NCBI RefSeq assembly: GCF_937871615.1
Contig: NZ_CALMPA010000039.1
Location: forward strand, 1-64,000
DNA: 64,000 nucleotides
Direction of reading: 5' to 3'
DNA from: an uncultured Sphingomonas sp.
Lineage (GTDB): Bacteria > Pseudomonadota > Alphaproteobacteria > Sphingomonadales > Sphingomonadaceae
The notes beneath the pieces were generated by a model. It was not told the origin of the DNA and did no database searches. It saw only the letters and a program-made list of their open reading frames with translations. Shown here piece after piece: positions 1 to 64,000 of the stretch. The first letter of the stretch is position 1. Each line of letters opens with the position of its first letter. Both the position numbers and the translations under genes were made by a program.

Positions 1-1155
1 GACCGCGCCGCGCGCGAGCGCGCCGGAGGCGCCGCGCGCGAGCGGCTCGCCGCGGCACAGACGGAAACAAAAAGCTGGAAGAATCGCGCCGGAGACGCCG
101 CCCGCCGCATCGCCGACATGGCGAAACGCGAGCGGGAGATCGCGCAGGATCGCGAAACGCTCGCCCCCCGCCCGTCCGTGCTGGCGGCTGAAATCGCTGA
201 TCTTTCCGCCCGGCATGACGCCGCGCGCACCGCCGCCGACACGCTTGCCGCAACCGAGCGCGAGGCCGAAGCCGCGCTCCGCCGTTGCGAGGAAGCCGCG
301 CGTATCGCGGGCGAGGCGCTGGCCGCGATGCGCGAGGCCCGTGCGGGGGCATTGGCGCGGGCCGAGAATCAGGAAATGCGCCGGGTGGAACTGGGCCGGC
401 TCGCGGGGGAAAGGTTCGAATGCCCCGCCCCCGTGCTGCCCACCAGGGCCGGGTTCGACAGCGCGACCGTCCGCACGCCGCAGGATGAATCGAGCGCGCA
501 CGAAAAGCTGACGCTCGATCGCGAGCGGATCGGCCCGGTCAATCTCGTCGCCGAGCAAGAACTCGCGGAACTGGAGGCCGGCGCGGTCGGCAATGCGGTG
601 GAGCGCGAGGAATTGGGTCAGGCGGTCAATCGCCTGCGCGGATCAATCGGCACGCTCAATCGCGAAGGGCGCCAGCGGCTGCTCGCCGCGTTCGAGGCGG
701 TCGACGGGCATTTCCGGCGGCTGTTCACCACATTGTTCAACGGCGGGCAGGCGCATCTTGAGCTGGTCGATTCGGATGATCCGCTCGAAGCCGGGCTGGA
801 GATCATGGCGCAGCCGCCGGGCAAGCGCCTGCAATCGCTCACTTTGCTATCCGGCGGGGAACAGGCGTTGACGGCGGTGGCGCTGATCTTCGGGCTGTTC
901 CTCACCAATCCCGCGCCGATCTGCGTGCTGGATGAGGTCGATGCGCCGCTCGACGATGCCAATATCGAGCGTTTCTGCGATCTTCTCGATCGCATGACGC
1001 GCGAAACGCAGACCCGCTACCTGATCGTCACCCATAATGCGGTGACGATGAGCCGGATGCATCGGCTGTTCGGCGTAACCATGGTCGAGCGCGGGGTCAG
1101 CCGCCTGGTCTCGGTCGATCTTCAGGCGGCCGAAACCCTGCTCGCGGCGGAATGA
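1..1155 (+). CDS. smc: Chromosome segregation ATPase SMC, C-terminal part (5' end outside window)
   Basis: The frame is open from base 1, so this is the last 384 codons of a much longer gene. The first roughly 220 residues are Ala/Arg/Glu-rich heptad-like coiled coil. They are followed by the C-terminal ATPase half: the ABC signature LSGGEQ near visible residue 283 and a Walker B-like segment reading [14 protein letters not shown]-terminal H-loop region (IVTHNAVTM) closes the nucleotide site. This arrangement is typical of SMC, which with ScpA/ScpB organises newly replicated chromosome arms. The N-terminal Walker A half and hinge are not visible. The 3' end overlaps the convergent diguanylate cyclase gene by 34 bp. 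RecN or SbcC are less likely because of the [11 protein letters not shown] motif. Confidence 0.93.
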
Positions 1156-1958
1156 GGGCGCGGCCTGGCCATCCGCGGCGGCCCATTCATCCCCGGATCC
1201 CCCGGCCTCGCCGTCAGGCTGATCCGGTTCCTGCCGTCGTGCTTGGCGCCGTACATCGCGAAGTCCGCGTTGCGCAGGCTCTCGCTCACCGCCATGCGGC
1301 GATCGGCTTGCGCCAGCCCGATGCTCACCGTCAGCGTGATGCCCATCGCGGCGAACTCGGCGGCGCTTTCCACGTTGCAGCGGACACGCTCGGCGATCTG
1401 CATCGCCTTTTCCCGCCCGGCGCCGGGCAGGTAGATGCCGAATTCCTCGCCGCCCAGCCGACCGACAAGATCGCCCGAACGCAGCGATTCGCGCAACACG
1501 TCCGCAACATGCCGTAGCGCGCGATCGCCCATTTCATGCCCGAAACCATCATTGATCGCCTTGAAGTGATCTATGTCGAGCAACAGCATCCAGCCATCGG
1601 TATTCGTGTGATGCGCCTCGGCGCGCTTCAGGAAAGCGGTGCGGTTCAGCACGGCGGTGAGGTGATCGGATTCGGCGGCGCGCTTGAGCTGCGCTTCGGC
1701 CGATTTCAGTTCCTCGTTGAGCCGGCGCAGCCGCTCGCTCTGCACCGTAAGGCGCAAGGCAACCAGGAACGAGACCCCGCCCGAGGTGAAGCTCGCGAAA
1801 ATCCAATAAGGCAACGGAACCCTCAGCCCCGGAATATGCGACAGACCGTACATCGGAATCACGGTAACCAGGAGCGATACAACCGCCCAGAACAACGCTT
1901 TACGAACCGCCCCCATGGCCTCCCCGCCTAGCAAATCATGCCCATCATCCTCCGACAA
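1122..1958 (-). CDS. Membrane-anchored diguanylate cyclase (GGDEF domain)
   Basis: The 278-residue protein has two predicted membrane segments (about residues 20-38 and 51-70), a short coiled linker (74-95) and a C-terminal GGDEF domain from about residue 98. The active-site loop reads GGEEF (169-173), a catalytically competent variant. An RSGD motif five residues before it matches the RxxD product-inhibition site. It should therefore make cyclic di-GMP from two GTP, with feedback control. No sensory domain lies between the membrane hairpin and the catalytic domain. The first Met gives a 15-residue polar leader; Met15 (start at 1916) is an alternative start. The gene is monocistronic, convergent with smc, and its upstream region is shared with dedA. 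Confidence 0.9.
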
Positions 1959-2159
1959 CGAGCGATCGCGGATTCAGTCGCATCAGTTTGATCTAATATT
2001 ATCGAATTCCCCCGTCCGATCCGGCTTTTCGGGATGAGAAGCGGCGGATTCGCGATATGTCGCGCCAAATTCACCACTTTTCGCGCACGCCAAGATTGTT
2101 ACCGTTCGTTGCCGCGCACCGCCGGCGATTGACCGACACGAGCCCTTCGCCCATGCGCA

Positions 2160-2804
2160 ATGCCCATGATCGAAAAGATTCTGGCCATACTCGCCACCTT
2201 TGCCGTCACCGTCATTTCCGCAATGGGTTACTGGGGCATCGTGCTGCTGATGGCGATCGAAAGCGCGTGCATCCCGCTGCCTTCGGAAATCATCATGCCG
2301 TTTGCTGGCTATCTCGTTTCAACCGGCCAGTTCGATCTCTATCTCGCCGCGACCGCCGGGGCGATCGGATGCAACCTTGGCTCGATCGTCGCTTATGAGA
2401 TCGGCAAGCGCGGTGGCCGCCCGGTCGCCGAGCGTTGGGGCCGCTATGTCCTGATCGGGCCGGGGGAACTGGACATGGCCGATCGCTTCTTCAATCGCTG
2501 GGGGTCGCTTGCGATCCTGATCGGGCGAATGCTGCCGATCATCCGCACGTTCATCGCCTTCCCCGCCGGGGTCGCGCGGATGAAGCTGATCCCGTTTCAC
2601 CTCTATACCTTCATCGGCTCATGGCCATTCTGCTTCCTGCTGGCCTGGGTGGGCATGAAGCTCGGCACCGCGTGGAACAGCGATCCGCGGCTCAAGGCGT
2701 TCTTCCATCAGGCGGATCTCGCGATCGGGCTGGTGATCGTTGCCGCCGGCGGCTTCTATCTGTGGCATCGCGTGCGCGGGCTGAAGAAGCGCTCTCAGGC
2801 GTAA
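2160..2804 (+). CDS. DedA/VTT family membrane protein
   Basis: This 214-residue polytopic membrane protein has the DedA family marks. These are the N-terminal stretch GIVLLMAIESACIPLPSE, with the conserved acidic residue and the Pro-x-Pro-Ser-Glu motif of a re-entrant loop, and the later GRMLPIIRTFIAFPAG segment with the conserved arginine pair. DedA proteins are thought to act as proton-driven lipid flippases or scramblases, for example for undecaprenyl phosphate or phospholipids; which lipid this one handles cannot be told. ATG at 2160 is followed two codons later by another ATG (2166), so the start is uncertain by two residues. Its 3' end overlaps the convergent DJ-1/PfpI gene by 10 bp. 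Confidence 0.9.
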   Translation: MPMIEKILAILATFAVTVISAMGYWGIVLLMAIESACIPLPSEIIMPFAGYLVSTGQFDLYLAATAGAIGCNLGSIVAYEIGKRGGRPVAERWGRYVLIGPGELDMADRFFNRWGSLAILIGRMLPIIRTFIAFPAGVARMKLIPFHLYTFIGSWPFCFLLAWVGMKLGTAWNSDPRLKAFFHQADLAIGLVIVAAGGFYLWHRVRGLKKRSQA

Positions 2805-3478
2805 CCGCGCATCGCCGCCAGCCGGCGCAGCTTTTCCTCCCGCCCCGGCGCCAGTTCGGCGACACGGCGCTGATAGGCGGCGACCAGCGCCGCATCCGCG
2901 CGATCGGGGGAGCCCGAATCGAACGGCGGATCGGGATCATATTCGAGGCTGAGCTGCACGAACCGCGCGCGCTCCTCGCCCCGGATCAGCGCGATCAGGC
3001 GGAAGGCGAAATCTATCCCCGCCGTCACGCCCGCGCCGGTCACCCGGTTGCGATCCACCACCACCCGCTCGGCGACGGGCGTGGCGCCGAACAGCGGGAG
3101 CATGTGGCGCTGCCCCCAGTGGCAGGTCGCGCGATAGCCCTCGAGCAAACCGGCAGCGCCGAGCACCAGCGATCCGGTGCAAACGCTCGTCACCCACTGC
3201 GCGCGCGTCCCCACGTCGCGCACCCAATCCATCGTCCGATCGTCCGCGATCGCAGCATTGGTGCCAAAGCCGCCGGGAACACACAGAATGTCCGCGCCGG
3301 TCACATCATCGAAAGTGGCGGTGGGCAGGATCGCGAAGCCCGCGTCGGTCGGCACGGGATCGGGCGTGGCGGCGACCAGATCGAGCTGCGTACCCTCGCC
3401 CATCCGCGACAGTACCTGCGCCGGCCCGGTCAGATCGAGCTGGGTGACGTTCGGAAACAACAGAAAAGCGATACGCAT
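2795..3478 (-). CDS. DJ-1/PfpI family protein, isonitrile hydratase-like
   Basis: The protein has 227 residues with a GATase1-like fold. It starts RIAFLLFPNVTQLDLTGP and contains the nucleophile elbow TSVCTGSLVLGAAGLL with the conserved cysteine, then CHWG and AGVTAGIDFAFRL. This combination and the length match the isonitrile (cyclohexyl isocyanide) hydratase InhA branch, which hydrates isocyanides to N-formamides using the cysteine. There is no AraC DNA-binding domain after the GATase domain, so it is not a GlxA-type regulator. The natural substrate is unknown; many chromosomal members may act on other small electrophiles. It is a single gene convergent with dedA. Confidence 0.82.
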   Translation of the reverse strand: MRIAFLLFPNVTQLDLTGPAQVLSRMGEGTQLDLVAATPDPVPTDAGFAILPTATFDDVTGADILCVPGGFGTNAAIADDRTMDWVRDVGTRAQWVTSVCTGSLVLGAAGLLEGYRATCHWGQRHMLPLFGATPVAERVVVDRNRVTGAGVTAGIDFAFRLIALIRGEERARFVQLSLEYDPDPPFDSGSPDRADAALVAAYQRRVAELAPGREEKLRRLAAMRGYA

Positions 3479-3619
3479 ATAGCCGGCTCCTTTCGCAAAT
3501 CGAAGGGTGCCCAGGCGCGCGGCGTCTATCGGGTCGCGCTCCCTCGTGGTGCTCCACGGCTGCGCCAGTCACGCGACGGGCGGGAAACTAACGCATAACG
3601 CGCCCGCCCGCCATCCCCG

Positions 3620-4138
3620 TCAGTTCGGCAGATCGGGATTGGCCTCCTTGGCGCGCGCCTTCGATTCGGCCTTTGCCTGCCGCGCGCTCTGGATGAAGCA
3701 GCCGGATGCTCCCCCGACGCCGACCGCCGAACAACTGCCGATACCCGCCGCGCCGACATCGGCGTTGCCCTTTTCGCGCACCGCCCAGGCCGCGTTTTCC
3801 GGCGTCACTTCGAAATTGCGCAATTCCTTGGGGATACGGAACTGCTCCTCGGCGGAGCGGCGGACACACACCACCACCTCCGCGCCTTCCTTGTTCGTCG
3901 GGCAGCGTTCGTTGCCATACAGCGTCAGCACGCCGTTGATCGGCGCATTGCGCGAGATGGCGGTGGAAACACTCTGGTGGCTGACGCGCGGCGCACCGGG
4001 CAACGCCACCTCCTTCGCGGAGGGCGGCGGGATGATGAGCGGCGGCGGCGCGGGGTTCGCTGGCGCGGGCGCGGTCTGCGCCGCGAGCGGGGCGGCGACA
4101 GTTGCCAGCACCGCGATGATGATCGAACGCACAGGCAT
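3620..4138 (-). CDS. Small secreted cysteine-containing protein of unknown function
   Basis: A 172-residue product with a clear Sec signal peptide (residues 1-21, ending APLAAQ), then a Pro/Ala-rich stretch. The mature domain has four cysteines, in YGNERCP, VVVCVRR, GSCSAVG and GCFIQ. The C-terminus is Lys/Ala-rich and charged. I do not recognise an enzyme family; the layout suggests a periplasmic protein, possibly disulfide-bonded. The start is supported by GGGAG six bases before the ATG. It sits 12 bp downstream of coq7 and is the last gene of the minus-strand run that also contains dsbB. An overlapping longer reading frame (3588-4187) is a shadow. Confidence 0.72.
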   Translation of the reverse strand: MPVRSIIIAVLATVAAPLAAQTAPAPANPAPPPLIIPPPSAKEVALPGAPRVSHQSVSTAISRNAPINGVLTLYGNERCPTNKEGAEVVVCVRRSAEEQFRIPKELRNFEVTPENAAWAVREKGNADVGAAGIGSCSAVGVGGASGCFIQSARQAKAESKARAKEANPDLPN

Positions 4139-4150
4139 CCTTCTCTCCCG

Positions 4151-4684
4151 TCAGATGCGTTTTGCCGTGGCGATTGCGATGCGACAACCGAGCCGGATCA
4201 CGCCCGACAACAAGGGGTAGGCGGGCGCGTTTTCCGCGCCGCTGGCAAGCGCGGTTTCCTTGTGTTCGACCTCCTCGGCCTGAAACTCGCGGATCGCATC
4301 GGCAAGCTCGGGATCGTCGTCGCCCAGCCCCTCCAGTTGCTCCTCATAATGCCTGTCGATTTCGGTTTCGACCGCCGCGGTGCACGCCATCGCGGCTTCC
4401 GGCCCGATCGCCGCCGTCGCCGCCCCCAGCGCGAAGCCCGCGACATTCCAGAATGGCTGGAGCAACGTCGGCCGCACGCCGCGCTCGGCGATCAGCCGGT
4501 CGAAGAAGGCGCGGTGGCGCTCCTCCTGCATCGCCATCCCGCTGATCTTGCGCGCGGCGGGCGAACGATGCCCCATGATCGCGAGTTGCCCGGCATAGAT
4601 GCGGGTCGCGCCATATTCACCCGCCTGATCGACGCGGATCATTGATCTGGTGTCGTGGCGGCGATCGCCCGGTTTCCAGCTCAT
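4151..4684 (-). CDS. coq7: Demethoxyubiquinone hydroxylase (COQ7 family)
   Basis: A 177-residue di-iron hydroxylase of ubiquinone synthesis, converting demethoxyubiquinol to demethylubiquinol. The di-iron ligands are visible as IRVDQAGEYGA (first Glu), MQEERHRAF (Glu-x-x-His) and, in the second half, AVETEIDRHYEEQL and EEVEHKE. I chose the ATG at 4684 (MSWKPGD) because it overlaps the dsbB stop as ATGA, which suggests translational coupling. A longer frame reaching 4777 would overlap dsbB heavily. The short length is typical of bacterial COQ7 without extra domains. It is the penultimate gene of the ctpA-dsbB-coq7 run. Confidence 0.93.
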   Translation of the reverse strand: MSWKPGDRRHDTRSMIRVDQAGEYGATRIYAGQLAIMGHRSPAARKISGMAMQEERHRAFFDRLIAERGVRPTLLQPFWNVAGFALGAATAAIGPEAAMACTAAVETEIDRHYEEQLEGLGDDDPELADAIREFQAEEVEHKETALASGAENAPAYPLLSGVIRLGCRIAIATAKRI

Positions 4685-5163
4685 CCCCGCCTCCGGATCA
4701 GCCAGGCGATCACCCCCGCGCCGCCCAGCGAGAAAAGCGCGTTGAACCCGGCGAGCGAAACGCCGAACAACGTCCATTGCGCCGCGTCGCAGCGCACCAC
4801 CGGCGCGGCGAGAATTCGGCGCAGCATCTCATCGGTGCTGATCCCCTCACCCGTCACGCTGGTGGAACACGCCGTGATCCCCTGCCACCAATGATATTCG
4901 ACACCGGCGTGAAACACGCCGATCATGCCCGATACCGCGATCATCGCCGCCGCGCCCGCGATGAGCGTGAGCTTCACCGATCGCCCCGGCACGATGAAGG
5001 CGAAAGCGGCGGCGGCGAGCGCGCCGTAATGCGGCCAGCGCTGCCAGTGGCACATCTCGCACGGTTGCAGCCCGCCGATCAGTTGCGATCCCCATGCGCC
5101 GGCGAGCAACGCCGCGGGAAGGAGCAGCGCGATGGCGCGGGCCAGATTTTGGGAACGGTTCAC
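4681..5163 (-). CDS. dsbB: Disulfide bond formation protein DsbB
   Basis: A 160-residue inner-membrane protein with four membrane segments. It has the redox-active pair C35-E-M-C38 followed by HWQRWP, which matches the DsbB consensus, and the second periplasmic pair C99 and C125. It reoxidises DsbA and passes electrons to quinone. It starts with GTG inside the ctpA stop region (GTGA overlap) and its own stop overlaps the coq7 start (ATGA), so three genes are tightly coupled. Neighbouring coq7 makes ubiquinone, the electron acceptor of DsbB, so the pairing is functionally sensible. Confidence 0.92.
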   Translation of the reverse strand: MNRSQNLARAIALLLPAALLAGAWGSQLIGGLQPCEMCHWQRWPHYGALAAAAFAFIVPGRSVKLTLIAGAAAMIAVSGMIGVFHAGVEYHWWQGITACSTSVTGEGISTDEMLRRILAAPVVRCDAAQWTLFGVSLAGFNALFSLGGAGVIAWLIRRRG

Positions 5164-6527
5164 TTGGCCGCTACGTCCTTCGTGTTCTTGAAATCTTTCT
5201 GCAACGCGGTGGTCGCGGCGGCAACCTGCGTGGGGCCGCCCAGCCGCGCGATCGTCTTCAACGCATACCAGAGCTGGAAGTCGTCGATCCGTTCCTTCTT
5301 CAGCATATCCGGCGTGGCGGAGAGGCGCGGATCCTCCTTGGTATCCTCCTCCAGCACCTTGTTGTCGGATTTCACCTCGTTGATGAGGTGACGCCGCAGA
5401 TCGGCTTCGCGGAACACCGGGCGCGCCTTGTAATCCGGATCGGAAAGCTGCGGCACGATGATATCCGGCTCGATCCCGCCTTCCTGCACCGACCGGCCCG
5501 ACGGCGTGTAGTAACGCGCCGTGGTGAGCCGCAGCGCGGTGGTCGGGCCGAGCGGCAGCAGCGTCTGGACCGAGCCCTTGCCGAACGTGCGCTCGCCCAT
5601 GATGAGCGCGCGATGATTGTCCTGCAGCGCGCCCGCGACGATCTCGCTCGCGCTCGCGGTGCCCGAATCGGTCAGCACGATGACCGGCAGGCCGTGCGCA
5701 TCGTCTCCGGGCTTGGCGAAATAACGCTGGTTCTCGCGCGGATCGCGGCCCCGCTGCGAGACGATCTCGCCATGATCGAGGAAGGCATCCGACACTTCGA
5801 TCGCCTGCGTCAGCAGCCCGCCGCCGTTCGAGCGCAGATCAATGACATAGCCCAGCGGGCGATGCCCCAGCGCCTTGTCGATCGCGAGCAGCGCGGCGCG
5901 CGTATCGGCGCCGGTGGTTTCGGAGAAGGTGTTGATATCGACATAGCCGACATCGCCCATCAGCTTCCACTTCACCGGGCGCTGGACGATGATTTCGCGC
6001 GTCAGCGTCACGTCGAACGGTTTGTCGCGGCCAGGCCGCACGATCGTCAGCGTAAGCTTGGTTCCCGGCTTGCCCCGCATCTGCGCGACGGCATCGTCCA
6101 GCGTGCCGCCATACAGCAGCTTGCCGTCGATATGGGTGATGTAGTCGCCGGGCTTGATCCCCGCCTTGCCCGCCGGCGTATCCTCCTGCGGCGCGATCAC
6201 CTTCACCGCGCCGTCTTCCATCGTAACGGATAGGCCAAGGCCGCCGTAATTACCCTCGGTCTGGATGCGCAGATTGTCAAAATCGCGCCCGTCGACATAG
6301 CTGGAATGCGGATCGAGCGAGGCCAGCATCCCGTCGATCGCGCCGCGAATAAGCTGTTCGTCGCTCACCTTGTCGACATAATCCGCCTTCACGCGGTTAT
6401 ACACGTCGAGGAACTTGTCCATCTGCCGATAGGTGTCCGTATCGACAGCGGCCATCGCGCCGGTCGCGACGGGCACCAGCGCGAGGGTCGCGACAAGGGC
6501 GGTGGCCTGAAACAGCTTGAACTTCAT
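5160..6527 (-). CDS. ctpA: S41 family C-terminal processing protease
   Basis: A 455-residue exported protease. Residues 1-27 form a signal peptide. A PDZ domain spans about 85-170 (GLGLSV ... GIKPGDYITHIDG), and the S41 catalytic core contains VILRSNGGG-like DLRSNGGGLL (231-239), the nucleophile region TDSGTASASE (287-295) and the general-base lysine in TFGKGSVQ (Lys317). It should cleave proteins from exposed C-termini in the periplasm. The start at 6527 (MKFKLF) places the signal peptide at the N-terminus; the in-frame ATG at 6569 would add 14 polar residues in front. The neighbouring envC-like gene upstream links the locus to cell-wall turnover. Confidence 0.94.
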   Translation of the reverse strand: MKFKLFQATALVATLALVPVATGAMAAVDTDTYRQMDKFLDVYNRVKADYVDKVSDEQLIRGAIDGMLASLDPHSSYVDGRDFDNLRIQTEGNYGGLGLSVTMEDGAVKVIAPQEDTPAGKAGIKPGDYITHIDGKLLYGGTLDDAVAQMRGKPGTKLTLTIVRPGRDKPFDVTLTREIIVQRPVKWKLMGDVGYVDINTFSETTGADTRAALLAIDKALGHRPLGYVIDLRSNGGGLLTQAIEVSDAFLDHGEIVSQRGRDPRENQRYFAKPGDDAHGLPVIVLTDSGTASASEIVAGALQDNHRALIMGERTFGKGSVQTLLPLGPTTALRLTTARYYTPSGRSVQEGGIEPDIIVPQLSDPDYKARPVFREADLRRHLINEVKSDNKVLEEDTKEDPRLSATPDMLKKERIDDFQLWYALKTIARLGGPTQVAAATTALQKDFKNTKDVAAK

Positions 6528-6634
6528 CTGGACGTCCTGACGAGAGGGGCCTTGCGTCATTAGCCCCATATCGCGAGGCGAGCAAAGCGCCAGCGCGACT
6601 GAACAAGGGCTGAGCGGCGGGTGGGCAATCGCGG

Positions 6635-7792
6635 TCAGCCGATCAACGCGGTGATATCGACCGGCTGGTCGCGGCGACGCAGTTCCACGGTGACGCGCGG
6701 CTCCTCGCCATCGCCCGCACGACCGAGCAACTGCCCGGCGGCGAGCGCCTGCCCGCGCTTCACCGCGATCGTGCCGAAGCCGGTGACGAGCGTGCTCCAG
6801 CCCGCGCCGTGATTGATGATGACGATGCCGCCATAACCACGAAACGACCGGGCGAAGACCACGATGCCCGCCGCCGGCGCCGCCAGCGCGGCAGCGGGCG
6901 GAACGGCGAAGGTGAGGCCGCGCGCGCGCACGCCATTGTCGGAAATCTCGCCCAGCCCGGTCACCAGCCGCCCCACCGCCGGCAGGCGATACGCAGCCGG
7001 CGGCCCCGCGGGTGCCGGATCGGTCACCGGCGGGCCGGGCAAACGCGCCAGTGTCGCCAGCGTCAGCCGCTCGTCGCTGATCGCCGTCATGCGATCGACC
7101 AGATCGCGCGCTTCCTCGCCCATTGCGATCGCCTGGTCCGTAGCGGCGCGGGAATCATGATCGAAGCGGCTGGCGGCGCTGTCGTGGCGGTCGCGCAGCG
7201 CCGCCAGCCGCCCGCGTTCGGCGATCAGGCTCGCGCGCCCATCGCGCAATCCGGTCTCCGCCAGCGCCGCCGCGCGCTCCAGCCGGCGCGATTCCGCCAG
7301 CCCGGCGCGAACCGCCGCGGTGCGCGCGTCGATCGCCGGCACGGCGGTGGCGAGCGCGGCGCGAAGGTGCACCATGTCGGTGATCGACCCCGGCTGTGCC
7401 ACCGCGACGATCGCGGGTCGCCCCGCCAGTGAGGCGAGCGCGGCAAGCAAGCGTGCGACCGGCTCCTGCGTGCGGGCCAGTTCATCGCGCTGACGTTCCC
7501 GCAGCCGCGCGACGATCGCGACTCGCGCCTGTGCGGCGGAAAGATCGGCCTCGGCCCGCGCGATCCGCGCCGAAACCGCCTGTTCCTCCACCCGGAAGCG
7601 CGCGGAGGCATCGCGCTCCGCCGCCGCTTGCCGATCGAGCGACGCTGCGCGCTTGTTCGCCTCGTCAGCAGCCGCGCGGGCTTGCGCCAGCCGCGCGCGC
7701 GCGACCGCCAGCGAATCCTCCGCCGGCGCGGCCACCGGCGCGGCGAGCAGCATCGCCGCCAGCGCCCCCAGCATCGCCCCCCTGCCCCTCAT
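6635..7792 (-). CDS. EnvC-like murein hydrolase activator (coiled coil plus LytM/M23 domain)
   Basis: A 385-residue exported protein. It has a signal peptide (to about residue 24), a long Ala/Arg/Glu-rich coiled coil (about 28-240), a Pro-rich linker and a C-terminal M23/LytM-type beta domain. The metal motifs are degenerate: the segment INHGAGWSTLVTGF keeps the first part of the M23 signature but lacks the HxH zinc ligands. That points to an EnvC-type activator of N-acetylmuramoyl-L-alanine amidases rather than an active endopeptidase. The ATG at 7792 lies 4 bp after the rlmH stop and starts a hydrophobic signal; frames continuing upstream to 7936 only shadow rlmH. The order rlmH-envC-ctpA fits a cell-envelope operon. 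Confidence 0.86.
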   Translation of the reverse strand: MRGRGAMLGALAAMLLAAPVAAPAEDSLAVARARLAQARAAADEANKRAASLDRQAAAERDASARFRVEEQAVSARIARAEADLSAAQARVAIVARLRERQRDELARTQEPVARLLAALASLAGRPAIVAVAQPGSITDMVHLRAALATAVPAIDARTAAVRAGLAESRRLERAAALAETGLRDGRASLIAERGRLAALRDRHDSAASRFDHDSRAATDQAIAMGEEARDLVDRMTAISDERLTLATLARLPGPPVTDPAPAGPPAAYRLPAVGRLVTGLGEISDNGVRARGLTFAVPPAAALAAPAAGIVVFARSFRGYGGIVIINHGAGWSTLVTGFGTIAVKRGQALAAGQLLGRAGDGEEPRVTVELRRRDQPVDITALIG

Positions 7793-7796
7793 GCGT

Positions 7797-8252
7797 TCAA
7801 CCTTCGCGATGATAAGGGTGATTGGCAAGGATCGAGGTGGCGCGAAACAATTGTTCGGCCAGCATCGCGCGCGCCAGCAGGTGCGGCCAGGTCGCGCGAC
7901 CGAAGGAGAGCAGCAGATCCGCCCCGCGCCGCGCACTGTCGTCGAAGCCGTCCGCCGCGCCGATCATGAAGCGCGTCTCGCGCACGCCATCATCGCGCCA
8001 GCGCCCGATGAGGGTCGCGAAGGCCAGCGAACCCATCACCTCCCCGCGCTCGTCTAGCAGCACGCGGCGCGTCTGCGGCGGCACATCCGGCACGCGACCA
8101 CCCGTATCGGGCAGTTCGGTGATCTTCGTCGGCCAGGCGATCCGCTTCAGATAGCGATCGACCAGTTCAGCCTCGGGCGAGCGACCGATCCGGCCGCGCG
8201 CGACGATATGCAGCAGCAGATCAGGCGTTCCCGGCTGGCGCCGGCGGCGCAT
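7797..8252 (-). CDS. rlmH: 23S rRNA (pseudouridine1915-N3)-methyltransferase
   Basis: A SPOUT-family methyltransferase of about 141-151 residues. It carries LLHIVARGRIGRSPEAELV at the N-terminus, LLDERGEVMGSLAFA in the middle, FMIGAADGF as the knotted SAM-binding loop and ATWPHLLARAMLAEQLFRA at the end, followed by the typical HPYHREG C-terminus. It methylates pseudouridine 1915 in helix 69 of 23S rRNA. The family normally starts right at the LLHIVARG segment. Here the only ATG is ten codons earlier (8252), inside rsfS; a CTG start near 8220 is possible. The 32-bp overlap with rsfS therefore may be smaller in reality. Confidence 0.92.
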   Translation of the reverse strand: MRRRRQPGTPDLLLHIVARGRIGRSPEAELVDRYLKRIAWPTKITELPDTGGRVPDVPPQTRRVLLDERGEVMGSLAFATLIGRWRDDGVRETRFMIGAADGFDDSARRGADLLLSFGRATWPHLLARAMLAEQLFRATSILANHPYHREG

Positions 8253-8613
8253 CCCCGAACGACCACATACGTTCCAGATTATAGAAGGAACGCACCTCGG
8301 GCCGGAACAGGTGAACGATGATGTCGCCCGCGTCGATCAGCACCCAGTCGGCGGTCGGCAGCCCCTCTATCCGTGGCGAGCGCCCCGTCGTGCCCTTGAT
8401 CTTCTCGGCCAGCTTGGCCGCCATCGAGGCGACCTGGCGGGTCGAGCGGCCGGACGCGATCACCATATGATCGGCGATCGACGATTTCCCGGCGAGCGGG
8501 ATGGAAATCATATCGGCGGCCTGATCGTCGTCCAGGCTGTCGAGCACGAGCTTATGGAGCACCGCGACGCTGTCTGCGTCGGGCGACCTATAGGCGTTGG
8601 CGGATGCGGGCAA
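8221..8613 (-). CDS. rsfS: Ribosomal silencing factor RsfS
   Basis: A 130-residue member of the Iojap/RsfS family. It binds ribosomal protein uL14 and blocks subunit joining when nutrients are low. Family motifs are visible: DMISIPLAGKSSIADHMVIASGRS is the central strand-loop segment, followed by STRQVASMAAKL, ADWVLIDAGDIIVHLF and RSFYNLERMW. The start is TTG at 8613. It is supported by a perfect AGGAG five bases upstream, which lies within the end of nadD; there is no ATG before the core domain. The nadD-rsfS-rlmH order is the common bacterial arrangement. Confidence 0.93.
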   Translation of the reverse strand: MPASANAYRSPDADSVAVLHKLVLDSLDDDQAADMISIPLAGKSSIADHMVIASGRSTRQVASMAAKLAEKIKGTTGRSPRIEGLPTADWVLIDAGDIIVHLFRPEVRSFYNLERMWSFGDAPPAPAGNA

Positions 8614-8615
8614 GT

Positions 8616-9242
8616 TTACTCCTGGGTACGGGGTTTGGCGTTGGCGCCGGTATAGCGGCGATGCCAGGCAGGGTCAGCAGCGCGAAGCTGCGTCGCGGAA
8701 GTCGGGTCGGGTCGGAAACGCAGCAACACCAGTGCTGGTACACTCCACTCGGTCCAGTTCCTCGCCTGGCTCGCGGGCCTCTGGAAGCGCCGTAGCCAGC
8801 CCATCGCGGGGGCCGCGTGGGCCGGGGCATCATATCCGGGTCGGGCGATCACCGCAATCGGAACCGTCCGCGCGATCCGTCGCCAGTCGCGCCAGCGGTG
8901 AAACTGGGCGAGATTGTCCGCCCCCATCACCCAGATGAACTGCCGACGCGGATAGCGGCGGACGAGTGCGGCTAGCGTATCCACGGTATAGCGCGTGCCG
9001 AGCCGCGCCTCGATATCGGTCGGCCGGATCGGGGCGTGGCGCGCCATCGCGCGCGCCGAAGCGAGTCGCGCGGGCAGCGGCGCCATGCCGTCCGCCGGCT
9101 TCAGCGGGTTGCCCGGCGAAACCAGCCACCACATCTCATCCAGCCCCAGCGCCGCGATCGCCGCGAGACTGATCCCACGATGACCGCGATGCGCCGGGTT
9201 GAACGACCCGCCGAGGAGGCCGGTGCGGATCAAACGCCGCAC
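8616..9242 (-). CDS. nadD: Nicotinate-nucleotide adenylyltransferase
   Basis: A 208-residue nucleotidyltransferase of NAD synthesis, joining nicotinate mononucleotide and ATP. The N-terminal motif GLLGGSFNPAHRGH (residues 8-21) carries the catalytic HxGH. The middle contains LVSPGNPLKP and RYTVDTLAAL, and IWVMGADNLAQFHRW is the family signature. The C-terminal ISSTxxR motif is diverged to SATQLR. The start is GTG at 9242. It ends 2 bp before the rsfS start and carries the rsfS ribosome-binding site. Upstream lies the aquaporin gene, which interrupts the proA-nadD order common in related genomes. Confidence 0.93.
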   Translation of the reverse strand: MRRLIRTGLLGGSFNPAHRGHRGISLAAIAALGLDEMWWLVSPGNPLKPADGMAPLPARLASARAMARHAPIRPTDIEARLGTRYTVDTLAALVRRYPRRQFIWVMGADNLAQFHRWRDWRRIARTVPIAVIARPGYDAPAHAAPAMGWLRRFQRPASQARNWTEWSVPALVLLRFRPDPTSATQLRAADPAWHRRYTGANAKPRTQE

Positions 9243-9263
9243 CGCAACCGGCCATCCATCATG

Positions 9264-9998
9264 TCAGAGCGGCTCGCCGGTGATCGGCGGCGCAGGCGGC
9301 GGATTGCCGGCAAGGCTGCGATAGAAAATGCCCGCCAGCACCGCGCCGACAATCGGCGCGATCCAGAACAGCCAGAGTTGCTGCAAGGCCAGCCCGCCCA
9401 CGATCAGCGCCGGGCCGGTGCTGCGCGCCGGGTTCACCGACGTGTTAGTCACCGGGATGCTGATAAGGTGTATCAGCGTCAGCCCCAGCCCGATCGCGAT
9501 CGGCGCGAAGCCGCTCGGCGCGCGGGTATCGGTCGCGCCCATGATGATGGTGAGGAAGCCGAAGGTCATCACCACTTCCATGATAATGGCTGCGTGCAGG
9601 CCATAGCCGCCGGGCGATTGCTCGCCATAGCCGTTCACCGCAAGGCCGTTGGGCGCGAGCATGTAACCCGCCTTGCCGCTGGCGACGCAATAAAGCAGCC
9701 CCGCCGCGATGATCGCGCCGATCAGTTGCGCGATGATATAGGGGATGATGTCCTTCGTCGGAAAACGCTTGCCGGCCCACAGCCCGAGCGTCACCGCCGG
9801 GTTGAGGTGGCAGCCGGAGATATGGCCGATCGAATAGGCCATGGTGAGGAGCGTCAGCCCGAACGCAAGCGCGACGCCCGCGAACCCGATGCCGACTTCC
9901 GGGAATTTGGCGGCGAGGACGGCGCTGCCGCAGCCGCCGAACACCAGCCAGAAGGTTCCGAACAATTCCGCGATGCAACGCTTGTGAATTGGCACCAT
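9264..9998 (-). CDS. aqpZ: Aquaporin Z-type water channel
   Basis: A 244-residue MIP-family channel with six membrane spans and both NPA half-helices: HLNPAVT (residues 65-71) and SVNPARS (187-193). The selectivity-filter positions match water-selective AqpZ: Phe near residue 46, His177, Thr186 and Arg192. It should pass water rather than glycerol. The ATG at 9998 is chosen because an AAGGAGG lies seven bases upstream; a longer frame to 10079 would translate through that site. The C-terminus is Pro-rich. It lies 147 bp downstream of proA and 21 bp upstream of nadD. Confidence 0.94.
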
Positions 9999-10145
9999 AT
10001 CCCCGTCCTCCTTGCGATAGTTAAATCCCACCTCTTTTGAGCGAGGCAGAGGATAGTGCGGGAACATGATCCCTGACAAGCGTGCAGCGCCGCGGGCTTT
10101 ATCGCCTGTTATCAGCGATGTGCGCAGCGAAGGAAAGAATGCGCC

Positions 10146-11408
10146 TCAACCGCGCACCTGCCCCGTGCCCAGCCCGATCCATTTATAGGTGGTGAGCCCC
10201 TCCAGCGCGACAGGCCCGCGCGCGTGCAGCCGCCCGGTCGCGATGCCGATCTCCGCGCCCAGCCCGAATTCGCCGCCGTCGGCGAATTGGGTGGAGGCGT
10301 TCCACAGCACGATCGCCGAATCGACCTCGGCGAGGAAGCGGTGCGCGATATCCTCATCGGCGGCGACGATCGCATCGGTGTGATGGGAGCCGTGGCGCGC
10401 GATATGCGCAAGCGCGCCCTCCAGCCCGTCCACCACCGCCGCCGAGGCGATGGCATCCAGATATTCGGTATCCCAGTCCGCATCATCGGCCTGCGCGATC
10501 CCCGGCGTCATCGCGCAGGCACGCCCATCGCCCCGCACCTCGCAGCCGGCTGCCGACAATGCCGCGAGCAGTGCCGGCGCCGCGGGATAGGCGGCGTCGA
10601 CAAGCAGCGTCTCCATCGCGCCGCAAACGCCGGTGCGCCGCATCTTCGCATCCACCACGATCCGCTCGGCCATCGCCTGATCGGCGGAGGCATGGACGAA
10701 AATATGGTTGATCCCATCGAGATGCGCGAGCACCGGCACGCGCGCTTCTCCCTGCACCCGCGCGACCAGGCTCTTGCCGCCGCGCGGCACGATCAGGTCG
10801 ATCAGCCCGTCCGCCGTCAGCATCGCGCCGACCGCCGCGCGATCTGTGGTCGCGACACGCTGTACCGCGCCCGCCGGCAACCCGGCCTCCGCCAGCCCGG
10901 CGACGAACGCCCGGTGGATCGCCGCGTTGCTCTCCACCGCTTCGGAGCCGCCACGCAGCACCACCGCGTTGCCGGACATCACACACAGGGCCGCGGCGTC
11001 AGCCGTCACATTGGGGCGGCTTTCGTAGATGATGCCGATCACCCCGATCGGCACGCGCACGCGGCGCAGCACGAGGCCGTTGGGCCGTGTCGCCTCGTCG
11101 ATCACCGCGCCCACCGGATCGGGCAGCGTCGCGACGGTCGCCACGCCATCCGCCATCGCCGCGACCCGCCCGGCATCGAGCCGCAAGCGATCGAGCATCG
11201 CCGGGGTCAGCCCGTTGGCGGCGGCGCGCGCCATATCCGCCTCGTTCGCGGCGAGGATGGCTGGCGTCGCGGCGCGCAAGGCCCCGGCGGCGGCGCGCAG
11301 CCCGGCGCGGCGCTGTTCGGTCGAAAATTGCGCGAGCGCATGTGCGGCGGCACGCGCTTCGGCGGCCATGGCGGCGATCATCGCGGCGGGGGAAGGAATA
11401 TCCAGCAT
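10146..11408 (-). CDS. proA: Gamma-glutamyl phosphate reductase
   Basis: A 420-residue NADPH-dependent reductase of proline synthesis, turning gamma-glutamyl phosphate into glutamate semialdehyde. The sequence shows [30 protein letters not shown], and the catalytic-cysteine segment [15 protein letters not shown] typical of ProA. The C-terminal half has [17 protein letters not shown]. The ATG at 11408 gives the normal family length; the frame continues to 11642 but that extension looks non-coding. It is the most upstream gene of the minus-strand run, and its promoter should lie in the 149 bp shared with divergent msrB. proB is not in the window. Confidence 0.95.
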
Positions 11409-11557
11409 CACGCTGGCGCGCCTATCACGCGAGGCCGCCGCTGCCGAGTCGATTAGGCCGTTCACGTCCGGCATTTTTCCACCGGCAGCGGGCTGCGCGA
11501 TGAAACGAGGGGCGGGCCATGCTATATCGCGATGGCCGGGATGCAGGAACTCGCCCG

Positions 11558-12055
11558 ATGACGATGCACGACAGACGCGAAACATTGTTCGTTCTCCTCG
11601 CCGCCGGGCTGGCGGGGCCGATCGTCGCCGCCTGCCGCGCAACCCCGGCGGAGGCGGCGCCCGAGCGGTTCGAGATCAACCTCAGCGACGCGCAATGGAA
11701 AGCGCGGCTGTCTCCCGCCGCCTGGCGCGTGCTGCGCCATGACGGCACCGAGCGCCCCTTCTCCAGCCCATTGGATGATGAGCACCGCCCTGGCCGCTAT
11801 CTCTGCGCCGGTTGCGCGCTGCCATTGTTCGACGCGCGGACGAAATTCGACAGCGGCACGGGCTGGCCAAGCTTCTGGGCGCCGCTCCCCGACGCGGTCC
11901 GCACGCGCACCGACAGCACGCTCGGCATGTCGCGCATCGAAGTCCACTGCCGGCGTTGCGGCGGCCATCTCGGCCATGTGTTCGACGATGGGCCAAAGCC
12001 CACCGGCAAACGCTATTGCATGAACGGCGTGGCGCTCATCTTCCGCCCGGCGTGA
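11558..12055 (+). CDS. msrB: Peptide-methionine (R)-S-oxide reductase with Tat-type export signal
   Basis: A 165-residue MsrB. The N-terminus reads [18 protein letters not shown], a plausible twin-arginine signal, and continues to VAAC, which resembles a lipobox. The enzyme may therefore be a Tat-exported lipoprotein in the periplasm. The catalytic domain has both zinc CxxC pairs (CAGC and CRRC followed by GGHLGHVF), the substrate loop SGTGWPSFW and the active-site cysteine in RYCMN. It reduces the R-form of methionine sulfoxide in proteins. ATG at 11558 keeps the twin-arginine near the start; ATG at 11564 is also possible. It is divergent from proA and 38 bp upstream of ispH. Confidence 0.92.
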
Positions 12056-12093
12056 GGTTGCCGATCGCGCCCGCGCCCCGTAAAGGCTCCGCC

Positions 12094-13044
12094 ATGTCCG
12101 AAAAGCCTGTGCTCGACCTGCTGATCGCCGCCCCGCGCGGCTTTTGCGCCGGGGTGGATCGCGCGATCCGCATCGTCGAACTGGCGATCGAGAAACATGG
12201 CGCGCCGGTCTATGTCCGGCATGAGATCGTCCACAACAAGTTCGTCGTGGACAGCCTGAAGGCGCGCGGCGCGATCTTCGTCGAAGAATTGACCGAGGTG
12301 CCGAACGACGCACCCGTGGTATTTTCCGCGCACGGCGTGCCCAAATCGGTGCCCGCCAATGCCGAGGCGCGCGGGCTGGACTATCTCGACGCGACCTGCC
12401 CGCTGGTGAGCAAGGTTCACCGGCAGGCGGAACGGCTGGTCGCCGCCGGCCATCACATCATCTTCATCGGCCACGCCGGCCATCCCGAGGTGATCGGCAC
12501 GTTCGGCCAGGTGCCCGAAGGCGCGATGACGCTGGTGGAGAATGTGCGAGACGCGGAGGCGTTGACGCCTGCGAACCCCGACAATCTCGCCTTCCTCACC
12601 CAGACCACTTTGTCGGTGGACGATACCGCGGAAGTGGTCCGCACGCTCCAGCGCCGTTTCCCGTCGATCAGCGCGCCGCGCGGCGAGGACATCTGCTACG
12701 CCACCTCGAACCGTCAGGCGGCGGTGAAGGCGATCGCCGCGACGTGCGATGCGGTGCTGGTGATCGGCGCGCCCAATTCGTCCAACTCGGTCAGGCTGGT
12801 CGAGGTGGCGGAGCGTGAGGGCATTCGCGCCGCGCTGATCCAGCGCGCCACCGATCTCGACTGGTCGTTTCTCGATGGCGTAGCGAAGCTCGGCCTCACC
12901 GCCGGCGCCTCCGCTCCGGAATTGCTGGTGCGCGAACTGGTCGATCATCTCGCGACGCGCTTCACCGTCAACGAAAGCGAGGTCGAGACGACGCGCGAAT
13001 CAATCGCGTTCAAGCTGCCGCGCGGGCTGGAAACCGCTGCCTGA
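12094..13044 (+). CDS. ispH: 4-hydroxy-3-methylbut-2-enyl diphosphate reductase
   Basis: A 316-residue [4Fe-4S] enzyme of the MEP isoprenoid pathway, making IPP and DMAPP. The three cluster cysteines are visible in [24 protein letters not shown] and [33 protein letters not shown] and [12 protein letters not shown] are further family signatures. The ATG at 12094 (MSEKPVLD) is at the family start; the frame is open further upstream but overlaps msrB. The ISPH-thrB-rnhA gene order is common in alphaproteobacteria. A 91-bp spacer separates it from thrB. Confidence 0.96.
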
Positions 13045-13135
13045 CGCTGGCATTGCCGCGACCCAAGCCAACGCGACCACGGGGAAAGAATGATGCGCCT
13101 GTCCGATAATCCGCCGCGCGCAGGCGCGCGCTGAC

Positions 13136-14095
13136 ATGGCCGTTTACACGCAGGTTTCAGCCGAGGTGCTGGCCGCGTTCCTTACGCGCTATGATGTCGG
13201 CGAACTCGTCTCCGCCAAGGGCATTGCGGAAGGGGTGGAGAATTCGAACTTCCTCGTCGAAACGACGCGCGATCGCTTCATTCTGACGCTGTATGAAAAG
13301 CGCGTCGCCGCCACCGACCTGCCGTTCTTCATGGCGCTGCTCGATCATCTCGATGAAAAGGGCCTGCCCGTCCCGCCCGCGATCAAGGATCGTGGCGGCG
13401 TGGAGATTCAGGAACTGGAAGGCCGCCCGGCGTGCCTGATCCGCTTCATGCCCGGCGTATCGCTGTCACATCCCACGCCGGCGCAGGCGCTCGCCGCCGG
13501 CAAGGCGATGGGGGAGATGCACCACGCCGTCGCCGATTTCGCGCCGACGCGCGAAAACTCCATGGGCGTCGATACCTGGCGAGCGTTGTTCGCGCGTTGC
13601 GGCCACAGCCTCGATCAGATCGCGCCCGGCCTATACGACGATCTTGGCCGGGCGCTCGACAAGGTGGAGGCGGCGTGGCCGCGCGACGGGTTCGATCGCA
13701 TCGCCATCCACGCCGATCTGTTTCCCGATAACGTGCTGATGCTGGGCGATCGCGTCACCAGCCTGATCGACTTCTATTTCGCGTGCACCGATATCCGGGT
13801 GTACGATCTGGCGATCATGCACAGCGCATGGTCGTTCGACAATGCGGGCCGCAATTATGACGCGGCGGTCGGCGATGCGCTGGTCGCCGGCTATCAACAC
13901 CATTTCCCGCTCACCGAAACGGAACGCGCGCTATTCGCCACGCTCGCCAGCGGCGCGTGCATCCGTTTCGCGCTGTCACGCGCGTGGGATTGGCTCAACA
14001 CGCCTCCCGATGCCCTTGTCATGCGTAAGGATCCGCTCGCCTACATGCGCCGCCTCCATCACTATGATCCCACACTGGCGGCGCGCGCCGCATGA
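13136..14095 (+). CDS. thrB: Homoserine kinase, type II (APH-fold ThrB)
   Basis: A 319-residue kinase of threonine synthesis with the aminoglycoside-phosphotransferase fold, unlike the GHMP-type ThrB of enterics. It shows [15 protein letters not shown] near the N-terminus, [12 protein letters not shown], the catalytic loop [11 protein letters not shown] (about residues 197-207) and the metal-binding [11 protein letters not shown]. Length and motifs fit the type II homoserine kinase. Its stop overlaps the rnhA start as ATGA, so the two are probably translated together. No strong ribosome-binding site is visible before the ATG. Confidence 0.94.
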
Positions 14096-14553
14096 CTGAA
14101 ATGCCGAAGGTAGAGGCGTTCACCGATGGCGCGTGCAAGGGCAATCCCGGCCCCGGCGGCTGGGGCGTGGTGCTGCGCATGGGCGATCGCGAAAAGGAAT
14201 TGTCCGGCGGCGATCCCGCCACCACCAACAACCGCATGGAAATGACCGCCGCGATCGAGGCGCTCAACGCGCTGACGCGGCCCTGCCAGGTACGGCTCTG
14301 CACCGACAGCCGCTATGTCATGGACGGGCTGACCAAGTGGATTCACGGCTGGCAACGCAACGGCTGGCGCACCGCCGACAAAAAGCCGGTCAAGAACGCC
14401 GAATTATGGCAGGCGCTGCTCGCGGCGGCGAAGCCCCATCGCGTTGAATGGCATTGGGTGAAGGGCCATGCCGGCCACCCCGAAAACGAGCGCGCCGACA
14501 GGTTGGCAAGCGACGCCGCCATCGACGCCGGGCGAGCCGGGCGCAGGGCCTGA
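14092..14553 (+). CDS. rnhA: Ribonuclease HI
   Basis: A 153-residue RNase HI that cuts RNA in RNA-DNA hybrids. The DEDD residues are visible: [18 protein letters not shown] (first Asp), [15 protein letters not shown] (Glu), [15 protein letters not shown] (second Asp) and [12 protein letters not shown] (third Asp). The basic handle [18 protein letters not shown] is present. The start codon overlaps the thrB stop (ATGA). The last residues (GRAGRRA) are a basic tail. Confidence 0.96.
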
Positions 14554-14571
14554 CCTCGCCCGGCGGCGCGC

Positions 14572-14748
14572 TTATTCTTCTTCGATCGTCGGGGCGCCCA
14601 CCCCGTTCTTCTTGATCGATTCGATGGCGTTGATCGCGCTCGCCTTGTTGCTGTAGCCTTCCGTCCAGAAGATCGTTTCGCTGTTGTACTTGAAGTACGC
14701 CACGAACTCGCCGGCCTTGTTCTTCTTGATCGTGAACTTGTGTGCCAT
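14572..14748 (-). CDS. YegP/DUF1508 family small protein (58 aa)
   Basis: This short gene has its ATG at 14748 preceded by GGGAGG five bases upstream. The 58-residue product begins MAHKFTIKKNKAGEFVAYF, continues with SETIFWTEGYSNKASAINAI and ends GAPTIEEE. This is one copy of the DUF1508/YegP repeat, a small alpha/beta domain of unknown function common in proteobacteria. It lies tail-to-tail with rnhA and 14 bp downstream of the flavoenzyme gene on the same strand, so it may be cotranscribed with that operon. Confidence 0.85.
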   Translation of the reverse strand: MAHKFTIKKNKAGEFVAYFKYNSETIFWTEGYSNKASAINAIESIKKNGVGAPTIEEE

Positions 14749-14762
14749 CGAAACCTCCCGCT

Positions 14763-15857
14763 CTAGTTGGGCGGGGTGAGCTTATCGACGAAACGCGCGG
14801 GCGTATAGCGGGCGATATCAATGCCCGGAGGCGGCGTATCGCCCAGCAGGAGCGCCGCGCCGATCCGCGCGGCGGCGGGCGCGGTCTGGATGCCGAAACC
14901 GCCCTGCCCCGCGAACCAGAAGAAGCCGGGGATATCGTGGGCGAAGCCGTAAACCGGCAGCCGATCCGGCGCGAAGCTGCGCAAGCCCGCCCATTTCCGC
15001 TCCACCTGCAACACCCGCCAGTCGACCGCCTGCTCCATCCGATCGATCGCGATCGCGACATCGAGTTCCTCGGGCTGGACATCGCACGGCTCGACCGGGG
15101 TTTCGTCATGCGGCGAAAGCCACAGCCGCCCGCCTGCTTCCGGCTTGAAATAGAATGAGCCGTCGAGATGCGCGACATGCGGTATCCCGGCGGGCACCGC
15201 GGGATCGGTGCGTAACTGCGCCAGCGTGCGGCGATAGGGCTGGATGCCGATCGGCGCCGCCCCCGCGGCCAGCGCCACCTTGTCCACCCATGCGCCCGCC
15301 GCGTTCACGAGCACGGCGGCCTCGTGCGGGCCGCTGGTCGTCTCGATCCGCCACCGCCCATTTTCCCGCCGCGCGGATTTCAGCGCGCAACCAAGCTTCA
15401 ACGTCGCGCCGGCCCGCCGCGCGTTCGCCAGCGCATCGGCGTGAAGCGCGGCAACGTCGATATAGGCGCAACTCGGCTCATATACCCCGACGGTCCAGCC
15501 CGCGCGCAGGCCGGGGATATGCGCGGCGGGGTCCACCCGCTCCAGCGCCACGCCGGAACCGGCGAACTCCGCCAGAAACGCATCGGCGAGGGTCGCGTCA
15601 CCCGACCGTCCGATATGCAGCGATCCCAGCGGCTGAAGGAAGCCGCCCGCCTGCAGGATCGGCCCGGACAGCGTGGTCAGCGGCTGTATCCCCGGCCCGC
15701 CATAGGTTTCGGACCAGAAGGCCGCCGAACGCCCCGTGGCGTGATAACCCGCGACGTCCTCCGCCTCGAGGATCAGCACCCGCGCGCGATCCCCGATCGC
15801 GGCAGCAAGGGTGGCGCCGGCGATCCCGGCGCCGATGATCGCGATATCGTAGCTCAT
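14763..15857 (-). CDS. FAD-dependent oxidoreductase, D-arginine dehydrogenase-like (DAO family)
   Basis: A 364-residue flavoprotein. It has the Rossmann GIGAGIAGA-type motif at the N-terminus (IIGAGIAGATLA), then AGYHATGRSAAFWSETYG, LVNAAGAWVDKVA, LQPYRRT-like QPYRRTLAQL, SFYFKPEAG, DVQPEELDVA, WAGLRSFAPD and FFWFAGQGGFGIQT. These segments closely follow the layout of Pseudomonas D-arginine dehydrogenase, which oxidises D-amino acids to imino acids and passes electrons to the respiratory chain. The substrate in this organism is not proven; a general D-amino-acid dehydrogenase is possible. It overlaps the upstream alpha/beta hydrolase gene by 4 bp. Confidence 0.83.
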   Translation of the reverse strand: MSYDIAIIGAGIAGATLAAAIGDRARVLILEAEDVAGYHATGRSAAFWSETYGGPGIQPLTTLSGPILQAGGFLQPLGSLHIGRSGDATLADAFLAEFAGSGVALERVDPAAHIPGLRAGWTVGVYEPSCAYIDVAALHADALANARRAGATLKLGCALKSARRENGRWRIETTSGPHEAAVLVNAAGAWVDKVALAAGAAPIGIQPYRRTLAQLRTDPAVPAGIPHVAHLDGSFYFKPEAGGRLWLSPHDETPVEPCDVQPEELDVAIAIDRMEQAVDWRVLQVERKWAGLRSFAPDRLPVYGFAHDIPGFFWFAGQGGFGIQTAPAAARIGAALLLGDTPPPGIDIARYTPARFVDKLTPPN

Positions 15858-16786
15858 CGCGCGTGCGATGCGAGGAAAGCGTCGATCGCCGCAAGCGCGC
15901 GATCGCGCACGGGATCGGCCTCGCGCAATATTTCATGCGCCGATTCGGGGCCGAAACGCGCCACCTCCGCCGCCGGCAGCCGATCGGCGATGCTGAGCGC
16001 CGCGCGCGGATCGACCAATGCATCGGCCTCCGCGACCAGCATCATCACCGGCGTGGCGAGCGCCGCGAGCCGCGGATCGGATGCGAGCGCGCGCGTGCCG
16101 GCGAAGGCCTGCGCCAGCCACGCCCAGCTCGGCGGCCCGAGCTGGATTTCAGGCTTCTGTTCGTACCAGAAACCCTCATCGTCATAGCGCCCGGCATCAT
16201 GGGTAAGCAGCTTCTGCCGGTCGAGTCGCGCGCCGGGCCGCTCATGCCCCTTCCACGCCGCGCGCGCCGGGTTGCCGAGCCGGCACATCAGCCGCGCGAC
16301 CTGCTCGCCCAGCCACGGGCCAACGGGCGCGCGCAGCCCCAGCATCGGCGCGACAAGCACCACCGCCGCCGGGTCCACCGCGCGTTCCACCAGCGCGCGC
16401 AGCACGAGATAGCCGCCCATCGAATGGCCCATGACGACGCGCGGGCCGGGCACGTCCCATGCTTGCCAGAAGGCGGCGAGATCGGCGATCCACGGCGCGA
16501 AATCGCTTGCATGGCCAACATGTTGATCGGGCGACAGCCGCCCCGATCCGCCCTGCCCGCGCCAGTCGAACGAAGCGATCGTCCAGCCCGCGTCATGCCA
16601 GTGGGCGAATGTTTCCAGATACTTTTCGAACACGTCGCCGCGCCCGCCCTGAAACAGGATCGCGCCACGCGCCGCCCCTTCCGCCGGCCAGTCGAAGCGG
16701 CGGATCGACCAGCCGTCAGGCGCCGCCCAATGGGAAATCGAGGCGCCGGCCGGAATTGTGCGGCGGATGGGCGATACGATGGTCAT
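15854..16786 (-). CDS. Alpha/beta hydrolase, lysophospholipase/monoacylglycerol-lipase-like
   Basis: A 310-residue serine hydrolase of the S33/Hydrolase_4 type. The nucleophile elbow is GHSMGG (about residues 121-126), the acid is in EADALVDP and the histidine in ESAHEIL. The N-terminal strand region contains GRGDVFEKYLET and DWRGQGGSGR, typical of PldB-like lysophospholipases. No signal peptide is seen, so it is probably cytosolic or inner-membrane-peripheral. It precedes the flavoenzyme with an ATGA overlap and is divergent from cpaA, with only 48 bp between them for both promoters. Confidence 0.85.
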   Translation of the reverse strand: MTIVSPIRRTIPAGASISHWAAPDGWSIRRFDWPAEGAARGAILFQGGRGDVFEKYLETFAHWHDAGWTIASFDWRGQGGSGRLSPDQHVGHASDFAPWIADLAAFWQAWDVPGPRVVMGHSMGGYLVLRALVERAVDPAAVVLVAPMLGLRAPVGPWLGEQVARLMCRLGNPARAAWKGHERPGARLDRQKLLTHDAGRYDDEGFWYEQKPEIQLGPPSWAWLAQAFAGTRALASDPRLAALATPVMMLVAEADALVDPRAALSIADRLPAAEVARFGPESAHEILREADPVRDRALAAIDAFLASHAR

Positions 16787-16834
16787 CGGGCATGGTTACG
16801 GTTTGGAAAGCCATTCCGTCTAGTGCGTGTCGGG

Positions 16835-17308
16835 ATGGACTGGACCATTCTCCACTGGCTGCTCCCCGCGATCCTCGTGCTGCTGCTGCTGTCGGCGGGC
16901 GTGGAGGATGTGCGCACCCGTGAGATCGCCAATTGGAAGACCGGCGGAATCGCGCTGCTCGCGCCGCTGTGGTGGGTGGCGACCGGGCTGCCGGCCTGGC
17001 CAGGGATGGCGACGCAACTGGGCGTGGCGCTGGCGGTGTTCGCGCTGTTCTGCGTCGCGTTTCATTTCGGCCAGATGGGCGGCGGCGATGTGAAGCTGAT
17101 CGGCGCGCTGGCGCTGTGGCTGCCGCTCGTGCCGCTGATGCAGATGCTGATCGTGATGTCGCTCGCCGGCGGCGCGCTCACGCTCATCATGCTCGCCGAT
17201 CACCGCATCAGGAAAAACGGGCGAACGCTGGAAGTCCCCTACGGTGTCGCGATCGTCTTCGCGGCACTCGCCGTTCTTCACCAACCTGTTCTTAACCAGT
17301 TTGCGTAA
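16835..17308 (+). CDS. cpaA: Tad prepilin peptidase CpaA (A24 family)
   Basis: A 157-residue membrane protease with about five membrane spans. The two catalytic aspartates of A24 peptidases are visible in VEDVRTREI and GGGDVKLIGA. It lacks the N-terminal methyltransferase domain of PilD, as expected for Tad/Cpa systems. It should cleave and mature Flp-type prepilins. ATG at 16835 (MDWTILHW) is the likely start. It opens the Tad operon, 52 bp upstream of cpaB. No Flp pilin gene is visible before it. Confidence 0.9.
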   Translation: MDWTILHWLLPAILVLLLLSAGVEDVRTREIANWKTGGIALLAPLWWVATGLPAWPGMATQLGVALAVFALFCVAFHFGQMGGGDVKLIGALALWLPLVPLMQMLIVMSLAGGALTLIMLADHRIRKNGRTLEVPYGVAIVFAALAVLHQPVLNQFA

Positions 17309-17360
17309 TCATAGCCGGGAATACCTCGGACCGCCGAACGCTTGAAAGGCACGTTGAGTC

Positions 17361-18389
17361 ATGGACACTCGGAAGGTTGTATTGCTGGTCGGCGCGCTAT
17401 TCGTCGCTGCCATCACCGCATTCTTCGCGCGAACGCTGATCGCGGGAAGCGCAGCGCCGCAGGCGAACGCGATGGCTGGCGCCCCCGCCGCTATCGACGG
17501 CCCCAAGGTGCTGGTCGCCACGCGCGCGCTGCCGGTCGGCACGATCATTGATCCAGCGGCGGTGAAATTCCAGCCGTGGCCGAAGGAACTGGTGGAGGGC
17601 GCCTATTTCCAGGAGGGCACCGGCTTCGACATGAAGAATGTCGTCGGCACGGTGGTGCGCAATGCGATCACCGCCGGCCAGCCGATCACCCAGGGCGCGC
17701 TGGTCAAGCCGGGCGACCGCGGCTTCCTCGCCGCCGCGCTCGGGCCGGGGATGCGCGCGGTGACCGTGCCCGTCTCCACCCAGTCGTCGGTCGCGGGCTT
17801 CATCTTTCCGGGCGACCGCATCGACCTGCTGCTGACGCAGACCGTGGCCGGCGGCGGTGACGGCCCCCCGCTCAAGACCTCGGAAACGATCATGCGCAAC
17901 CTGCGCGTGCTGGCGACCGATCAGCGCACGTCCGACGAGAAGGACGAAAAGGGCAACACCGTGGTTCACACCTTCTCCACCGTGACGATCGAGGCGACGC
18001 CCAAGATCGCCGAGGAGATCGCGGTGGCGCAGACGCTCGGTTCGCTCTCCCTGTCGCTGCGCTCGATCGCGGACAATCAGGCGGAACTGGATCAGGCGAT
18101 CGCCTCGGGCGCGGTGAAACTCCCCGTCAACGGCGATCCGAAGGCGGAAAAGGCGCTGATGGTGCAACTCGCCAGCCAGCCGCAGAACGGCAATTCGACC
18201 TTCTCGGTCGGCGCGGATGTCTCGCGCTTCCAGCGCCGCACCGTGCCCGGCAAGGCGCAGGATAACAGCTCACCCGCCGATCCGGGCGCCGGGGGGGCAA
18301 TTCCAGGAGGGGCGCTGGCGATCGGCCCCGTCGTGCGCATCGCGCGCGGCAACACGGTGACCGACGTTCCGGTCGGGGGGAAGAAATGA
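17361..18389 (+). CDS. cpaB: Flp pilus assembly protein CpaB
   Basis: A 342-residue periplasmic protein with an N-terminal membrane anchor (about residues 5-25) and an SAF domain (PKVLVATRALPVGTIIDPAAV, about 48-110). It then has the RcpC/CpaB domain containing GMRAVTVPVSTQSSVAGFIFPGDRIDLLLT. CpaB helps assemble or position the Tad secretin. The Gly/Pro-rich C-terminus is probably disordered. Its stop overlaps the cpaC start by 4 bp (ATGA). Confidence 0.94.
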   Translation: MDTRKVVLLVGALFVAAITAFFARTLIAGSAAPQANAMAGAPAAIDGPKVLVATRALPVGTIIDPAAVKFQPWPKELVEGAYFQEGTGFDMKNVVGTVVRNAITAGQPITQGALVKPGDRGFLAAALGPGMRAVTVPVSTQSSVAGFIFPGDRIDLLLTQTVAGGGDGPPLKTSETIMRNLRVLATDQRTSDEKDEKGNTVVHTFSTVTIEATPKIAEEIAVAQTLGSLSLSLRSIADNQAELDQAIASGAVKLPVNGDPKAEKALMVQLASQPQNGNSTFSVGADVSRFQRRTVPGKAQDNSSPADPGAGGAIPGGALAIGPVVRIARGNTVTDVPVGGKK

Positions 18390-20044
18390 TGCGCATTCGC
18401 TCAACGCCGATCGGGGTGCCGCTCGCCGCCGCCCTTGCCTCCGCCGCGGTCGTCGCGACCCCGGCTGCGGCGCCCGCCCAGTCCGCGCCCGCCGCAAACG
18501 CGCCCATCGTCCAGCTCGCCACCAATCGTGGCCGGCTGATAACGCTGGCCCGCCCGATGAGCGATCTGTTCGTCGCCAATTCGGACATCGCGGATGTGCA
18601 GGTGCGTTCGCCCACGCAGCTTTATATCTTCGGCAAGAAGGCGGGCGAAACGACTGTCTCGGCCACGTCGAAGACCGGCCAGGTCGTCTATTCGACCACG
18701 GTTCGCGTCGGCAACAATTTCGACTCGATCGGCCAGATGCTCAAGCTGGCGATGCCCGAGGCCGCGATCACCGCGACGACGATGAACGGCGTGGTGCTGT
18801 TGACCGGCACCGTCGCGCAGCCCGATGACGGCGCGGAGGCCGAACGCCTCGTCACCGCCTTCGTGGGTGAAGGCACGAAGGTAATCAGCCGCTTGCGCAC
18901 CGCGACCCCGTTGCAGGTGAACCTTCAGGTGCGCTTCGCCGAGGTGAGCCGCAGCTTCGTCAAGAATATCGGCTCGAACATCCTGACGCGCGACACCTCC
19001 GGCGGGTTCACGTTCGGCGTGGCATCCGGGCGAAATCCCGGCACGATCACCGGCAGCAGCACGAATACAGCCGGCCTGCCGCTTGTCGATCCTTCGACCC
19101 GGTTCGGCTTTCCTCCCGGCACCATCCCGCCGCAGCCATTCGATCCGCGAACCGGGCTGTTCGCCACCGGCACGCAATATACGTTCACGCAAAGCACCAC
19201 GGATCGCACCACGCTTGGCCTCGCGGGCCGATTGTTCGGGCTGGACGTGCTTCAGGCGCTCGATCTCGGCGAGCGGCTCGGCCAGGTGACGAGCCTCGCC
19301 AATCCCAACCTCACCGCGCTTTCCGGCGAGACCGGCACGTTCCTCGCGGGCGGCGAAATCCCGATCCCGATCGCGCAGGGGCTTGGCGCGGTGTCGATCG
19401 AATATAAGCAATATGGCGTCAGCCTCGCCTACACCCCCACGGTGTTGGCGGACGGGCGGATCAGCCTGCGCGTGCGCCCCGAGGTATCGCAGCTTTCGTC
19501 CGACGGCGCGGTTACCTTCCAGGGCACGTCGATCCCGGCGATCACCACGCGGCGCGCGGAAACCACGGTGGAGCTTGGCTCCGGCCAGAGCTTCATGATC
19601 GCGGGCCTGTTGCAGAACACGCACAACAACTCGATCGACAAGACCCCCGGCGTCGGCGATCTGCCGATCCTCGGCGCGCTGTTCCGCTCCAACGGGTTCC
19701 AGCGCAACGAAACCGAGCTGGTGATCGTCATCACGCCCTATCTGGTGAAGCCGGTCAACGCGAACGACATCGTGCTGCCGACCGACGGCTACAAGGCGCC
19801 GACCGATCTCGATCGTATCCTGTTCGGCCAGCTTGGCGGCGGGACGAGCGGCGGCGCGCGCCCGAAGCCGTCGATGGAGGCCGGGCCGCCCGCCCAGCCC
19901 GCCGTCGGCGCAGCCGCGCCGGTCGCCCCGATCCCCACGCCCGAACCACGTCGTGACGACGCGGATCGCAAGGCCGCGATCAAGCCCAAGGGCAAGGCGG
20001 CGCCCGCCGCCGTCGCCCCGGCCCCCGGCTTCTCGATCAATTGA
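18386..20044 (+). CDS. cpaC: Tad pilus outer-membrane secretin CpaC
   Basis: A 552-residue secretin subunit. It has a signal peptide (to about residue 33), an N-terminal pilus-assembly domain (ITLARPMSDLFVANSDIADVQV), a BON-like segment (about 110-170) and the secretin domain. The latter shows VTSLANPNLTALSGETGTFLAGGEIPIPI, the VxPEVSQL-type strand and the C-terminal signature TPGVGDLPILGALFRS. The tail after about residue 470 is Pro/Ala/Lys-rich. It forms the outer-membrane ring through which Flp pili leave. The 3' end overlaps cpaD's upstream region. Confidence 0.94.
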   Translation: MMRIRSTPIGVPLAAALASAAVVATPAAAPAQSAPAANAPIVQLATNRGRLITLARPMSDLFVANSDIADVQVRSPTQLYIFGKKAGETTVSATSKTGQVVYSTTVRVGNNFDSIGQMLKLAMPEAAITATTMNGVVLLTGTVAQPDDGAEAERLVTAFVGEGTKVISRLRTATPLQVNLQVRFAEVSRSFVKNIGSNILTRDTSGGFTFGVASGRNPGTITGSSTNTAGLPLVDPSTRFGFPPGTIPPQPFDPRTGLFATGTQYTFTQSTTDRTTLGLAGRLFGLDVLQALDLGERLGQVTSLANPNLTALSGETGTFLAGGEIPIPIAQGLGAVSIEYKQYGVSLAYTPTVLADGRISLRVRPEVSQLSSDGAVTFQGTSIPAITTRRAETTVELGSGQSFMIAGLLQNTHNNSIDKTPGVGDLPILGALFRSNGFQRNETELVIVITPYLVKPVNANDIVLPTDGYKAPTDLDRILFGQLGGGTSGGARPKPSMEAGPPAQPAVGAAAPVAPIPTPEPRRDDADRKAAIKPKGKAAPAAVAPAPGFSIN

Positions 20045-20067
20045 CCCGCCAACCCGAGGACATGAAC

Positions 20068-20703
20068 ATGGTCAAGCGCACCCTGCTCCTCGCCGTTCTG
20101 CCCGCCATCGTTCTTGGCGGTTGCAGCGGCACCAAGAATCGCGGGCTCGAATCCGTCCACCAGCCGGTGGTCAGCCGCACCGATTACAGCTTCGACGTTG
20201 CCACCGCCCCCGGCGGGCTGGCGCCCGGCGAGGAACAGCGGCTTGCCGGCTGGATGAATTCGCTCCGCCTCGGCTACGGCGACAGCGTGGCGATCGACGA
20301 TCCCGCCGGGGTCAGCCCGGCGGCGCGCAACGCGGTGACGCGTTCGGCGGCGCGCTTCGGCCTGCTCGTCGGGGAGAGCGCCGCGATCACCGGCGCCCCC
20401 GTCGTTCCCGGCACGTTGCGCGTGGTGGTCAGCCGCACGCGCGCGCGCGTTCCCAATTGCCCTGATTTCTCGCGCACGCGCCAGCCCGAGTTCGAGAGCA
20501 ACACCTCGTCCAACCAGGGGTGCGCGATCAACTCGAACCTTGCCGCGATGGTCGCCAATCCGCTCGATCTGGTGCGCGGGGAGCCGGGCACGCAGGTCTA
20601 TGACGCGGCGACCGGCACGCGCGCGATCACCGAATATCGCCAGGCGAAGCCGACCGGAAACGGCGGCACGACGCTGAAAACCGAAAAAGCCGGGAGCAAG
20701 TAA
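20068..20703 (+). CDS. cpaD: Pilus assembly lipoprotein CpaD
   Basis: A 211-residue lipoprotein with signal MVKRTLLLAVLPAIVLGGC; the cysteine is a lipobox site. The mature part carries the CpaD features: LAPGEEQRLAGWMNSL (a short peptidoglycan-binding-like segment), VVSRTRARVPNCPDF and the C-terminal SNQGCAINSNLAAMVANPLDLV. CpaD helps place the secretin in the outer membrane. ATG at 20068 has GAGGA seven bases upstream; ATG at 20062 and an earlier TTG are less well placed. It ends one base before cpaE. Confidence 0.9.
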   Translation: MVKRTLLLAVLPAIVLGGCSGTKNRGLESVHQPVVSRTDYSFDVATAPGGLAPGEEQRLAGWMNSLRLGYGDSVAIDDPAGVSPAARNAVTRSAARFGLLVGESAAITGAPVVPGTLRVVVSRTRARVPNCPDFSRTRQPEFESNTSSNQGCAINSNLAAMVANPLDLVRGEPGTQVYDAATGTRAITEYRQAKPTGNGGTTLKTEKAGSK

Positions 20704-20704
20704 G

Positions 20705-22000
20705 ATGAATGCCCCATGGAAGCCCGCCGGCGTGGCGCATCGCGAACCGTTCGTCGCCTTCGTCTGCGATGAAACGACGGCGGAGGCGATCCGCCCCGTC
20801 GCCACCGAAATGGGCTGGTCGACGGACAAGGTGAACAAGGGCGGGCTGCGCAACGCGGTCCAGTCGCTGTCCGTTTCGGCTAGTCCGCAGATACTGTTCG
20901 TCGATCTCGCGGAATCCGGCGATCCATTGAGCGACATCAATTCGCTGGCGGAGGTCTGCGAGCCGGGAACCGTCGTGATCGCGGCGGGCCAGATCAACGA
21001 TGTGCGGCTGTATCGCGATCTCGTGGCAAGCGGCATCCAGGATTATCTGCTGAAACCGATCAGCCCGGACGCGCTGCGCGAGGCCTTCAGCCATGCTCAG
21101 GCGATGCTCAACGCGCCAAAGGCCGTCGAAGGCGGCGCCGTCGATCGCCCGCATCATGCCGTGGCGGTAATCGGCACACGCGGCGGCACCGGCGCCTCGA
21201 CCATCGCAACTTCGCTCGCCTGGCTGATGAGCGAGAAACAGCAGCGCACCACCGCGATGCTCGATCTCGACGTGCATTTCGGCACCGGCGCGCTCGCGCT
21301 CGATCTGGAGCCGGGACGCGGCCTCACCGACGCGATCGAGAACCCCAGCCGCATCGACGGCCTGTTCATCGAACGCGCCATGATCCGCGCCTCGGACAAG
21401 CTTTCCGTCCTGTCGGCGGAGGCCCCGATCAGTTCGCCGATCGTCACCGATGGCTCCGCCTTCTTCCAGTTGCAGGAGGAGATGCGCGCCGCGTTCGAAT
21501 GCACCGTGGTCGATCTGCCGCGCAACATGCTCGTCGCCCATCCGCATCTGGTCAGCGACATGCAATGCGCGGTGATCGTTACCGAGCTGACGCTGGCGGC
21601 GGCGCGCGATACGATCCGTATCCTTCCATGGCTGAAATCCAATGCGCCGCACATGTCGGTGATGCTGGTCGCCAATCGCGTGCATCCGGGGCAGCAGCTC
21701 GAAATCTCGCGCAAGGATTTCGAAGGCTCGATCGAGCGCAAGATCGACTTCGTCGTTCCGTTCGATCAGAAGCTCGCGGCGCAGGCCGCCAAGCTGGGCA
21801 AGCCGCTTGCCGAGGCCGGCAAGGGCTCCAAGACGATCGTGCCCCTCGCCCAACTCGCCACCCGTCTCTGTGCGGCGGGCGATGCCGAAGGGGAGAAGAA
21901 CACCCCGGACAAGGGCACGAAGGGCGGATCGCTGATGGAGCGATTCACCGATCTGAAATCCCTCCTGCCCAAGAAGCAGGCCGGAGCGAAAGCGAAGTGA
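20705..22000 (+). CDS. cpaE: Tad pilus assembly ATPase-like protein CpaE
   Basis: A 431-residue MinD/ParA-like protein. Residues 15-140 form a degenerate receiver-like domain (ILFVDLAESGDPL, then DYLLKPISPDAL), and the ATPase-like domain begins at GTRGGTGASTIA. As in other CpaE proteins, the deviant Walker A has Ala-Ser where MinD has Lys-Thr. MLDLDVHFGTGALALDL and VVDLPRNM are further markers. CpaE localises the pilus machinery to a pole. It is followed after only 55 bp by tadB. The cpaF ATPase gene that usually follows cpaE is not here. Confidence 0.92.
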   Translation: MNAPWKPAGVAHREPFVAFVCDETTAEAIRPVATEMGWSTDKVNKGGLRNAVQSLSVSASPQILFVDLAESGDPLSDINSLAEVCEPGTVVIAAGQINDVRLYRDLVASGIQDYLLKPISPDALREAFSHAQAMLNAPKAVEGGAVDRPHHAVAVIGTRGGTGASTIATSLAWLMSEKQQRTTAMLDLDVHFGTGALALDLEPGRGLTDAIENPSRIDGLFIERAMIRASDKLSVLSAEAPISSPIVTDGSAFFQLQEEMRAAFECTVVDLPRNMLVAHPHLVSDMQCAVIVTELTLAAARDTIRILPWLKSNAPHMSVMLVANRVHPGQQLEISRKDFEGSIERKIDFVVPFDQKLAAQAAKLGKPLAEAGKGSKTIVPLAQLATRLCAAGDAEGEKNTPDKGTKGGSLMERFTDLKSLLPKKQAGAKAK

Positions 22001-22055
22001 TCGCGACCGCGCGCCTTCCCGCGCGCGGTCGCCGTCCAGGATAAGTGAGGGCGCG

Positions 22056-23030
22056 ATGCCGTTGATGCCGATTGCGATGCTTGCACTGGGCGCGCTGTGC
22101 GTGATGGGGATGATCGCGTTCGCCTTCGCCGGCCCCTCCACGGCGCGGGCCAGCGGGCGCCGGCTGAGCGCGCTGCGCGAGCGCCACTCCACCTCTCCCG
22201 CGCTCGCGGTCGAGGCGCAGATGCGCAGCATCACCGGCAAGAACGCCACCAAGGCGGACAAGGCGGCGATGCGCTTCCTGCCGAAGCCCGCCGAGCTGAA
22301 AAAGCGCCTGCACCGTTCCGGCAAGAGCTGGACGCTCGGCCAATATGGCATCGCCACGCTCGGCATCACCGCGGTCATCACGCTCCTGCTTTCGCTGAAG
22401 GGGCTTCCGCTGCTGCTTTCGCTGCTGGTCGGGCTGGGCTTTGGCGCGGGGATACCGCATTATATCGTCGGCTATTTCATCAAGCGCCGGCTCGCGCAGT
22501 TCAACGCGAAATTCCCCGATGCGATCGAACTGCTCGTGCGCGGCCTGCGCTCGGGCCTGCCGATCACCGAAACCATGTCCGTCGTCGGAAGCGAGGTTCC
22601 CGGCCCCGTCGGCGAGGAATTCCGCACCGTTTCGGACAAGATGAAGATCGGCCGTTCGATGGAAGTGGCGTTGCAGGAAACCGCAGACCGGATCAACACG
22701 CCCGAATTCCAGTTCTTCTGCATCACCATCGCGATCCAGCGCGAAACCGGCGGCAACCTCGCCGAAACCTTGCAGAATCTCGCGACGGTGCTGCGTCAGC
22801 GCGGCCAGATGAAGCTGAAGATCAAGGCCATGTCCTCGGAATCCAAGGCATCGGCCTATATCATCGGCGCGCTGCCGTTCATCGTGTTCATCCTCATCTG
22901 GTTCATCAACGGCGCCTATATGCAGACCTTCTTCGTCGATCAGCGGCTAATGGTCGCAGGCGGCGGTGCGATGGTGTGGATGAGCATCGGCGCGTTCATC
23001 ATGGCCAAGATGATAAACTTCGAGATCTGA
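22056..23030 (+). CDS. tadB: Tad pilus inner-membrane protein TadB (T2SS F domain)
   Basis: A 324-residue membrane protein. It has an N-terminal anchor (6-27), a pair of membrane spans around 100-145 and 270-320, and a T2SS-F domain between them. The F domain shows FPDAIELLVRGLRSGLPITETM and FQFFCITIAIQRETGGNLAETLQNLATVLRQR, the standard TadB motif. It forms the inner-membrane platform of the Flp pilus with TadC. The coding strand continues with tadC 4 bp downstream. Confidence 0.94.
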   Translation: MPLMPIAMLALGALCVMGMIAFAFAGPSTARASGRRLSALRERHSTSPALAVEAQMRSITGKNATKADKAAMRFLPKPAELKKRLHRSGKSWTLGQYGIATLGITAVITLLLSLKGLPLLLSLLVGLGFGAGIPHYIVGYFIKRRLAQFNAKFPDAIELLVRGLRSGLPITETMSVVGSEVPGPVGEEFRTVSDKMKIGRSMEVALQETADRINTPEFQFFCITIAIQRETGGNLAETLQNLATVLRQRGQMKLKIKAMSSESKASAYIIGALPFIVFILIWFINGAYMQTFFVDQRLMVAGGGAMVWMSIGAFIMAKMINFEI

Positions 23031-23034
23031 CGCG

Positions 23035-24036
23035 ATGGAAACGGTACAGAATCCGACACTGCTTGGGGTCGATGTCTATCTCGCCGCGACGATCCTGTCG
23101 GGCATTGCGACATTCGCCGTGCTGGTCGCGATCTACGCGGCGCTCAGCGTGCACGATCCGATGGCCCGTCGCGTCAAGGCGCTGAACGAGCGCCGCGAAC
23201 AGCTGAAGGCCGGCATCACCGCGTCCACCGGCAAGCGCCGCGCGAAGCTGGTGCGCCGCAGCGAAGGGGCGGATCGCATTCGCACCCTCCTCGCCTCGCT
23301 CCAAGTGTTGCAGGATAGCCAGTTGAAGGAAGCGCAGCGCAAGCTGCTTCAGGCTGGCATCCGTTCGAAGGAATGGGCGGTCGGCGTGATCTTCGGTCGG
23401 CTGGTGCTGCCGATCGTGCTTGGCGGCATCATCCTGTTCATCGTTTACGGCACCAACAGTTTCGCCGACTGGACCCCGCTCAAGCGCTACGGGCTGGTCG
23501 CGGCCACGTTCATCTTCAGCTACAAAGCGCCGGATATCTTCCTGCAAAACAAGATCACCAAGCGTTCGGCGGCGATCCGCAAGGGCCTGCCCGACGCGCT
23601 CGATCTGCTGGTGATCTGCGCCGAGGCGGGGCTGACGGTCGACGCAGCCTTCCACCGGGTCGCGAAGGAACTGGGCAAGGCCTATCCCGAACTGGGCGAC
23701 GAATGCGCGCTGACCGCGATCGAACTGGGCTTTCTCACCGATCGGCGCCAGGCGTTCGAGAACTTCGCGAACCGCATCGCGCTGGATGAGGTGAAGGGCA
23801 TCGTCACCACGATGATCCAGACCGAGAAATACGGCACCCCCCTCGCCTCCGCATTGCGCGTGCTGTCCGCGGAATTCCGCAACCAGCGCATGATGCGCGC
23901 GGAGGAAAAGGCCGCCCGCCTGCCCGCGATCATGACGGTGCCGCTGATCCTGTTCATCCTGCCGGTGCTGTTCGTCGTCATTCTCGGGCCGGCGGCGTGT
24001 TCGATCAAGGATGCCTTCATCAACGGGCCTGTCTGA
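23035..24036 (+). CDS. tadC: Tad pilus inner-membrane protein TadC (T2SS F domain)
   Basis: A 333-residue partner of TadB. It has membrane spans at about 18-38, 115-160 and 300-325 and an F domain with LPDALDLLVICAEAGLTVDAAFHRVAKELGKAYPEL and KYGTPLASALRVLSAEFRNQRMMRAEEKAARLPAIMTVP, the TadC signature pattern. It is the last gene of this Tad operon. A perfect 11-bp inverted repeat covering its stop codon probably marks the transcript end. Confidence 0.93.
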   Translation: METVQNPTLLGVDVYLAATILSGIATFAVLVAIYAALSVHDPMARRVKALNERREQLKAGITASTGKRRAKLVRRSEGADRIRTLLASLQVLQDSQLKEAQRKLLQAGIRSKEWAVGVIFGRLVLPIVLGGIILFIVYGTNSFADWTPLKRYGLVAATFIFSYKAPDIFLQNKITKRSAAIRKGLPDALDLLVICAEAGLTVDAAFHRVAKELGKAYPELGDECALTAIELGFLTDRRQAFENFANRIALDEVKGIVTTMIQTEKYGTPLASALRVLSAEFRNQRMMRAEEKAARLPAIMTVPLILFILPVLFVVILGPAACSIKDAFINGPV

Positions 24037-24058
24037 TCCCGCACGCGGACAGGCCCGT
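24023..24058 (+). terminator. Hairpin over the tadC stop codon
   Basis: The arms ACGGGCCTGTC (24023-24033) and GACAGGCCCGT (24048-24058) are perfect complements with a 14-base loop that includes the tadC stop. No T-run follows, so this is a candidate transcription end or mRNA-stabilising hairpin rather than a textbook intrinsic terminator. Confidence 0.45.
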
Positions 24059-24152
24059 CGACCCGGCCATAATCGCGTGCCCGACGCGATTGGGCCAAGC
24101 TTCCGCCGCAATCGCTTGGCAAGGCCGAGCCTGACCGATTAAAGGCCGGGAC

Positions 24153-24395
24153 ATGAGCGACCGCGATACCATCCTCACCGCCATCAAGGCGCAGATCGAA
24201 GCTTTCAACAAGAAGGGCATCGCGATCACCGATGCGACCACATTTCAGGGCGATCTGGAATGGGACAGCCTGACGGTGATGGATTTCGTCGCCGCGATCG
24301 AAGACGAATTCGACATCATCATCACGATGAACATGCAGGCGGAAATCGAGACGGTCGGCCAGCTCGCCGACGCCGTTGCCAAGCTGAAGGCCTGA
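24153..24395 (+). CDS. Acyl carrier protein, sphingolipid-type
   Basis: An 80-residue acyl carrier protein with the phosphopantetheine attachment serine in EWDSLTVMDF. It lacks the usual DSLD/E motif of fatty-acid-synthase AcpP, having DSLT instead. It lies one base upstream of serine palmitoyltransferase. In Caulobacter and other sphingolipid producers an ACP gene sits beside spt and is needed for sphingolipid synthesis. By analogy, this one probably carries the acyl chain condensed with serine. It begins a new transcription unit after the tadC hairpin. Confidence 0.9.
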   Translation: MSDRDTILTAIKAQIEAFNKKGIAITDATTFQGDLEWDSLTVMDFVAAIEDEFDIIITMNMQAEIETVGQLADAVAKLKA

Positions 24396-24396
24396 G

Positions 24397-25656
24397 ATGA
24401 GCGATAGCGGATTGCAATCCGACGTTTCCCCGGCAGGCGCGCCGATCGCCGCCGAAAGAGACCTGTTCGACAAGTTCAATCCGCTGATCGCGGAACGGGA
24501 GGCGCTGCTGTCATCCGGCCTGCGCGATCCGTTCGGCATCGTGATGGAGGAGGTGAAATCCCCCACCGTCGCGGTAATCAAGGGCCGCGAGACGATCCTG
24601 CTCGGCACGTATAATTATATGGGGATGACGTTCGATCCGGACGTGATCGCCGCGGGCAAGGAAGCGTTCGACAAATTCGGCACCGGCACCAACGGCAGCC
24701 GCGCGCTCAACGGCACCTTCCACGATCATATGGAGGTGGAACAGGCACTGCGCGAATTCTACGGCATGTCCGGCGCGATCGTCTTCTCCACCGGCTATCA
24801 GGCCAATCTCGGCGTGATTTCCGCGATCGCCGGCAAGGGCGAATATATCATCCTCGATGCCGACAGCCATGCCTCGATCTACGATGGCTGCGCGATGGGC
24901 AATGCGGAGGTGGTGCGCTTCCGTCATAATTCGGTCGAGGATCTCGACAAGCGGCTGGGGCGCCTGCCGAAGGAGCCGGGCAAGCTCGTCGTGCTCGAAG
25001 GCGTCTATTCGATGCTCGGCGATGTCGCGCCGCTTAAGGAAATGGTCGCCGTCGCCAGGAAGCATGGCGCGATGGTGCTGGTCGACGAGGCGCATTCGAT
25101 GGGCTTCTTCGGCGCGCACGGGCGCGGGGTTTACGAGGAACAGGGGCTGGAGGATCAGGTCGATTTCGTGATCGGCACCTTCTCCAAGTCGGTCGGCACG
25201 GTCGGCGGCTTCTGCGTTTCGAACCATCCGAAATTCGATATCCTGCGCTTCGTCTGCCGCCCGTATATCTTCACCGCCAGCCTGCCCCCGGCAGTGATGG
25301 CGAGCGCCGCCGTCTCGATCCGCAAGCTGATGCACGCGCACAACAAGCGCGCGCATCTGTGGGAAAACACGCGGCAATTGCACGGCGGGCTGCAGCGTCT
25401 TGGCTTCCGCCTGCCGACGGAGGAGCCGCAATCCGCCGTGGTCGCGGTACTGCTCGACGATCAGGAACAGGCGGTGGCGATGTGGCACGCGCTGCTGGAG
25501 GCGGGGCTTTACGTCAACGTCGCGCGCCCGCCCGCCACCCCCGCCGGGACGTTCCTGCTGCGCTGCTCCGTCTGCGCGGAGCATACGAGCGAGCAGATCG
25601 CGCGGGTGATCGCGATGTTCGAGGGCGCCGGCCGCGCGACGGGGGCGATCGCCTGA
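24397..25656 (+). CDS. spt: Serine palmitoyltransferase
   Basis: A 419-residue PLP enzyme of the alpha-oxoamine synthase family that condenses L-serine with a long-chain acyl thioester to 3-oxosphinganine. It shows NYMGMTFDPDVI, GTGTNGSRALNGTFHDHMEVE, DADSHASIYDG (the ring-stacking His), LVDEAHSMGFFGAHGRG and GTFSKSVGTVGGF with the PLP lysine near residue 265. The length matches the soluble Sphingomonas enzyme (about 420 residues) and the ACP neighbour supports SPT over KBL or BioF. This gene is the strongest sign of a sphingolipid-making organism. Confidence 0.92.
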   Translation: MSDSGLQSDVSPAGAPIAAERDLFDKFNPLIAEREALLSSGLRDPFGIVMEEVKSPTVAVIKGRETILLGTYNYMGMTFDPDVIAAGKEAFDKFGTGTNGSRALNGTFHDHMEVEQALREFYGMSGAIVFSTGYQANLGVISAIAGKGEYIILDADSHASIYDGCAMGNAEVVRFRHNSVEDLDKRLGRLPKEPGKLVVLEGVYSMLGDVAPLKEMVAVARKHGAMVLVDEAHSMGFFGAHGRGVYEEQGLEDQVDFVIGTFSKSVGTVGGFCVSNHPKFDILRFVCRPYIFTASLPPAVMASAAVSIRKLMHAHNKRAHLWENTRQLHGGLQRLGFRLPTEEPQSAVVAVLLDDQEQAVAMWHALLEAGLYVNVARPPATPAGTFLLRCSVCAEHTSEQIARVIAMFEGAGRATGAIA

Positions 25657-25732
25657 TATTCCCGGTGCGCCCGGTCGGTCGATCCGCCGGGCGCGCTTTT
25701 CCAGCGCCGCATCGTCTGATAGTGATCCGCTG

Positions 25733-27685
25733 GTGAGCGCGAACCTCGGGGGAACCATTCCGAAAGGATCGGTAGCGAAGCTGCGCACCGTCATGCTGGC
25801 CGTGATGGGCGTGCTGGGCGTCGCCGTGCTTTTCGGCCTGATCGTCACGCTGGGCGAAGCGAACCGCCAGCGCGATCGCGCGATCCGGCTCCAGTCGCAC
25901 AGCTATGACATCATGGTGCTGGCGCGGACGCTGGGGGGCACCATCGCCCAATCCGAAGCCTCGCTCGGCCGCTTCGTCATCTCCGGCGATAAGCAACTCG
26001 GTCGGCTCTATTACGACGACTGGCAATTCGCCGGAAAGCAGATCGACCGGCTGGGGACGCTGACCCGGCAGAACGACAGCCAGGCGAAGCGCATGGACGA
26101 GTTGCGCCGCGCCTATGACGAGCGCGGCAAGGAACTGTCGCTGATCGCGCTCAACACCAATTACGGCAAGAACAGCCAGGCATTGTCGCTCTATTATCGG
26201 GCGCGCGAAGCCCCGTCGCTGGCGGCGATCAACCGCGCGCTGGAGGAGATCACCCGCAGCGAACGCGATCTGCTCGATCAGCGCACGCGAGAGACGCGCG
26301 CGGCGATCGAGCGATCGGCGAAGCTCGCCCGGATATTGTCCGCCTTCGGCATCCTCATCTTGCTCGGCGCGATCACGCTCGGCGCGCTCACCGTGCGCGC
26401 ACTGACCGAGCGCGGCGTCGCGCAGGCAGAGGCCGCCGCCCAGCGCGAGCGGGCGGATGGGTTCGCTGCCGCCGTGGCGGTCGCCACCGCCGAACTGCGC
26501 GACCAGGAGGCCCGGCTGCGACAGGTGCAGAAAATGGAAGCGGTGGGCCAGCTCACCGGCGGCATCGCACATGATTTCAACAATATGCTTGCCGTAGTGA
26601 TGGGCGGGCTTGAACTTGCCCAGCGCGGCTTGGCCGACGCCAGCGCGAACGCGGAGAGCCGCCGCCACATCGACAGCGCGATGGAAGGCGCGAAGCGCGC
26701 CGCCGCGCTGACCGGCCAGTTGCTCACCTTCGCCCGCGAAACCGCGATCAATCCCGAGGTGATGGCGGTCGACGATCTGCTGCGCGGTATGTCCGAACTG
26801 CTCGACCGGACGCTGGGCGACGCGATCACCGTCACCATCCACGATCGCAGCGCTGGATGGCGGCTGCGCGCCGATCGCGTCCAGCTCGAAAACAGCCTGG
26901 TCAATCTCGCGGTGAATGCGCGCGATGCGATGGACGGGCGCGGCACACTGACCATCGCCGCCGGCACCGCGACGCTGGCGGAAGGCGAGCGCGAATGCGC
27001 GCCGGGCGATTATCTCACCATCGCGGTTACGGACACCGGCTGCGGCATGACGCCTGAAACAGCCGAGCGCGCCTTCGAGCCGTTCTTCACCACCAAGCCG
27101 GTCGGCAAGGGCACGGGGCTTGGCCTCAGCCAGATATTCGCCTTTGTCCGGCAACAGCGTGGCGCGATCGCGATCGCCTCGGCACCCGGCCAGGGCACGA
27201 CGATCACGCTCTATTTTCCGCGCGACGCGAGCGCCCTTGCCACAACACCCCCCGCCCAGCCCATTCAGCGCGCGCCCGCGGCAGTGACAGCCGCGCTTGA
27301 GGTGCTGGTGGTGGAGGACGATCCCCGCGTGCTTGCGGCGACCGTAGGCGCGCTCAAGGAACTGGGGCATGATCCGATCCCCTGCGATGATCCGCTGCTT
27401 GCCCCGAGCGTGCTTGCCAAGCATCAAACCGTCGGCCTCATCATCTCCGACGTGCTGATGCCCGCCCGCACCGGGCCTGAGATGATCGCGGCGCTCGATG
27501 CGCGCCATGCCCATATTCCTGTGCTGTTCGTTACCGGCTACGCCGGCGAACTGGCGGAGACGGGCGGATTCGGTGGCCACCATGTGCTGCGCAAGCCCTT
27601 CACGCTGGCCGCGCTCGAACGCGCGATTTCCGCGGCGACCAGCGCGGATCGCGCGCTTGCGGCCCCAGGCGTTCCGGCGGAATAG
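25733..27685 (+). CDS. CHASE3-containing hybrid sensor histidine kinase with receiver domain
   Basis: A 650-residue membrane hybrid kinase starting at GTG. Membrane spans lie at about 20-40 and 200-222, enclosing a CHASE3-like periplasmic helical domain (about 42-195). A HisKA phosphoacceptor follows (GGIAHDFNN, His280), then an HATPase domain with NLAVNARDAMDGRG, DTGCGMT and GKGTGLGLS. A C-terminal receiver has VVEDDPRVL, the phosphorylated Asp in ISDVLMPARTG and LRKPF at the end. No separate DNA-binding regulator is adjacent, so its output is unknown. It is placed between spt and the lptF/lptG pair, 76 bp after spt. Confidence 0.92.
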   Translation: MSANLGGTIPKGSVAKLRTVMLAVMGVLGVAVLFGLIVTLGEANRQRDRAIRLQSHSYDIMVLARTLGGTIAQSEASLGRFVISGDKQLGRLYYDDWQFAGKQIDRLGTLTRQNDSQAKRMDELRRAYDERGKELSLIALNTNYGKNSQALSLYYRAREAPSLAAINRALEEITRSERDLLDQRTRETRAAIERSAKLARILSAFGILILLGAITLGALTVRALTERGVAQAEAAAQRERADGFAAAVAVATAELRDQEARLRQVQKMEAVGQLTGGIAHDFNNMLAVVMGGLELAQRGLADASANAESRRHIDSAMEGAKRAAALTGQLLTFARETAINPEVMAVDDLLRGMSELLDRTLGDAITVTIHDRSAGWRLRADRVQLENSLVNLAVNARDAMDGRGTLTIAAGTATLAEGERECAPGDYLTIAVTDTGCGMTPETAERAFEPFFTTKPVGKGTGLGLSQIFAFVRQQRGAIAIASAPGQGTTITLYFPRDASALATTPPAQPIQRAPAAVTAALEVLVVEDDPRVLAATVGALKELGHDPIPCDDPLLAPSVLAKHQTVGLIISDVLMPARTGPEMIAALDARHAHIPVLFVTGYAGELAETGGFGGHHVLRKPFTLAALERAISAATSADRALAAPGVPAE

Positions 27686-27785
27686 TCGCCATGGGCGCGG
27701 GGGCCGATATTTCGGCTGACGCCCGGCGTTCGGCCTCCTATACCGCCCCGATAGTCCAGCAGCGACGAGTGACCGTTACCCGCCC

Positions 27786-28985
27786 ATGAAATCGATCGAC
27801 CGCTACATGGCCCGGCTGATCGCGCTGCCGCTGTTCTCCACGCTCGTGCTCGCCGCGATGCTGCTGGTGCTCGATCGCATGTTGCGCCTGTTCGATTTCG
27901 TCGCGACCGAGGGCGGGCCGGTTTCGGTGGTGTGGCGGATGCTCGCCAATCTGCTGCCGGAATATCTCGGCCTCGGCATTCCGATCGGGCTGATGCTGGG
28001 CATCCTCCTCGCCTTCCGCCGACTCGCCACCTCGTCCGAACTGGATGTGATGCGCGGCGTGGGGATGAGCTACGGTCGGCTGCTGCGCGTGCCATATATG
28101 TATGCGGTGGGGCTTGCGCTGCTCAATCTGGCGATCGTCGGCTATGTCCAGCCGAAAGCGCGCTACGCTTATGAGCAACTGCGCTTCGAATTGCGCACCG
28201 GCGCGCTCGGCGCGTCGATCAAGGTCGGCGAATTCACCCATCTCGGCGATCGCACCACGTTGCGCATCGAACAGAGCCGCGACGACGGGCGCCAGCTTTC
28301 CGGCATCTTCGTCCACACCCAGACGCAGAAGGGCGACTGGATCGGCGTGACGGCGCAGCGCGGCCAGTTTCTCGCCACCGACGATCCGGACGTGATTATC
28401 CTGCGCCTGACCAGCGGCACGCTGGTGCACAACCGCAGCGATTTCAGCACCCCACGCGTACTGACCTTCAGCAGCCACGATCTGCCGATCAACCTGCCGA
28501 AATTCGAGCAGTTCCGCGTGCGCAGCGGCGAAAGCCTTGAGGCCACATTGCCCGAACTCGCCAGCACCGGCCGCCACGGGCAGACCGAGCAGGAACGCGA
28601 CGCCAGCCGCGCCGAATTCCATTTCCGCGTCGCCGAAGTGGCCTCGATGTTCCTTCTGCCGCTGCTCGCGGTGGCGCTGGGCGTGCCCCCGAAGCGATCG
28701 ACTTCGGCGCTGGGAGTTTTCCTGTCGATCGTAATCATCGTGACCTATCACAAGGTCAATCAATATGCCGCCTCGGTCGGCCATTTCGGGCGGATTGATC
28801 CGTTCTTCGCGCTATGGGTGCCGTTCGCGATCTTCGCCGCGCTGGTGCTGTGGATGTATCGCACGATCGCCTTCGTCCCCGGCGGCCAGCCGATCGGCGC
28901 GCTCGAACGCGTGGCGGGCAAGGCATGGAAATCCGTGGTGCGTCACCTGCCGGGCCGGCGGCATCGCGCGGGAGCCCCGGCATGA
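27786..28985 (+). CDS. lptF: LptF-family permease (lipopolysaccharide-type export)
   Basis: A 399-residue YjgP/YjgQ-family protein. The first three membrane spans come at about 10-110, followed by a periplasmic beta domain (about 130-275) and three C-terminal spans (275-375). RLATSSELDVMRGVGMSYGRLL is the conserved coupling-helix region that contacts the LptB ATPase, and EFHFRVAEVASMFLLPLLAVALGV starts the second membrane half. LptF pairs with LptG to extract lipid from the inner membrane. It overlaps lptG by 4 bp. Sphingomonads reportedly have glycosphingolipid instead of LPS, so the cargo could be sphingolipid (inference). Confidence 0.9.
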   Translation: MKSIDRYMARLIALPLFSTLVLAAMLLVLDRMLRLFDFVATEGGPVSVVWRMLANLLPEYLGLGIPIGLMLGILLAFRRLATSSELDVMRGVGMSYGRLLRVPYMYAVGLALLNLAIVGYVQPKARYAYEQLRFELRTGALGASIKVGEFTHLGDRTTLRIEQSRDDGRQLSGIFVHTQTQKGDWIGVTAQRGQFLATDDPDVIILRLTSGTLVHNRSDFSTPRVLTFSSHDLPINLPKFEQFRVRSGESLEATLPELASTGRHGQTEQERDASRAEFHFRVAEVASMFLLPLLAVALGVPPKRSTSALGVFLSIVIIVTYHKVNQYAASVGHFGRIDPFFALWVPFAIFAALVLWMYRTIAFVPGGQPIGALERVAGKAWKSVVRHLPGRRHRAGAPA

Positions 28986-30073
28986 CCTCGTTTTTCCCGT
29001 CGCGCACCATCTCGATCTACATGGGGCGGATGTTCCTCGTGCGGACGTTCGGCATTCTCGCCGGGCTGGTCCTCGTCCTCCAGGCGCTGGATTTGCTGGG
29101 GGAATCGGGCAAGATCCTCGCGGTGCCGGGCAATGGCGATGCCCAGGTGTGGCATTATGTCTCGCTGCGCGTGCCGCAGATCATCGCGCGCTTCCTGCCG
29201 TTCTCGGTGCTGCTCGGCACGATCCTCACGCTGATTACGATGAACCAGAACAGCGAGGTGATCGCGCTGAAGGGCGCGGGCATGTCCGCGCATCAGGTGC
29301 TGGCGCCGCTGATCGTCGCCAGCATCGGTGTCGCGGCGCTGAGCTTCGCCTTCAACGATCGCGTCGTGCCGCGCGCGACAGCGACGCTCAACCGATGGGA
29401 GAAGGTCGATTACGGGCCGATGCCGGTCGATCGGGGGGATCGAACGAACGTCTGGGTGCGTTCCGGGCCTGATCTGATCGAGGTCGATCGGATCAGCGGG
29501 CGCGGTGCTGCGGCGCAACTCGGCGGCATCACCGTCTATGATCGCAACGGCGGCGAATTGCGCGCCATCGTCACGGCGCGGTTCGGCAAGCGTTCGGGCG
29601 ATGGCTGGGCGATCTGGCCGGCGCAACGCTTCGATGTCGCCAGCGGCAAGGTGACGCAGCTTGGCGAAACCATAATCGCCACCGGGGTGACGCCGGATCA
29701 GTTCACCCTTTCCTCGGTCGATCCGGACGAATTGTCGTTCCGCGCGCTGAAGGAGGCGATCGACGATCTCGGCGCGGCGGGCCGCCCGACCAAATCGCTG
29801 GAAGGCGCGCTGTGGCACAAATTGTCCGGCCCGCTCTCCTCCGTGCTGATGCCGCTGCTCGGCGCGGTGGCGGCGTTCGGCATCGCGCGATCGGGCAAAT
29901 TGTTCGTCCGCGCGGTGATCGGAATGGCGCTGGGCTTTGCCTATTTCGTCGCGGACAATTTCGCGCTGGCGATGGGCAATCTCGGTGCCTACCCGCCGTT
30001 CCTCGCGGCCTGGGCGCCGTTCCTGCTGTTCCTGTTCATCGGCGAGACGGTGCTGCTGCGCACCGAGGAATGA
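28982..30073 (+). CDS. lptG: LptG-family permease (lipopolysaccharide-type export)
   Basis: A 363-residue partner of LptF beginning MTSFFPSRTISIYMGRMFLVRTF. It has three spans, then the coupling segment TLITMNQNSEVIALKGAGMSAHQVL, a periplasmic beta domain (about 120-255), and the second half KLSGPLSSVLMPLLGAVAAFG with three spans. The ATG lies inside the lptF stop (ATGA), and the frame is open further upstream only as a shadow of lptF. With LptB and LptC it would form the inner-membrane part of the Lpt bridge. It converges on the desaturase gene with a 13-bp gap. Confidence 0.9.
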   Translation: MTSFFPSRTISIYMGRMFLVRTFGILAGLVLVLQALDLLGESGKILAVPGNGDAQVWHYVSLRVPQIIARFLPFSVLLGTILTLITMNQNSEVIALKGAGMSAHQVLAPLIVASIGVAALSFAFNDRVVPRATATLNRWEKVDYGPMPVDRGDRTNVWVRSGPDLIEVDRISGRGAAAQLGGITVYDRNGGELRAIVTARFGKRSGDGWAIWPAQRFDVASGKVTQLGETIIATGVTPDQFTLSSVDPDELSFRALKEAIDDLGAAGRPTKSLEGALWHKLSGPLSSVLMPLLGAVAAFGIARSGKLFVRAVIGMALGFAYFVADNFALAMGNLGAYPPFLAAWAPFLLFLFIGETVLLRTEE

Positions 30074-30086
30074 TCCCGGCTCAGGC

Positions 30087-31181
30087 TCAGCCGCGCGGCA
30101 GCATCGTGCTACGCGCGATCTTGCCGATCAGATAGGGCAGGCTGCGATAATTGGCGTTGTGATAGGGCGACGCCGGCTCCAGCGCCGCCGTCAGCCGCCG
30201 ATGCGCCTCGCCCAGCGAGTGATAGGGCAGCCCCGGCAACAGGTGATGCAGCGCATGATAGCGCAGGCCCACCGGCGCCCACAGCGCAGGCAGCAGGCCC
30301 GGCGGCGGCACGTTGACCGAATCGAGATATTGCGCGGTGACGGTCATCGCCTCGCCCTCATTCTCCCACAGATGCGCGACAAGCGTGCGGACCTGATTGA
30401 GCACCGCAACGCCCGATGCCACCGCCAGCATGATCGCAAACGCGCGCAGCGGCAGCGTGCCCGTTGCGACCAGCACGATCAGCGCCACCGCCCAGACCGC
30501 GCAGGCGGCCTCGATCCGGTTCCACTGGGTACGAAATTCGCCCTCCGGCATCCGGCGGCGGAACGACGGGTTGATGGTGAGCGCGGAATAACGCTCCACC
30601 ACGGCGCGGCGCAGCGGCGGGATCACCAGCGAGAGCGGCGACAACACACCATAGCGAAAGATCAGCGCCACCGGCGCCAGCGCGGCGACGATGATGAAGG
30701 CCGGCAAGGTCCACGGCTTCATCAGCGCGAGCGGCAGATATTCGGGATCGTCCACCGTGCCGTAACGGGTGCGGGCGTGATGCAGGTTATGCACGCCCTC
30801 ATACATGAACGACGGCACCAGCATCGGCACCCCGATGAACAGATTATAGGCGAAGCGGAAACCCGGCAGCGCGGCGTGGCGCACATGCGTCAACTCATGA
30901 ATGAAGCTGAGCGCGCGATAGAGCGCCAGCACCGCGATCACCCCGGCGGCGATCGTCCACGCGGTGGAGTGGAGCGCGATCGCCGATACCAGCCCGGCAT
31001 AACCAAGCGCCACCGATCCTAGGAAATCGCCCCAATAGACGCGGGCGCGCGGCGCGTTGATATCGCGCGTGAGGTCCGCTGCGGCTTTCAGCATCGCGCG
31101 GTCATCCGCGATCGGCGCGCGGGGCGCGTCCGCCGCCGTGGCATCCCGCTCAAAAGTGATGGTCGTCATGATCTGGCCCAT
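30087..31181 (-). CDS. Fatty acid desaturase (membrane di-iron)
   Basis: A 364-residue membrane desaturase with three histidine clusters: HELTHVRH (residues 95-102), HNLHH (131-135) and HALHH (about 316-320). Membrane spans lie between them. It introduces a double bond into an acyl chain, perhaps of a lipid or a long-chain base. Start could be the ATG at 31181 or the one at 31169 four codons later. It is convergent with lptG and divergent from the GNAT-like gene. Its placement inside the spt neighbourhood makes a role in sphingolipid tailoring worth considering, but ordinary phospholipid desaturation is equally possible. Confidence 0.86.
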   Translation of the reverse strand: MGQIMTTITFERDATAADAPRAPIADDRAMLKAAADLTRDINAPRARVYWGDFLGSVALGYAGLVSAIALHSTAWTIAAGVIAVLALYRALSFIHELTHVRHAALPGFRFAYNLFIGVPMLVPSFMYEGVHNLHHARTRYGTVDDPEYLPLALMKPWTLPAFIIVAALAPVALIFRYGVLSPLSLVIPPLRRAVVERYSALTINPSFRRRMPEGEFRTQWNRIEAACAVWAVALIVLVATGTLPLRAFAIMLAVASGVAVLNQVRTLVAHLWENEGEAMTVTAQYLDSVNVPPPGLLPALWAPVGLRYHALHHLLPGLPYHSLGEAHRRLTAALEPASPYHNANYRSLPYLIGKIARSTMLPRG

Positions 31182-31290
31182 TGCCGCAAGATAGTGGCGA
31201 GACGGTGGCCTTTACAGGCCGCCTCCAGCCCCAATCATAACGGAAACGTCACTCGCCATGATCGCTCGGGGTGATTATTGCGCTTGATCC

Positions 31291-32445
31291 ATGGCATCCC
31301 CGCTCACCATCCGCCCCGTCCTGACGAAGCGCGATCGCAAGGCCTTCGTCGATTTCCCCTTCCACCTCTATCGCGACGATCCGAACTGGGTGCCGCCGCT
31401 TAAGGGCGAGGCGCTGGGGCTAATTACGCCCGAGAAGAACGGCTGGTATAGCCATGCGAAGGCCCAGCTTTTCCTTGCCGAGGAAGGCGGCCGGGCGGTC
31501 GGGCGCATCTCCGCGCATATCGACACGCTCGCGCTGGAAATGCCGCCCGAGCAGGGCTTTGGCCCCGGCACCGGCTTCTGGGGGCTGATGGAGGCCGAGC
31601 GCGAGGACATCTTCGTCGCATTGCTCGCCGCCGCCGAGGCGTGGCTGCGCGAACAGGGCACGACCCGTGTGATCGGCCCGGTCTCGCAGTCGATCTGGGA
31701 GGAGCCGGGGTTGCTGATCCAGGGCTTCGATCATCCGCCCACGGTAATGATGGGCCACGCCAGGCCGGAATATCAGGGCTGGGTGGAGCGCGCCCGCTAT
31801 CGGCCCGTGAAGCAATTGCTCACGTATGACCTGCCGATCGCCGACGGCTTTCCGCCGATCGTCAACCGCATCGTCGCCTCCGGCGAGAAGAATCCGCGCA
31901 TCCGCATCCGCAATGTCGACAAGACGAAGTTCGATGAGGAGGCCGCGATCATCCTCGCCATCCTCAACGATGCCTGGTCGGACAATTGGGGCTTCGTCCC
32001 GCTCACCCCGCCCGAGATCGCGGATGTCGGCGTCAAGCTGAAGCCGATCGTGTACAACGATCTGATCCGCATCGCGGAGGTGGACGGCAGGCCGGTGGCG
32101 TTCATGATGACGCTCCCTGATCTCAACGAGGCGATCAAGCCGCTCAAGGGCAATCTGCTGCCGTTCGGCTGGGCGAAATTGCTGCTGTGGCTACGCAAGC
32201 CCAAGGCGCGGACGATGCGCGTGCCGTTGATGGGCGTACTGAAGGAGCTTCAGGCGTCGCGCCTCGCCAGCCAGCTTGCCTTCATGATGATCGAGTTCAT
32301 CCGTCGCGACGCGGTGGCGCATTATGGCGCCACCCGCGCCGAGATCGGCTGGGTGCTGGATGACAATCAGGGAATGAATTCGATCGCCGAGGCGATCCAG
32401 AGCAAGGTCAACAAGGCCTATCAGATCTACGCGCGGGATTTGTAA
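31291..32445 (+). CDS. GNAT-fold acyltransferase-like protein; candidate bacterial ceramide synthase
   Basis: A 384-residue soluble protein of a family often left as hypothetical in alphaproteobacteria. The N-terminus reads FVDFPFHLYRDDPNWVPPL, the middle has GRISAHID and GPVSQSIWEEPGLLI, and the C-terminal GNAT-like half has FMMTLPDLNEAIKPLKGNLLP, LQASRLASQLAFMMIEFI and IGWVLDDNQGMNSIAEAI. Caulobacter ceramide synthase (bCerS) is a GNAT-superfamily acyltransferase encoded near spt. The gene here is about 6.9 kb from spt, so an N-acylation role in ceramide formation is plausible. The link is inference: I recognise the family only loosely, and the exact substrate is unknown. Confidence 0.6.
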   Translation: MASPLTIRPVLTKRDRKAFVDFPFHLYRDDPNWVPPLKGEALGLITPEKNGWYSHAKAQLFLAEEGGRAVGRISAHIDTLALEMPPEQGFGPGTGFWGLMEAEREDIFVALLAAAEAWLREQGTTRVIGPVSQSIWEEPGLLIQGFDHPPTVMMGHARPEYQGWVERARYRPVKQLLTYDLPIADGFPPIVNRIVASGEKNPRIRIRNVDKTKFDEEAAIILAILNDAWSDNWGFVPLTPPEIADVGVKLKPIVYNDLIRIAEVDGRPVAFMMTLPDLNEAIKPLKGNLLPFGWAKLLLWLRKPKARTMRVPLMGVLKELQASRLASQLAFMMIEFIRRDAVAHYGATRAEIGWVLDDNQGMNSIAEAIQSKVNKAYQIYARDL

Positions 32446-32494
32446 CGGGTGCAGGCGACCCGTGGCGAGGATGCCACGGATCGCCTGCCCGCCG

Positions 32495-32743
32495 TCACTT
32501 GGCGAACGGGTCGATCCCCAGATTGCTCCATTGCGCGCGGGTATGGCACACTTTCGTCGGAACGTTCGTGCCGATCATCGTATCGACGACGCAGATGCGC
32601 TGCTTTGGCGATGGCGACGGCGTGGTTGACGGCATGGTAGCCGGCGCGGCGGGCGGCTGCGCGACGGTGCGCGCGCCGGCCGGAACAGCAGCGACAATGG
32701 CGGCGGCGATCGACGTGGCGGCGATCAGGAACAGGGTCTTCAT
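32495..32743 (-). CDS. Small secreted protein of unknown function
   Basis: An 82-residue product with a signal peptide (1-24), a Pro/Thr-rich linker and a mature segment QRICVVDTMIGTNVPTKVC, where two cysteines 15 residues apart may form a disulfide. Its C-terminus is TRAQWSNLGIDPFAK. I do not recognise a function; such short Cys-pair secreted proteins recur in sphingomonads. It is a single gene convergent with the GNAT-like gene, preceded by an AT-rich upstream region with a palindrome. Confidence 0.7.
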   Translation of the reverse strand: MKTLFLIAATSIAAAIVAAVPAGARTVAQPPAAPATMPSTTPSPSPKQRICVVDTMIGTNVPTKVCHTRAQWSNLGIDPFAK

Positions 32744-32812
32744 GGCTTCCTCCTTCCGAAAATCCGAACAGCGCTTTCGTGCTGCGATTTCGGAATTGCA
32801 TCAGCCGTGCCA

Positions 32813-32827
32813 AACAAATAATTTGTT
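32813..32827. promoter_or_regulatory. AT-rich 7-bp palindrome upstream of the small secreted protein gene
   Basis: AACAAAT-A-ATTTGTT is a perfect inverted repeat in a conspicuously AT-rich stretch (about 32807-32850) amid GC-rich DNA. It lies 70 bp upstream of the minus-strand gene starting at 32743, so it may be part of its promoter or an operator. No known regulator's site is recognised. Confidence 0.35.
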
Positions 32828-32921
32828 GTTATTCAATATGTTAAAATGAAATCGTCACCATCCCGCCGCCGGATGTTGGCGGAATACGCGCCTTATCGGC
32901 ATAATACACCAACACGCAATG

Positions 32922-33746
32922 CTATAGCTCGGTGCGCACCCGCCACAGCTCGGGGAACAATTCCACCTCCAGCATCTTGCGGAGATAGGCCGCGCCCGCG
33001 GTGCCGCCCGATCCGCGCTTCAGCCCGATGATCCGCTCCACCGTGGTGACGTGATTGAACCGCCAGCGCCGGAAATAATCCTCCAGATCGACCAGCTTTT
33101 CCGCCAGCTCATACAAATCCCAATATTTCTCCGGCGCTTCATAGATCCGCCGCCAGGCTGCGATCGCCGCCGGATCGCACGGGCGTTGCGCGCGCCAGTC
33201 GCGGGCAAGCTCGCCCGCGGGGATGCCGCGCCGCGCGACGAGCATCAGCGCTTCGTCATAAAGGCTTGGCGCGGCAAGGATCGCGTCCAGCCCGGCCATC
33301 ACCTCCGCCCGGTGCGCGTGAACCGAAAGCGTCGCCATGTTGCGATTGCCGAGCAGGAATTCGATCGCGCGATATTGCCATGACTGGAAACCCGAAGACT
33401 GGCCGAGCGAGGCGCGGAATTCGGTATATTCGCTCGGCGTCATCGTGCGCAGCACATCCCACGCGCTGTTGAGCTGCTCGAATATCCGCGCGACGCGCGC
33501 CAGCATCTTGAACGCGGGCTGCAAGCGATCCGCGCGGATCGCGGCGACCGCGCTCGTCAGTTCATGCACCGCCAGCTTCATCCACAATTCGGATGTCTGA
33601 TGCTGAATGATGAACAACATTTCGTCATGCGCGGCGGAAAGCGGGTGCTGCGCATCGAGGATGCGATCGAGCCGCAGATAATCGCCGTAAGACATCGCAT
33701 CGGAAAAATCGGTACGCGCGCCGCTGGCCGGATCGTTGTCAGTCAC
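32922..33746 (-). CDS. kynA: Tryptophan 2,3-dioxygenase
   Basis: A 274-residue heme dioxygenase that opens tryptophan to N-formylkynurenine. It shows [36 protein letters not shown], the substrate segment [16 protein letters not shown], and the proximal heme histidine in [15 protein letters not shown], with the C-terminal [12 protein letters not shown]. The length is slightly under 300 residues like other bacterial TDOs. No kynB or kynU gene is adjacent, so the rest of the kynurenine pathway must lie elsewhere if present. It is divergent from a cysteine-synthase-family gene across 128 bp. Confidence 0.95.
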
Positions 33747-33874
33747 TCGTCTTTCCTATCCTGAAGCAGCGTCCTTTAGGGCAAAGCGCGCGGGCACGCG
33801 ATGGTGGACATGCCCGCCAAAGCCGCGCACTGACGGTTTGGTAACATTCATCGGCTCCGGAAAAAGAATCTGTC

Positions 33875-34978
33875 ATGAACGCGCCGTCCCCGATCATTCC
33901 CCACCGAGATATCGTGCGCGATTCAGCCGCGCATCGCGCCTGGCTCACCGATGCGGTCCGGCGGATCGAGGCGGATTTCAACCGTTCGGCCGACACGCAC
34001 CTGATCCGCGTCGATCTGCCGCGCCATCCCGGCATCACTCTGTATCTCAAGGATGAAAGCTCGCATCCCACCGGCAGCCTGAAGCACCGGCTGGCGCGCT
34101 CGCTGTTCCTCTATGCGCTGTGCAACGAATGGATCGGGCCGGATACCTGCGTGATCGAGGCATCATCCGGCTCGACCGCGGTGAGCGAGGCCTATTTCGC
34201 GCGGATGCTGGGCTTGCGCTTCATCGCCGTGGTGCCGGCCACGACCGCCGCGCCCAAGCTCGACGCTATCCGCTTCGAAGGCGGCGAAATCCATACCGTC
34301 GACGATCCGCGCACCGTTTATGACGTGGCACAGCGGCTCGCGGCGGAAACCGGCGGCCATTATATCGACCAGTTCACCTATGCCGAACGCGCGACCGACT
34401 GGCGCGGCAACAACAATATCGCCGAAAGCATCTTCTCGCAGATGGCACGCGAGGAACGCCCTATCCCCGATTGGGTGGTGTGCGGCGCGGGCACCGGCGG
34501 CACCTCGGCCACGATCGGGCGCTTCATCCGTTATCAGCGCCATGACACCCGGTTGCTGGTCGCCGATCCGGTCAATTCGGTATTCCACCGGCACTATGCG
34601 GATCATGCGGTGGAGGAACTGCCGGAGGGCTGCGGCTCGTGCATCGAGGGGATCGGTCGTCCGCGCGTCGAGCCGAGCTTCGTGCCCGGCGTGATCGATC
34701 GGATGATCGCGGTGGACGATGCCGAGAGCATCGGGGCGATGCGCGCCCTGTCGGCGCGGCTTGGCCGGCGGGTCGGCGGATCGACCGGCACGAACCTGTG
34801 GGCCTGCGCGAAACTCGTCGAGGAGATGGCCACAGCCGGCGAGCGCGGCAGCATCGTCACTCTGCTGTGCGACGGCGGCGAACGCTATGGCTGCACCTAT
34901 TATGACGACGCCTGGCTCGCGGAGCGCGGGATCGACTGGCATCGCGCGGCGGAGCGGGTCGCCTCGCTCTGGCGCTGA
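33875..34978 (+). CDS. PLP-dependent cysteine synthase family protein, possible L-cysteine desulfhydrase
   Basis: A 367-residue fold-type II PLP enzyme. The PLP lysine lies in [11 protein letters not shown], followed by [15 protein letters not shown] and the glycine loop [14 protein letters not shown]. The C-terminal [15 protein letters not shown] serves the phosphate. The N-terminal extension before [13 protein letters not shown] distinguishes it from CysK, and the architecture resembles mycobacterial Cds1-type cysteine desulfhydrases. It may degrade cysteine to pyruvate, ammonia and sulfide; cysteine or cystathionine synthesis is an alternative. Divergent from kynA. Confidence 0.8.
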
Positions 34979-34998
34979 CGGCGGGATAGCTACGCAAG

Positions 34999-35175
34999 GT
35001 GCCCGCCCTCACGATCCTCGCGACGGCCAGCGATGGCGCCCATAGCGGCACGATCCGCCAGCGCACCGCGCCCGAGCTTTCGGACATCGCATTGTTCGCC
35101 CTCGCCATCCTTGCGGTGGCGCTGACACGCCGGGCGTTGCGCCGACGGATGCGAAAACCGCCGCCGGACGGTTGA
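34999..35175 (+). CDS. Possible small single-span membrane protein with Arg-rich tail
   Basis: A GTG-started frame of 58 codons between the cysteine-synthase-like gene and hisE. The product has a hydrophobic segment SDIALFALAILAVAL flanked by TAPEL before it and TRRALRRRMRK after it. This order (Pro-Glu, hydrophobic helix, arginine cluster) recalls PEP-CTERM-type sorting tails and similar short sphingomonad proteins. The ribosome-binding site is weak and the frame overlaps no other gene. I cannot exclude that it is a chance open frame. Confidence 0.35.
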   Translation: MPALTILATASDGAHSGTIRQRTAPELSDIALFALAILAVALTRRALRRRMRKPPPDG

Positions 35176-35207
35176 CCGCGCGCGCGCCACGCGGCACCGC
35201 TGCCGCC

Positions 35208-35543
35208 ATGGCCGACGATATGCTCGATCGCCTCGAGGCGACGATCCGCGCGCGCAAGGACGCCGCGGCAATGAAATCCTATACCGCGAGCCTGTTCTTT
35301 CAGGGGCGCAAGCGGATCGCGCAGAAACTGGGCGAGGAGGCGGTGGAAACCGTTATCGCCGCCTGTTCGGGCGACGATGCGAAGATCATCCCCGAGGCCG
35401 CGGACCTGATTTTCCACCTGCTCGTCCTGCTCGCCGATGCCGATCTCACCCTTGACGACGTGCGCCAGGAACTGGAACGCCGCGAGGGCCAGTCGGGCCA
35501 TGACGAAAAGGCCGGTCGCCCGCTTTCCTTCCGCCCCGAATAG
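35208..35543 (+). CDS. hisE: Phosphoribosyl-ATP diphosphatase
   Basis: A 111-residue MazG-like hydrolase that converts phosphoribosyl-ATP to phosphoribosyl-AMP in histidine synthesis. It shows LEATIRARK, KSYTASLFFQGRKRIAQKLGEEAVETVIA and EAADLIFHLLVLLADADLTLDDV, the standard HisE pattern. The ATG at 35208 is chosen because the TTG-started extension (35172) overlaps the preceding frame's stop. Other his genes are not in the window. It is 11 bp upstream of the HIT gene, so they are probably cotranscribed. Confidence 0.94.
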   Translation: MADDMLDRLEATIRARKDAAAMKSYTASLFFQGRKRIAQKLGEEAVETVIAACSGDDAKIIPEAADLIFHLLVLLADADLTLDDVRQELERREGQSGHDEKAGRPLSFRPE

Positions 35544-35554
35544 GAGCCAGCCCA

Positions 35555-35947
35555 ATGGCCGTCGACGCCACCCTGCCCTATGACGACCAGAATATCTTCG
35601 CGAAGATCCTGCGCGATGAAATTCCCGCGCGCCGCGTGTATGAGGATGAGTTCGCACTCGCCTTTCACGATATCGCGCCATGGTCGCCCACGCATATCCT
35701 GGTGATTCCCAAGGGGAAATACGTCTCCTGGGATGATTTCACCGCCAAGGCATCCGATGCGGAGATCGCGGGCTTCATCCGCGCGGTGGGCAAGGTGGCA
35801 CGCGATTCCGGCCTCGTCGCACCGGGCTATCGCGTACTCGCCAATACCGGGCTCAATTCCCATGCCGAAGTGCCGCATCTCCACGTTCACATCCTCGCCG
35901 GGCGGCCGCTCGGGCCAATGCTGGTGCAGAACGACAGCCGCCGTTGA
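35555..35947 (+). CDS. HIT family protein (HinT-like)
   Basis: A 130-residue histidine-triad protein. It has NIFAKILRDEIPARRVYEDEFALAFHDI at the N-terminus, ILVIPKGKY, and the catalytic triad HLHVHIL preceded by SHAEVP. HinT-type proteins hydrolyse nucleoside phosphoramidates or related adducts. Its place directly after hisE is a recurring alphaproteobacterial arrangement. The start follows AGGAG a few bases upstream (35544-35548). Confidence 0.93.
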   Translation: MAVDATLPYDDQNIFAKILRDEIPARRVYEDEFALAFHDIAPWSPTHILVIPKGKYVSWDDFTAKASDAEIAGFIRAVGKVARDSGLVAPGYRVLANTGLNSHAEVPHLHVHILAGRPLGPMLVQNDSRR

Positions 35948-36046
35948 CCGCATCGGGGCATGTTGAGACTTTGCGGATGGGCCATTCGCGGCTAGGTTCC
36001 GTCAATTAACGTATTATGGCCGCCGGGGGGTGGTCGAGGGAGGATT

Positions 36047-37615
36047 ATGGCAACTAGACCCGCAGGAGGTCTTATCGGGCGAATGCTGCTCCGCAAGACG
36101 GTGGAGCAGATTCAGCGCGAGACACAGGCAAGTGAACTCAAGCGGACGCTGAGCGCCGCCAATCTCGTTTTTCTCGGGATCGGATGCATCATCGGCGCGG
36201 GCATTTTCGTCCGCACCGGCAACGCCGCCGCGCTCCATGCCGGGCCGGCGGTGCTGATCTCGTTCGTCGTCGCGGGCATCATCTGCGGGCTCGCGGGCCT
36301 GTGCTATGCCGAGCTTTCGTCCACGCTCCCGGTTTCGGGATCGGCCTACACCTATTCCTATACCACGATCGGCGAGTTCGCCGCATGGGTGATGGGCGCG
36401 CTACTGCTGCTCGAATATGGTCTTGCCGCATCGGTGGTGGCGGTCGGCTGGTCAGGCTATGTCGTGTCGCTGCTGCGCGATTACAGCATCATCATCCCCA
36501 TCGAGCTTACCGGCCCGAGCGGACATGCGATCATGCAGAATGGCGCGGCGGTGCTCGGCGCGAACGGCGCGCCGATGACCTATCTGTTCAACCTGCCCGC
36601 TTTCGCGATCTGCGCGCTGCTCGGCGCGCTGCTCGTCGTGGGCGTGAGCGAGAGCGCGAAGGTCAACAACGCCATCGTGGTGGTCAAGATGGGCGTAATC
36701 ATCGCCTTCATCCTGATCGTCGGCTGGTTCGTGATCCAGAATTTCGGCACGCTGAAGACGAACTGGGAACCGTTCATTCCGCCGGCGACAGGCGAAAAGG
36801 GTGAGTTCGGCTGGGGCGGCATCCTGCGCGCCGCGTCGATCGTATTCTTCGCCTATATCGGGTTCGAGGCGGTCTCCACCGCCGGGCAGGAAGCCAAGAA
36901 TCCATCGCGCGACATGCCGATCGGCATCATCGGCAGCCTCGTCGTCTGCACCGTGATCTACATGCTGGTATCGGTGACGATGACGATGATCGTCAATTAC
37001 AAGCTGCTCAACGTGCCCGATCCGGTCGCGGTGGCGGTCGATGCGCTCGGTCCGCAATGGGGGTGGTTCGCCAAGATCGTCAAGGTCGGCGCTATCGTCG
37101 GCCTCACCTCGGTCGTGCTGGTGCTGATGTACGGCCAGACGCGCATCTTCTACACGATGGCGCGTGACGGATTGCTGCCGCGTGTGTTCGCCTCCGTCCA
37201 TCCGCGCTTCAAGACGCCGTGGGTCAATACGATCCTCGTCGCGATGATCGTCGCGTGCGCGGCGGGCTTCTTCGACATCAACACGCTGGGCGACATGACC
37301 TCGGTGGGCACGCTGGCGGCGTTCGGCATCGTCTGCCTCACGGTGGTGTGGCTGCGCCGTTCGCACCCCAATCTGCCGCGCGGGTTCAGGGTGCCGCTCT
37401 ATCCGGTGGTGCCGATCCTCGGCATCCTGTTCTGTTTCGGGCTGATCTTCTCGGTCGAAACGCGGGTGCTGATGTTCTTCCTGTGGTATTCGATCGGCGC
37501 GATCGTGCTGTATTTCGTGTACGGGATGCACAATTCCCGCCTCTACAAGGGCCTCGACGAGATCGAGGGCAAGGACATGGGCGAATATGTCGCGCCCGTG
37601 GGCGAGCAGCCCTAA
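36047..37615 (+). CDS. APC-family amino acid permease
   Basis: A 522-residue transporter with about 12 membrane spans. The APC signature IGCIIGAGIFVRTGNAA lies in span 1, AELSSTLPVSGSAYTYSYTTIGEFAAW in span 3, and FFAYIGFEAVSTAGQEAKNPSRDMPIGI in span 6. The long N-terminus (about 35 residues) and layout match the CAT/YfnA subgroup of cationic or general amino-acid transporters. The substrate cannot be told. It begins after GGGAGGATT just upstream of the ATG and stands alone between the HIT gene and ligA. Confidence 0.9.
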   Translation: MATRPAGGLIGRMLLRKTVEQIQRETQASELKRTLSAANLVFLGIGCIIGAGIFVRTGNAAALHAGPAVLISFVVAGIICGLAGLCYAELSSTLPVSGSAYTYSYTTIGEFAAWVMGALLLLEYGLAASVVAVGWSGYVVSLLRDYSIIIPIELTGPSGHAIMQNGAAVLGANGAPMTYLFNLPAFAICALLGALLVVGVSESAKVNNAIVVVKMGVIIAFILIVGWFVIQNFGTLKTNWEPFIPPATGEKGEFGWGGILRAASIVFFAYIGFEAVSTAGQEAKNPSRDMPIGIIGSLVVCTVIYMLVSVTMTMIVNYKLLNVPDPVAVAVDALGPQWGWFAKIVKVGAIVGLTSVVLVLMYGQTRIFYTMARDGLLPRVFASVHPRFKTPWVNTILVAMIVACAAGFFDINTLGDMTSVGTLAAFGIVCLTVVWLRRSHPNLPRGFRVPLYPVVPILGILFCFGLIFSVETRVLMFFLWYSIGAIVLYFVYGMHNSRLYKGLDEIEGKDMGEYVAPVGEQP

Positions 37616-37666
37616 TCCGAGCCTGTGGCCCGTTCGCCCTTCGCAACCGGGGGGGGAACGGGTTAG

Positions 37667-39814
<2,148 letters not shown>

Positions 39815-39858
39815 ATTCCGCGCGTGAAGTGTCGCCTTTTTGCAACGCATCATGATGT

Positions 39859-39886
39859 GAGTCGAACATTAATTCGGAATCGACTC
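39859..39886. promoter_or_regulatory. Inverted repeat upstream of the Oar-like receptor gene
   Basis: GAGTCGA (39859-39865) and TCGACTC (39880-39886) are perfect complements spaced by 14 bases, about 100 bp before the receptor start. A second perfect palindrome, CATCATGATG, lies just before it at 39848-39857. The arrangement looks like an operator or promoter-proximal site; no regulator is identified. Confidence 0.4.
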
Positions 39887-39988
39887 GCGACTGTCATCGA
39901 AGCTTAATATTGCAGGGGCACGGGCTCGGCGGACGGTCAGGGAACCGCCGGGAACCTGAGCACAGGCTCACAAGGGGACTTTAAGACG

Positions 39989-42900
39989 ATGCGAAACAAC
40001 CTGTTTCTGGGCGTGGCTGCGGCTGCGCTCCTCGCGCCGGTTGCGGCCATGGCACAGGAAACCACCTCGACGATTCGCGGCTCGGTAACGGCGGGCGGCG
40101 CACCGATCGCGGGCGCGACGGTGACGATCACCCATGTCCCCTCGGGCACCACGGCGAACACCGTCACCGCCGCGAACGGCAGCTTCAACGCATCCGGCCT
40201 GCGCGTCGGCGGCCCCTTCTCGGTTTCGGTAACCGCCCCCGGCTTCCCGACGACGACGGTGACGGACATCTTCACGGTCGTCGCGCAGACCTATGATCTC
40301 CCGATCGAGTTGCAGCCGGCAGCCGAAACCGCTGGCACCGGCGACGTCGTCGTCACCGCTTCGCGCATCGCGAACGCCCGCACGGTCAGCCAGGGGCCGG
40401 CGATGGTCCTCTCCGCGGCGCAGATCGCGAATGTCGCCACGCTCAACCGCGACGTGCGCGATCTGATGCGCCGCGATCCGCTTGCCCGCCTTGACGACAC
40501 CCCCTCGGGCGGTCGCGCGGTCAGCTTCGCGGGGCAGAACGCGCGCTACAACCGCTTCTCGATCGACGGCGTTCCCGTCACCGACAATTTCGGCCTCAAC
40601 CCCGATGGCCTGCCGACCCGCCGCTCGCCGGTGCCGCTCGACGCGATCGGCCAGTTCCAGACGAAGGTCGCGCCCTATGATGTGCGCGAGGGCAATTTTC
40701 AGGGCGGCGCGATCAACGCCATTCTGAAATCGGGCACCAACCAGTTCCACGGCACGGGCTTCTACGCTTATTCGGGTGATGGCCTGACCGGCAAGCGCAC
40801 CAAGGCCGGCCCCGGCGTCCCCACCGGTCGCGTGACCCTGCCGAGCTTCAAGGTGGAGAATTACGGCGCCGAGATTTCCGGCCCGATCATCAAGGACAAA
40901 TTGTTCTTCATGGTCGCGGGCGAGCGCATTCGCGCCGGCACGCCGATCCCGGAAGGCACGGCGGAGAATAACGCCGGCACGGTGATCCCGAACATCTCGC
41001 AGGCGCAGGTCGATCAGATTTCGCAGATCGCCAAGAGCAAATACAATTACAACACCGGCGGCATCCTGAACAATTCGCAGGATAGCGACGATCGCCTGGT
41101 GGCGCGCATCGACGCGAATATCTCGGATACGCAGCGCGCATCGCTGACCTATTTGTACACGAAGGATTCGATCCGCTTCAACCAGAACACCTTCGTGACC
41201 GGCAACCCCGGTCTCGGCCTGGAATCGGATGGCTATATCGCGTCGAACCGGCTGCACACCGGCGTTTTCCAGTTGAACTCGGACTGGACCGACGAATTCT
41301 CGACCGAGGTGCGCGCCTTCTACAAGGATTATAAGCGCGGTCAGGATCCGATCCTGGGCCGCGGCTTCGCGCAGGTGCAGGTCTGTACCGCGCCGACCTC
41401 GGATCGCAGCAACCCCGGCAGCGCCGGCTCGGGCGCATCCACATCGTGCCAGCCCGGCTTCGGCACGGTCACCTTCGGCCCGGATTCCTCGCGCCAGACC
41501 AACGCGCTGACCAGCCGCACCTATGGCGGCCTGGTGCAGGCGCGCCTGAACCGCAACGATCACAATCTGCGCGTATTCGTCGATTTCCAGGATACGAAGA
41601 TCTTCAACGCGTTCCTGCAGAACAGCGCAGGCAATTATTATTTCGATTCGATCGCTGATTTCCAGGCGGGCAATGCCCAGCGCCTGCGCTATCAAAATGC
41701 CGTGCCGTCACTGAACCCGAACGACGCGGCGGCGCAGTTCCGCTATCAATCCTATGCGTTCGGCGTTCAGGATACCTGGACGATCAGCGATATCTTCACG
41801 CTGAATTACGGCATCCGCTTCGATATGTATGGCGGCCATACCCGCCCGGCACTCAACCAGAGCTTCGTGAACCGGATCGGCTATGCCAACACGGCCTATA
41901 TCAGCGGTCGTTCGGTGGTTCAGCCGCGCATCGGCTTCGATTTCAAGCCGACCACCACGGTCAGCATTCGTGGCGGCATCGGCATCTTCTCGGGCGGCTC
42001 GCCGGACGTCTATGTCTCGAACAGCTTCTCGAACACCGGCTTCCTGTCGAACTCGATCGACATCCGCCAGAACAACGACGGCAGCTATTCGGCGCCCGGC
42101 GCGGCCAACGCGCTCGCGGTCGGCACCGCGGCGCTGACCAACGTGAACGGCACGACCATCGCGGGTTCCGTCAACGATTATCTCAAGAGCATCACGGGTT
42201 CGGCAACCTCGCCGGCGCCGACCAACGCGCTCGATCCGAAGTTCAAGTTGCCGTCGCAGTGGCGCGGCACTTTGTCGGCTGACTGGTCGCCGCGTTTCGG
42301 TGACTCGGGGCTGGGCACGGGCTGGAATTTCGGCGCGGACTTCTTCTGGTCCAAGGTTCGCGACCAGGTGTTCTTCACCGATGCCCGCGTGCGCGCCAAC
42401 GGCCTGATGACGCCGGACGGTCGCACCCGCTACAGCCCGGTGACGAGCTTTGGCGATACCAATTACGACATCATCCTCACCAACACGCATCGCGGCCGCA
42501 GCCTGATCGGGGTTCTGCGCGCCAACAAGACGTTCGACTGGGGGCTGGATGCCGGGATCAGCTACGCTTTCCAGAGCGTGAAGGATCAGGCGCCGGCAAC
42601 CTCGTCGACCGCCACTTCCAACTATGCCAATGGCGCGTTCCTCGACGCGAATGGCGCTGCCTATGGCACGTCGAACGACGAGGTGCGGCACAGCATCAAG
42701 TATAGCCTGACCGTAAACCCGGCGCTGTTCGGCGATTACAAGACCACGTTCGCGCTGTTCGGCGAAACGCGGATCGGTCGCCCGTACAGCTTCACGATGC
42801 AGGATGCGGCAAGCGCGCGCAGCCCGATCTTCGGCACCGTGCAATCGGCAAGCCGCTATCTGCTGTACGTGCCGACCGCGAACGATCCGCTGGTGTCGTA

Positions 42901-43348
42901 TGACACGCAGGCGACGAAGGACACGTTCGAGGCGCTGATCCAGTCCAGCGGCCTGTCGAAATATCGCGGGCGGATCGCGCCGCGCAACGCCTTCAACTCG
43001 AAGTGGTTCACCCGCTTTGACCTGCATCTGGCGCAGGAAATCCCGGCGTTCGTGGGCAAATCCCGGATCGAGGTGTTCGCTGACATCGAGAATGTCACCA
43101 ATCTCATCAACAAGAATTGGGGCCAGATCCGCGAATACACCTTCCCCTATGTCGTCCCGGCGGTGCGCGCGCAGTGCCTGACGGCGCCGGTCCCCACCGG
43201 CACGCCCGCGACCGGCTTCGTGGCGGCGACTTCCACGGACAAGTGTGTCCAGTATCGCTACCTTTCGCCGAACGCGGCCCCGACCGATACGATCTATCCG
43301 CGTCAGTCGCTGTTCTCAGTCCGCATCGGCGCGCGCTTCTCGTTCTAA
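39989..43348 (+). CDS. Oar-like TonB-dependent receptor with carboxypeptidase-regulatory domain
   Basis: A 1119-residue outer-membrane protein. It has a signal peptide (1-22), an N-terminal carboxypeptidase-regulatory-like beta domain (STIRGSVTAGGAPIAGATVTI, about 26-110), a plug domain (DVVVTASRIANAR, RYNRFSIDGVPVTDNFG) and a large barrel ending in the terminal aromatic strand SVRIGARFSF. This is the Oar type of receptor, more often seen in Bacteroidota and Xanthomonadales and Sphingomonadales. The ligand is unknown. Downstream, after a strong terminator, sits a LytS/LytTR pair. Confidence 0.88.
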   Translation: MRNNLFLGVAAAALLAPVAAMAQETTSTIRGSVTAGGAPIAGATVTITHVPSGTTANTVTAANGSFNASGLRVGGPFSVSVTAPGFPTTTVTDIFTVVAQTYDLPIELQPAAETAGTGDVVVTASRIANARTVSQGPAMVLSAAQIANVATLNRDVRDLMRRDPLARLDDTPSGGRAVSFAGQNARYNRFSIDGVPVTDNFGLNPDGLPTRRSPVPLDAIGQFQTKVAPYDVREGNFQGGAINAILKSGTNQFHGTGFYAYSGDGLTGKRTKAGPGVPTGRVTLPSFKVENYGAEISGPIIKDKLFFMVAGERIRAGTPIPEGTAENNAGTVIPNISQAQVDQISQIAKSKYNYNTGGILNNSQDSDDRLVARIDANISDTQRASLTYLYTKDSIRFNQNTFVTGNPGLGLESDGYIASNRLHTGVFQLNSDWTDEFSTEVRAFYKDYKRGQDPILGRGFAQVQVCTAPTSDRSNPGSAGSGASTSCQPGFGTVTFGPDSSRQTNALTSRTYGGLVQARLNRNDHNLRVFVDFQDTKIFNAFLQNSAGNYYFDSIADFQAGNAQRLRYQNAVPSLNPNDAAAQFRYQSYAFGVQDTWTISDIFTLNYGIRFDMYGGHTRPALNQSFVNRIGYANTAYISGRSVVQPRIGFDFKPTTTVSIRGGIGIFSGGSPDVYVSNSFSNTGFLSNSIDIRQNNDGSYSAPGAANALAVGTAALTNVNGTTIAGSVNDYLKSITGSATSPAPTNALDPKFKLPSQWRGTLSADWSPRFGDSGLGTGWNFGADFFWSKVRDQVFFTDARVRANGLMTPDGRTRYSPVTSFGDTNYDIILTNTHRGRSLIGVLRANKTFDWGLDAGISYAFQSVKDQAPATSSTATSNYANGAFLDANGAAYGTSNDEVRHSIKYSLTVNPALFGDYKTTFALFGETRIGRPYSFTMQDAASARSPIFGTVQSASRYLLYVPTANDPLVSYDTQATKDTFEALIQSSGLSKYRGRIAPRNAFNSKWFTRFDLHLAQEIPAFVGKSRIEVFADIENVTNLINKNWGQIREYTFPYVVPAVRAQCLTAPVPTGTPATGFVAATSTDKCVQYRYLSPNAAPTDTIYPRQSLFSVRIGARFSF

Positions 43349-43372
43349 GCACCCGTCGATCGGCAAGCTTTG

Positions 43373-43412
43373 GGGCCGTCGTTCCTTTCCGGAACGGCGG
43401 CCCTCTTGCTTT
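43373..43412 (+). terminator. Intrinsic terminator after the Oar-like receptor gene
   Basis: The arms GGGCCGTCGTTCC (43373-43385) and GGAACGGCGGCCC (43391-43403) pair over 13 positions (one G-U pair in RNA) with a five-base loop and are followed by TCTTGCTTT. It sits 25 bp after the receptor stop and ends its transcript before the kinase gene. Confidence 0.8.
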
Positions 43413-43446
43413 GCACCGCGGCGATCAGGCGTGTAAGGCGAGCGCG

Positions 43447-44607
43447 ATGGCGACCACGTTTTCCGCCCCCGCAACCGGCACGCCGCCGGCAAATGGCGCG
43501 CGCTCCCCGCTCCCGTTCGGGGGCGTATCGGTGCGAACCTCGCCAATGTTCGCCCGCCCGTTCTTCGAGGATAAGGCGCGCGCCTTCTGGTTTCTCCAGG
43601 CGGCGGGCTGGTCGGGCTATCTGATCCTGCGCACCGTATCGAGCATCTCGAACGGCTTTTCCATGCAGGGCGTGGTCACCAATATCGTCGAAACGATCGT
43701 CGGCTATTGCATCACGCTGCTGCTTTCGACGCTCTACGGCTATTATCGCGGCTTCCCGCGCATCGCCGGCATCATCCTGACGCTGCTGACATTGGGCGCG
43801 GCGACGTTCCTCTATGCGCTGCTCGATACATTCTCGTTCAGTTTCATAAAGTTCGCTGCCCCTGGCATCGACGTGAAGCTGCTGATCGGCGCATTATTTC
43901 TCAATTTCACCGTGCTCGCCGGGTGGTCCGCGCTCTATTTCGGGATCAATTTCTATCTGATTATCGAGGATCAGATAGATCAGATGCAGCATCTGGAAAC
44001 CCAGGCATCATCGGCGCAACTCGCCATGCTGCGCTATCAGCTCAACCCGCATTTCCTGTTCAACACGCTCAATTCGATCTCCACGCTCGTGCTGCTGAAA
44101 CAGACGGATCGGGCCAATGCGATGCTGTCGCGCCTCGCCTCGTTCCTGCGCTACACCCTCATCAACGAGCCGACCGCGGACGTTACGCTGGCGCAGGAGA
44201 TCGAGACGCTGAAGCTCTATCTCGAAATCGAGAAGATGCGCTTCGAGGATCGGCTGCAACCGAAATTCGATATCGACCCAGCGGTGGAGAACGCGCATCT
44301 GCCCTCCCTGCTGCTTCAGCCGCTGGTCGAAAACGCGATCAAATATGCGGTCACGCCGCAGGAAGAAGGCGCCGAAATCCGCATTACGGCGCGGCTCGCC
44401 GGGGATCGCGTGCAGATCGCCGTATCCGATACGGGTCCGGGGTTGCAGGGAACGAAAAACCGGCCGAGCCTTTCAACCGGCGTCGGCATCGCTAATATCA
44501 GGGAGCGTCTGGCGCAGGCCTATGGGGCGGATCATCGTTTCGAGATCCAGGCCATGCCGCTGGGCGGGTTCGGGGTCGAAATCGAAATCCCGTTCCAGAA
44601 CGAGTGA
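43447..44607 (+). CDS. LytS/AlgZ-type membrane sensor histidine kinase
   Basis: A 386-residue kinase of the His_kinase (LytS/YehU) family. A polar N-terminus (1-45) is followed by about four membrane spans (50-165), a short linker coil and the phosphoacceptor YQLNPHFLFNTLNSISTL, whose histidine precedes FLFN. The ATPase lobe shows LLLQPLVENAIKYAV and VSDTGPGLQG and ends GVGIANIRERLAQAYG. It pairs with the LytTR regulator 88 bp downstream. ATG at 43447 is the likely start; the frame continues upstream only as shadow of the receptor gene. Confidence 0.9.
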   Translation: MATTFSAPATGTPPANGARSPLPFGGVSVRTSPMFARPFFEDKARAFWFLQAAGWSGYLILRTVSSISNGFSMQGVVTNIVETIVGYCITLLLSTLYGYYRGFPRIAGIILTLLTLGAATFLYALLDTFSFSFIKFAAPGIDVKLLIGALFLNFTVLAGWSALYFGINFYLIIEDQIDQMQHLETQASSAQLAMLRYQLNPHFLFNTLNSISTLVLLKQTDRANAMLSRLASFLRYTLINEPTADVTLAQEIETLKLYLEIEKMRFEDRLQPKFDIDPAVENAHLPSLLLQPLVENAIKYAVTPQEEGAEIRITARLAGDRVQIAVSDTGPGLQGTKNRPSLSTGVGIANIRERLAQAYGADHRFEIQAMPLGGFGVEIEIPFQNE

Positions 44608-44695
44608 GTGAAACAACAGGGGTGTGGAAAAATGAAAGCGGCGCGCCGAGCCGAATGAACAAGGCCCGACGAACCGATTGGAGACTACCAAGGCA

Positions 44696-45499
44696 ATGAC
44701 CATCCGCACCATTTTGGTCGACGACGAACCGTTGGCGATTCAGGGCCTCGAACTGCGGCTTCAAGCCCATGACGATGTTGAAATCATCGCCAAATGCCAG
44801 AACGGGCGCGAGGCGATCAGCGCGATCAAGACGCACAAGCCCGATCTCGTTTTCCTCGACATCCAGATGCCCGGCTTCGACGGCTTCTCGGTCGTTCAGG
44901 GATTGCTCGAGGTGGAGCCCCCGCTGTTCGTATTCGTCACCGCTTATTCCGATCACGCGCTGCGCGCATTCGAGGCGCAGGCGGTGGATTATCTGATGAA
45001 GCCGGTGGAAGAAGCCCGGCTCGCCGACACGCTCGATCGCGTCCGGCAGCGGATCGGCGAAAAGAAGGGCGCCGAGGAAACCGAGAAGCTGAAGGAAGCG
45101 CTGGCCGAGCACGCGCCGGAAGCGGCAGCGGAAATCGCCGGCGGCGATGGCGATCACGTCAACGCCAACCGCTTTGAAAAGCTCATCAACATCAAGGATC
45201 GCGGCCAGATTTTCCGCGTCGATGTCGATACGATCGAGCTGATCGAGGCGGCTGGCGATTATATGGTCATCAAGACGGGCGACAATTCGCTCGTGCTGCG
45301 CGAAACGATGAAGGATTTGGAAAAGCGGCTCGATCCGCGCCGCTTCCAGCGTGTTCACCGCTCAACGATCGTCAATCTCGATCTGGTCAAGCAGGTGAAG
45401 CCGCACACCAACGGTGAATGCTTCCTGGTGCTCGATTCGGGCGCCCAGGTGAAGGTCAGCCGTTCCTATCGCGACGTGGTGGCGCGGTTCGTTCACTAA
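44696..45499 (+). CDS. LytTR-family response regulator
   Basis: A 267-residue regulator with an N-terminal receiver (LVDDEPLAIQGL; phosphorylated Asp in VFLDIQMPGFDG; LMKPVE) and a C-terminal LytTR DNA-binding domain (DYMVIKTGDNSLVLRETMKDL, FQRVHRSTIVNLDLVKQV). The linker (about 120-165) is Glu/Ala-rich. ATG at 44696 has AAGG closely upstream; a TTG six codons earlier is an alternative. It forms a two-component system with the LytS-like kinase; target genes are unknown, but the receptor upstream is a natural candidate. Confidence 0.93.
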   Translation: MTIRTILVDDEPLAIQGLELRLQAHDDVEIIAKCQNGREAISAIKTHKPDLVFLDIQMPGFDGFSVVQGLLEVEPPLFVFVTAYSDHALRAFEAQAVDYLMKPVEEARLADTLDRVRQRIGEKKGAEETEKLKEALAEHAPEAAAEIAGGDGDHVNANRFEKLINIKDRGQIFRVDVDTIELIEAAGDYMVIKTGDNSLVLRETMKDLEKRLDPRRFQRVHRSTIVNLDLVKQVKPHTNGECFLVLDSGAQVKVSRSYRDVVARFVH

Positions 45500-45547
45500 C
45501 GGGGAAGGAGTGCGCGGGGCCTGAAGTAGGCGCGCGCATTCCCCGTT
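45498..45547 (+). terminator. Hairpin after the LytTR regulator gene
   Basis: AACGGGGAA (45498-45506) pairs with TTCCCCGTT (45539-45547), and inside it TGCGCG (45511-45516) pairs with CGCGCA. The stem starts in the stop codon of the regulator gene. No T-run follows, so it may end transcription only partly. Confidence 0.5.
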
Positions 45548-45593
45548 ACGGTCGGTGTGGCGGCATCCGCCCCGTTCTGCTAGGCGCGCGGCC

Positions 45594-47450
45594 ATGCTTA
45601 CCCTCAATGCCATTACCGTCCGTCTTGGCGGGCGCGCGATCCTCGACGGCGCCAGCGCCTCGCTTCCGCCGGGCAGCCGTGTCGGGCTGATCGGGCGCAA
45701 CGGCGCGGGCAAATCGACCCTGGTGAAGGCGATCGCCGGGATGATCGAGCCGGATGGCGGCGCGATCGAGATGCCGCGTGGCGCGCGCGTCGGCTATATC
45801 GCGCAGGAGGCGCCGGCAGGAAAGACCACGCCGTTCGAAACGGTGCTCGCCGCCGATGTGGAACGCGCGCGCCTGATGCACGAGGCCGAAACGGTGACCG
45901 ATCCCGATCGGATCGGCGAGGTTCACGAGCGGCTGATCGCGATCGACGCCCATGCCGCCCCTGCCCGCGCCGCGCGCATCCTCGTCGGCCTTGGCTTTGA
46001 CGAAGACGCGCAACAGCGCCCGCTGGACAGCTTCTCCGGCGGCTGGCGGATGCGCGTCGCGCTCGCCGCTTTGCTGTTCTCGCAACCCGATCTGCTGCTG
46101 CTCGACGAACCTTCGAACCACCTCGATCTCGAAGCGGTGATGTGGCTGGAGGATTTCCTCAAATCCTATCGCGCGACGATCGTGGTGGTCAGCCACGAGC
46201 GCGATTTCCTCAACAATGTCGTCGATCACATCCTGCATCTGCAAGGCGGAAAGACCACGCTCTACGTCGGCGGCTATGATTCGTTCGAACGCCAGCGCGC
46301 CGAGCGCCTGGCGCAACTGGCCGCCGCCCGCGCCAATCAGGATGCGCAGCGCGCCAAGTTGCAGGATTATGTCGCGCGCAATTCCGCCCGCGCCTCCACC
46401 GCGAAACAGGCGCAGAGCCGCGCCAAGATGCTCGCCAAGCTCCAGCCGATCGCCGAGGTCGCCAACGATCCCACTTTGTCGTTCGACTTCCCCGATCCCG
46501 AGCCGCTGCGCCCGCCGCTCATCACATTGGATCATGCCGTGGCGGGCTATGGCGACACGCCGGTGCTCAAACGGATCAACCTGCGGCTCGATCCTGATGA
46601 TCGCATCGCGCTGCTCGGGCGCAACGGCAACGGCAAGACCACGCTTGCCCGTCTGATCGCCGCGCAGCTCGCGCCGATGGAGGGGGATATGGCTTCCTCC
46701 AACCGGATGAAGGTGGGCTATTTCACCCAATATCAGGTGGAGGAGCTGGACGCCGACGATACGCCGCTCGCGCATATGACGCGGGTGATGCCGCGCGCCA
46801 CGCCGGCGGCGGTGCGCACGCAGCTTGGCCGTTTCGGCTTTTCGGGCGATCGCGCGACGGGCAAGGTCGGCAAGATGTCCGGCGGGGAACGTGCGCGGCT
46901 GGCGCTGGCGCTGATTACGCGTGACGCGCCGCACCTGCTGATCCTCGACGAACCGACCAACCACCTTGATGTCGATGCGCGTGAGGCGCTGGTGCAGGCG
47001 CTCGCCGGCTACAAGGGCGCGGTGCTGATCGTCAGCCATGACCGGCATATGGTGGAGCTGACGGCGGACCGGCTGGTGCTGGTCGATGGCGGCACCGCGC
47101 ATGAATTCGACGGCAGCCTCGACGATTATGTCGCGATGGTGCTGGCGAAGGAGCCAAAGACCGAAGGCTCGAAGGCCAATCGTAAGGAGGAGCGCCGCGC
47201 CGCCGCCGAAAAGCGCGAAGCGGCCAAGGCGATGCGCAAGGCAGCACAGGCCGCCGAAACCGAATTGGCGAAGCTGACGAACGAGCGTTCGGCGATCGAC
47301 CGCGCGATGTTCGACCCATCCGGCGCGGAGCCGGCGCTCGCCAAACTCACCATGACAGAATTGATGAAGCGTCGCGCCGCGCTCACCGAGCGGATCGACG
47401 CCACCGAGGCGCGCTGGCTGGAGGCGAGCGAGGCGCTGGAGGACGCATAA
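45594..47450 (+). CDS. ABC-F family ATPase (YheS-like)
   Basis: A 618-residue protein with two ATPase domains and no membrane part. Domain 1 has GLIGRNGAGKSTL, the signature SFSGGWRMRVALA and LLLDEPSNHLDLE; domain 2 has ALLGRNGNGKTTL, MSGGERARLALAL and LILDEPTNHLDVD. A charged linker coil lies between them (about 240-295), and a C-terminal Lys/Ala/Glu coiled coil (about 525-615) ends the protein. ABC-F factors act on the ribosome. The C-terminal coil resembles YheS/Uup rather than EttA. ATG at 45594 starts the family sequence; the frame from 45555 is an unsupported extension. Confidence 0.9.
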   Translation: MLTLNAITVRLGGRAILDGASASLPPGSRVGLIGRNGAGKSTLVKAIAGMIEPDGGAIEMPRGARVGYIAQEAPAGKTTPFETVLAADVERARLMHEAETVTDPDRIGEVHERLIAIDAHAAPARAARILVGLGFDEDAQQRPLDSFSGGWRMRVALAALLFSQPDLLLLDEPSNHLDLEAVMWLEDFLKSYRATIVVVSHERDFLNNVVDHILHLQGGKTTLYVGGYDSFERQRAERLAQLAAARANQDAQRAKLQDYVARNSARASTAKQAQSRAKMLAKLQPIAEVANDPTLSFDFPDPEPLRPPLITLDHAVAGYGDTPVLKRINLRLDPDDRIALLGRNGNGKTTLARLIAAQLAPMEGDMASSNRMKVGYFTQYQVEELDADDTPLAHMTRVMPRATPAAVRTQLGRFGFSGDRATGKVGKMSGGERARLALALITRDAPHLLILDEPTNHLDVDAREALVQALAGYKGAVLIVSHDRHMVELTADRLVLVDGGTAHEFDGSLDDYVAMVLAKEPKTEGSKANRKEERRAAAEKREAAKAMRKAAQAAETELAKLTNERSAIDRAMFDPSGAEPALAKLTMTELMKRRAALTERIDATEARWLEASEALEDA

Positions 47451-47455
47451 GCCGC

Positions 47456-47480
47456 GCCCCTTCCATACGCGGGAAGGGGC
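47456..47480. terminator. Hairpin between ABC-F and DUF3297 genes (first)
   Basis: GCCCCTTCC (47456-47464) pairs perfectly with GGAAGGGGC (47472-47480) around a seven-base loop, 6 bp after the ABC-F stop. It may end the plus-strand transcript; no T-run follows. Confidence 0.5.
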
Positions 47481-47506
47481 CAAGCCCGGCCAGAACCTAT
47501 TTGATC

Positions 47507-47532
47507 GGGATCGCCGTTCAGCCGGCGATCCC
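47507..47532. terminator. Hairpin between ABC-F and DUF3297 genes (second)
   Basis: GGGATCGCCG (47507-47516) pairs perfectly with CGGCGATCCC (47523-47532) around TTCAGC. It lies 7 bp after the end of the minus-strand DUF3297 gene, so it probably serves that transcript, and the pair of hairpins separates the convergent genes. Confidence 0.5.
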
Positions 47533-47538
47533 CCGGTA

Positions 47539-47808
47539 TCAGGCTTCCTCGCCCTCGTTCGTTTCTTCCGCCGGGCGCTCGAACCATGCCTCGACCGGGC
47601 CGGAAAGCTTGATCGTCAGCGGGCGGCCATGGCGATCAACCTTCTTGCCCAGCGCAACGCGGATCCAGCCTTCGGAAATCGAATATTCCTCCACATCCTT
47701 GCGCTCGACACCCTTGAAACGGATGCCGACGCCGCGCTCCAGCGCGTCGCGGTGGAAATGCGGGCTGCGGGGGTCGATCGACAGATGGTCGGGAATGGTA
47801 TCGCTCAT
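47539..47808 (-). CDS. DUF3297 family protein
   Basis: An 89-residue small cytosolic protein beginning MSDTIPDHLSIDPRSPHFH and containing GVGIRFKGVERKDVEEY, EGWIRVALGKKVDRHG and the C-terminal LTIKLSGPVEAWFE. This matches the DUF3297 family, widespread in alpha- and gammaproteobacteria and without known function; the Glu/Thr-rich tail varies. ATG at 47808 is chosen over a longer frame to 47946 whose extra 46 residues look random. Confidence 0.82.
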   Translation of the reverse strand: MSDTIPDHLSIDPRSPHFHRDALERGVGIRFKGVERKDVEEYSISEGWIRVALGKKVDRHGRPLTIKLSGPVEAWFERPAEETNEGEEA

Positions 47809-47909
47809 GCGCCGCGCGCTTAGCGGATCATCGCCGCCGAACCAACGCAAAAACGGCGCGGGGGGAACCCCGCGCCGTCGCTGCGTGACATCGTTCAGCG
47901 CGCGCCCGA

Positions 47910-48272
47910 TCAGCGGCAGACGCGTACCGGCACATCGCGGCCCCAATAGGGATCCCAGCGAAAACTGGTCCAGCAGCGCGGATAATAGGGCCGATAATTG
48001 TCGTAATAATATGGCTCGGGCGGCGGCGCGTAATAATAATCGCGATCATAATAGCGGCGATCATAATAGCGATCGCGGTTGCTCGACGCGATCGCCGCGC
48101 CGACGCCAAGGCCGATAATGCCGCCGACGATCGCCGCACCGGCAGCGTCACCGCCGCGATGCCCGTAGTGGCGATAACCGCCCCACCGCTGCGCCTCCGC
48201 AGGCGCCGCGGAAACGAGCGCGGTCGCGGCCAGCGCGACCCCAAGGCCCGCCTTTTTCAGAAAGCCATTCAT
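47910..48272 (-). CDS. Secreted glycine-zipper, Tyr/Arg-rich protein of unknown function
   Basis: A 120-residue exported protein. It has a signal peptide (1-27, ending PAEAQ), a glycine-zipper-like stretch GDAAGAAIVGGIIGLGVGAAIAS (about 38-60) and a tail with repeated Asp-Arg-Tyr-Tyr units and Tyr-rich Pro blocks, ending WDPYWGRDVPVRVCR. ATG at 48272 has GGAGG six bases upstream. Glycine-zipper proteins may associate with membranes, but the function is unknown. The two cysteines near the end (PRCW, VCR) could pair. Confidence 0.75.
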   Translation of the reverse strand: MNGFLKKAGLGVALAATALVSAAPAEAQRWGGYRHYGHRGGDAAGAAIVGGIIGLGVGAAIASSNRDRYYDRRYYDRDYYYAPPPEPYYYDNYRPYYPRCWTSFRWDPYWGRDVPVRVCR

Positions 48273-48405
48273 ATCGAACCTCCAAATACTCATACAGCGG
48301 TCCGCCTGACCAACGCACAATGATGCGACCGTGTTGCCTTTGCTAGGCGAGTCGGGCTGAATGGGGCCGGAATATGACATTCACCCCCGGTTTAGGTGCG
48401 CGATC

Positions 48406-48807
48406 ATGCCCCATTGGCTGCTGAAATCAGAACCCGAAAGCTATTCGTGGGACGATCTGGTGCGCGATGGCGCCACCGAATGGGATGGCGTCCGCAACCA
48501 TGCCGCCGCCGCGCATCTGCGCGCGATGCAGCCGGGCGACCATGCGCTGATCTACCATAGCGGGAAGGACAAGGCCGCGGTCGGCATCGCGGAGGTGACG
48601 CGCGGGCCGCGGAAGGACGGCGCGGAAGGCAATTGGGTATCGGTCGCGATCAGGCCGGTCGCCCCCCTTCCCTTTCCCGTTACGCTCGCCACAATGAAGG
48701 CGGCGCCGGGGCTTGCCAGCCTGGCGATGCTCCGCCAGTCACGGTTGTCGGTGTCACCCGTCGGCAACACCGAATGGGAAATCATCACGGCGATGTCCAA
48801 AGGTTGA
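48406..48807 (+). CDS. EVE domain protein
   Basis: A 133-residue PUA-like protein. It begins PHWLLKSEPESYSWDDLVRDG, continues with TEWDGVRNHAAAAHLRAMQPGDHALIYHSG, and ends with the conserved region RLSVSPVGNTEWEII. EVE (YTH-like) domains bind modified bases in RNA or DNA; the bacterial members are small single-domain proteins of unclear role. ATG at 48406 is the family start; the frame begins at 48361 but the first 15 codons overlap upstream non-coding sequence. Confidence 0.9.
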   Translation: MPHWLLKSEPESYSWDDLVRDGATEWDGVRNHAAAAHLRAMQPGDHALIYHSGKDKAAVGIAEVTRGPRKDGAEGNWVSVAIRPVAPLPFPVTLATMKAAPGLASLAMLRQSRLSVSPVGNTEWEIITAMSKG

Positions 48808-48993
48808 TGCAAGCGCCCGGAATGCGGCGGCATTTCATCTTTCGGACACAAACCGCCTCTAGCGGCCACCCCCAGCAGGTTCACAGCGGCATTAAGACGG
48901 AGAACGCAATCGCGCGCGCCCATCAGGGGAGCGCCGTTCGCGTCTTTCGTGCTGCGGTAAACCCGTCGGATTAAAAGCAAAGAGGGAACCAAC

Positions 48994-51303
48994 GTGTCCA
49001 TTCGTCATCGCTTCCGCCCCGTGCTGCTCGCGGGCGCGGCTGCCGGCCTCGCCGTTTTCGCGGCCCCCGCATACGCCCAGACCGCCGACACCGCCGCCGC
49101 AGCCACCGAAGGCAGCGGGCTGAGCGAAATCGTCGTCACCGCCGAACGCCGCAGCGAGAATATGCAGCGCGTGCCGGTTTCGGTCGCCGCCGTCAGCGGC
49201 GCGGATATGCGCAATTTCCAGGCGGCGGGCGAAGACATCCTCGCCCTCTCCGGCCGCGTGCCGAGCCTGTATGTCGAAACGACGACCGGCCGCATCTTCC
49301 CGCGCTTCTACATCCGCGGCCTCGGCAACGTCGATTTCTATCTCGGCGCGTCGCAGCCGGTGTCGATCATCCAGGACGACGTGGTGCTTGAACATGTCGT
49401 GCTGAAATCGAACCCGGTATATGACGTGGCACAGGTCGAAGTGCTGCGCGGCCCGCAAGGCTCGCTGTTCGGTCGCAACACCACCGCCGGCATCATCAAG
49501 TTCGACACGAACAAGCCGACGATGGACTGGGAAGGCCGTGGCACCGCCTCATGGGGCAGCTACAATACCGTGTCGGCGGACGTCGGCATCGGCGGCCCGA
49601 TCGTCGCCGACAAGCTGGCGTTCCGCGTTTCGGGCCTGTGGCAGCATCGCGATAACTGGGTCGACAACAATTTCACCGGCGTCGGCGCTGATGGCACCAC
49701 GGGCGGCAAGAAGCAGATGGGCGGTTTCAACGATCGCAACGCCCGCCTCCAGTTGCTGTTCACCCCGACCGACAATTTCTCGGTCGACGTCTCGGGCCAT
49801 GTCCGCGATTATGACGGCACCTCGACGCTGTTCCATCGCGCCGCGCTGAAGAAGGGCTCGAACAATGTTCAGGCCGAGCCGCGCAACGCCGTTGCCTATG
49901 ACGAAGCCGCCGGCAATCCGCAGGCATACAAGACGCAGGGCGCGTCGGTGCGCGCGGCGTGGAATTTCGGCGGCGCGACGCTGACCTCGATCACCGCTTA
50001 CGAGCATTCCTCGGGCTATAGCCGCGGCGATACCGATGGCGGCGCGGCGGTGAACTTCCCCGTCAACGGCCAACCCAACGGCTTCGGCCAGAGCGAAGGC
50101 TATCTGCGCGGGCTCGATCAGTGGACGCAGGAACTGCGCCTCTCGTCGAACAATAGCGGTGCGTTCAAGTGGCAGTTCGGCGGCTTCTATTTCGACAGCC
50201 GCGACATCACCGATTTCTATCAGCGCGCCTATTTCCTGACGCCGCCCGCGAACAATCCGAACAACTGGGTGCGGCTGCATGACGTGAACACGTCCTGGGC
50301 GGTGTTCGGTCAGGCCAGCTACACGCTCGACAAGCTGACGCTGACCGCCGGTGCGCGCTACACCGAGGATCGCAAGGAAACCACGCTGCTTCAGGCCGCG
50401 ATGAACGCCGCGGGCACCACGGTGAACTTCCCGGCCAACGCGCCGCGCAACGTGAAGCTCACCGGCAAGGAACCGAGCTGGGATATCTCCGCGCTATATG
50501 CGGTCAACCCGGACGTGAACCTCTACGCCCGCGTCGCGCGCGGCTTCCGTGGCCCGACGATCCAGGGGCGTTCGGCGGTGTTCGGCGCGGCCTTCACCAC
50601 GGCGGATTCGGAAACGATCATGTCGTATGAAGCCGGCTTCAAATCGCAGCCGACCTCGAACCTGCGCTTCAACGCCACGGCCTTCGCCTATACGGTGAAG
50701 AACATCCAGCTCAACGGCAACGACGAGTTCGGCAATGGCGTGCTGTTCAACGCCAACCACGCCAATGCCTATGGCATCGAGGCTGAGGCCGAGTGGCGCC
50801 CGATCCGCAACATCACCTTCACGCTGGGCGCGAGCGCACTGCACACGAAGATCAAGGACAGCCGCGTCTACGCGCAGGTCTGCGCGCTCAACGGGCAGGT
50901 CGTGCGCACCGTGCTCGATCCGATGATTAAGGTCGGCAACAATTATTTCGCGTCGATCAACGGCAATTCGCTGCCGAACGCGCCGACGTTCAACATCGAC
51001 GGGGCGGTGCGTTATGATATCCCGCTTGGCAATGGCGGCAATTTCTTCGTCGGCGCCGATGCCAATGTGCAGGGCTACACCAACTTCGTGCTCTATCGCA
51101 CGAAGGAGTTCTACGCGAACGGCAACCTCGAACTCGGCCTGAAGGCCGGCTACACCACGCCGGACAAGAAGTATGAGATCGCCGCCTTCGCGCGGAACGT
51201 CACGGGCGAGAAGAACCTGAAGGGCGTGATCGAAAACTATATGGCGGCGGTGTTCAACGAGCCGCGCGTGATCGGCGTGTCGGTTTCCGGCCGCTTCAAC
51301 TGA
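48994..51303 (+). CDS. TonB-dependent receptor
   Basis: A 769-residue outer-membrane receptor starting at GTG after AGAGGGA. It has a signal peptide (1-28, ending AYAQ), a plug with EIVVTAERRSENMQRVPVSVAAVSG (the TonB-box and plug start) and RGLGNVDFYLGASQPVSI, YDVAQVEVLRGPQGSLFGRNTTAG, and a 22-strand barrel ending in VSGRF-N. The plug motifs fit the large sphingomonad family of receptors for complex organic substrates. The ligand cannot be identified. A strong bidirectional terminator follows. Convergent with typA. Confidence 0.92.
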   Translation: MSIRHRFRPVLLAGAAAGLAVFAAPAYAQTADTAAAATEGSGLSEIVVTAERRSENMQRVPVSVAAVSGADMRNFQAAGEDILALSGRVPSLYVETTTGRIFPRFYIRGLGNVDFYLGASQPVSIIQDDVVLEHVVLKSNPVYDVAQVEVLRGPQGSLFGRNTTAGIIKFDTNKPTMDWEGRGTASWGSYNTVSADVGIGGPIVADKLAFRVSGLWQHRDNWVDNNFTGVGADGTTGGKKQMGGFNDRNARLQLLFTPTDNFSVDVSGHVRDYDGTSTLFHRAALKKGSNNVQAEPRNAVAYDEAAGNPQAYKTQGASVRAAWNFGGATLTSITAYEHSSGYSRGDTDGGAAVNFPVNGQPNGFGQSEGYLRGLDQWTQELRLSSNNSGAFKWQFGGFYFDSRDITDFYQRAYFLTPPANNPNNWVRLHDVNTSWAVFGQASYTLDKLTLTAGARYTEDRKETTLLQAAMNAAGTTVNFPANAPRNVKLTGKEPSWDISALYAVNPDVNLYARVARGFRGPTIQGRSAVFGAAFTTADSETIMSYEAGFKSQPTSNLRFNATAFAYTVKNIQLNGNDEFGNGVLFNANHANAYGIEAEAEWRPIRNITFTLGASALHTKIKDSRVYAQVCALNGQVVRTVLDPMIKVGNNYFASINGNSLPNAPTFNIDGAVRYDIPLGNGGNFFVGADANVQGYTNFVLYRTKEFYANGNLELGLKAGYTTPDKKYEIAAFARNVTGEKNLKGVIENYMAAVFNEPRVIGVSVSGRFN

Positions 51304-51378
51304 TCGAACGCCTTGGGCGGGTCGCTGGCCGATCCGCCCAAGGCATCCTGCGTCGGGCGATGCCCGGACGGGCGCACG

Positions 51379-51417
51379 AAAAAAGGGCGGGATGGCTGAT
51401 GCCACCCCGCCCTTTTT
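51379..51417. terminator. Bidirectional intrinsic terminator between the TonB receptor and typA
   Basis: The stem GGGCGGG (51385-51391) with CCCGCCC (51406-51412) is extended by TGGC/GCCA around a TGAT loop. It is flanked by a run of A's on the left and five T's on the right, so it works as an intrinsic terminator for both the receptor gene (plus) and typA (minus). Confidence 0.85.
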
Positions 51418-51430
51418 CTTATTGATTAAG

Positions 51431-51520
51431 CCCCTCCCCTTCAGGGGTGGGGGATGTCTCACCAAGACTGCTGCCTGCGGCCAGGCCCCACCCCAACGCC
51501 TCCCCCAAGGGGGAGGGGCG
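51431..51520. repeat. C/G-rich palindromic element (REP-like) between receptor and typA
   Basis: The segment has CCCCTCCCCT-TC-AGGGGTGGGG (51431-51452, one mismatch), then GGGGTGGGG (51444-51452) complementary to CCCCACCCC (51487-51495), and CCTCCCCC-AA-GGGGGAGG (51499-51516). These nested inverted repeats resemble REP-type intergenic elements common in sphingomonad chromosomes. No gene is encoded here. Confidence 0.6.
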
Positions 51521-51531
51521 CTTTCAGGAGG

Positions 51532-53355
51532 TTACGCCGCCTGCTTCGCCCGCGACGCGCGCTTGCGCTCGTGCGGATCGAGGTGGCGCTTGCGCAGCCG
51601 GATCGACTTGGGCGTCACCTCGACCATCTCGTCGTCGTCGATATAGGCGATCGCCTGTTCCAGCGTCATCTTCTTCGGCGGGGTCAGGCGGATCGCATCA
51701 TCCTTGCCGCCGCTTGCGCGGAAGTTCGTCAGTTGCTTCGCCTTCATCGGATTGACCTCAAGGTCATCCGTCTTGGCGTTCTCGCCGATAATCATGCCTT
51801 CGTAGAGCGCCTCGCCGTGGCCGACGAACAGGATGCCGCGTTCTTCGAGCGGGCCGAGCGCATAGGAATTGGCCTCGCCCGCGCCGTTCGAGATCAGCAC
51901 GCCATTTTTGCGGCCTTCGATATTCCCTTTGTGCGGGCCATATTTCTCGAACAATCGGTTCATGATCCCGGTGCCACGCGTGTCGGACAGGAATTCGCCA
52001 TGATAGCCGATCAGCCCGCGCGAGGGCGCGCTGAAGGTGATGCGGGTCTTCCCGCCGCCCGACGGGCGCATGTCGGTCAGCTCGGCCTTACGCAGGTTCA
52101 TCTTCTCGACGACCGTGCCCGAATGTTCCTCGTCCACGTCGATCACGACGGTTTCATAAGGCTCGGTCTTCTTGCCGTCCTCGTCCTCGCCGAACAGCAC
52201 GCGCGGGCGGCTGATGCCCAGTTCGAAGCCTTCGCGGCGCATCGTCTCGATCAGCACGCCGAGCTGAAGCTCGCCACGCCCGGCGACTTCATAGCTGTCA
52301 CGGTCGGCAGCCTCGGTCACCTTGATCGCGACATTCGATTCGGCTTCGCGGAACAGGCGATCGCGGATCATCCGCGAGGTCACCTTGCTGCCTTCGCGCC
52401 CGGCCATCGGCGAATCGTTCACCGCGAACCGCATCGACAGCGTCGGCGGGTCGATCGGCTGCGCGTGCAGCGGCTCCAGAACGCTGGTGTCCGAGATCGT
52501 GTTCGACACCGTCGCCACCGTCAGGCCGGCCATCGAGATTATATCGCCCGCCTTGGCCTCATCGACCGGCACACGATCCAGCCCGCGGAACGACATGATC
52601 TTCGACGCGCGCCCGGTTTCGACGATCTTCCCGTCGTTATCCATCGCGTGGATCGGCTGGTTGAGCTTCACCGTGCCCGAATTGACCCGCCCGGTGAGAA
52701 TGCGGCCAAGGAAGTTGTCACGATCGAGCAGCGTCACCAGGAAGGTGAACGGCGCGTCCTTGTCCAGGTTGGGCGGCGGCACATGATTGACGATCGTTTC
52801 GAACATCGGGCGCAGCGTGCCTTCGCGCGCATCCATGTCCGTTGAGGCGTAGCCGTTGCGGCCAGAGGCATAAAGCACGGGGAAATCAAGCTGTTCGTCC
52901 GACGCCTCAAGCGTCACGAACAGATCGAACACCTCGTCCAGCACTTCCTGGATACGCGCATCGCTGCGATCGACCTTGTTGACCACGACGATCGGGCGCA
53001 GGCCCAGCGCCAGCGCCTTGCCGGTGACGAACTTCGTCTGCGGCATCGCGCCTTCAGCCGAATCGACCAACAGGATCACGCCGTCGACCATCGAGAGGAT
53101 GCGTTCCACCTCGCCGCCGAAATCGGCGTGGCCGGGGGTGTCGACGATGTTGATCCGCGTGCCTTCCCACTCGATCGAAGTGGGCTTGGCAAGGATCGTG
53201 ATGCCGCGCTCCCGCTCCAGATCGTTCGAGTCCATGACGCGTTCCTCGACGCGCTGATTCTCTCGAAACGTGCCGGATTGGCGGAAAAGCTGATCGACGA
53301 GAGTGGTTTTGCCATGATCGACGTGCGCGATGATGGCGATGTTGCGCAGATTCAT
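51532..53355 (-). CDS. typA: Translational GTPase TypA/BipA
   Basis: A 607-residue ribosome-associated GTPase. The G motifs are AHVDHGKTTLVD (G1), GITILAKPT (G2), DTPGHADFGGEV (G3) and NKVDR (G4). The elongation-factor-like domains follow, with SRGLIGYHGEFLSDTRGTGIMNRLFEKYGPH in the C-terminal part typical of BipA. It assists ribosome assembly and stress responses. The C-terminus is Lys/Arg-rich. Its promoter should lie in the 277 bp shared with the divergent TonB receptor. Confidence 0.96.
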   Translation of the reverse strand: MNLRNIAIIAHVDHGKTTLVDQLFRQSGTFRENQRVEERVMDSNDLERERGITILAKPTSIEWEGTRINIVDTPGHADFGGEVERILSMVDGVILLVDSAEGAMPQTKFVTGKALALGLRPIVVVNKVDRSDARIQEVLDEVFDLFVTLEASDEQLDFPVLYASGRNGYASTDMDAREGTLRPMFETIVNHVPPPNLDKDAPFTFLVTLLDRDNFLGRILTGRVNSGTVKLNQPIHAMDNDGKIVETGRASKIMSFRGLDRVPVDEAKAGDIISMAGLTVATVSNTISDTSVLEPLHAQPIDPPTLSMRFAVNDSPMAGREGSKVTSRMIRDRLFREAESNVAIKVTEAADRDSYEVAGRGELQLGVLIETMRREGFELGISRPRVLFGEDEDGKKTEPYETVVIDVDEEHSGTVVEKMNLRKAELTDMRPSGGGKTRITFSAPSRGLIGYHGEFLSDTRGTGIMNRLFEKYGPHKGNIEGRKNGVLISNGAGEANSYALGPLEERGILFVGHGEALYEGMIIGENAKTDDLEVNPMKAKQLTNFRASGGKDDAIRLTPPKKMTLEQAIAYIDDDEMVEVTPKSIRLRKRHLDPHERKRASRAKQAA

Positions 53356-53632
53356 CGGTGTTCCTGGAATGGCCGCAGGGCGCGCGGCGTTGCGCGCGCC
53401 GATAGCGCATTTGCTGCATTGCGACTAGAGCCAGCGCGCAAAGCGTTTTCAAGCCGCCGCCAGCCCGTCTGAACGGATCGCTCGCCGCGCCACGCCACCG
53501 GGCCCGCGAATACACCGCAACAGCGACCTAAGCCATCGCCGCCACGGTTTCTCATTTACGTAACCCGCCCGTCGCCAATGCGTCATCCGCCACTGCGATA
53601 GGCCCGCCTGGAACCTGCCAGGAGGGCAACAG

Positions 53633-56068
53633 ATGAATTCGGTGTTTCGTTTCGGATACAGTGGGTTGGTGGTGATTTCGATGCTGGCGATGCCGGCGCT
53701 GGCCCATGCCGCCGATGCCCCGCCCGCCAGCGGCGCCCCGGCTCCCGGCGATGACACTGAAACCGCCGACCTCATCATCGTCACCGGCACCCGATCGCAG
53801 GCGCAGACGCAGTTCACCGCCCTGTCGCCGATCGACGTTTTCTCCGCCAAGACGCTGCAATCCACCGTCTCCAGCAGCCTGGACGGCAGCCTGGCGCAGT
53901 TGATCCCTTCGTTCAGCGTGAAGCGCCTTCCCTCGTCGGATGGCCTGCAGTTCGTCCGCCCGGCGTCGCTCAACGGCCTGTCGCCGGACATGACGCTGGT
54001 GATGATTAACGGGAAGCGTTTCCACCGCTCGGCATTCCTCGGCAGCGGCGGCGCGCAGGCCGCCGATCTCGCGCAGATTCCTTCCTATGCGATCAGCCAT
54101 GTCGAGGTGCTGCGCGATGGCGCGTCGGCGCAATATGGTTCGGATGCGATCGCGGGCGTGGTCAACGTCATGCTCGATGAAAAGCCCGGCTTCTCGGCCT
54201 ATGCCCAAGGCTCGCAATATTATGCGGGAGACGGCACGCAGTGGCAGGCGGGTGCCCGCGCCGGCTTCAGGCTGCAAGGCGGCGGCCACCTCGTCATCGC
54301 CGGCGAATACAGCAATGCGAGCGCAACCTCGCGCACCCGCCAGCGCCCGGACGCGATCGCGTTTCAGGCCGCCAATCCGCAGATCAAGGTGCCCGATCCG
54401 GTGCAGAACTGGGGCAACCCGGAGGTAAAGGCGCTGAAGCTGGTGGTGGATGCCGCCACGCCGATCGCGCCGGGGATCGAACTTTACACGTTCGGCACAT
54501 TCGCCCGCACGCGCGGCATGAACGATATCAACTGGCGCAATCCGTCGACCAACGCGAATATCTTCGGCACCACCGCGATCTTCCCCGGCTGGGATCTCAA
54601 CAAGCTTTTCCCGGCCGGTTTCACCCCCCATGAGGGCATCCGGGCGAAGGACGGCCAGGCGGTGGGCGGCGTACGCCGCACCGGCAGCGGGAATTTCACC
54701 TGGGATTTGAGCGCGTCTTATGGCGTGAACAACACGCAATTCGTGCTGAACAATTCGATCAACGCCTCGCTCGGCCCGAAAAGCCCGTTCAATTTCAATC
54801 TCGGCCACCAGATTCAACGCGAGTTCAATCTCAACGCCGATGCCGTCTATCAACTCGATATGGCGGGCCTGCCCCGCCCGGTGAGCATCGCGTTCGGCGC
54901 GGAGCGGCGGGTCGAGACCTATCAGGTGATCGCCGGCGATCCGGCCTCCTATGCGGTCGGCCCCGGCGCGGCGGCGGGGCTGGCGGCGCAGTCGAACGGG
55001 TTTCCGGGCTTCGGCCCCTCGCAGGCAGGATCGTGGAGCCAGACCGATTATGCCGGTTATCTCGACGTGCAGGTGCCGCTGACCGAGGCGTGGACGATCG
55101 AGGGCGCGCTGCGCGACGAGAATTACGACACGTTCGGCAACACGTTCAATTACAAGATCGCGACACGTTATGAGTTCGCGCCCGGCATCGCGGTGCGCGG
55201 TGCGTTTTCAACCGGGTTCAAGGCCCCCAGCCCCGGCCAGCTCAACGCGACCAGCATCAGCCAGGGGCTGGATACCAAAACGCTGCAACTGTTCACCACA
55301 GGCCGCCTCTCGCCGCTCAATCCCGTCGCGGCGTTCTTCGGCGCGAAGGCGCTCGAACCCGAGGAATCGAAAACCGCGACCGCCGGCTTCGTATGGCGCA
55401 CCGGCAGCGGCCTGAGCGGCTCGCTCGATATCTATCAGATCAAGGTGACGAAGCGCTTCAGCCTCTCTCCCACCTTTGTCGTGACCCCGGCGATCCGCGC
55501 CCAGCTCGTCGCGCTCGGCGTGGCGGGCGCGGGCGATTTCACCAACGTGAACTTCTTCACCAATGATTTCGACACCCGCACGCGCGGGCTGGATTTCGTG
55601 CTGTCGTACAATCACCCCGTCGGGCCGGGCCGCCTCAACGCGACCGCTGCTTATTCCTTTACCGATACCAAGGTGATCTCCGGCTCGCTGACCAGCGCGA
55701 ACAGCGTAACGCAGCGCACGATCTTCGAAAACGGCCTTCCCCGGCACAACGCCACCGGGACGATAACCTATGACATCGGCAAGCTGACGCTGCTCGCCCG
55801 CAGCCGTTATTATGGGGCGTGGACGGATTCGAGCGGCAATGCCACCGGCGATATCTTCCAGCGTTTCGGCGGCCTTGCCTTTTTCGACGCCTCGGTCAGC
55901 TATGCGGTGAACCAGCGGGTCGCCGTGCGGATCGGCGCGGAGAATATCTTCAACACCTATCCCGACAAGGCGCTGTTCCAGGCCAGCCGCGGCCTCGTCT
56001 ATTCGCGCAACTCACCATACGATACCAACGGCGGCAATTATTACGCGCGCCTCGAATTCAAATATTGA
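53633..56068 (+). CDS. TonB-dependent receptor
   Basis: An 811-residue receptor. It has a signal peptide (to about 27, ending AHAAD), a plug domain with LIIVTGTRSQAQTQ, SFSVKRLPSSDGLQFVRPASLNGLSPDMTLVMINGKRFHRSA, HVEVLRDGASAQYGSDAIAGVVNV, and a barrel ending in ARLEFKY. The start has AGGAGG seven bases upstream. It is followed 12 bp later by a Tat-exported PLP enzyme, so uptake and periplasmic processing of a compound may be linked. The substrate is unknown. Confidence 0.9.
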   Translation: MNSVFRFGYSGLVVISMLAMPALAHAADAPPASGAPAPGDDTETADLIIVTGTRSQAQTQFTALSPIDVFSAKTLQSTVSSSLDGSLAQLIPSFSVKRLPSSDGLQFVRPASLNGLSPDMTLVMINGKRFHRSAFLGSGGAQAADLAQIPSYAISHVEVLRDGASAQYGSDAIAGVVNVMLDEKPGFSAYAQGSQYYAGDGTQWQAGARAGFRLQGGGHLVIAGEYSNASATSRTRQRPDAIAFQAANPQIKVPDPVQNWGNPEVKALKLVVDAATPIAPGIELYTFGTFARTRGMNDINWRNPSTNANIFGTTAIFPGWDLNKLFPAGFTPHEGIRAKDGQAVGGVRRTGSGNFTWDLSASYGVNNTQFVLNNSINASLGPKSPFNFNLGHQIQREFNLNADAVYQLDMAGLPRPVSIAFGAERRVETYQVIAGDPASYAVGPGAAAGLAAQSNGFPGFGPSQAGSWSQTDYAGYLDVQVPLTEAWTIEGALRDENYDTFGNTFNYKIATRYEFAPGIAVRGAFSTGFKAPSPGQLNATSISQGLDTKTLQLFTTGRLSPLNPVAAFFGAKALEPEESKTATAGFVWRTGSGLSGSLDIYQIKVTKRFSLSPTFVVTPAIRAQLVALGVAGAGDFTNVNFFTNDFDTRTRGLDFVLSYNHPVGPGRLNATAAYSFTDTKVISGSLTSANSVTQRTIFENGLPRHNATGTITYDIGKLTLLARSRYYGAWTDSSGNATGDIFQRFGGLAFFDASVSYAVNQRVAVRIGAENIFNTYPDKALFQASRGLVYSRNSPYDTNGGNYYARLEFKY

Positions 56069-56080
56069 GGCAGGAGCGAG

Positions 56081-57361
56081 ATGACGAGCAACCCTACGCG
56101 CCGGCAGGTGCTGAGCATCACGGCGGCAACCGGGGCGCTTGCCGTCCCGCTTGCCGCGCGCGCCGATGATCTTCCCGCCGGTGGCGCGGCGCCCGATGAC
56201 GAAGCCTATTGGCGCCGCGTCGCGCGCCAGTTCGATCTGCCCACCGGCATCGTCCAGCTCGAAAACGGCAATTGGGGCGCGATGGCGCGCCCGGTGCTGG
56301 CGGCCTATCAGCGCCGGCTGGCGCAGGTGAACACGGATACGTCTTATTATTCGCGACGTGGTTTCGGCGCGGACGCAGCGGCGATCCGCGCGCGCGTCGC
56401 CGCCGAACTGGGCACCGCGCCGGCGGAGATCGCCTTCACGCGCGGCGCGACCGAAGCACTCCTTTCGCTGATCGGCGGCTACAACCGGCTGCGACCCGGC
56501 GATCAATTGCTTTATGCCGATCTCGATTATGACAGTATGCAGGCCGGGATCCGCTCGGTCGCGCGGCGGCGGGGGCTGGAGGCGATCAGCATCGCGCTGC
56601 CCGAGCCAGCGACGTATCAGGGCGTAATCGACGCTTATGCGGCGGCGCTGGCCGCGCATCCACGCGTGCGGCTGATGCTGCTCACCCATGTCAGCCACCG
56701 GACGGGGCTCGTCCTGCCGGTGCGCGAGATTGTCGCCATGGCGCGACAGCGCGGCGTCGACGTGATCGTCGATTCCGCGCACGCCTGGGGGCAGCTCGAT
56801 TTCAAGGTCGATGATCTTGGCGCCGATTTCGTCGGGTTCACCTGCCAGAAATGGATCGGCGCACCGCTCGGCGTGGGCGTGATCTATATCCGACGCGATC
56901 GGCTCGATGCGATAGACGTGAATATTGGCGAGGATGCCGCGCCGCGCGATACCACGCAGCAGCGCATCCACACCGGCACCACCGATATCGCCGCGCTGCT
57001 GACGGTCAACGACGCACTCGATTTCCACCAGCGGATCGGTGCCCGCGCCAAGGAAGCGCGCCTGCGCCATCTGCGGGACCATTGGGCCGAACAGGCCCGC
57101 GGCCTGCCGGCGATCGACGTTCTGACCCCGAGCGATCCGCGCATGACCTGCGCACTGACCTCATTCCGGATGAGCGGGCGCACCAGCATCGCCGACAATC
57201 GCGCGCTGGCGAAGCAATTGCTCGATCGCTTCGGCATCTTCACCGTCGATCGTGACGGGCCTGCGCGCGGGGCATGTGTTCGCGTCACGCCGGGCATCTT
57301 TACCGGGATCGGTGAGATCGACCGCCTGGTAAGCGCCCTGCGCATCCTGTCTCGATCCTGA
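56081..57361 (+). CDS. Tat-exported class V aminotransferase-fold PLP enzyme
   Basis: A 426-residue protein with a twin-arginine signal TRRQVLSITAATGALAVPLAARAD, so it should be folded and moved to the periplasm. The class V PLP domain carries QLENGNWGAMARPVL, TRGATEALLSLIGGY, VDSAHAWGQLDF and the PLP lysine in TCQKWIGAPLGVG. HTGTTDIAALLTVNDALDFHQ resembles isopenicillin N epimerase-like members. Periplasmic class V PLP enzymes are rare; Pseudomonas PvdN, which modifies pyoverdine after export, is one. A similar processing role on an imported compound is conceivable. It is likely cotranscribed with the TonB receptor. Confidence 0.85.
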   Translation: MTSNPTRRQVLSITAATGALAVPLAARADDLPAGGAAPDDEAYWRRVARQFDLPTGIVQLENGNWGAMARPVLAAYQRRLAQVNTDTSYYSRRGFGADAAAIRARVAAELGTAPAEIAFTRGATEALLSLIGGYNRLRPGDQLLYADLDYDSMQAGIRSVARRRGLEAISIALPEPATYQGVIDAYAAALAAHPRVRLMLLTHVSHRTGLVLPVREIVAMARQRGVDVIVDSAHAWGQLDFKVDDLGADFVGFTCQKWIGAPLGVGVIYIRRDRLDAIDVNIGEDAAPRDTTQQRIHTGTTDIAALLTVNDALDFHQRIGARAKEARLRHLRDHWAEQARGLPAIDVLTPSDPRMTCALTSFRMSGRTSIADNRALAKQLLDRFGIFTVDRDGPARGACVRVTPGIFTGIGEIDRLVSALRILSRS

Positions 57362-57468
57362 TATCCGGGAGTGAACGGCGGCCCGTGCGGCTTCGCCGCG
57401 GGGCCGCGCTTTGCAGCTTCTGCCGCGATATCACCGTATCTGTCCGGAGGAACCGCTTCGACGAGCGG

Positions 57469-57554
57469 TGGTGGAAGGGGCTGGATTCGAACCAGCGTAC
57501 ACTTGCGTGGGCAGATTTACAGTCTGCTGCCTTTAACCACTCGGCCACCCTTCC
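57469..57554 (-). tRNA. tRNA-Tyr (GUA anticodon)
   Basis: Read on the minus strand, the acceptor GGAAGGG (57548-57554) pairs with CCCTTCC (57473-57479), with the discriminator A and an encoded CCA (57469-57471). The D arm GGCCGAGTGG, the anticodon stem-loop CAGACTGTAAATCTG (anticodon GTA), a long variable arm (CCCACGCAAGTGTACGC) and the T arm GCTGGTTCGAATCCAGC are all present. The long variable arm and GTA identify bacterial tRNA-Tyr. Confidence 0.95.
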
Positions 57555-57687
57555 CAGGTGTCGCTTCGTCGAAGCGAGGGCGCCCAATGCCGAAGCCGGG
57601 CGGCGGTGTCAACGCACTGGTGTTCATCGCGGGCGACGGGCATAGCATCGCGCAACAAAATAACGCCGGAAGGGAAGACACAGGCAT

Positions 57688-59289
57688 ATGCGACATCTGT
57701 TGCTCGCGGCGGCGGCGGTCATCACCGTGCCGTTTCAGGCTCTCGCCCAGGATCAGGCGGCTACCGCGCGAATCATCGACGAGGGCATGAGCCATTCGCA
57801 GGTGATGCTAACCGCGCAGCATCTGACCGACGTGATCGGCCCGCGCCTCACCAATTCACCCGCGATCCGCAAGGCGGAGGAATGGACGCAGGCGAGATTT
57901 CGCGACTGGGGGCTGAAGAACGTCCACAAGGAAGGCTATCTGTTCGGGCGCGGCTGGTGGATCGAAAAATCGAGCGTGCGGATGGTGACGCCGCGCCCGA
58001 TCCAGTTGACCGCGATCCCGATCGCCTGGACGCCGCCGACCAATGGCACGTTGAGCGCGCCGATCTTCGTCGCGCCAATGAAGCGCGTGCAGGATTTCGC
58101 GCAATATAAGGGCAAGCTCGCCGGCAAGATCGTGCTGGTCTCGCAGCCCGGCACCGGATCGGAGAGCACGCGGGCGCCGTTCCGCCGCTATACCGGCGAG
58201 GAACTCGCCAAGCTCGACGAGTTCGAACAGCCGAAATTCGATCCCGATGCCGACAAGCGCACGCTGGAGCACGCCGATTTCGAGGAACAGCGCGATGCCT
58301 TCCTGAAGGCGGAGGGCGCGCTCGCCTATGCCACCATCTCCTATCGCGACGGGATGCTGCTGCACGGCGAAGGCTATATGTTCGAGGCGGGCAAATCCCC
58401 CGCCCTGCCCGGCGTGCAGATCGCGGCGGAGGATTATCGCCGGCTCGCGCGGCTGGCGAAGACCGGCGATGCCCCGACGCTCGAAATCAACAGCCTGACG
58501 CATTATGACGACAGCGACGTCAACGCCTACAATATCTTAGCGGAAATCCCCGGCACCGATCCCAAGGCGGGATATGTGATGGCCGGCGCGCATCTCGATA
58601 GCTGGGTGGCGGGTGACGGCGCGACGGACAATGCCGCCGGTTCGGCGATGATAATGGAGGCGGCGCGCATCCTCTCCACGCTCGGCGTGCGCCCGAAGCG
58701 GACGATTCGCTTCGCGCTATGGACGGGCGAGGAGCAGGCGCTGCTCGGCAGCCTTGCCTGGGTGGAAAAGAATCTCGCCACGCGCGGCGCGGCGAACGAT
58801 CCGCCGCTCACCGGCCAGCGGCGCTATTACGAATGGGGCAAGCGTTGGCCGATCAACAGGCAGCCGGGCTATGATGCGCTTGCGGCCTATTTCAATATCG
58901 ACAATGGCTCCGGCAAACTGCGCGGCATCTATGCCGAGAACAATCCGGCGGCGGGCAAGATATTCGCCGAATGGATGGCGCCGTTCCGCGCGATGGGGAT
59001 GACGCAGGTGGCGATCGCGCCGACCGACGGGACCGATCACGTGTTCATGCAGGCGGTTGGCGCGCCCGGTTTCCAGTTCATTCAGGATCCGCTCGATTAC
59101 GGCAGCCGCACGCATCATTCGTCCGCCGACACCTTCGATCACCTGAAGGCGGATGATATGCGGCAGGGCGCGACGATCCTTGCCTCCTTCCTGCTGAATG
59201 CGGCCAATGCCGAAAAGCCCTTGCCCCGGCCGCCGCTGCCGACCAAGCCGGTTGTCACCGATCCCTTTGCCTATCCGGAAAACAACTGA
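57688..59289 (+). CDS. Secreted M28 family metallopeptidase
   Basis: A 533-residue exported aminopeptidase-type hydrolase. It has a signal peptide (1-21, ending ALAQ), a PA-like inserted region (about 110-250) and the M28 catalytic domain with zinc ligands visible in MAGAHLDSWVAGDGATDNAAG, WTGEEQALLG, FNIDNGSGKLRG and TH-H-SSADTFDHL. It should cleave N-terminal residues from peptides in the periplasm. The C-terminus is Pro-rich. Its stop codon overlaps the rlmB start by one base (TGATG), so rlmB is probably cotranscribed. Confidence 0.92.
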   Translation: MRHLLLAAAAVITVPFQALAQDQAATARIIDEGMSHSQVMLTAQHLTDVIGPRLTNSPAIRKAEEWTQARFRDWGLKNVHKEGYLFGRGWWIEKSSVRMVTPRPIQLTAIPIAWTPPTNGTLSAPIFVAPMKRVQDFAQYKGKLAGKIVLVSQPGTGSESTRAPFRRYTGEELAKLDEFEQPKFDPDADKRTLEHADFEEQRDAFLKAEGALAYATISYRDGMLLHGEGYMFEAGKSPALPGVQIAAEDYRRLARLAKTGDAPTLEINSLTHYDDSDVNAYNILAEIPGTDPKAGYVMAGAHLDSWVAGDGATDNAAGSAMIMEAARILSTLGVRPKRTIRFALWTGEEQALLGSLAWVEKNLATRGAANDPPLTGQRRYYEWGKRWPINRQPGYDALAAYFNIDNGSGKLRGIYAENNPAAGKIFAEWMAPFRAMGMTQVAIAPTDGTDHVFMQAVGAPGFQFIQDPLDYGSRTHHSSADTFDHLKADDMRQGATILASFLLNAANAEKPLPRPPLPTKPVVTDPFAYPENN

Positions 59290-60035
59290 TGGCCCGTCGT
59301 GGACACCGCCCCTCCAAGCCCAGCGGAGGCCGCACGCGCTTCTGGGGGCGCCACGCCGTCATCGCGGCGCTGGCCAACCCCGAACGCGTCGTGCGCAAGA
59401 TGTGGGGCACGCGCGAGGCGCTGGCCGGTCTCGATCTCCCGTCGGACCTGCCGGTGGTCTTCGCCGATGTCGCCGATCTCGGTCGCATGGTGCCCAGCGA
59501 TGCGCCGCATCAGGGGCTGGTGGCCGAGGTCGATCCGCTGGAGGAAATCTGGCTGGGCGACCTGCTTGAACAGGGGCGCGACGATCGGCGCCCGCTAGTC
59601 GTGCTCGATCAGGTGACCGATCCGCATAATGTCGGCGCGATCATGCGCTCGGCGGCGGCATTCGATGCGCTGGGCATCATCACGCAGGATCGCCACGCGC
59701 CGCCCGAATCCGGGGTGCTGGCGCGATCCGCCTCGGGCGCGCTGGAAACCGTGCCATGGGTGCGCGTGGTGAATCTCGCCCGCGCGCTGGAGGAAATCGC
59801 GGAGGCGGGTTTCTGGCGCATCGGGCTGACCGGCCATGCCACGCTGACGCTGGGCGAGGCGATCGGCAATGAGCGGATCGCGATCGTGCTGGGCGCCGAG
59901 GGCGAAGGAATGCGCCAGAACACCGAGGCGCATTGCGATCAGCTCGCCAAGCTGCCGATCTCACCGAAGGTCGAGAGCCTGAACGTATCGAACGCCGCCG
60001 CGATCGCGCTCTATGCGGTCGCGGCGCGCGGGTAG
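59289..60035 (+). CDS. rlmB: 23S rRNA (guanosine2251-2'-O)-methyltransferase
   Basis: A 248-residue SpoU-type methyltransferase. The N-terminal part (about 20-80) has the RNA-binding substrate domain with FWGRHAVIAALANP and the SPOUT knot has VVLDQVTDPHNVGAIMRSAAAFD, VLGAEGEGMR and VESLNVSNAAAIALYAVA. It methylates the ribose of G2251 in the peptidyl-transferase loop. Start overlaps the peptidase stop. RlmB and TrmH-type enzymes are hard to tell apart by eye. Confidence 0.9.
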   Translation: MARRGHRPSKPSGGRTRFWGRHAVIAALANPERVVRKMWGTREALAGLDLPSDLPVVFADVADLGRMVPSDAPHQGLVAEVDPLEEIWLGDLLEQGRDDRRPLVVLDQVTDPHNVGAIMRSAAAFDALGIITQDRHAPPESGVLARSASGALETVPWVRVVNLARALEEIAEAGFWRIGLTGHATLTLGEAIGNERIAIVLGAEGEGMRQNTEAHCDQLAKLPISPKVESLNVSNAAAIALYAVAARG

Positions 60036-60076
60036 GAAAGCGCTGCGCCGTCACCGTGCGGGCGGCGCGCCGTGAA

Positions 60077-60095
60077 CCCCGGCGCGAAGCCGGGG
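60077..60095. repeat. Small GC-rich palindrome after rlmB
   Basis: CCCCGGC-GCGAA-GCCGGGG forms a perfect seven-base-pair stem in the 184-bp spacer after rlmB. The form is like the short intergenic palindromes scattered in sphingomonad genomes. No T-run follows, and no gene is seen in this spacer. Confidence 0.4.
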
Positions 60096-60219
60096 AAGCT
60101 ATCCTGCCACCAAGCGACGACGGCAAAGCCGCCGTCGGACGGGTCCGCTGGCGCGGCCCGCTGGCCGTGTCGGGCGATACGCTTTGCGCACCGGCGTGCG
60201 GCCCGCGCGCCTTCGCCCG

Positions 60220-60537
60220 TCAGTCTTCTTCGGCGATGCGCACCTTCAGGCCGTCAAGCTCCGCGGTGAACGGAATCTGGCACGACAGGCGCGAGTGCGC
60301 GTCGCGATCGCTTGACGAATCGAGCAGGTCGTTCTCGTCCTCGCTCATCGCCGGCAGTTTGGCCGCAAATTCCGGGTCGACATGGACGTGGCAGGTGGCG
60401 CAGCTGCAGCAGCCACCGCACAGCGCCAGGATCTCATCAATGCCGCCATCGCGGATCACCTCCATCACCGACAGACCCGCTTCGCCGTCCAGCGCGCGCT
60501 CTTCCCCATCCCGCGTTACGACGATAAGCTTCGGCAT
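60220..60537 (-). CDS. [2Fe-2S] ferredoxin (adrenodoxin/Fdx type)
   Basis: A 105-residue ferredoxin. It starts [31 protein letters not shown] and has the cluster motif C-x5-C-x2-C in [16 protein letters not shown], plus the final ligand in [20 protein letters not shown] follows the usual helix before the last ligand. It carries electrons to oxygenases or P450s, or serves cluster assembly. GGAG six bases before the ATG at 60537 favours that start over the ATG at 60540. The opposite strand is occupied by the glycosylase gene 54 bp away, divergent. Confidence 0.92.
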
Positions 60538-60591
60538 CATGCTCTCCGTTGAAATTTCCCAGCCCCATGCCTTCCTTCGCGAGATGCCGCA

Positions 60592-61221
60592 ATGGGGCTG
60601 AGCGAGGCGCAACTTCGCGCGGGTATCGACGAATTGGGGGTGATCGAGCCCAAATTCGCGTCCGCGCTCGCCCGCGTCGGCTATCCCGCGCCCCGGATTC
60701 GCGATCGCGGCTATGCCACGCTGTTGCGCACGATCGTCGGGCAGCAGGTGAGCGTGAAGGCGGCAGACGCCGTTTGGCGCAAGCTGGAAGCGCAGATCGG
60801 CGACCCCACCGATCCGGCAATCGTCGCGCGCGCCAGTGACGAGGAACTGCGCGCCTGCGGCTTTTCGCGCCAGAAATCGGGCTATGCGCGCAGCCTCGCC
60901 GATGAAGTGCTGAGCGGGCGGCTCGATCTCGCCAACCTTCCCGCTGACGACGAGGAAGCGATCGCGAACCTGATTCGCGTGAAAGGCATCGGTCGCTGGT
61001 CGGCGGAAATCTATCTGCTGTTCGCCGAAGGGCGCCCCGATATCTGGCCGGCGGGCGATCTGGCGGTGCAGATCGAGGTGGGGCGTATCCTCGGCCACGA
61101 AACCCGCCCGAGCGAGAAACTGACCCGAGACCTCGCCGAAGCATGGCGCCCCCATCGCGGCGCGGCGGCGATCTTCACCTGGCACCATTATGGCGCGGGA
61201 GTGGATGCCGCGCCGGTGTGA
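60592..61221 (+). CDS. DNA-3-methyladenine glycosylase II (AlkA-type, HhH-GPD)
   Basis: A 209-residue base-excision glycosylase. It has [23 protein letters not shown] (the GQQ-type segment), [18 protein letters not shown], the helix-hairpin-helix [18 protein letters not shown] and the catalytic aspartate in WPAGDLAVQ. It is shorter than E. coli AlkA and lacks the Ada-like N-terminal domain, as in many bacterial single-domain members. It should remove alkylated purines. It is divergent from the ferredoxin gene. Confidence 0.92.
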
Positions 61222-61378
61222 ATGTGGGGGAGCGGCATAACCTGACCAGGCGGCGAGGTTGGCGTGTCCGGGCGTTAGCAGGGCAGTTCGTGCCCGCGTG
61301 AATTTGCGGGGCAAACAGCCAGGATTGGGTGGGAAGCAGCCTAGCGGCTTTCGTCGAAGATAAGCGAAAACCGGCCAC

Positions 61379-61705
61379 TTATCCTGACGCCTCGACCCAT
61401 TGCCGAAAGACTCCAATGGCAGCCAGTAAGTCCAGCGGTCCGCAGGCAACGGCAAAGGTGTCGCCTTCTAGGCGCGCGACCCACCAGCTTCCGGTCCGCT
61501 GCCATTCCTCCAGATCACCGCTAGGCTCACCATGTTCCGCGCGCTCGAAGGCTCGACCTTGCATCTGCGTGTCGGCCAAGTCGATCTTCAGCGACCAGCC
61601 GGGGTTGTCGATCGTGTCGATCTTTACTCCGTAGGAGAGCTCCCAGTCGCTATCGCATTGGGCCAGATACCAGCGGCTGAGCCAGGCTAAATTGTCGTCG
61701 CTCAT
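61379..61705 (-). CDS. Imm53 family immunity protein
   Basis: A 108-residue protein whose core [20 protein letters not shown] and [19 protein letters not shown] match the Imm53 family (characteristic Trp-Tyr, Cys-Asp-x-Asp-Trp-Glu and Asn-Pro-Gly-Trp pattern). It ends [11 protein letters not shown]. Such proteins neutralise polymorphic toxins delivered by neighbouring cells. No toxin gene is beside it, so it is an orphan immunity gene. ATG at 61705 is the start; the open frame to 62020 is a shadow of the next gene. The surrounding bases look less GC-rich than the flanks. Confidence 0.75.
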
Positions 61706-61844
61706 ACGAGCAGCATCAACCAGCGCGGCTATGTCTGCAATCGAGAATGGCCAACCGCACCGGAAACGGCAACAACTGCGGCGCCAACGGCCTGCCCGGT
61801 GCTGGCGGCCGGTTTCGCGCCAGCGAACGGCTTGAGGTAGGTGG

Positions 61845-62093
61845 TTAGCTGCCGATCCCGTGAGGCCAAAGTACCATCGCAGCGGTGCCGATAATTCCAA
61901 GGCAGAAGGGGATTGCGAGTAGCGCGGTTGCGGCCCAGAATTTACCTGGCTCGCTTTGGCGGTTCCCCGATAGATGGAGGCCGAAATAACCGCACTCCAT
62001 AGTGCCGAAGCGAAAGCCATTGACGAGGAGCCATCCGAACAAGCCGGTGACGCAAACCATCAGCATTGGGCTGTAAACGCCTTCACTCATCAT
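61845..62093 (-). CDS. Small two-span membrane protein of unknown function
   Basis: An 82-residue protein starting at ATG 62093, with GGAGG five bases before the start. Two hydrophobic segments (about 8-28 and 56-76) flank a polar loop MECGYFGLHLSGNRQSEPGKFW. I do not recognise a family. It lies upstream of the Imm53 gene on the same strand, with a 139-bp stretch between them in which I see no convincing gene. Confidence 0.6.
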   Translation of the reverse strand: MMSEGVYSPMLMVCVTGLFGWLLVNGFRFGTMECGYFGLHLSGNRQSEPGKFWAATALLAIPFCLGIIGTAAMVLWPHGIGS

Positions 62094-62179
62094 TTCGCCC
62101 TCCGCTTCGCGCGGCAAAATGCGCCACCTTGCGAACGGCCATTATTGCGGCGCTTCCCGCCGCCGCCAGTCGCCCGCCC

Positions 62180-62599
62180 TCACCGCGCCGGTCGCCACAC
62201 CTGCGTCTGGCAGAACATCGCGACGCAGCCCTGCACGTTGAGCGAGCCATCCGCGTTGCGGACGACGATCGACTTGAATGTCTTGCCCCGGCGTGGATCG
62301 TAGATTTCGCCGCGCCAATCCTTGCCCTGATCGGTGAGGCCCAGCAGGATCGGCATTCCGAGGAACGGGCGCGTGCGGAGCGCGGGATCGGGATTCTTCA
62401 CATCCGTCGTCGGCGCTCCCGGCGTCGGCTTCACGATCGTCGCGAGCTTGCCGCACATCGCATTGTTGCACGCGACGACAGCGACGATGCCCGATCCATC
62501 GGCTGTGAAATAGCGCCCGGCGATCGGCTCCGCGGCATAGGCGCTCCATGACGAAGCGGCGAGAACCAGCGCGGCGGCGAGCGGGGGGAGGCGGTGCAT
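62180..62599 (-). CDS. DUF2147 family secreted protein
   Basis: A 139-residue exported protein with a signal peptide (1-22, ending AYAAE). The domain contains [63 protein letters not shown] and [14 protein letters not shown]. This pattern (Trp-x-Gly-x-Ile-Tyr-Asp-Pro and later cysteines) matches the DUF2147 family of small periplasmic proteins of unknown function. The open frame is much longer (to 63583) but only because the mntH antisense strand lacks stops. Divergent from mntH. Confidence 0.85.
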
Positions 62600-62698
62600 C
62601 GGGCGAAGGTGCCGCCAGCGGCGGCTTTCGGCAAGCCTGTTTCCATTGATCGTGAATCGCGGTTGAACCGCATCGCACCGTCCCGCATTGAGGCCGGG

Positions 62699-64000
62699 AT
62701 GACCCGGTCCCTCATTCAGACGATGCGTTCCCTGCCGGAAAGCCATGCCACGATCCCCGTGCCGCGCGGCGCCGGTTTCTGGCGTAAATTCCTCGCCTTT
62801 GCCGGGCCGGGCTGGCTGGTCGCGGTCGGCTATATGGACCCCGGCAACTGGGCGACCGACATCGCCGGGGGATCGGCGTTCGGCTATGCCCTGCTCTCGG
62901 TCGTGCTGCTGTCGAACCTGATGGCGATCGTGCTTCAGGCGCTGGCCGCGCGGCTTGGAATTGGGGCGGGGCTCGATCTCGCGCAGGCGTGTCGCGCTTA
63001 TTATTCGCGCCGCGTGTCGATGGTGCTGTGGGTGCTGTGCGAGATCGCGATCGTCGCCTGCGATCTGGCGGAGGTGCTGGGCACGGCGATCGCGCTCCAG
63101 TTGCTGTTCGGCCTGCCGCTGGTCGCCGGCGTCTGCGTCACCGCGCTCGATGTGCTCCTGATCCTCGCGTTGCAGCGTTTCGGCTTCCGGCGGCTGGAGG
63201 CGTTTATCGCCGCGCTGCTCATCATCATCGCCGGCTGTTTCGCGCTGGAACTGATCTGGGCCGGGCCGGACTGGCGCGCGGCGGCGCGCGGGCTGGTGCC
63301 GACCGCCGAGATCGTCCGCAATCCGGCGATGCTCTATATCGCGATCGGCATCCTCGGCGCCACGGTGATGCCGCACAATCTCTACCTTCATTCCGCCGTC
63401 GTGCAGACCCGCGCCTTCGGGCCCGCCGAAGGGGAGCGGCGCGAGGCGATCCGCATGGCGACGATTGATTCCACCGTGTCGCTTGGCCTTGCATTCTTCA
63501 TCAACGCCGCGATCCTGGTGCTGGCGGCGGCGACCTTCCACGTAGCGGGGCGCACCGATGTGGCGGAGATCGAGGATGCGCACCGCCTGCTGGCGCCGAT
63601 GCTTGGCGTGGGCGCGGCGAGCACGGTGTTCGCCATCGCGCTGCTGGCGAGCGGGCAGAACTCAACCGTAACGGGCACGCTCGCCGGGCAGATCGTGATG
63701 GAGGGGTTCCTCGATCTGCGGATGCCGATGTGGCTGCGGCGGGTGGTTACGCGCGGGCTGGCGCTGGTGCCGGCGGTCGCGGTGGTGGTGGTGATGGGCG
63801 ATGGCGGCGCGACCAGGCTGCTGCTGCTCAGCCAGGTGATCCTCAGTATGCAATTGCCGTTCGCGGTCATCCCGCTGGTCGCCTTCACCGGCAGCGGCAG
63901 GGTGATGGGCGCCCACGCCGCGCCGCGCTGGCTCCGGGCGCTCGCCTGGGTGATCGCTGGCGTGATCGTGGTGCTGAACGCGATCCTGCTATGGGGTCTG
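62699..64000 (+). CDS. mntH: Nramp family divalent metal transporter, 3' end outside window
   Basis: The frame runs from ATG 62699 to the last base with no stop, 434 residues so far, close to the full length of about 440. The Nramp metal-binding motif DPGNW is in [15 protein letters not shown], and the second MPHN motif in [19 protein letters not shown]. At least ten membrane spans are visible, with the conserved [20 protein letters not shown] stretch. It should import manganese or ferrous iron with protons. The upstream 99 bp shared with DUF2147 contains no obvious Mur or MntR site. Confidence 0.93.

Follow-up and report, generated by a model that had tools for sequence, protein, structure and literature searches.

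A sphingomonad gene block that probably makes and exports sphingolipid, with the genome's sole LptFG pair and an spt-linked kinase

The route by which sphingolipids reach the outer membrane was stated as not known in the available portions of two papers from 2024 (PMC11324152, PMC11087976), and the locus described here raises the question of whether a sphingomonad makes, tailors and exports this lipid, its replacement for the usual lipopolysaccharide, from one group of genes. An earlier note on the window, i.e., the whole stretch of 64,000 nucleotides analysed, had claimed seven genes between positions 24153 and 32445, and all of them are there and were correctly read, according to profile matches, PDB matches and an AlphaFold model. 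The features are listed below.

24046..24073, + strand: promoter-like site 5' of acpR, not above chance
24153..24395, + strand: acyl carrier protein of the acpR type, presumably supplying SPT with acyl groups (PF00550, PP-binding, 40 bits)
24397..25656, + strand: spt, serine palmitoyltransferase (NF047603, 823 bits, cut-off 670)
25733..27685, + strand: spt-linked CHASE3-HisKA-HATPase-REC hybrid histidine kinase (domain matches)
27786..28985, + strand: lptF, spt-associated (type 2) group (TIGR04407, 251 bits, cut-off 230; tree)
28979..30073, + strand: lptG, spt-associated (type 2) group (TIGR04408, 300 bits, cut-off 240; tree)
30087..31181, - strand: membrane enzyme of the FA_desaturase family, proposed to hydroxylate the acyl chain of ceramide (PF00487, 91 bits)
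31211..31238, + strand: promoter-like site 5' of cerS, not above chance
31291..32445, + strand: cerS-type tandem-GNAT acyltransferase, bacterial ceramide synthase candidate (fold; position near lptFG)

These gene identities are direct observations. The DSL motif of the acyl carrier protein can be read off its sequence, and the spt product fits a Rhodobacterial serine palmitoyltransferase, scoring above the cut-off of the curated model and having the ACP gene immediately 5' of its own, with the serine palmitoyltransferase 2jg2 as its best PDB sequence match (E 3.8e-221). The promoter scan returned two sites against a mean of 1.2 in shuffled sequences, which is the level of chance, as was the outcome of the terminator scan, and a search within the window found none of aasR, cerR, c5 and c6; AasR is the cognate enzyme expected to make the acyl-AcpR that such an SPT would use. 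For the last gene of the block, neither Pfam nor NCBIfam gave a match at a threshold of E 0.001, and a PDB sequence search found none either, but its AlphaFold model (pLDDT 93.7) resembles PDB structures of tandem GNAT enzymes, sharing their fold over nearly the full length (7q3a and 5kf1, TM-score about 0.6) with 12-16% identity among the best-ranked chains. It differs from these enzymes in its presumed substrates, a sphingoid base and a long acyl donor. Its place corresponds to that of Caulobacter CC_1154, a likeness of position and not of compared sequence. The fold and the conserved place near lptFG support the suggestion of a GNAT-like acyltransferase and make the protein a candidate bacterial ceramide synthase.

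The export part of the locus is best judged from what else the genome holds. LpxC, the lipid A gene searched for, had no match in the window genome or in any of the sampled genomes of the order Sphingomonadales (118/118), and was detected in the E. coli and Caulobacter controls. Among the Lpt components searched (LptF, LptG and LptD), the window genome retains LptD, and its sole LptFG pair is the one in this block. We then compared 192 genomes of the class, counting as SPT-positive those in which the window SPT had a match with an E-value of 1e-90 or lower; like the order genomes, they were drawn automatically, and many assemblies are incomplete. Outside the order, four or more LptF/G genes were present in 11/12 genomes with both LpxC and SPT but in only 1/151 with LpxC and no SPT (Fisher test, p = 4e-15, phylogeny ignored). 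Genomes with SPT and no LpxC had exactly two LptF/G genes in 13 of 14 cases, or 16/17 when three order genomes are added, nine LpxC-negative class genomes having been assigned by elimination (G231, G248, G254, G255, G270, G276, G278, G298 and G304). LptD was also kept in 13/14 such genomes outside the order. This copy-number pattern is observed directly and, together with the two LptFG groups described below, suggests that paralogous Lpt permeases can each be specific to one cargo.

The pattern has its exceptions. Fourteen LpxC-less genomes of the order have more than two LptF/G genes; G180, a class genome with both LpxC and SPT, has one LptFG pair only; G171, also of the class, has spt and neither LptFG nor LptD; and six order genomes with spt gave no LptFG match (G009, G022, G033, G037, G042 and G045), all but the last of them belonging to family f2 and measuring 1.1-2.2 Mb. 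Neither G171 nor G180 has lptFG, c6 or lipid-kinase genes at its spt locus, which raised the idea that LptFG presence tracks head-group synthesis. Speaking against it are G009, G022 and G037, which show the cluster without lptFG and yet have lipid-kinase genes there, with c6 as well in two of the three. The six order genomes and G171 could also mean that LptFG of this group moves another envelope lipid and is linked to spt only indirectly. We consider that unlikely, given that second pairs among LPS makers are nearly confined to genomes with SPT, and that in distant orders, too, the sphingolipid cluster has the pair within it.

The pair might instead be a former LPS exporter, left as a relict or converted to sphingolipid after the loss of LPS; both proteins exceed the NCBIfam cut-offs for LPS-export LptF and LptG, and LptD is retained. 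The trees place it elsewhere. On one side of the LptF tree (33 rows, support 100/96) the window protein is joined by the only copy of each SPT genome that lacks LPS and by the second copy of those having both LPS and SPT, and the other side (26 rows, 100/99) holds the LPS-type copies; the LptG tree agrees (32 rows with SH-aLRT 93 versus 25 rows with 100, by a quick method). These trees include 19 chosen rows from the order, exclude reading frames shorter than 330 residues and are without Caulobacter's own sequences, and the type-2 label of L113-L115 was assigned by score ahead of the tree. The neighbourhood of lptD gives a similar picture: G277 has the order pepA-lptF-lptG-lptD-surA-pdxA-ksgA, whereas pepA immediately adjoins lptD-surA-pdxA in the sphingomonad G012 and the window genome has lptD-surA-pdxA-ksgA, neither of them with lptFG in the LPS-type slot. 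A relict or converted LPS exporter was therefore set aside as very unlikely. The window pair groups with the spt-associated second copies of LPS makers, as LptF2/G2-like proteins, and outside the LPS-type side of the tree, in a host with no LpxC match; from this we infer its sphingolipid cargo. The two groups of LptFG are a possible sequence marker for sphingolipid export.

The gene between lptG and cerS had been claimed as a fatty acid desaturase. The family stands, since PF00487 is matched and the histidine clusters are invariant in 32 sequences, but a hydroxylase is the likelier function. With reading frames of at least 250 residues within 2.5 kb counted, cerS is accompanied by the desaturase-type gene in 83 loci, by a gene for a fatty-acid hydroxylase of PF04116 in 20, from other lineages, and by both in none; three of the 83, L158-L160, correspond to the window itself or to genomes that had entered the count before. 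The PF04116 gene is carried, e.g., by the Leaf10, Leaf22 and Leaf32 strains. Within the order, the desaturase-type gene is missing from the whole genome in 7/8 genomes with a PF04116 gene at cerS versus 0/44 others (Fisher test, p = 6e-8, phylogeny ignored; G106 assigned by elimination). This replacement of one gene by the other suggests a hydroxylase, and a Caulobacter desaturase/hydroxylase is reported, in the part of the source available, to place a hydroxyl group on the acyl chain in amide linkage (PMC11324152). With this proposed role the window enzyme would be a CC_0202-like sphingolipid acyl hydroxylase. That the enzyme instead desaturates the sphingoid base or the acyl chain, as its Pfam family name implies, is to our mind rather unlikely, even though two class genomes, G177 and G194, hold both types of gene and the Foldseek search was not decisive, returning nothing below E 0.001 (best 8xks_K at 1.4e-3, followed by AlkB, 8f6t, at 0.029). 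A PDB sequence search with this protein had no match, and the literature on sphingomonad hydroxylase, essential or transport genes, as far as the sources were available, added no relevant paper to those cited here. We also set aside an unrelated neighbour, in view of the recurrent place beside cerS, the exchange with the PF04116 gene and the occurrence in SPT-positive genomes only (class sample).

Whether these genes belong together can be asked of the relatives. The order acp-spt-kinase-lptF-lptG-desaturase-cerS, the desaturase gene lying on the opposite strand, was found in 48/80 named loci for the genes tested, 44 of them with cerR in front and four without, and spt, lptFG and cerS lie inside 11 kb in 34/60 loci from eight families of the order, the named loci possibly overlapping with the order genomes (e.g., L212 and contig C7 of G039). 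The 60 loci comprise all 34 other genomes of the family and 26 of the 78 other genomes with a match, and acp is immediately 5' of spt in every one (60/60). Among the named loci, L179 of S. koreensis and L202 of S. paucimobilis contain the block. Because the order recurs in both sets, the grouping is not due to chance. The expected conservation of gene order is seen only in part: kept in many relatives, the block is split in 21 of the 34 other family genomes, which have no lptFG within 7 kb downstream of spt. Of 20 such split genomes inspected, 19 still have lptFG next to cerS as one group. The conserved sub-units in Sphingomonadaceae are thus acp-spt(-kinase) and lptF-lptG-desaturase-cerS, joined in the window and often apart elsewhere. 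Such splits would suit a neighbourhood due to chance or to a shared housekeeping nature, which we nevertheless find hardly credible, with the order kept across families and also in other orders of the class.

The kinase is linked to spt and not to lptFG. It lies immediately 3' of spt in 70/78 named loci, and when the best 10 candidates per genome were scored, the 117 other genomes of the order yielded 10 with a full-length orthologue (45-59% identity), in every case directly behind spt. Seven named loci keep the link although lptFG is upstream, and two keep it with lptFG out of view. The His and Asp expected to accept the phosphoryl group are invariant, in keeping with a CHASE3 hybrid kinase. 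This constancy speaks against an unrelated passenger lodged behind spt, a reading that we still regard as quite plausible while leaning the other way: the kinase is missing from 8/78 named loci and from most sampled genera with spt, its presence needs eight changes on a quick SPT tree, and the literature search found no paper on it. From these absences it follows that the pathway does not need the kinase.

Taken together, our results suggest that the block is probably the sphingolipid counterpart of the LPS assembly line, with the dedicated LptFG kept and the LPS pair lost. AcpR would carry the acyl group that SPT condenses with serine, the GNAT protein (CerS) would N-acylate the product, and the FA_desaturase-family enzyme would probably hydroxylate the amide-linked chain. 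LptF and LptG would then form the inner-membrane permease of a sphingolipid-dedicated Lpt exporter feeding the genome's single LptD. Sphingomonads would have lost the old LPS permease pair along with LPS synthesis, not converted it, and retained a separate pair already part of the sphingolipid cluster. In some Sphingomonadaceae the acpR-spt unit would have gained the kinase, which may tune synthesis to the envelope state. The single unit proposed in the earlier note, which would make, tailor and export sphingolipid, is therefore well supported as an inference where synthesis and export are concerned (the sole type-2 LptFG pair, no LpxC match, the order kept in many relatives), with possible co-transcription, and needs amending in that its two sub-units are often apart. 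More tentatively, and less probably true than not, the only LptFG of sphingomonads, an old pair specific to sphingolipid, and their LptD may now carry sphingolipid alone, with the spt-linked CHASE3 kinase as the first sensor coupling bacterial sphingolipid synthesis to the state of the export line. With one LptFG pair and no LpxC match, the sphingolipid route to the outer membrane becomes testable, and the block supplies candidates for two missing sphingomonad parts, a sphingolipid hydroxylase and a regulator. What is new here is the absence of an LpxC match together with a sole LptFG pair, the tracking of the second pair with spt, the hydroxylase exchange and the kinase linkage.

In E. coli, LPS is exported by LptB2FGC-A-DE. 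The window shares with that system the LptF/LptG family and a retained LptD, and differs in the group to which its LptFG belongs, in the presumed sphingolipid cargo and in having no LpxC match. The acpR-spt operon of Rhodobacteria likewise has a specialised ACP gene immediately before spt, with aasR elsewhere in Sphingomonadaceae, and none was found in the window; the available part of that paper's main text contains no mention of Lpt genes, a desaturase or a histidine kinase (PMC9386255). A cluster of synthesis plus Lpt genes is already published for Caulobacter, and LptC2/F2/G2 were proposed there for selective phosphosphingolipid transport; the same source, in the portion available, describes a scattered arrangement of the genes in S. 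wittichii and in Z. mobilis (PMC11324152), with which aasR agrees in our family sample, in contrast to spt, lptFG and cerS, together in more than half of the order loci. As far as the available text describes it, the C. crescentus cluster CC_1168-CC_1152 matches the window in how acpR-spt, lptF2-lptG2 and cerS follow one another, includes aasR, cerR and head-group-type genes that the window lacks, and is without the window's hybrid kinase after spt and FA_desaturase-family gene between lptG and cerS (PMC11324152). LpxC and another LptFG are present in Caulobacter, whereas in the window genome, with no LpxC match, the pair of this block is the only one.

The seven genes that an earlier note had placed at 24153..32445 are all present, with the coordinates and order claimed. 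On the plus strand, 1 nt separates acpR from spt, 76 nt spt from the kinase gene and 100 nt the kinase gene from lptF, and lptF overlaps lptG by 7 nt. The FA_desaturase-family gene, on the minus strand, is oriented towards lptG and away from cerS, the GNAT candidate. The latter had no match in Pfam or NCBIfam; its predicted model (35-sequence alignment, pLDDT 93.7) is matched across nearly its entire length by tandem GNAT enzymes. The nearest named match found for the window SPT belongs to Sphingomonas lycopersici (93% identity), which places the window in Sphingomonas or a close relative. A Sphingomonas-type SPT (77% to that of the window) is also carried by a record titled Bacillus sp. 2B10 (L227), probably through contamination or a wrong label. 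On the 5' side, acpR is preceded at a distance of 116 nt by Tad/Flp pilus genes (17361-24036; CpaB, secretin, CpaD, CpaE-like and two T2SF-type genes), an arrangement shared by only L163-L165 among 80 named loci, 75 of which have cerR there instead; just past cerS, the minus strand encodes a 274-aa member of the tryptophan 2,3-dioxygenase family (32922-33746).

The gene-order comparison across Sphingomonadales suggested in that note was run on 60 loci, from all 34 other sampled Sphingomonadaceae genomes and 26 genomes of seven other families. The acp gene lay directly 5' of spt in 60/60, and spt, lptFG and cerS were together in 34/60, namely 12/34 inside the family versus 22/26 outside it. In 21 family genomes lptFG is not close 3' of spt; among the 20 whose lptFG region was fetched, lptF-lptG-desaturase(<)-cerS was intact in 17, and the other three had cerS without the desaturase, a PF04116 hydroxylase in its place, or neither. 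For the genes tested, the order acp-spt-kinase-lptF-lptG-desaturase(<)-cerS recurs in 48/80 named loci (cerR precedes acp in 44 of them and not in the other 4), and where at least 7.5 kb lay 3' of spt, lptF, lptG and cerS were found in 56/75, 53 of these 56 also having the desaturase. Other families and orders show aasR-cerR-acpR-spt followed by c6, which has no Pfam match, and a lipid kinase on the opposite strand, with lptF-lptG and cerS nearby. A DUF2141 protein of ~190 aa recurs between lipid kinase and lptF (at L065:6793-7404 and at the equivalent position of other loci), and a small HIT-domain-like protein lies directly 5' of lptF in several other-order genomes (L108:11289-11723; L097:11290-11856, the latter below the Pfam cut-off). 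PMC11324152 calls Sphingomonadales sphingolipid genes scattered, from 17 genes in two species; the statement fits the family partially and most sampled genomes outside it more poorly.

A single LptF and a single LptG are encoded in the window genome, both inside the block, and LpxC, a marker for LPS synthesis, was found in 0/118 genomes of the order. LptF/G genes numbered two in 94 of these genomes, three to five in 14, one in one and none in nine. The class sample comprised 192 alphaproteobacterial genomes, three from the order; the other 189 were sorted by LpxC and SPT (E 1e-90 or better to the window SPT). Genomes with both (n=12) had at least four LptF/G genes in 11 cases and two in G180; those with LpxC only (n=151) had four in G134, three in G267, G280 and G294, and at most two in the rest; those with SPT only (n=14) had two in 13 and none in G171; and those with neither (n=12) had none in six, two in five and three in one.

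This pattern is explained by two groups in the LptF (60 rows) and LptG (58 rows by a quick method) trees, in which E. coli has a long branch and 7 of the 14 LPS-less SPT genomes are represented. One side holds the window pair, the sole copies of LPS-less SPT genomes and the second copies of genomes with both markers; the other holds the copies of LPS-only genomes and the remaining pair of those with both. When 13 later-fetched SPT loci were scored with LptFG profiles built earlier, six had a pair whose highest score came from the spt-type profile (G147, G228, G248, G255, G137, G247). No pair was in view at the other seven: the loci of G181 and G285 are on short contigs, G252 and G196 have an spt-type pair elsewhere in the genome, the spt-type pair of G278 was not traced to a position, and G171 and G180 depart from the rule. 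The spt clusters of these two (L249, L250) are without lptFG, c6 or lipid kinase, and LpxC and LptD also had no match in G171.

LptD is single in the window genome and present in 13/14 genomes with SPT only. In the LPS maker G277, pepA, lptF, lptG, lptD, surA, pdxA and ksgA adjoin, as they do in G118 for the genes tested; in G012 lptD adjoins pepA with no room for lptFG, and the window genome has lptD-surA-pdxA-ksgA without lptFG. In the simplest history, the LPS-type pair would have been lost and the sphingolipid pair kept.

The link between spt and LptFG is strong and not universal, since six genomes of the order have spt with no LptFG match, five of them small genomes of one family, f2 (G009, G022, G033, G037, G042), the sixth being G045. 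Either the exporter was lost or its genes fall in assembly gaps. Loss is favoured because in G009 (L262), G022 (L263) and G037 (L265) the sphingolipid cluster is in view on one contig without lptFG. The rest of each of these genomes also gave no LptFG match, while in G016, a relative of theirs, the cluster includes lptFG.

Sphingomonad ceramides carry 2-hydroxymyristate. Orthologues of the desaturase-family gene occur in 97/118 genomes of the order and in 5/192 of the class, all five with SPT and without LpxC, and in 0/163 genomes without SPT. Counting frames of at least 250 residues within 2.5 kb of cerS, 83 loci have this gene (three being repeats or the window), 20 a PF04116 hydroxylase, 18 neither and none both. 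The desaturase-family gene is missing genome-wide from 7/8 order genomes with PF04116 at cerS, versus 0/44 of those whose cerS has no adjoining PF04116 gene (Fisher 6e-8, ignoring phylogeny). However, the genomes of G177 and G194 hold both. In L188, L214 and L229, from Sphingomonas leaf isolates, a PF04116-type hydroxylase occupies the usual desaturase place between lptG and cerS. G177, of another order, has a desaturase-family orthologue (34%) directly 3' of spt (L108:5875-6960), an independent link to the sphingolipid pathway. Because of the exchange at cerS, the 2-hydroxymyristate and a Caulobacter precedent, we propose, with somewhat more confidence than doubt, that the desaturase-family enzyme is an acyl hydroxylase. 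That precedent, a DesA-family desaturase/hydroxylase, is reported in PMC11324152 to hydroxylate the amide-linked acyl chain.

The kinase has CHASE3, HisKA, HATPase and REC domains, with the predicted phospho-acceptor residues, a His and an Asp, unchanged in all 11 orthologues aligned. Full-length orthologues (45-59% identity) occur in 10/117 other genomes of the order, every one directly 3' of spt, with 22-113 nt from the spt stop to the first possible kinase start; a more distant full-length match in G105 (38%) is unlinked to spt. Among named loci the kinase is 3' of spt in 70/78 (50-79% identity), and since lptFG is upstream in seven of these and out of view in two, it follows spt, not lptFG. 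On a 116-row SPT tree built by a quick method, its presence requires eight changes. No paper joining histidine kinase, serine palmitoyltransferase, Sphingomonas and sphingolipid was found, and a putative regulatory role, as proposed before, is plausible.

The suggested reading of the block, as a unit for sphingolipid synthesis, tailoring and export, is well supported at the level of genome comparison. Clusters of this kind are already known from Caulobacter; new here are that an LPS-less bacterium has an spt-type LptFG as its sole pair, that a hydroxylase gene can take the place of the desaturase-family gene at cerS, and that a kinase is linked to spt.
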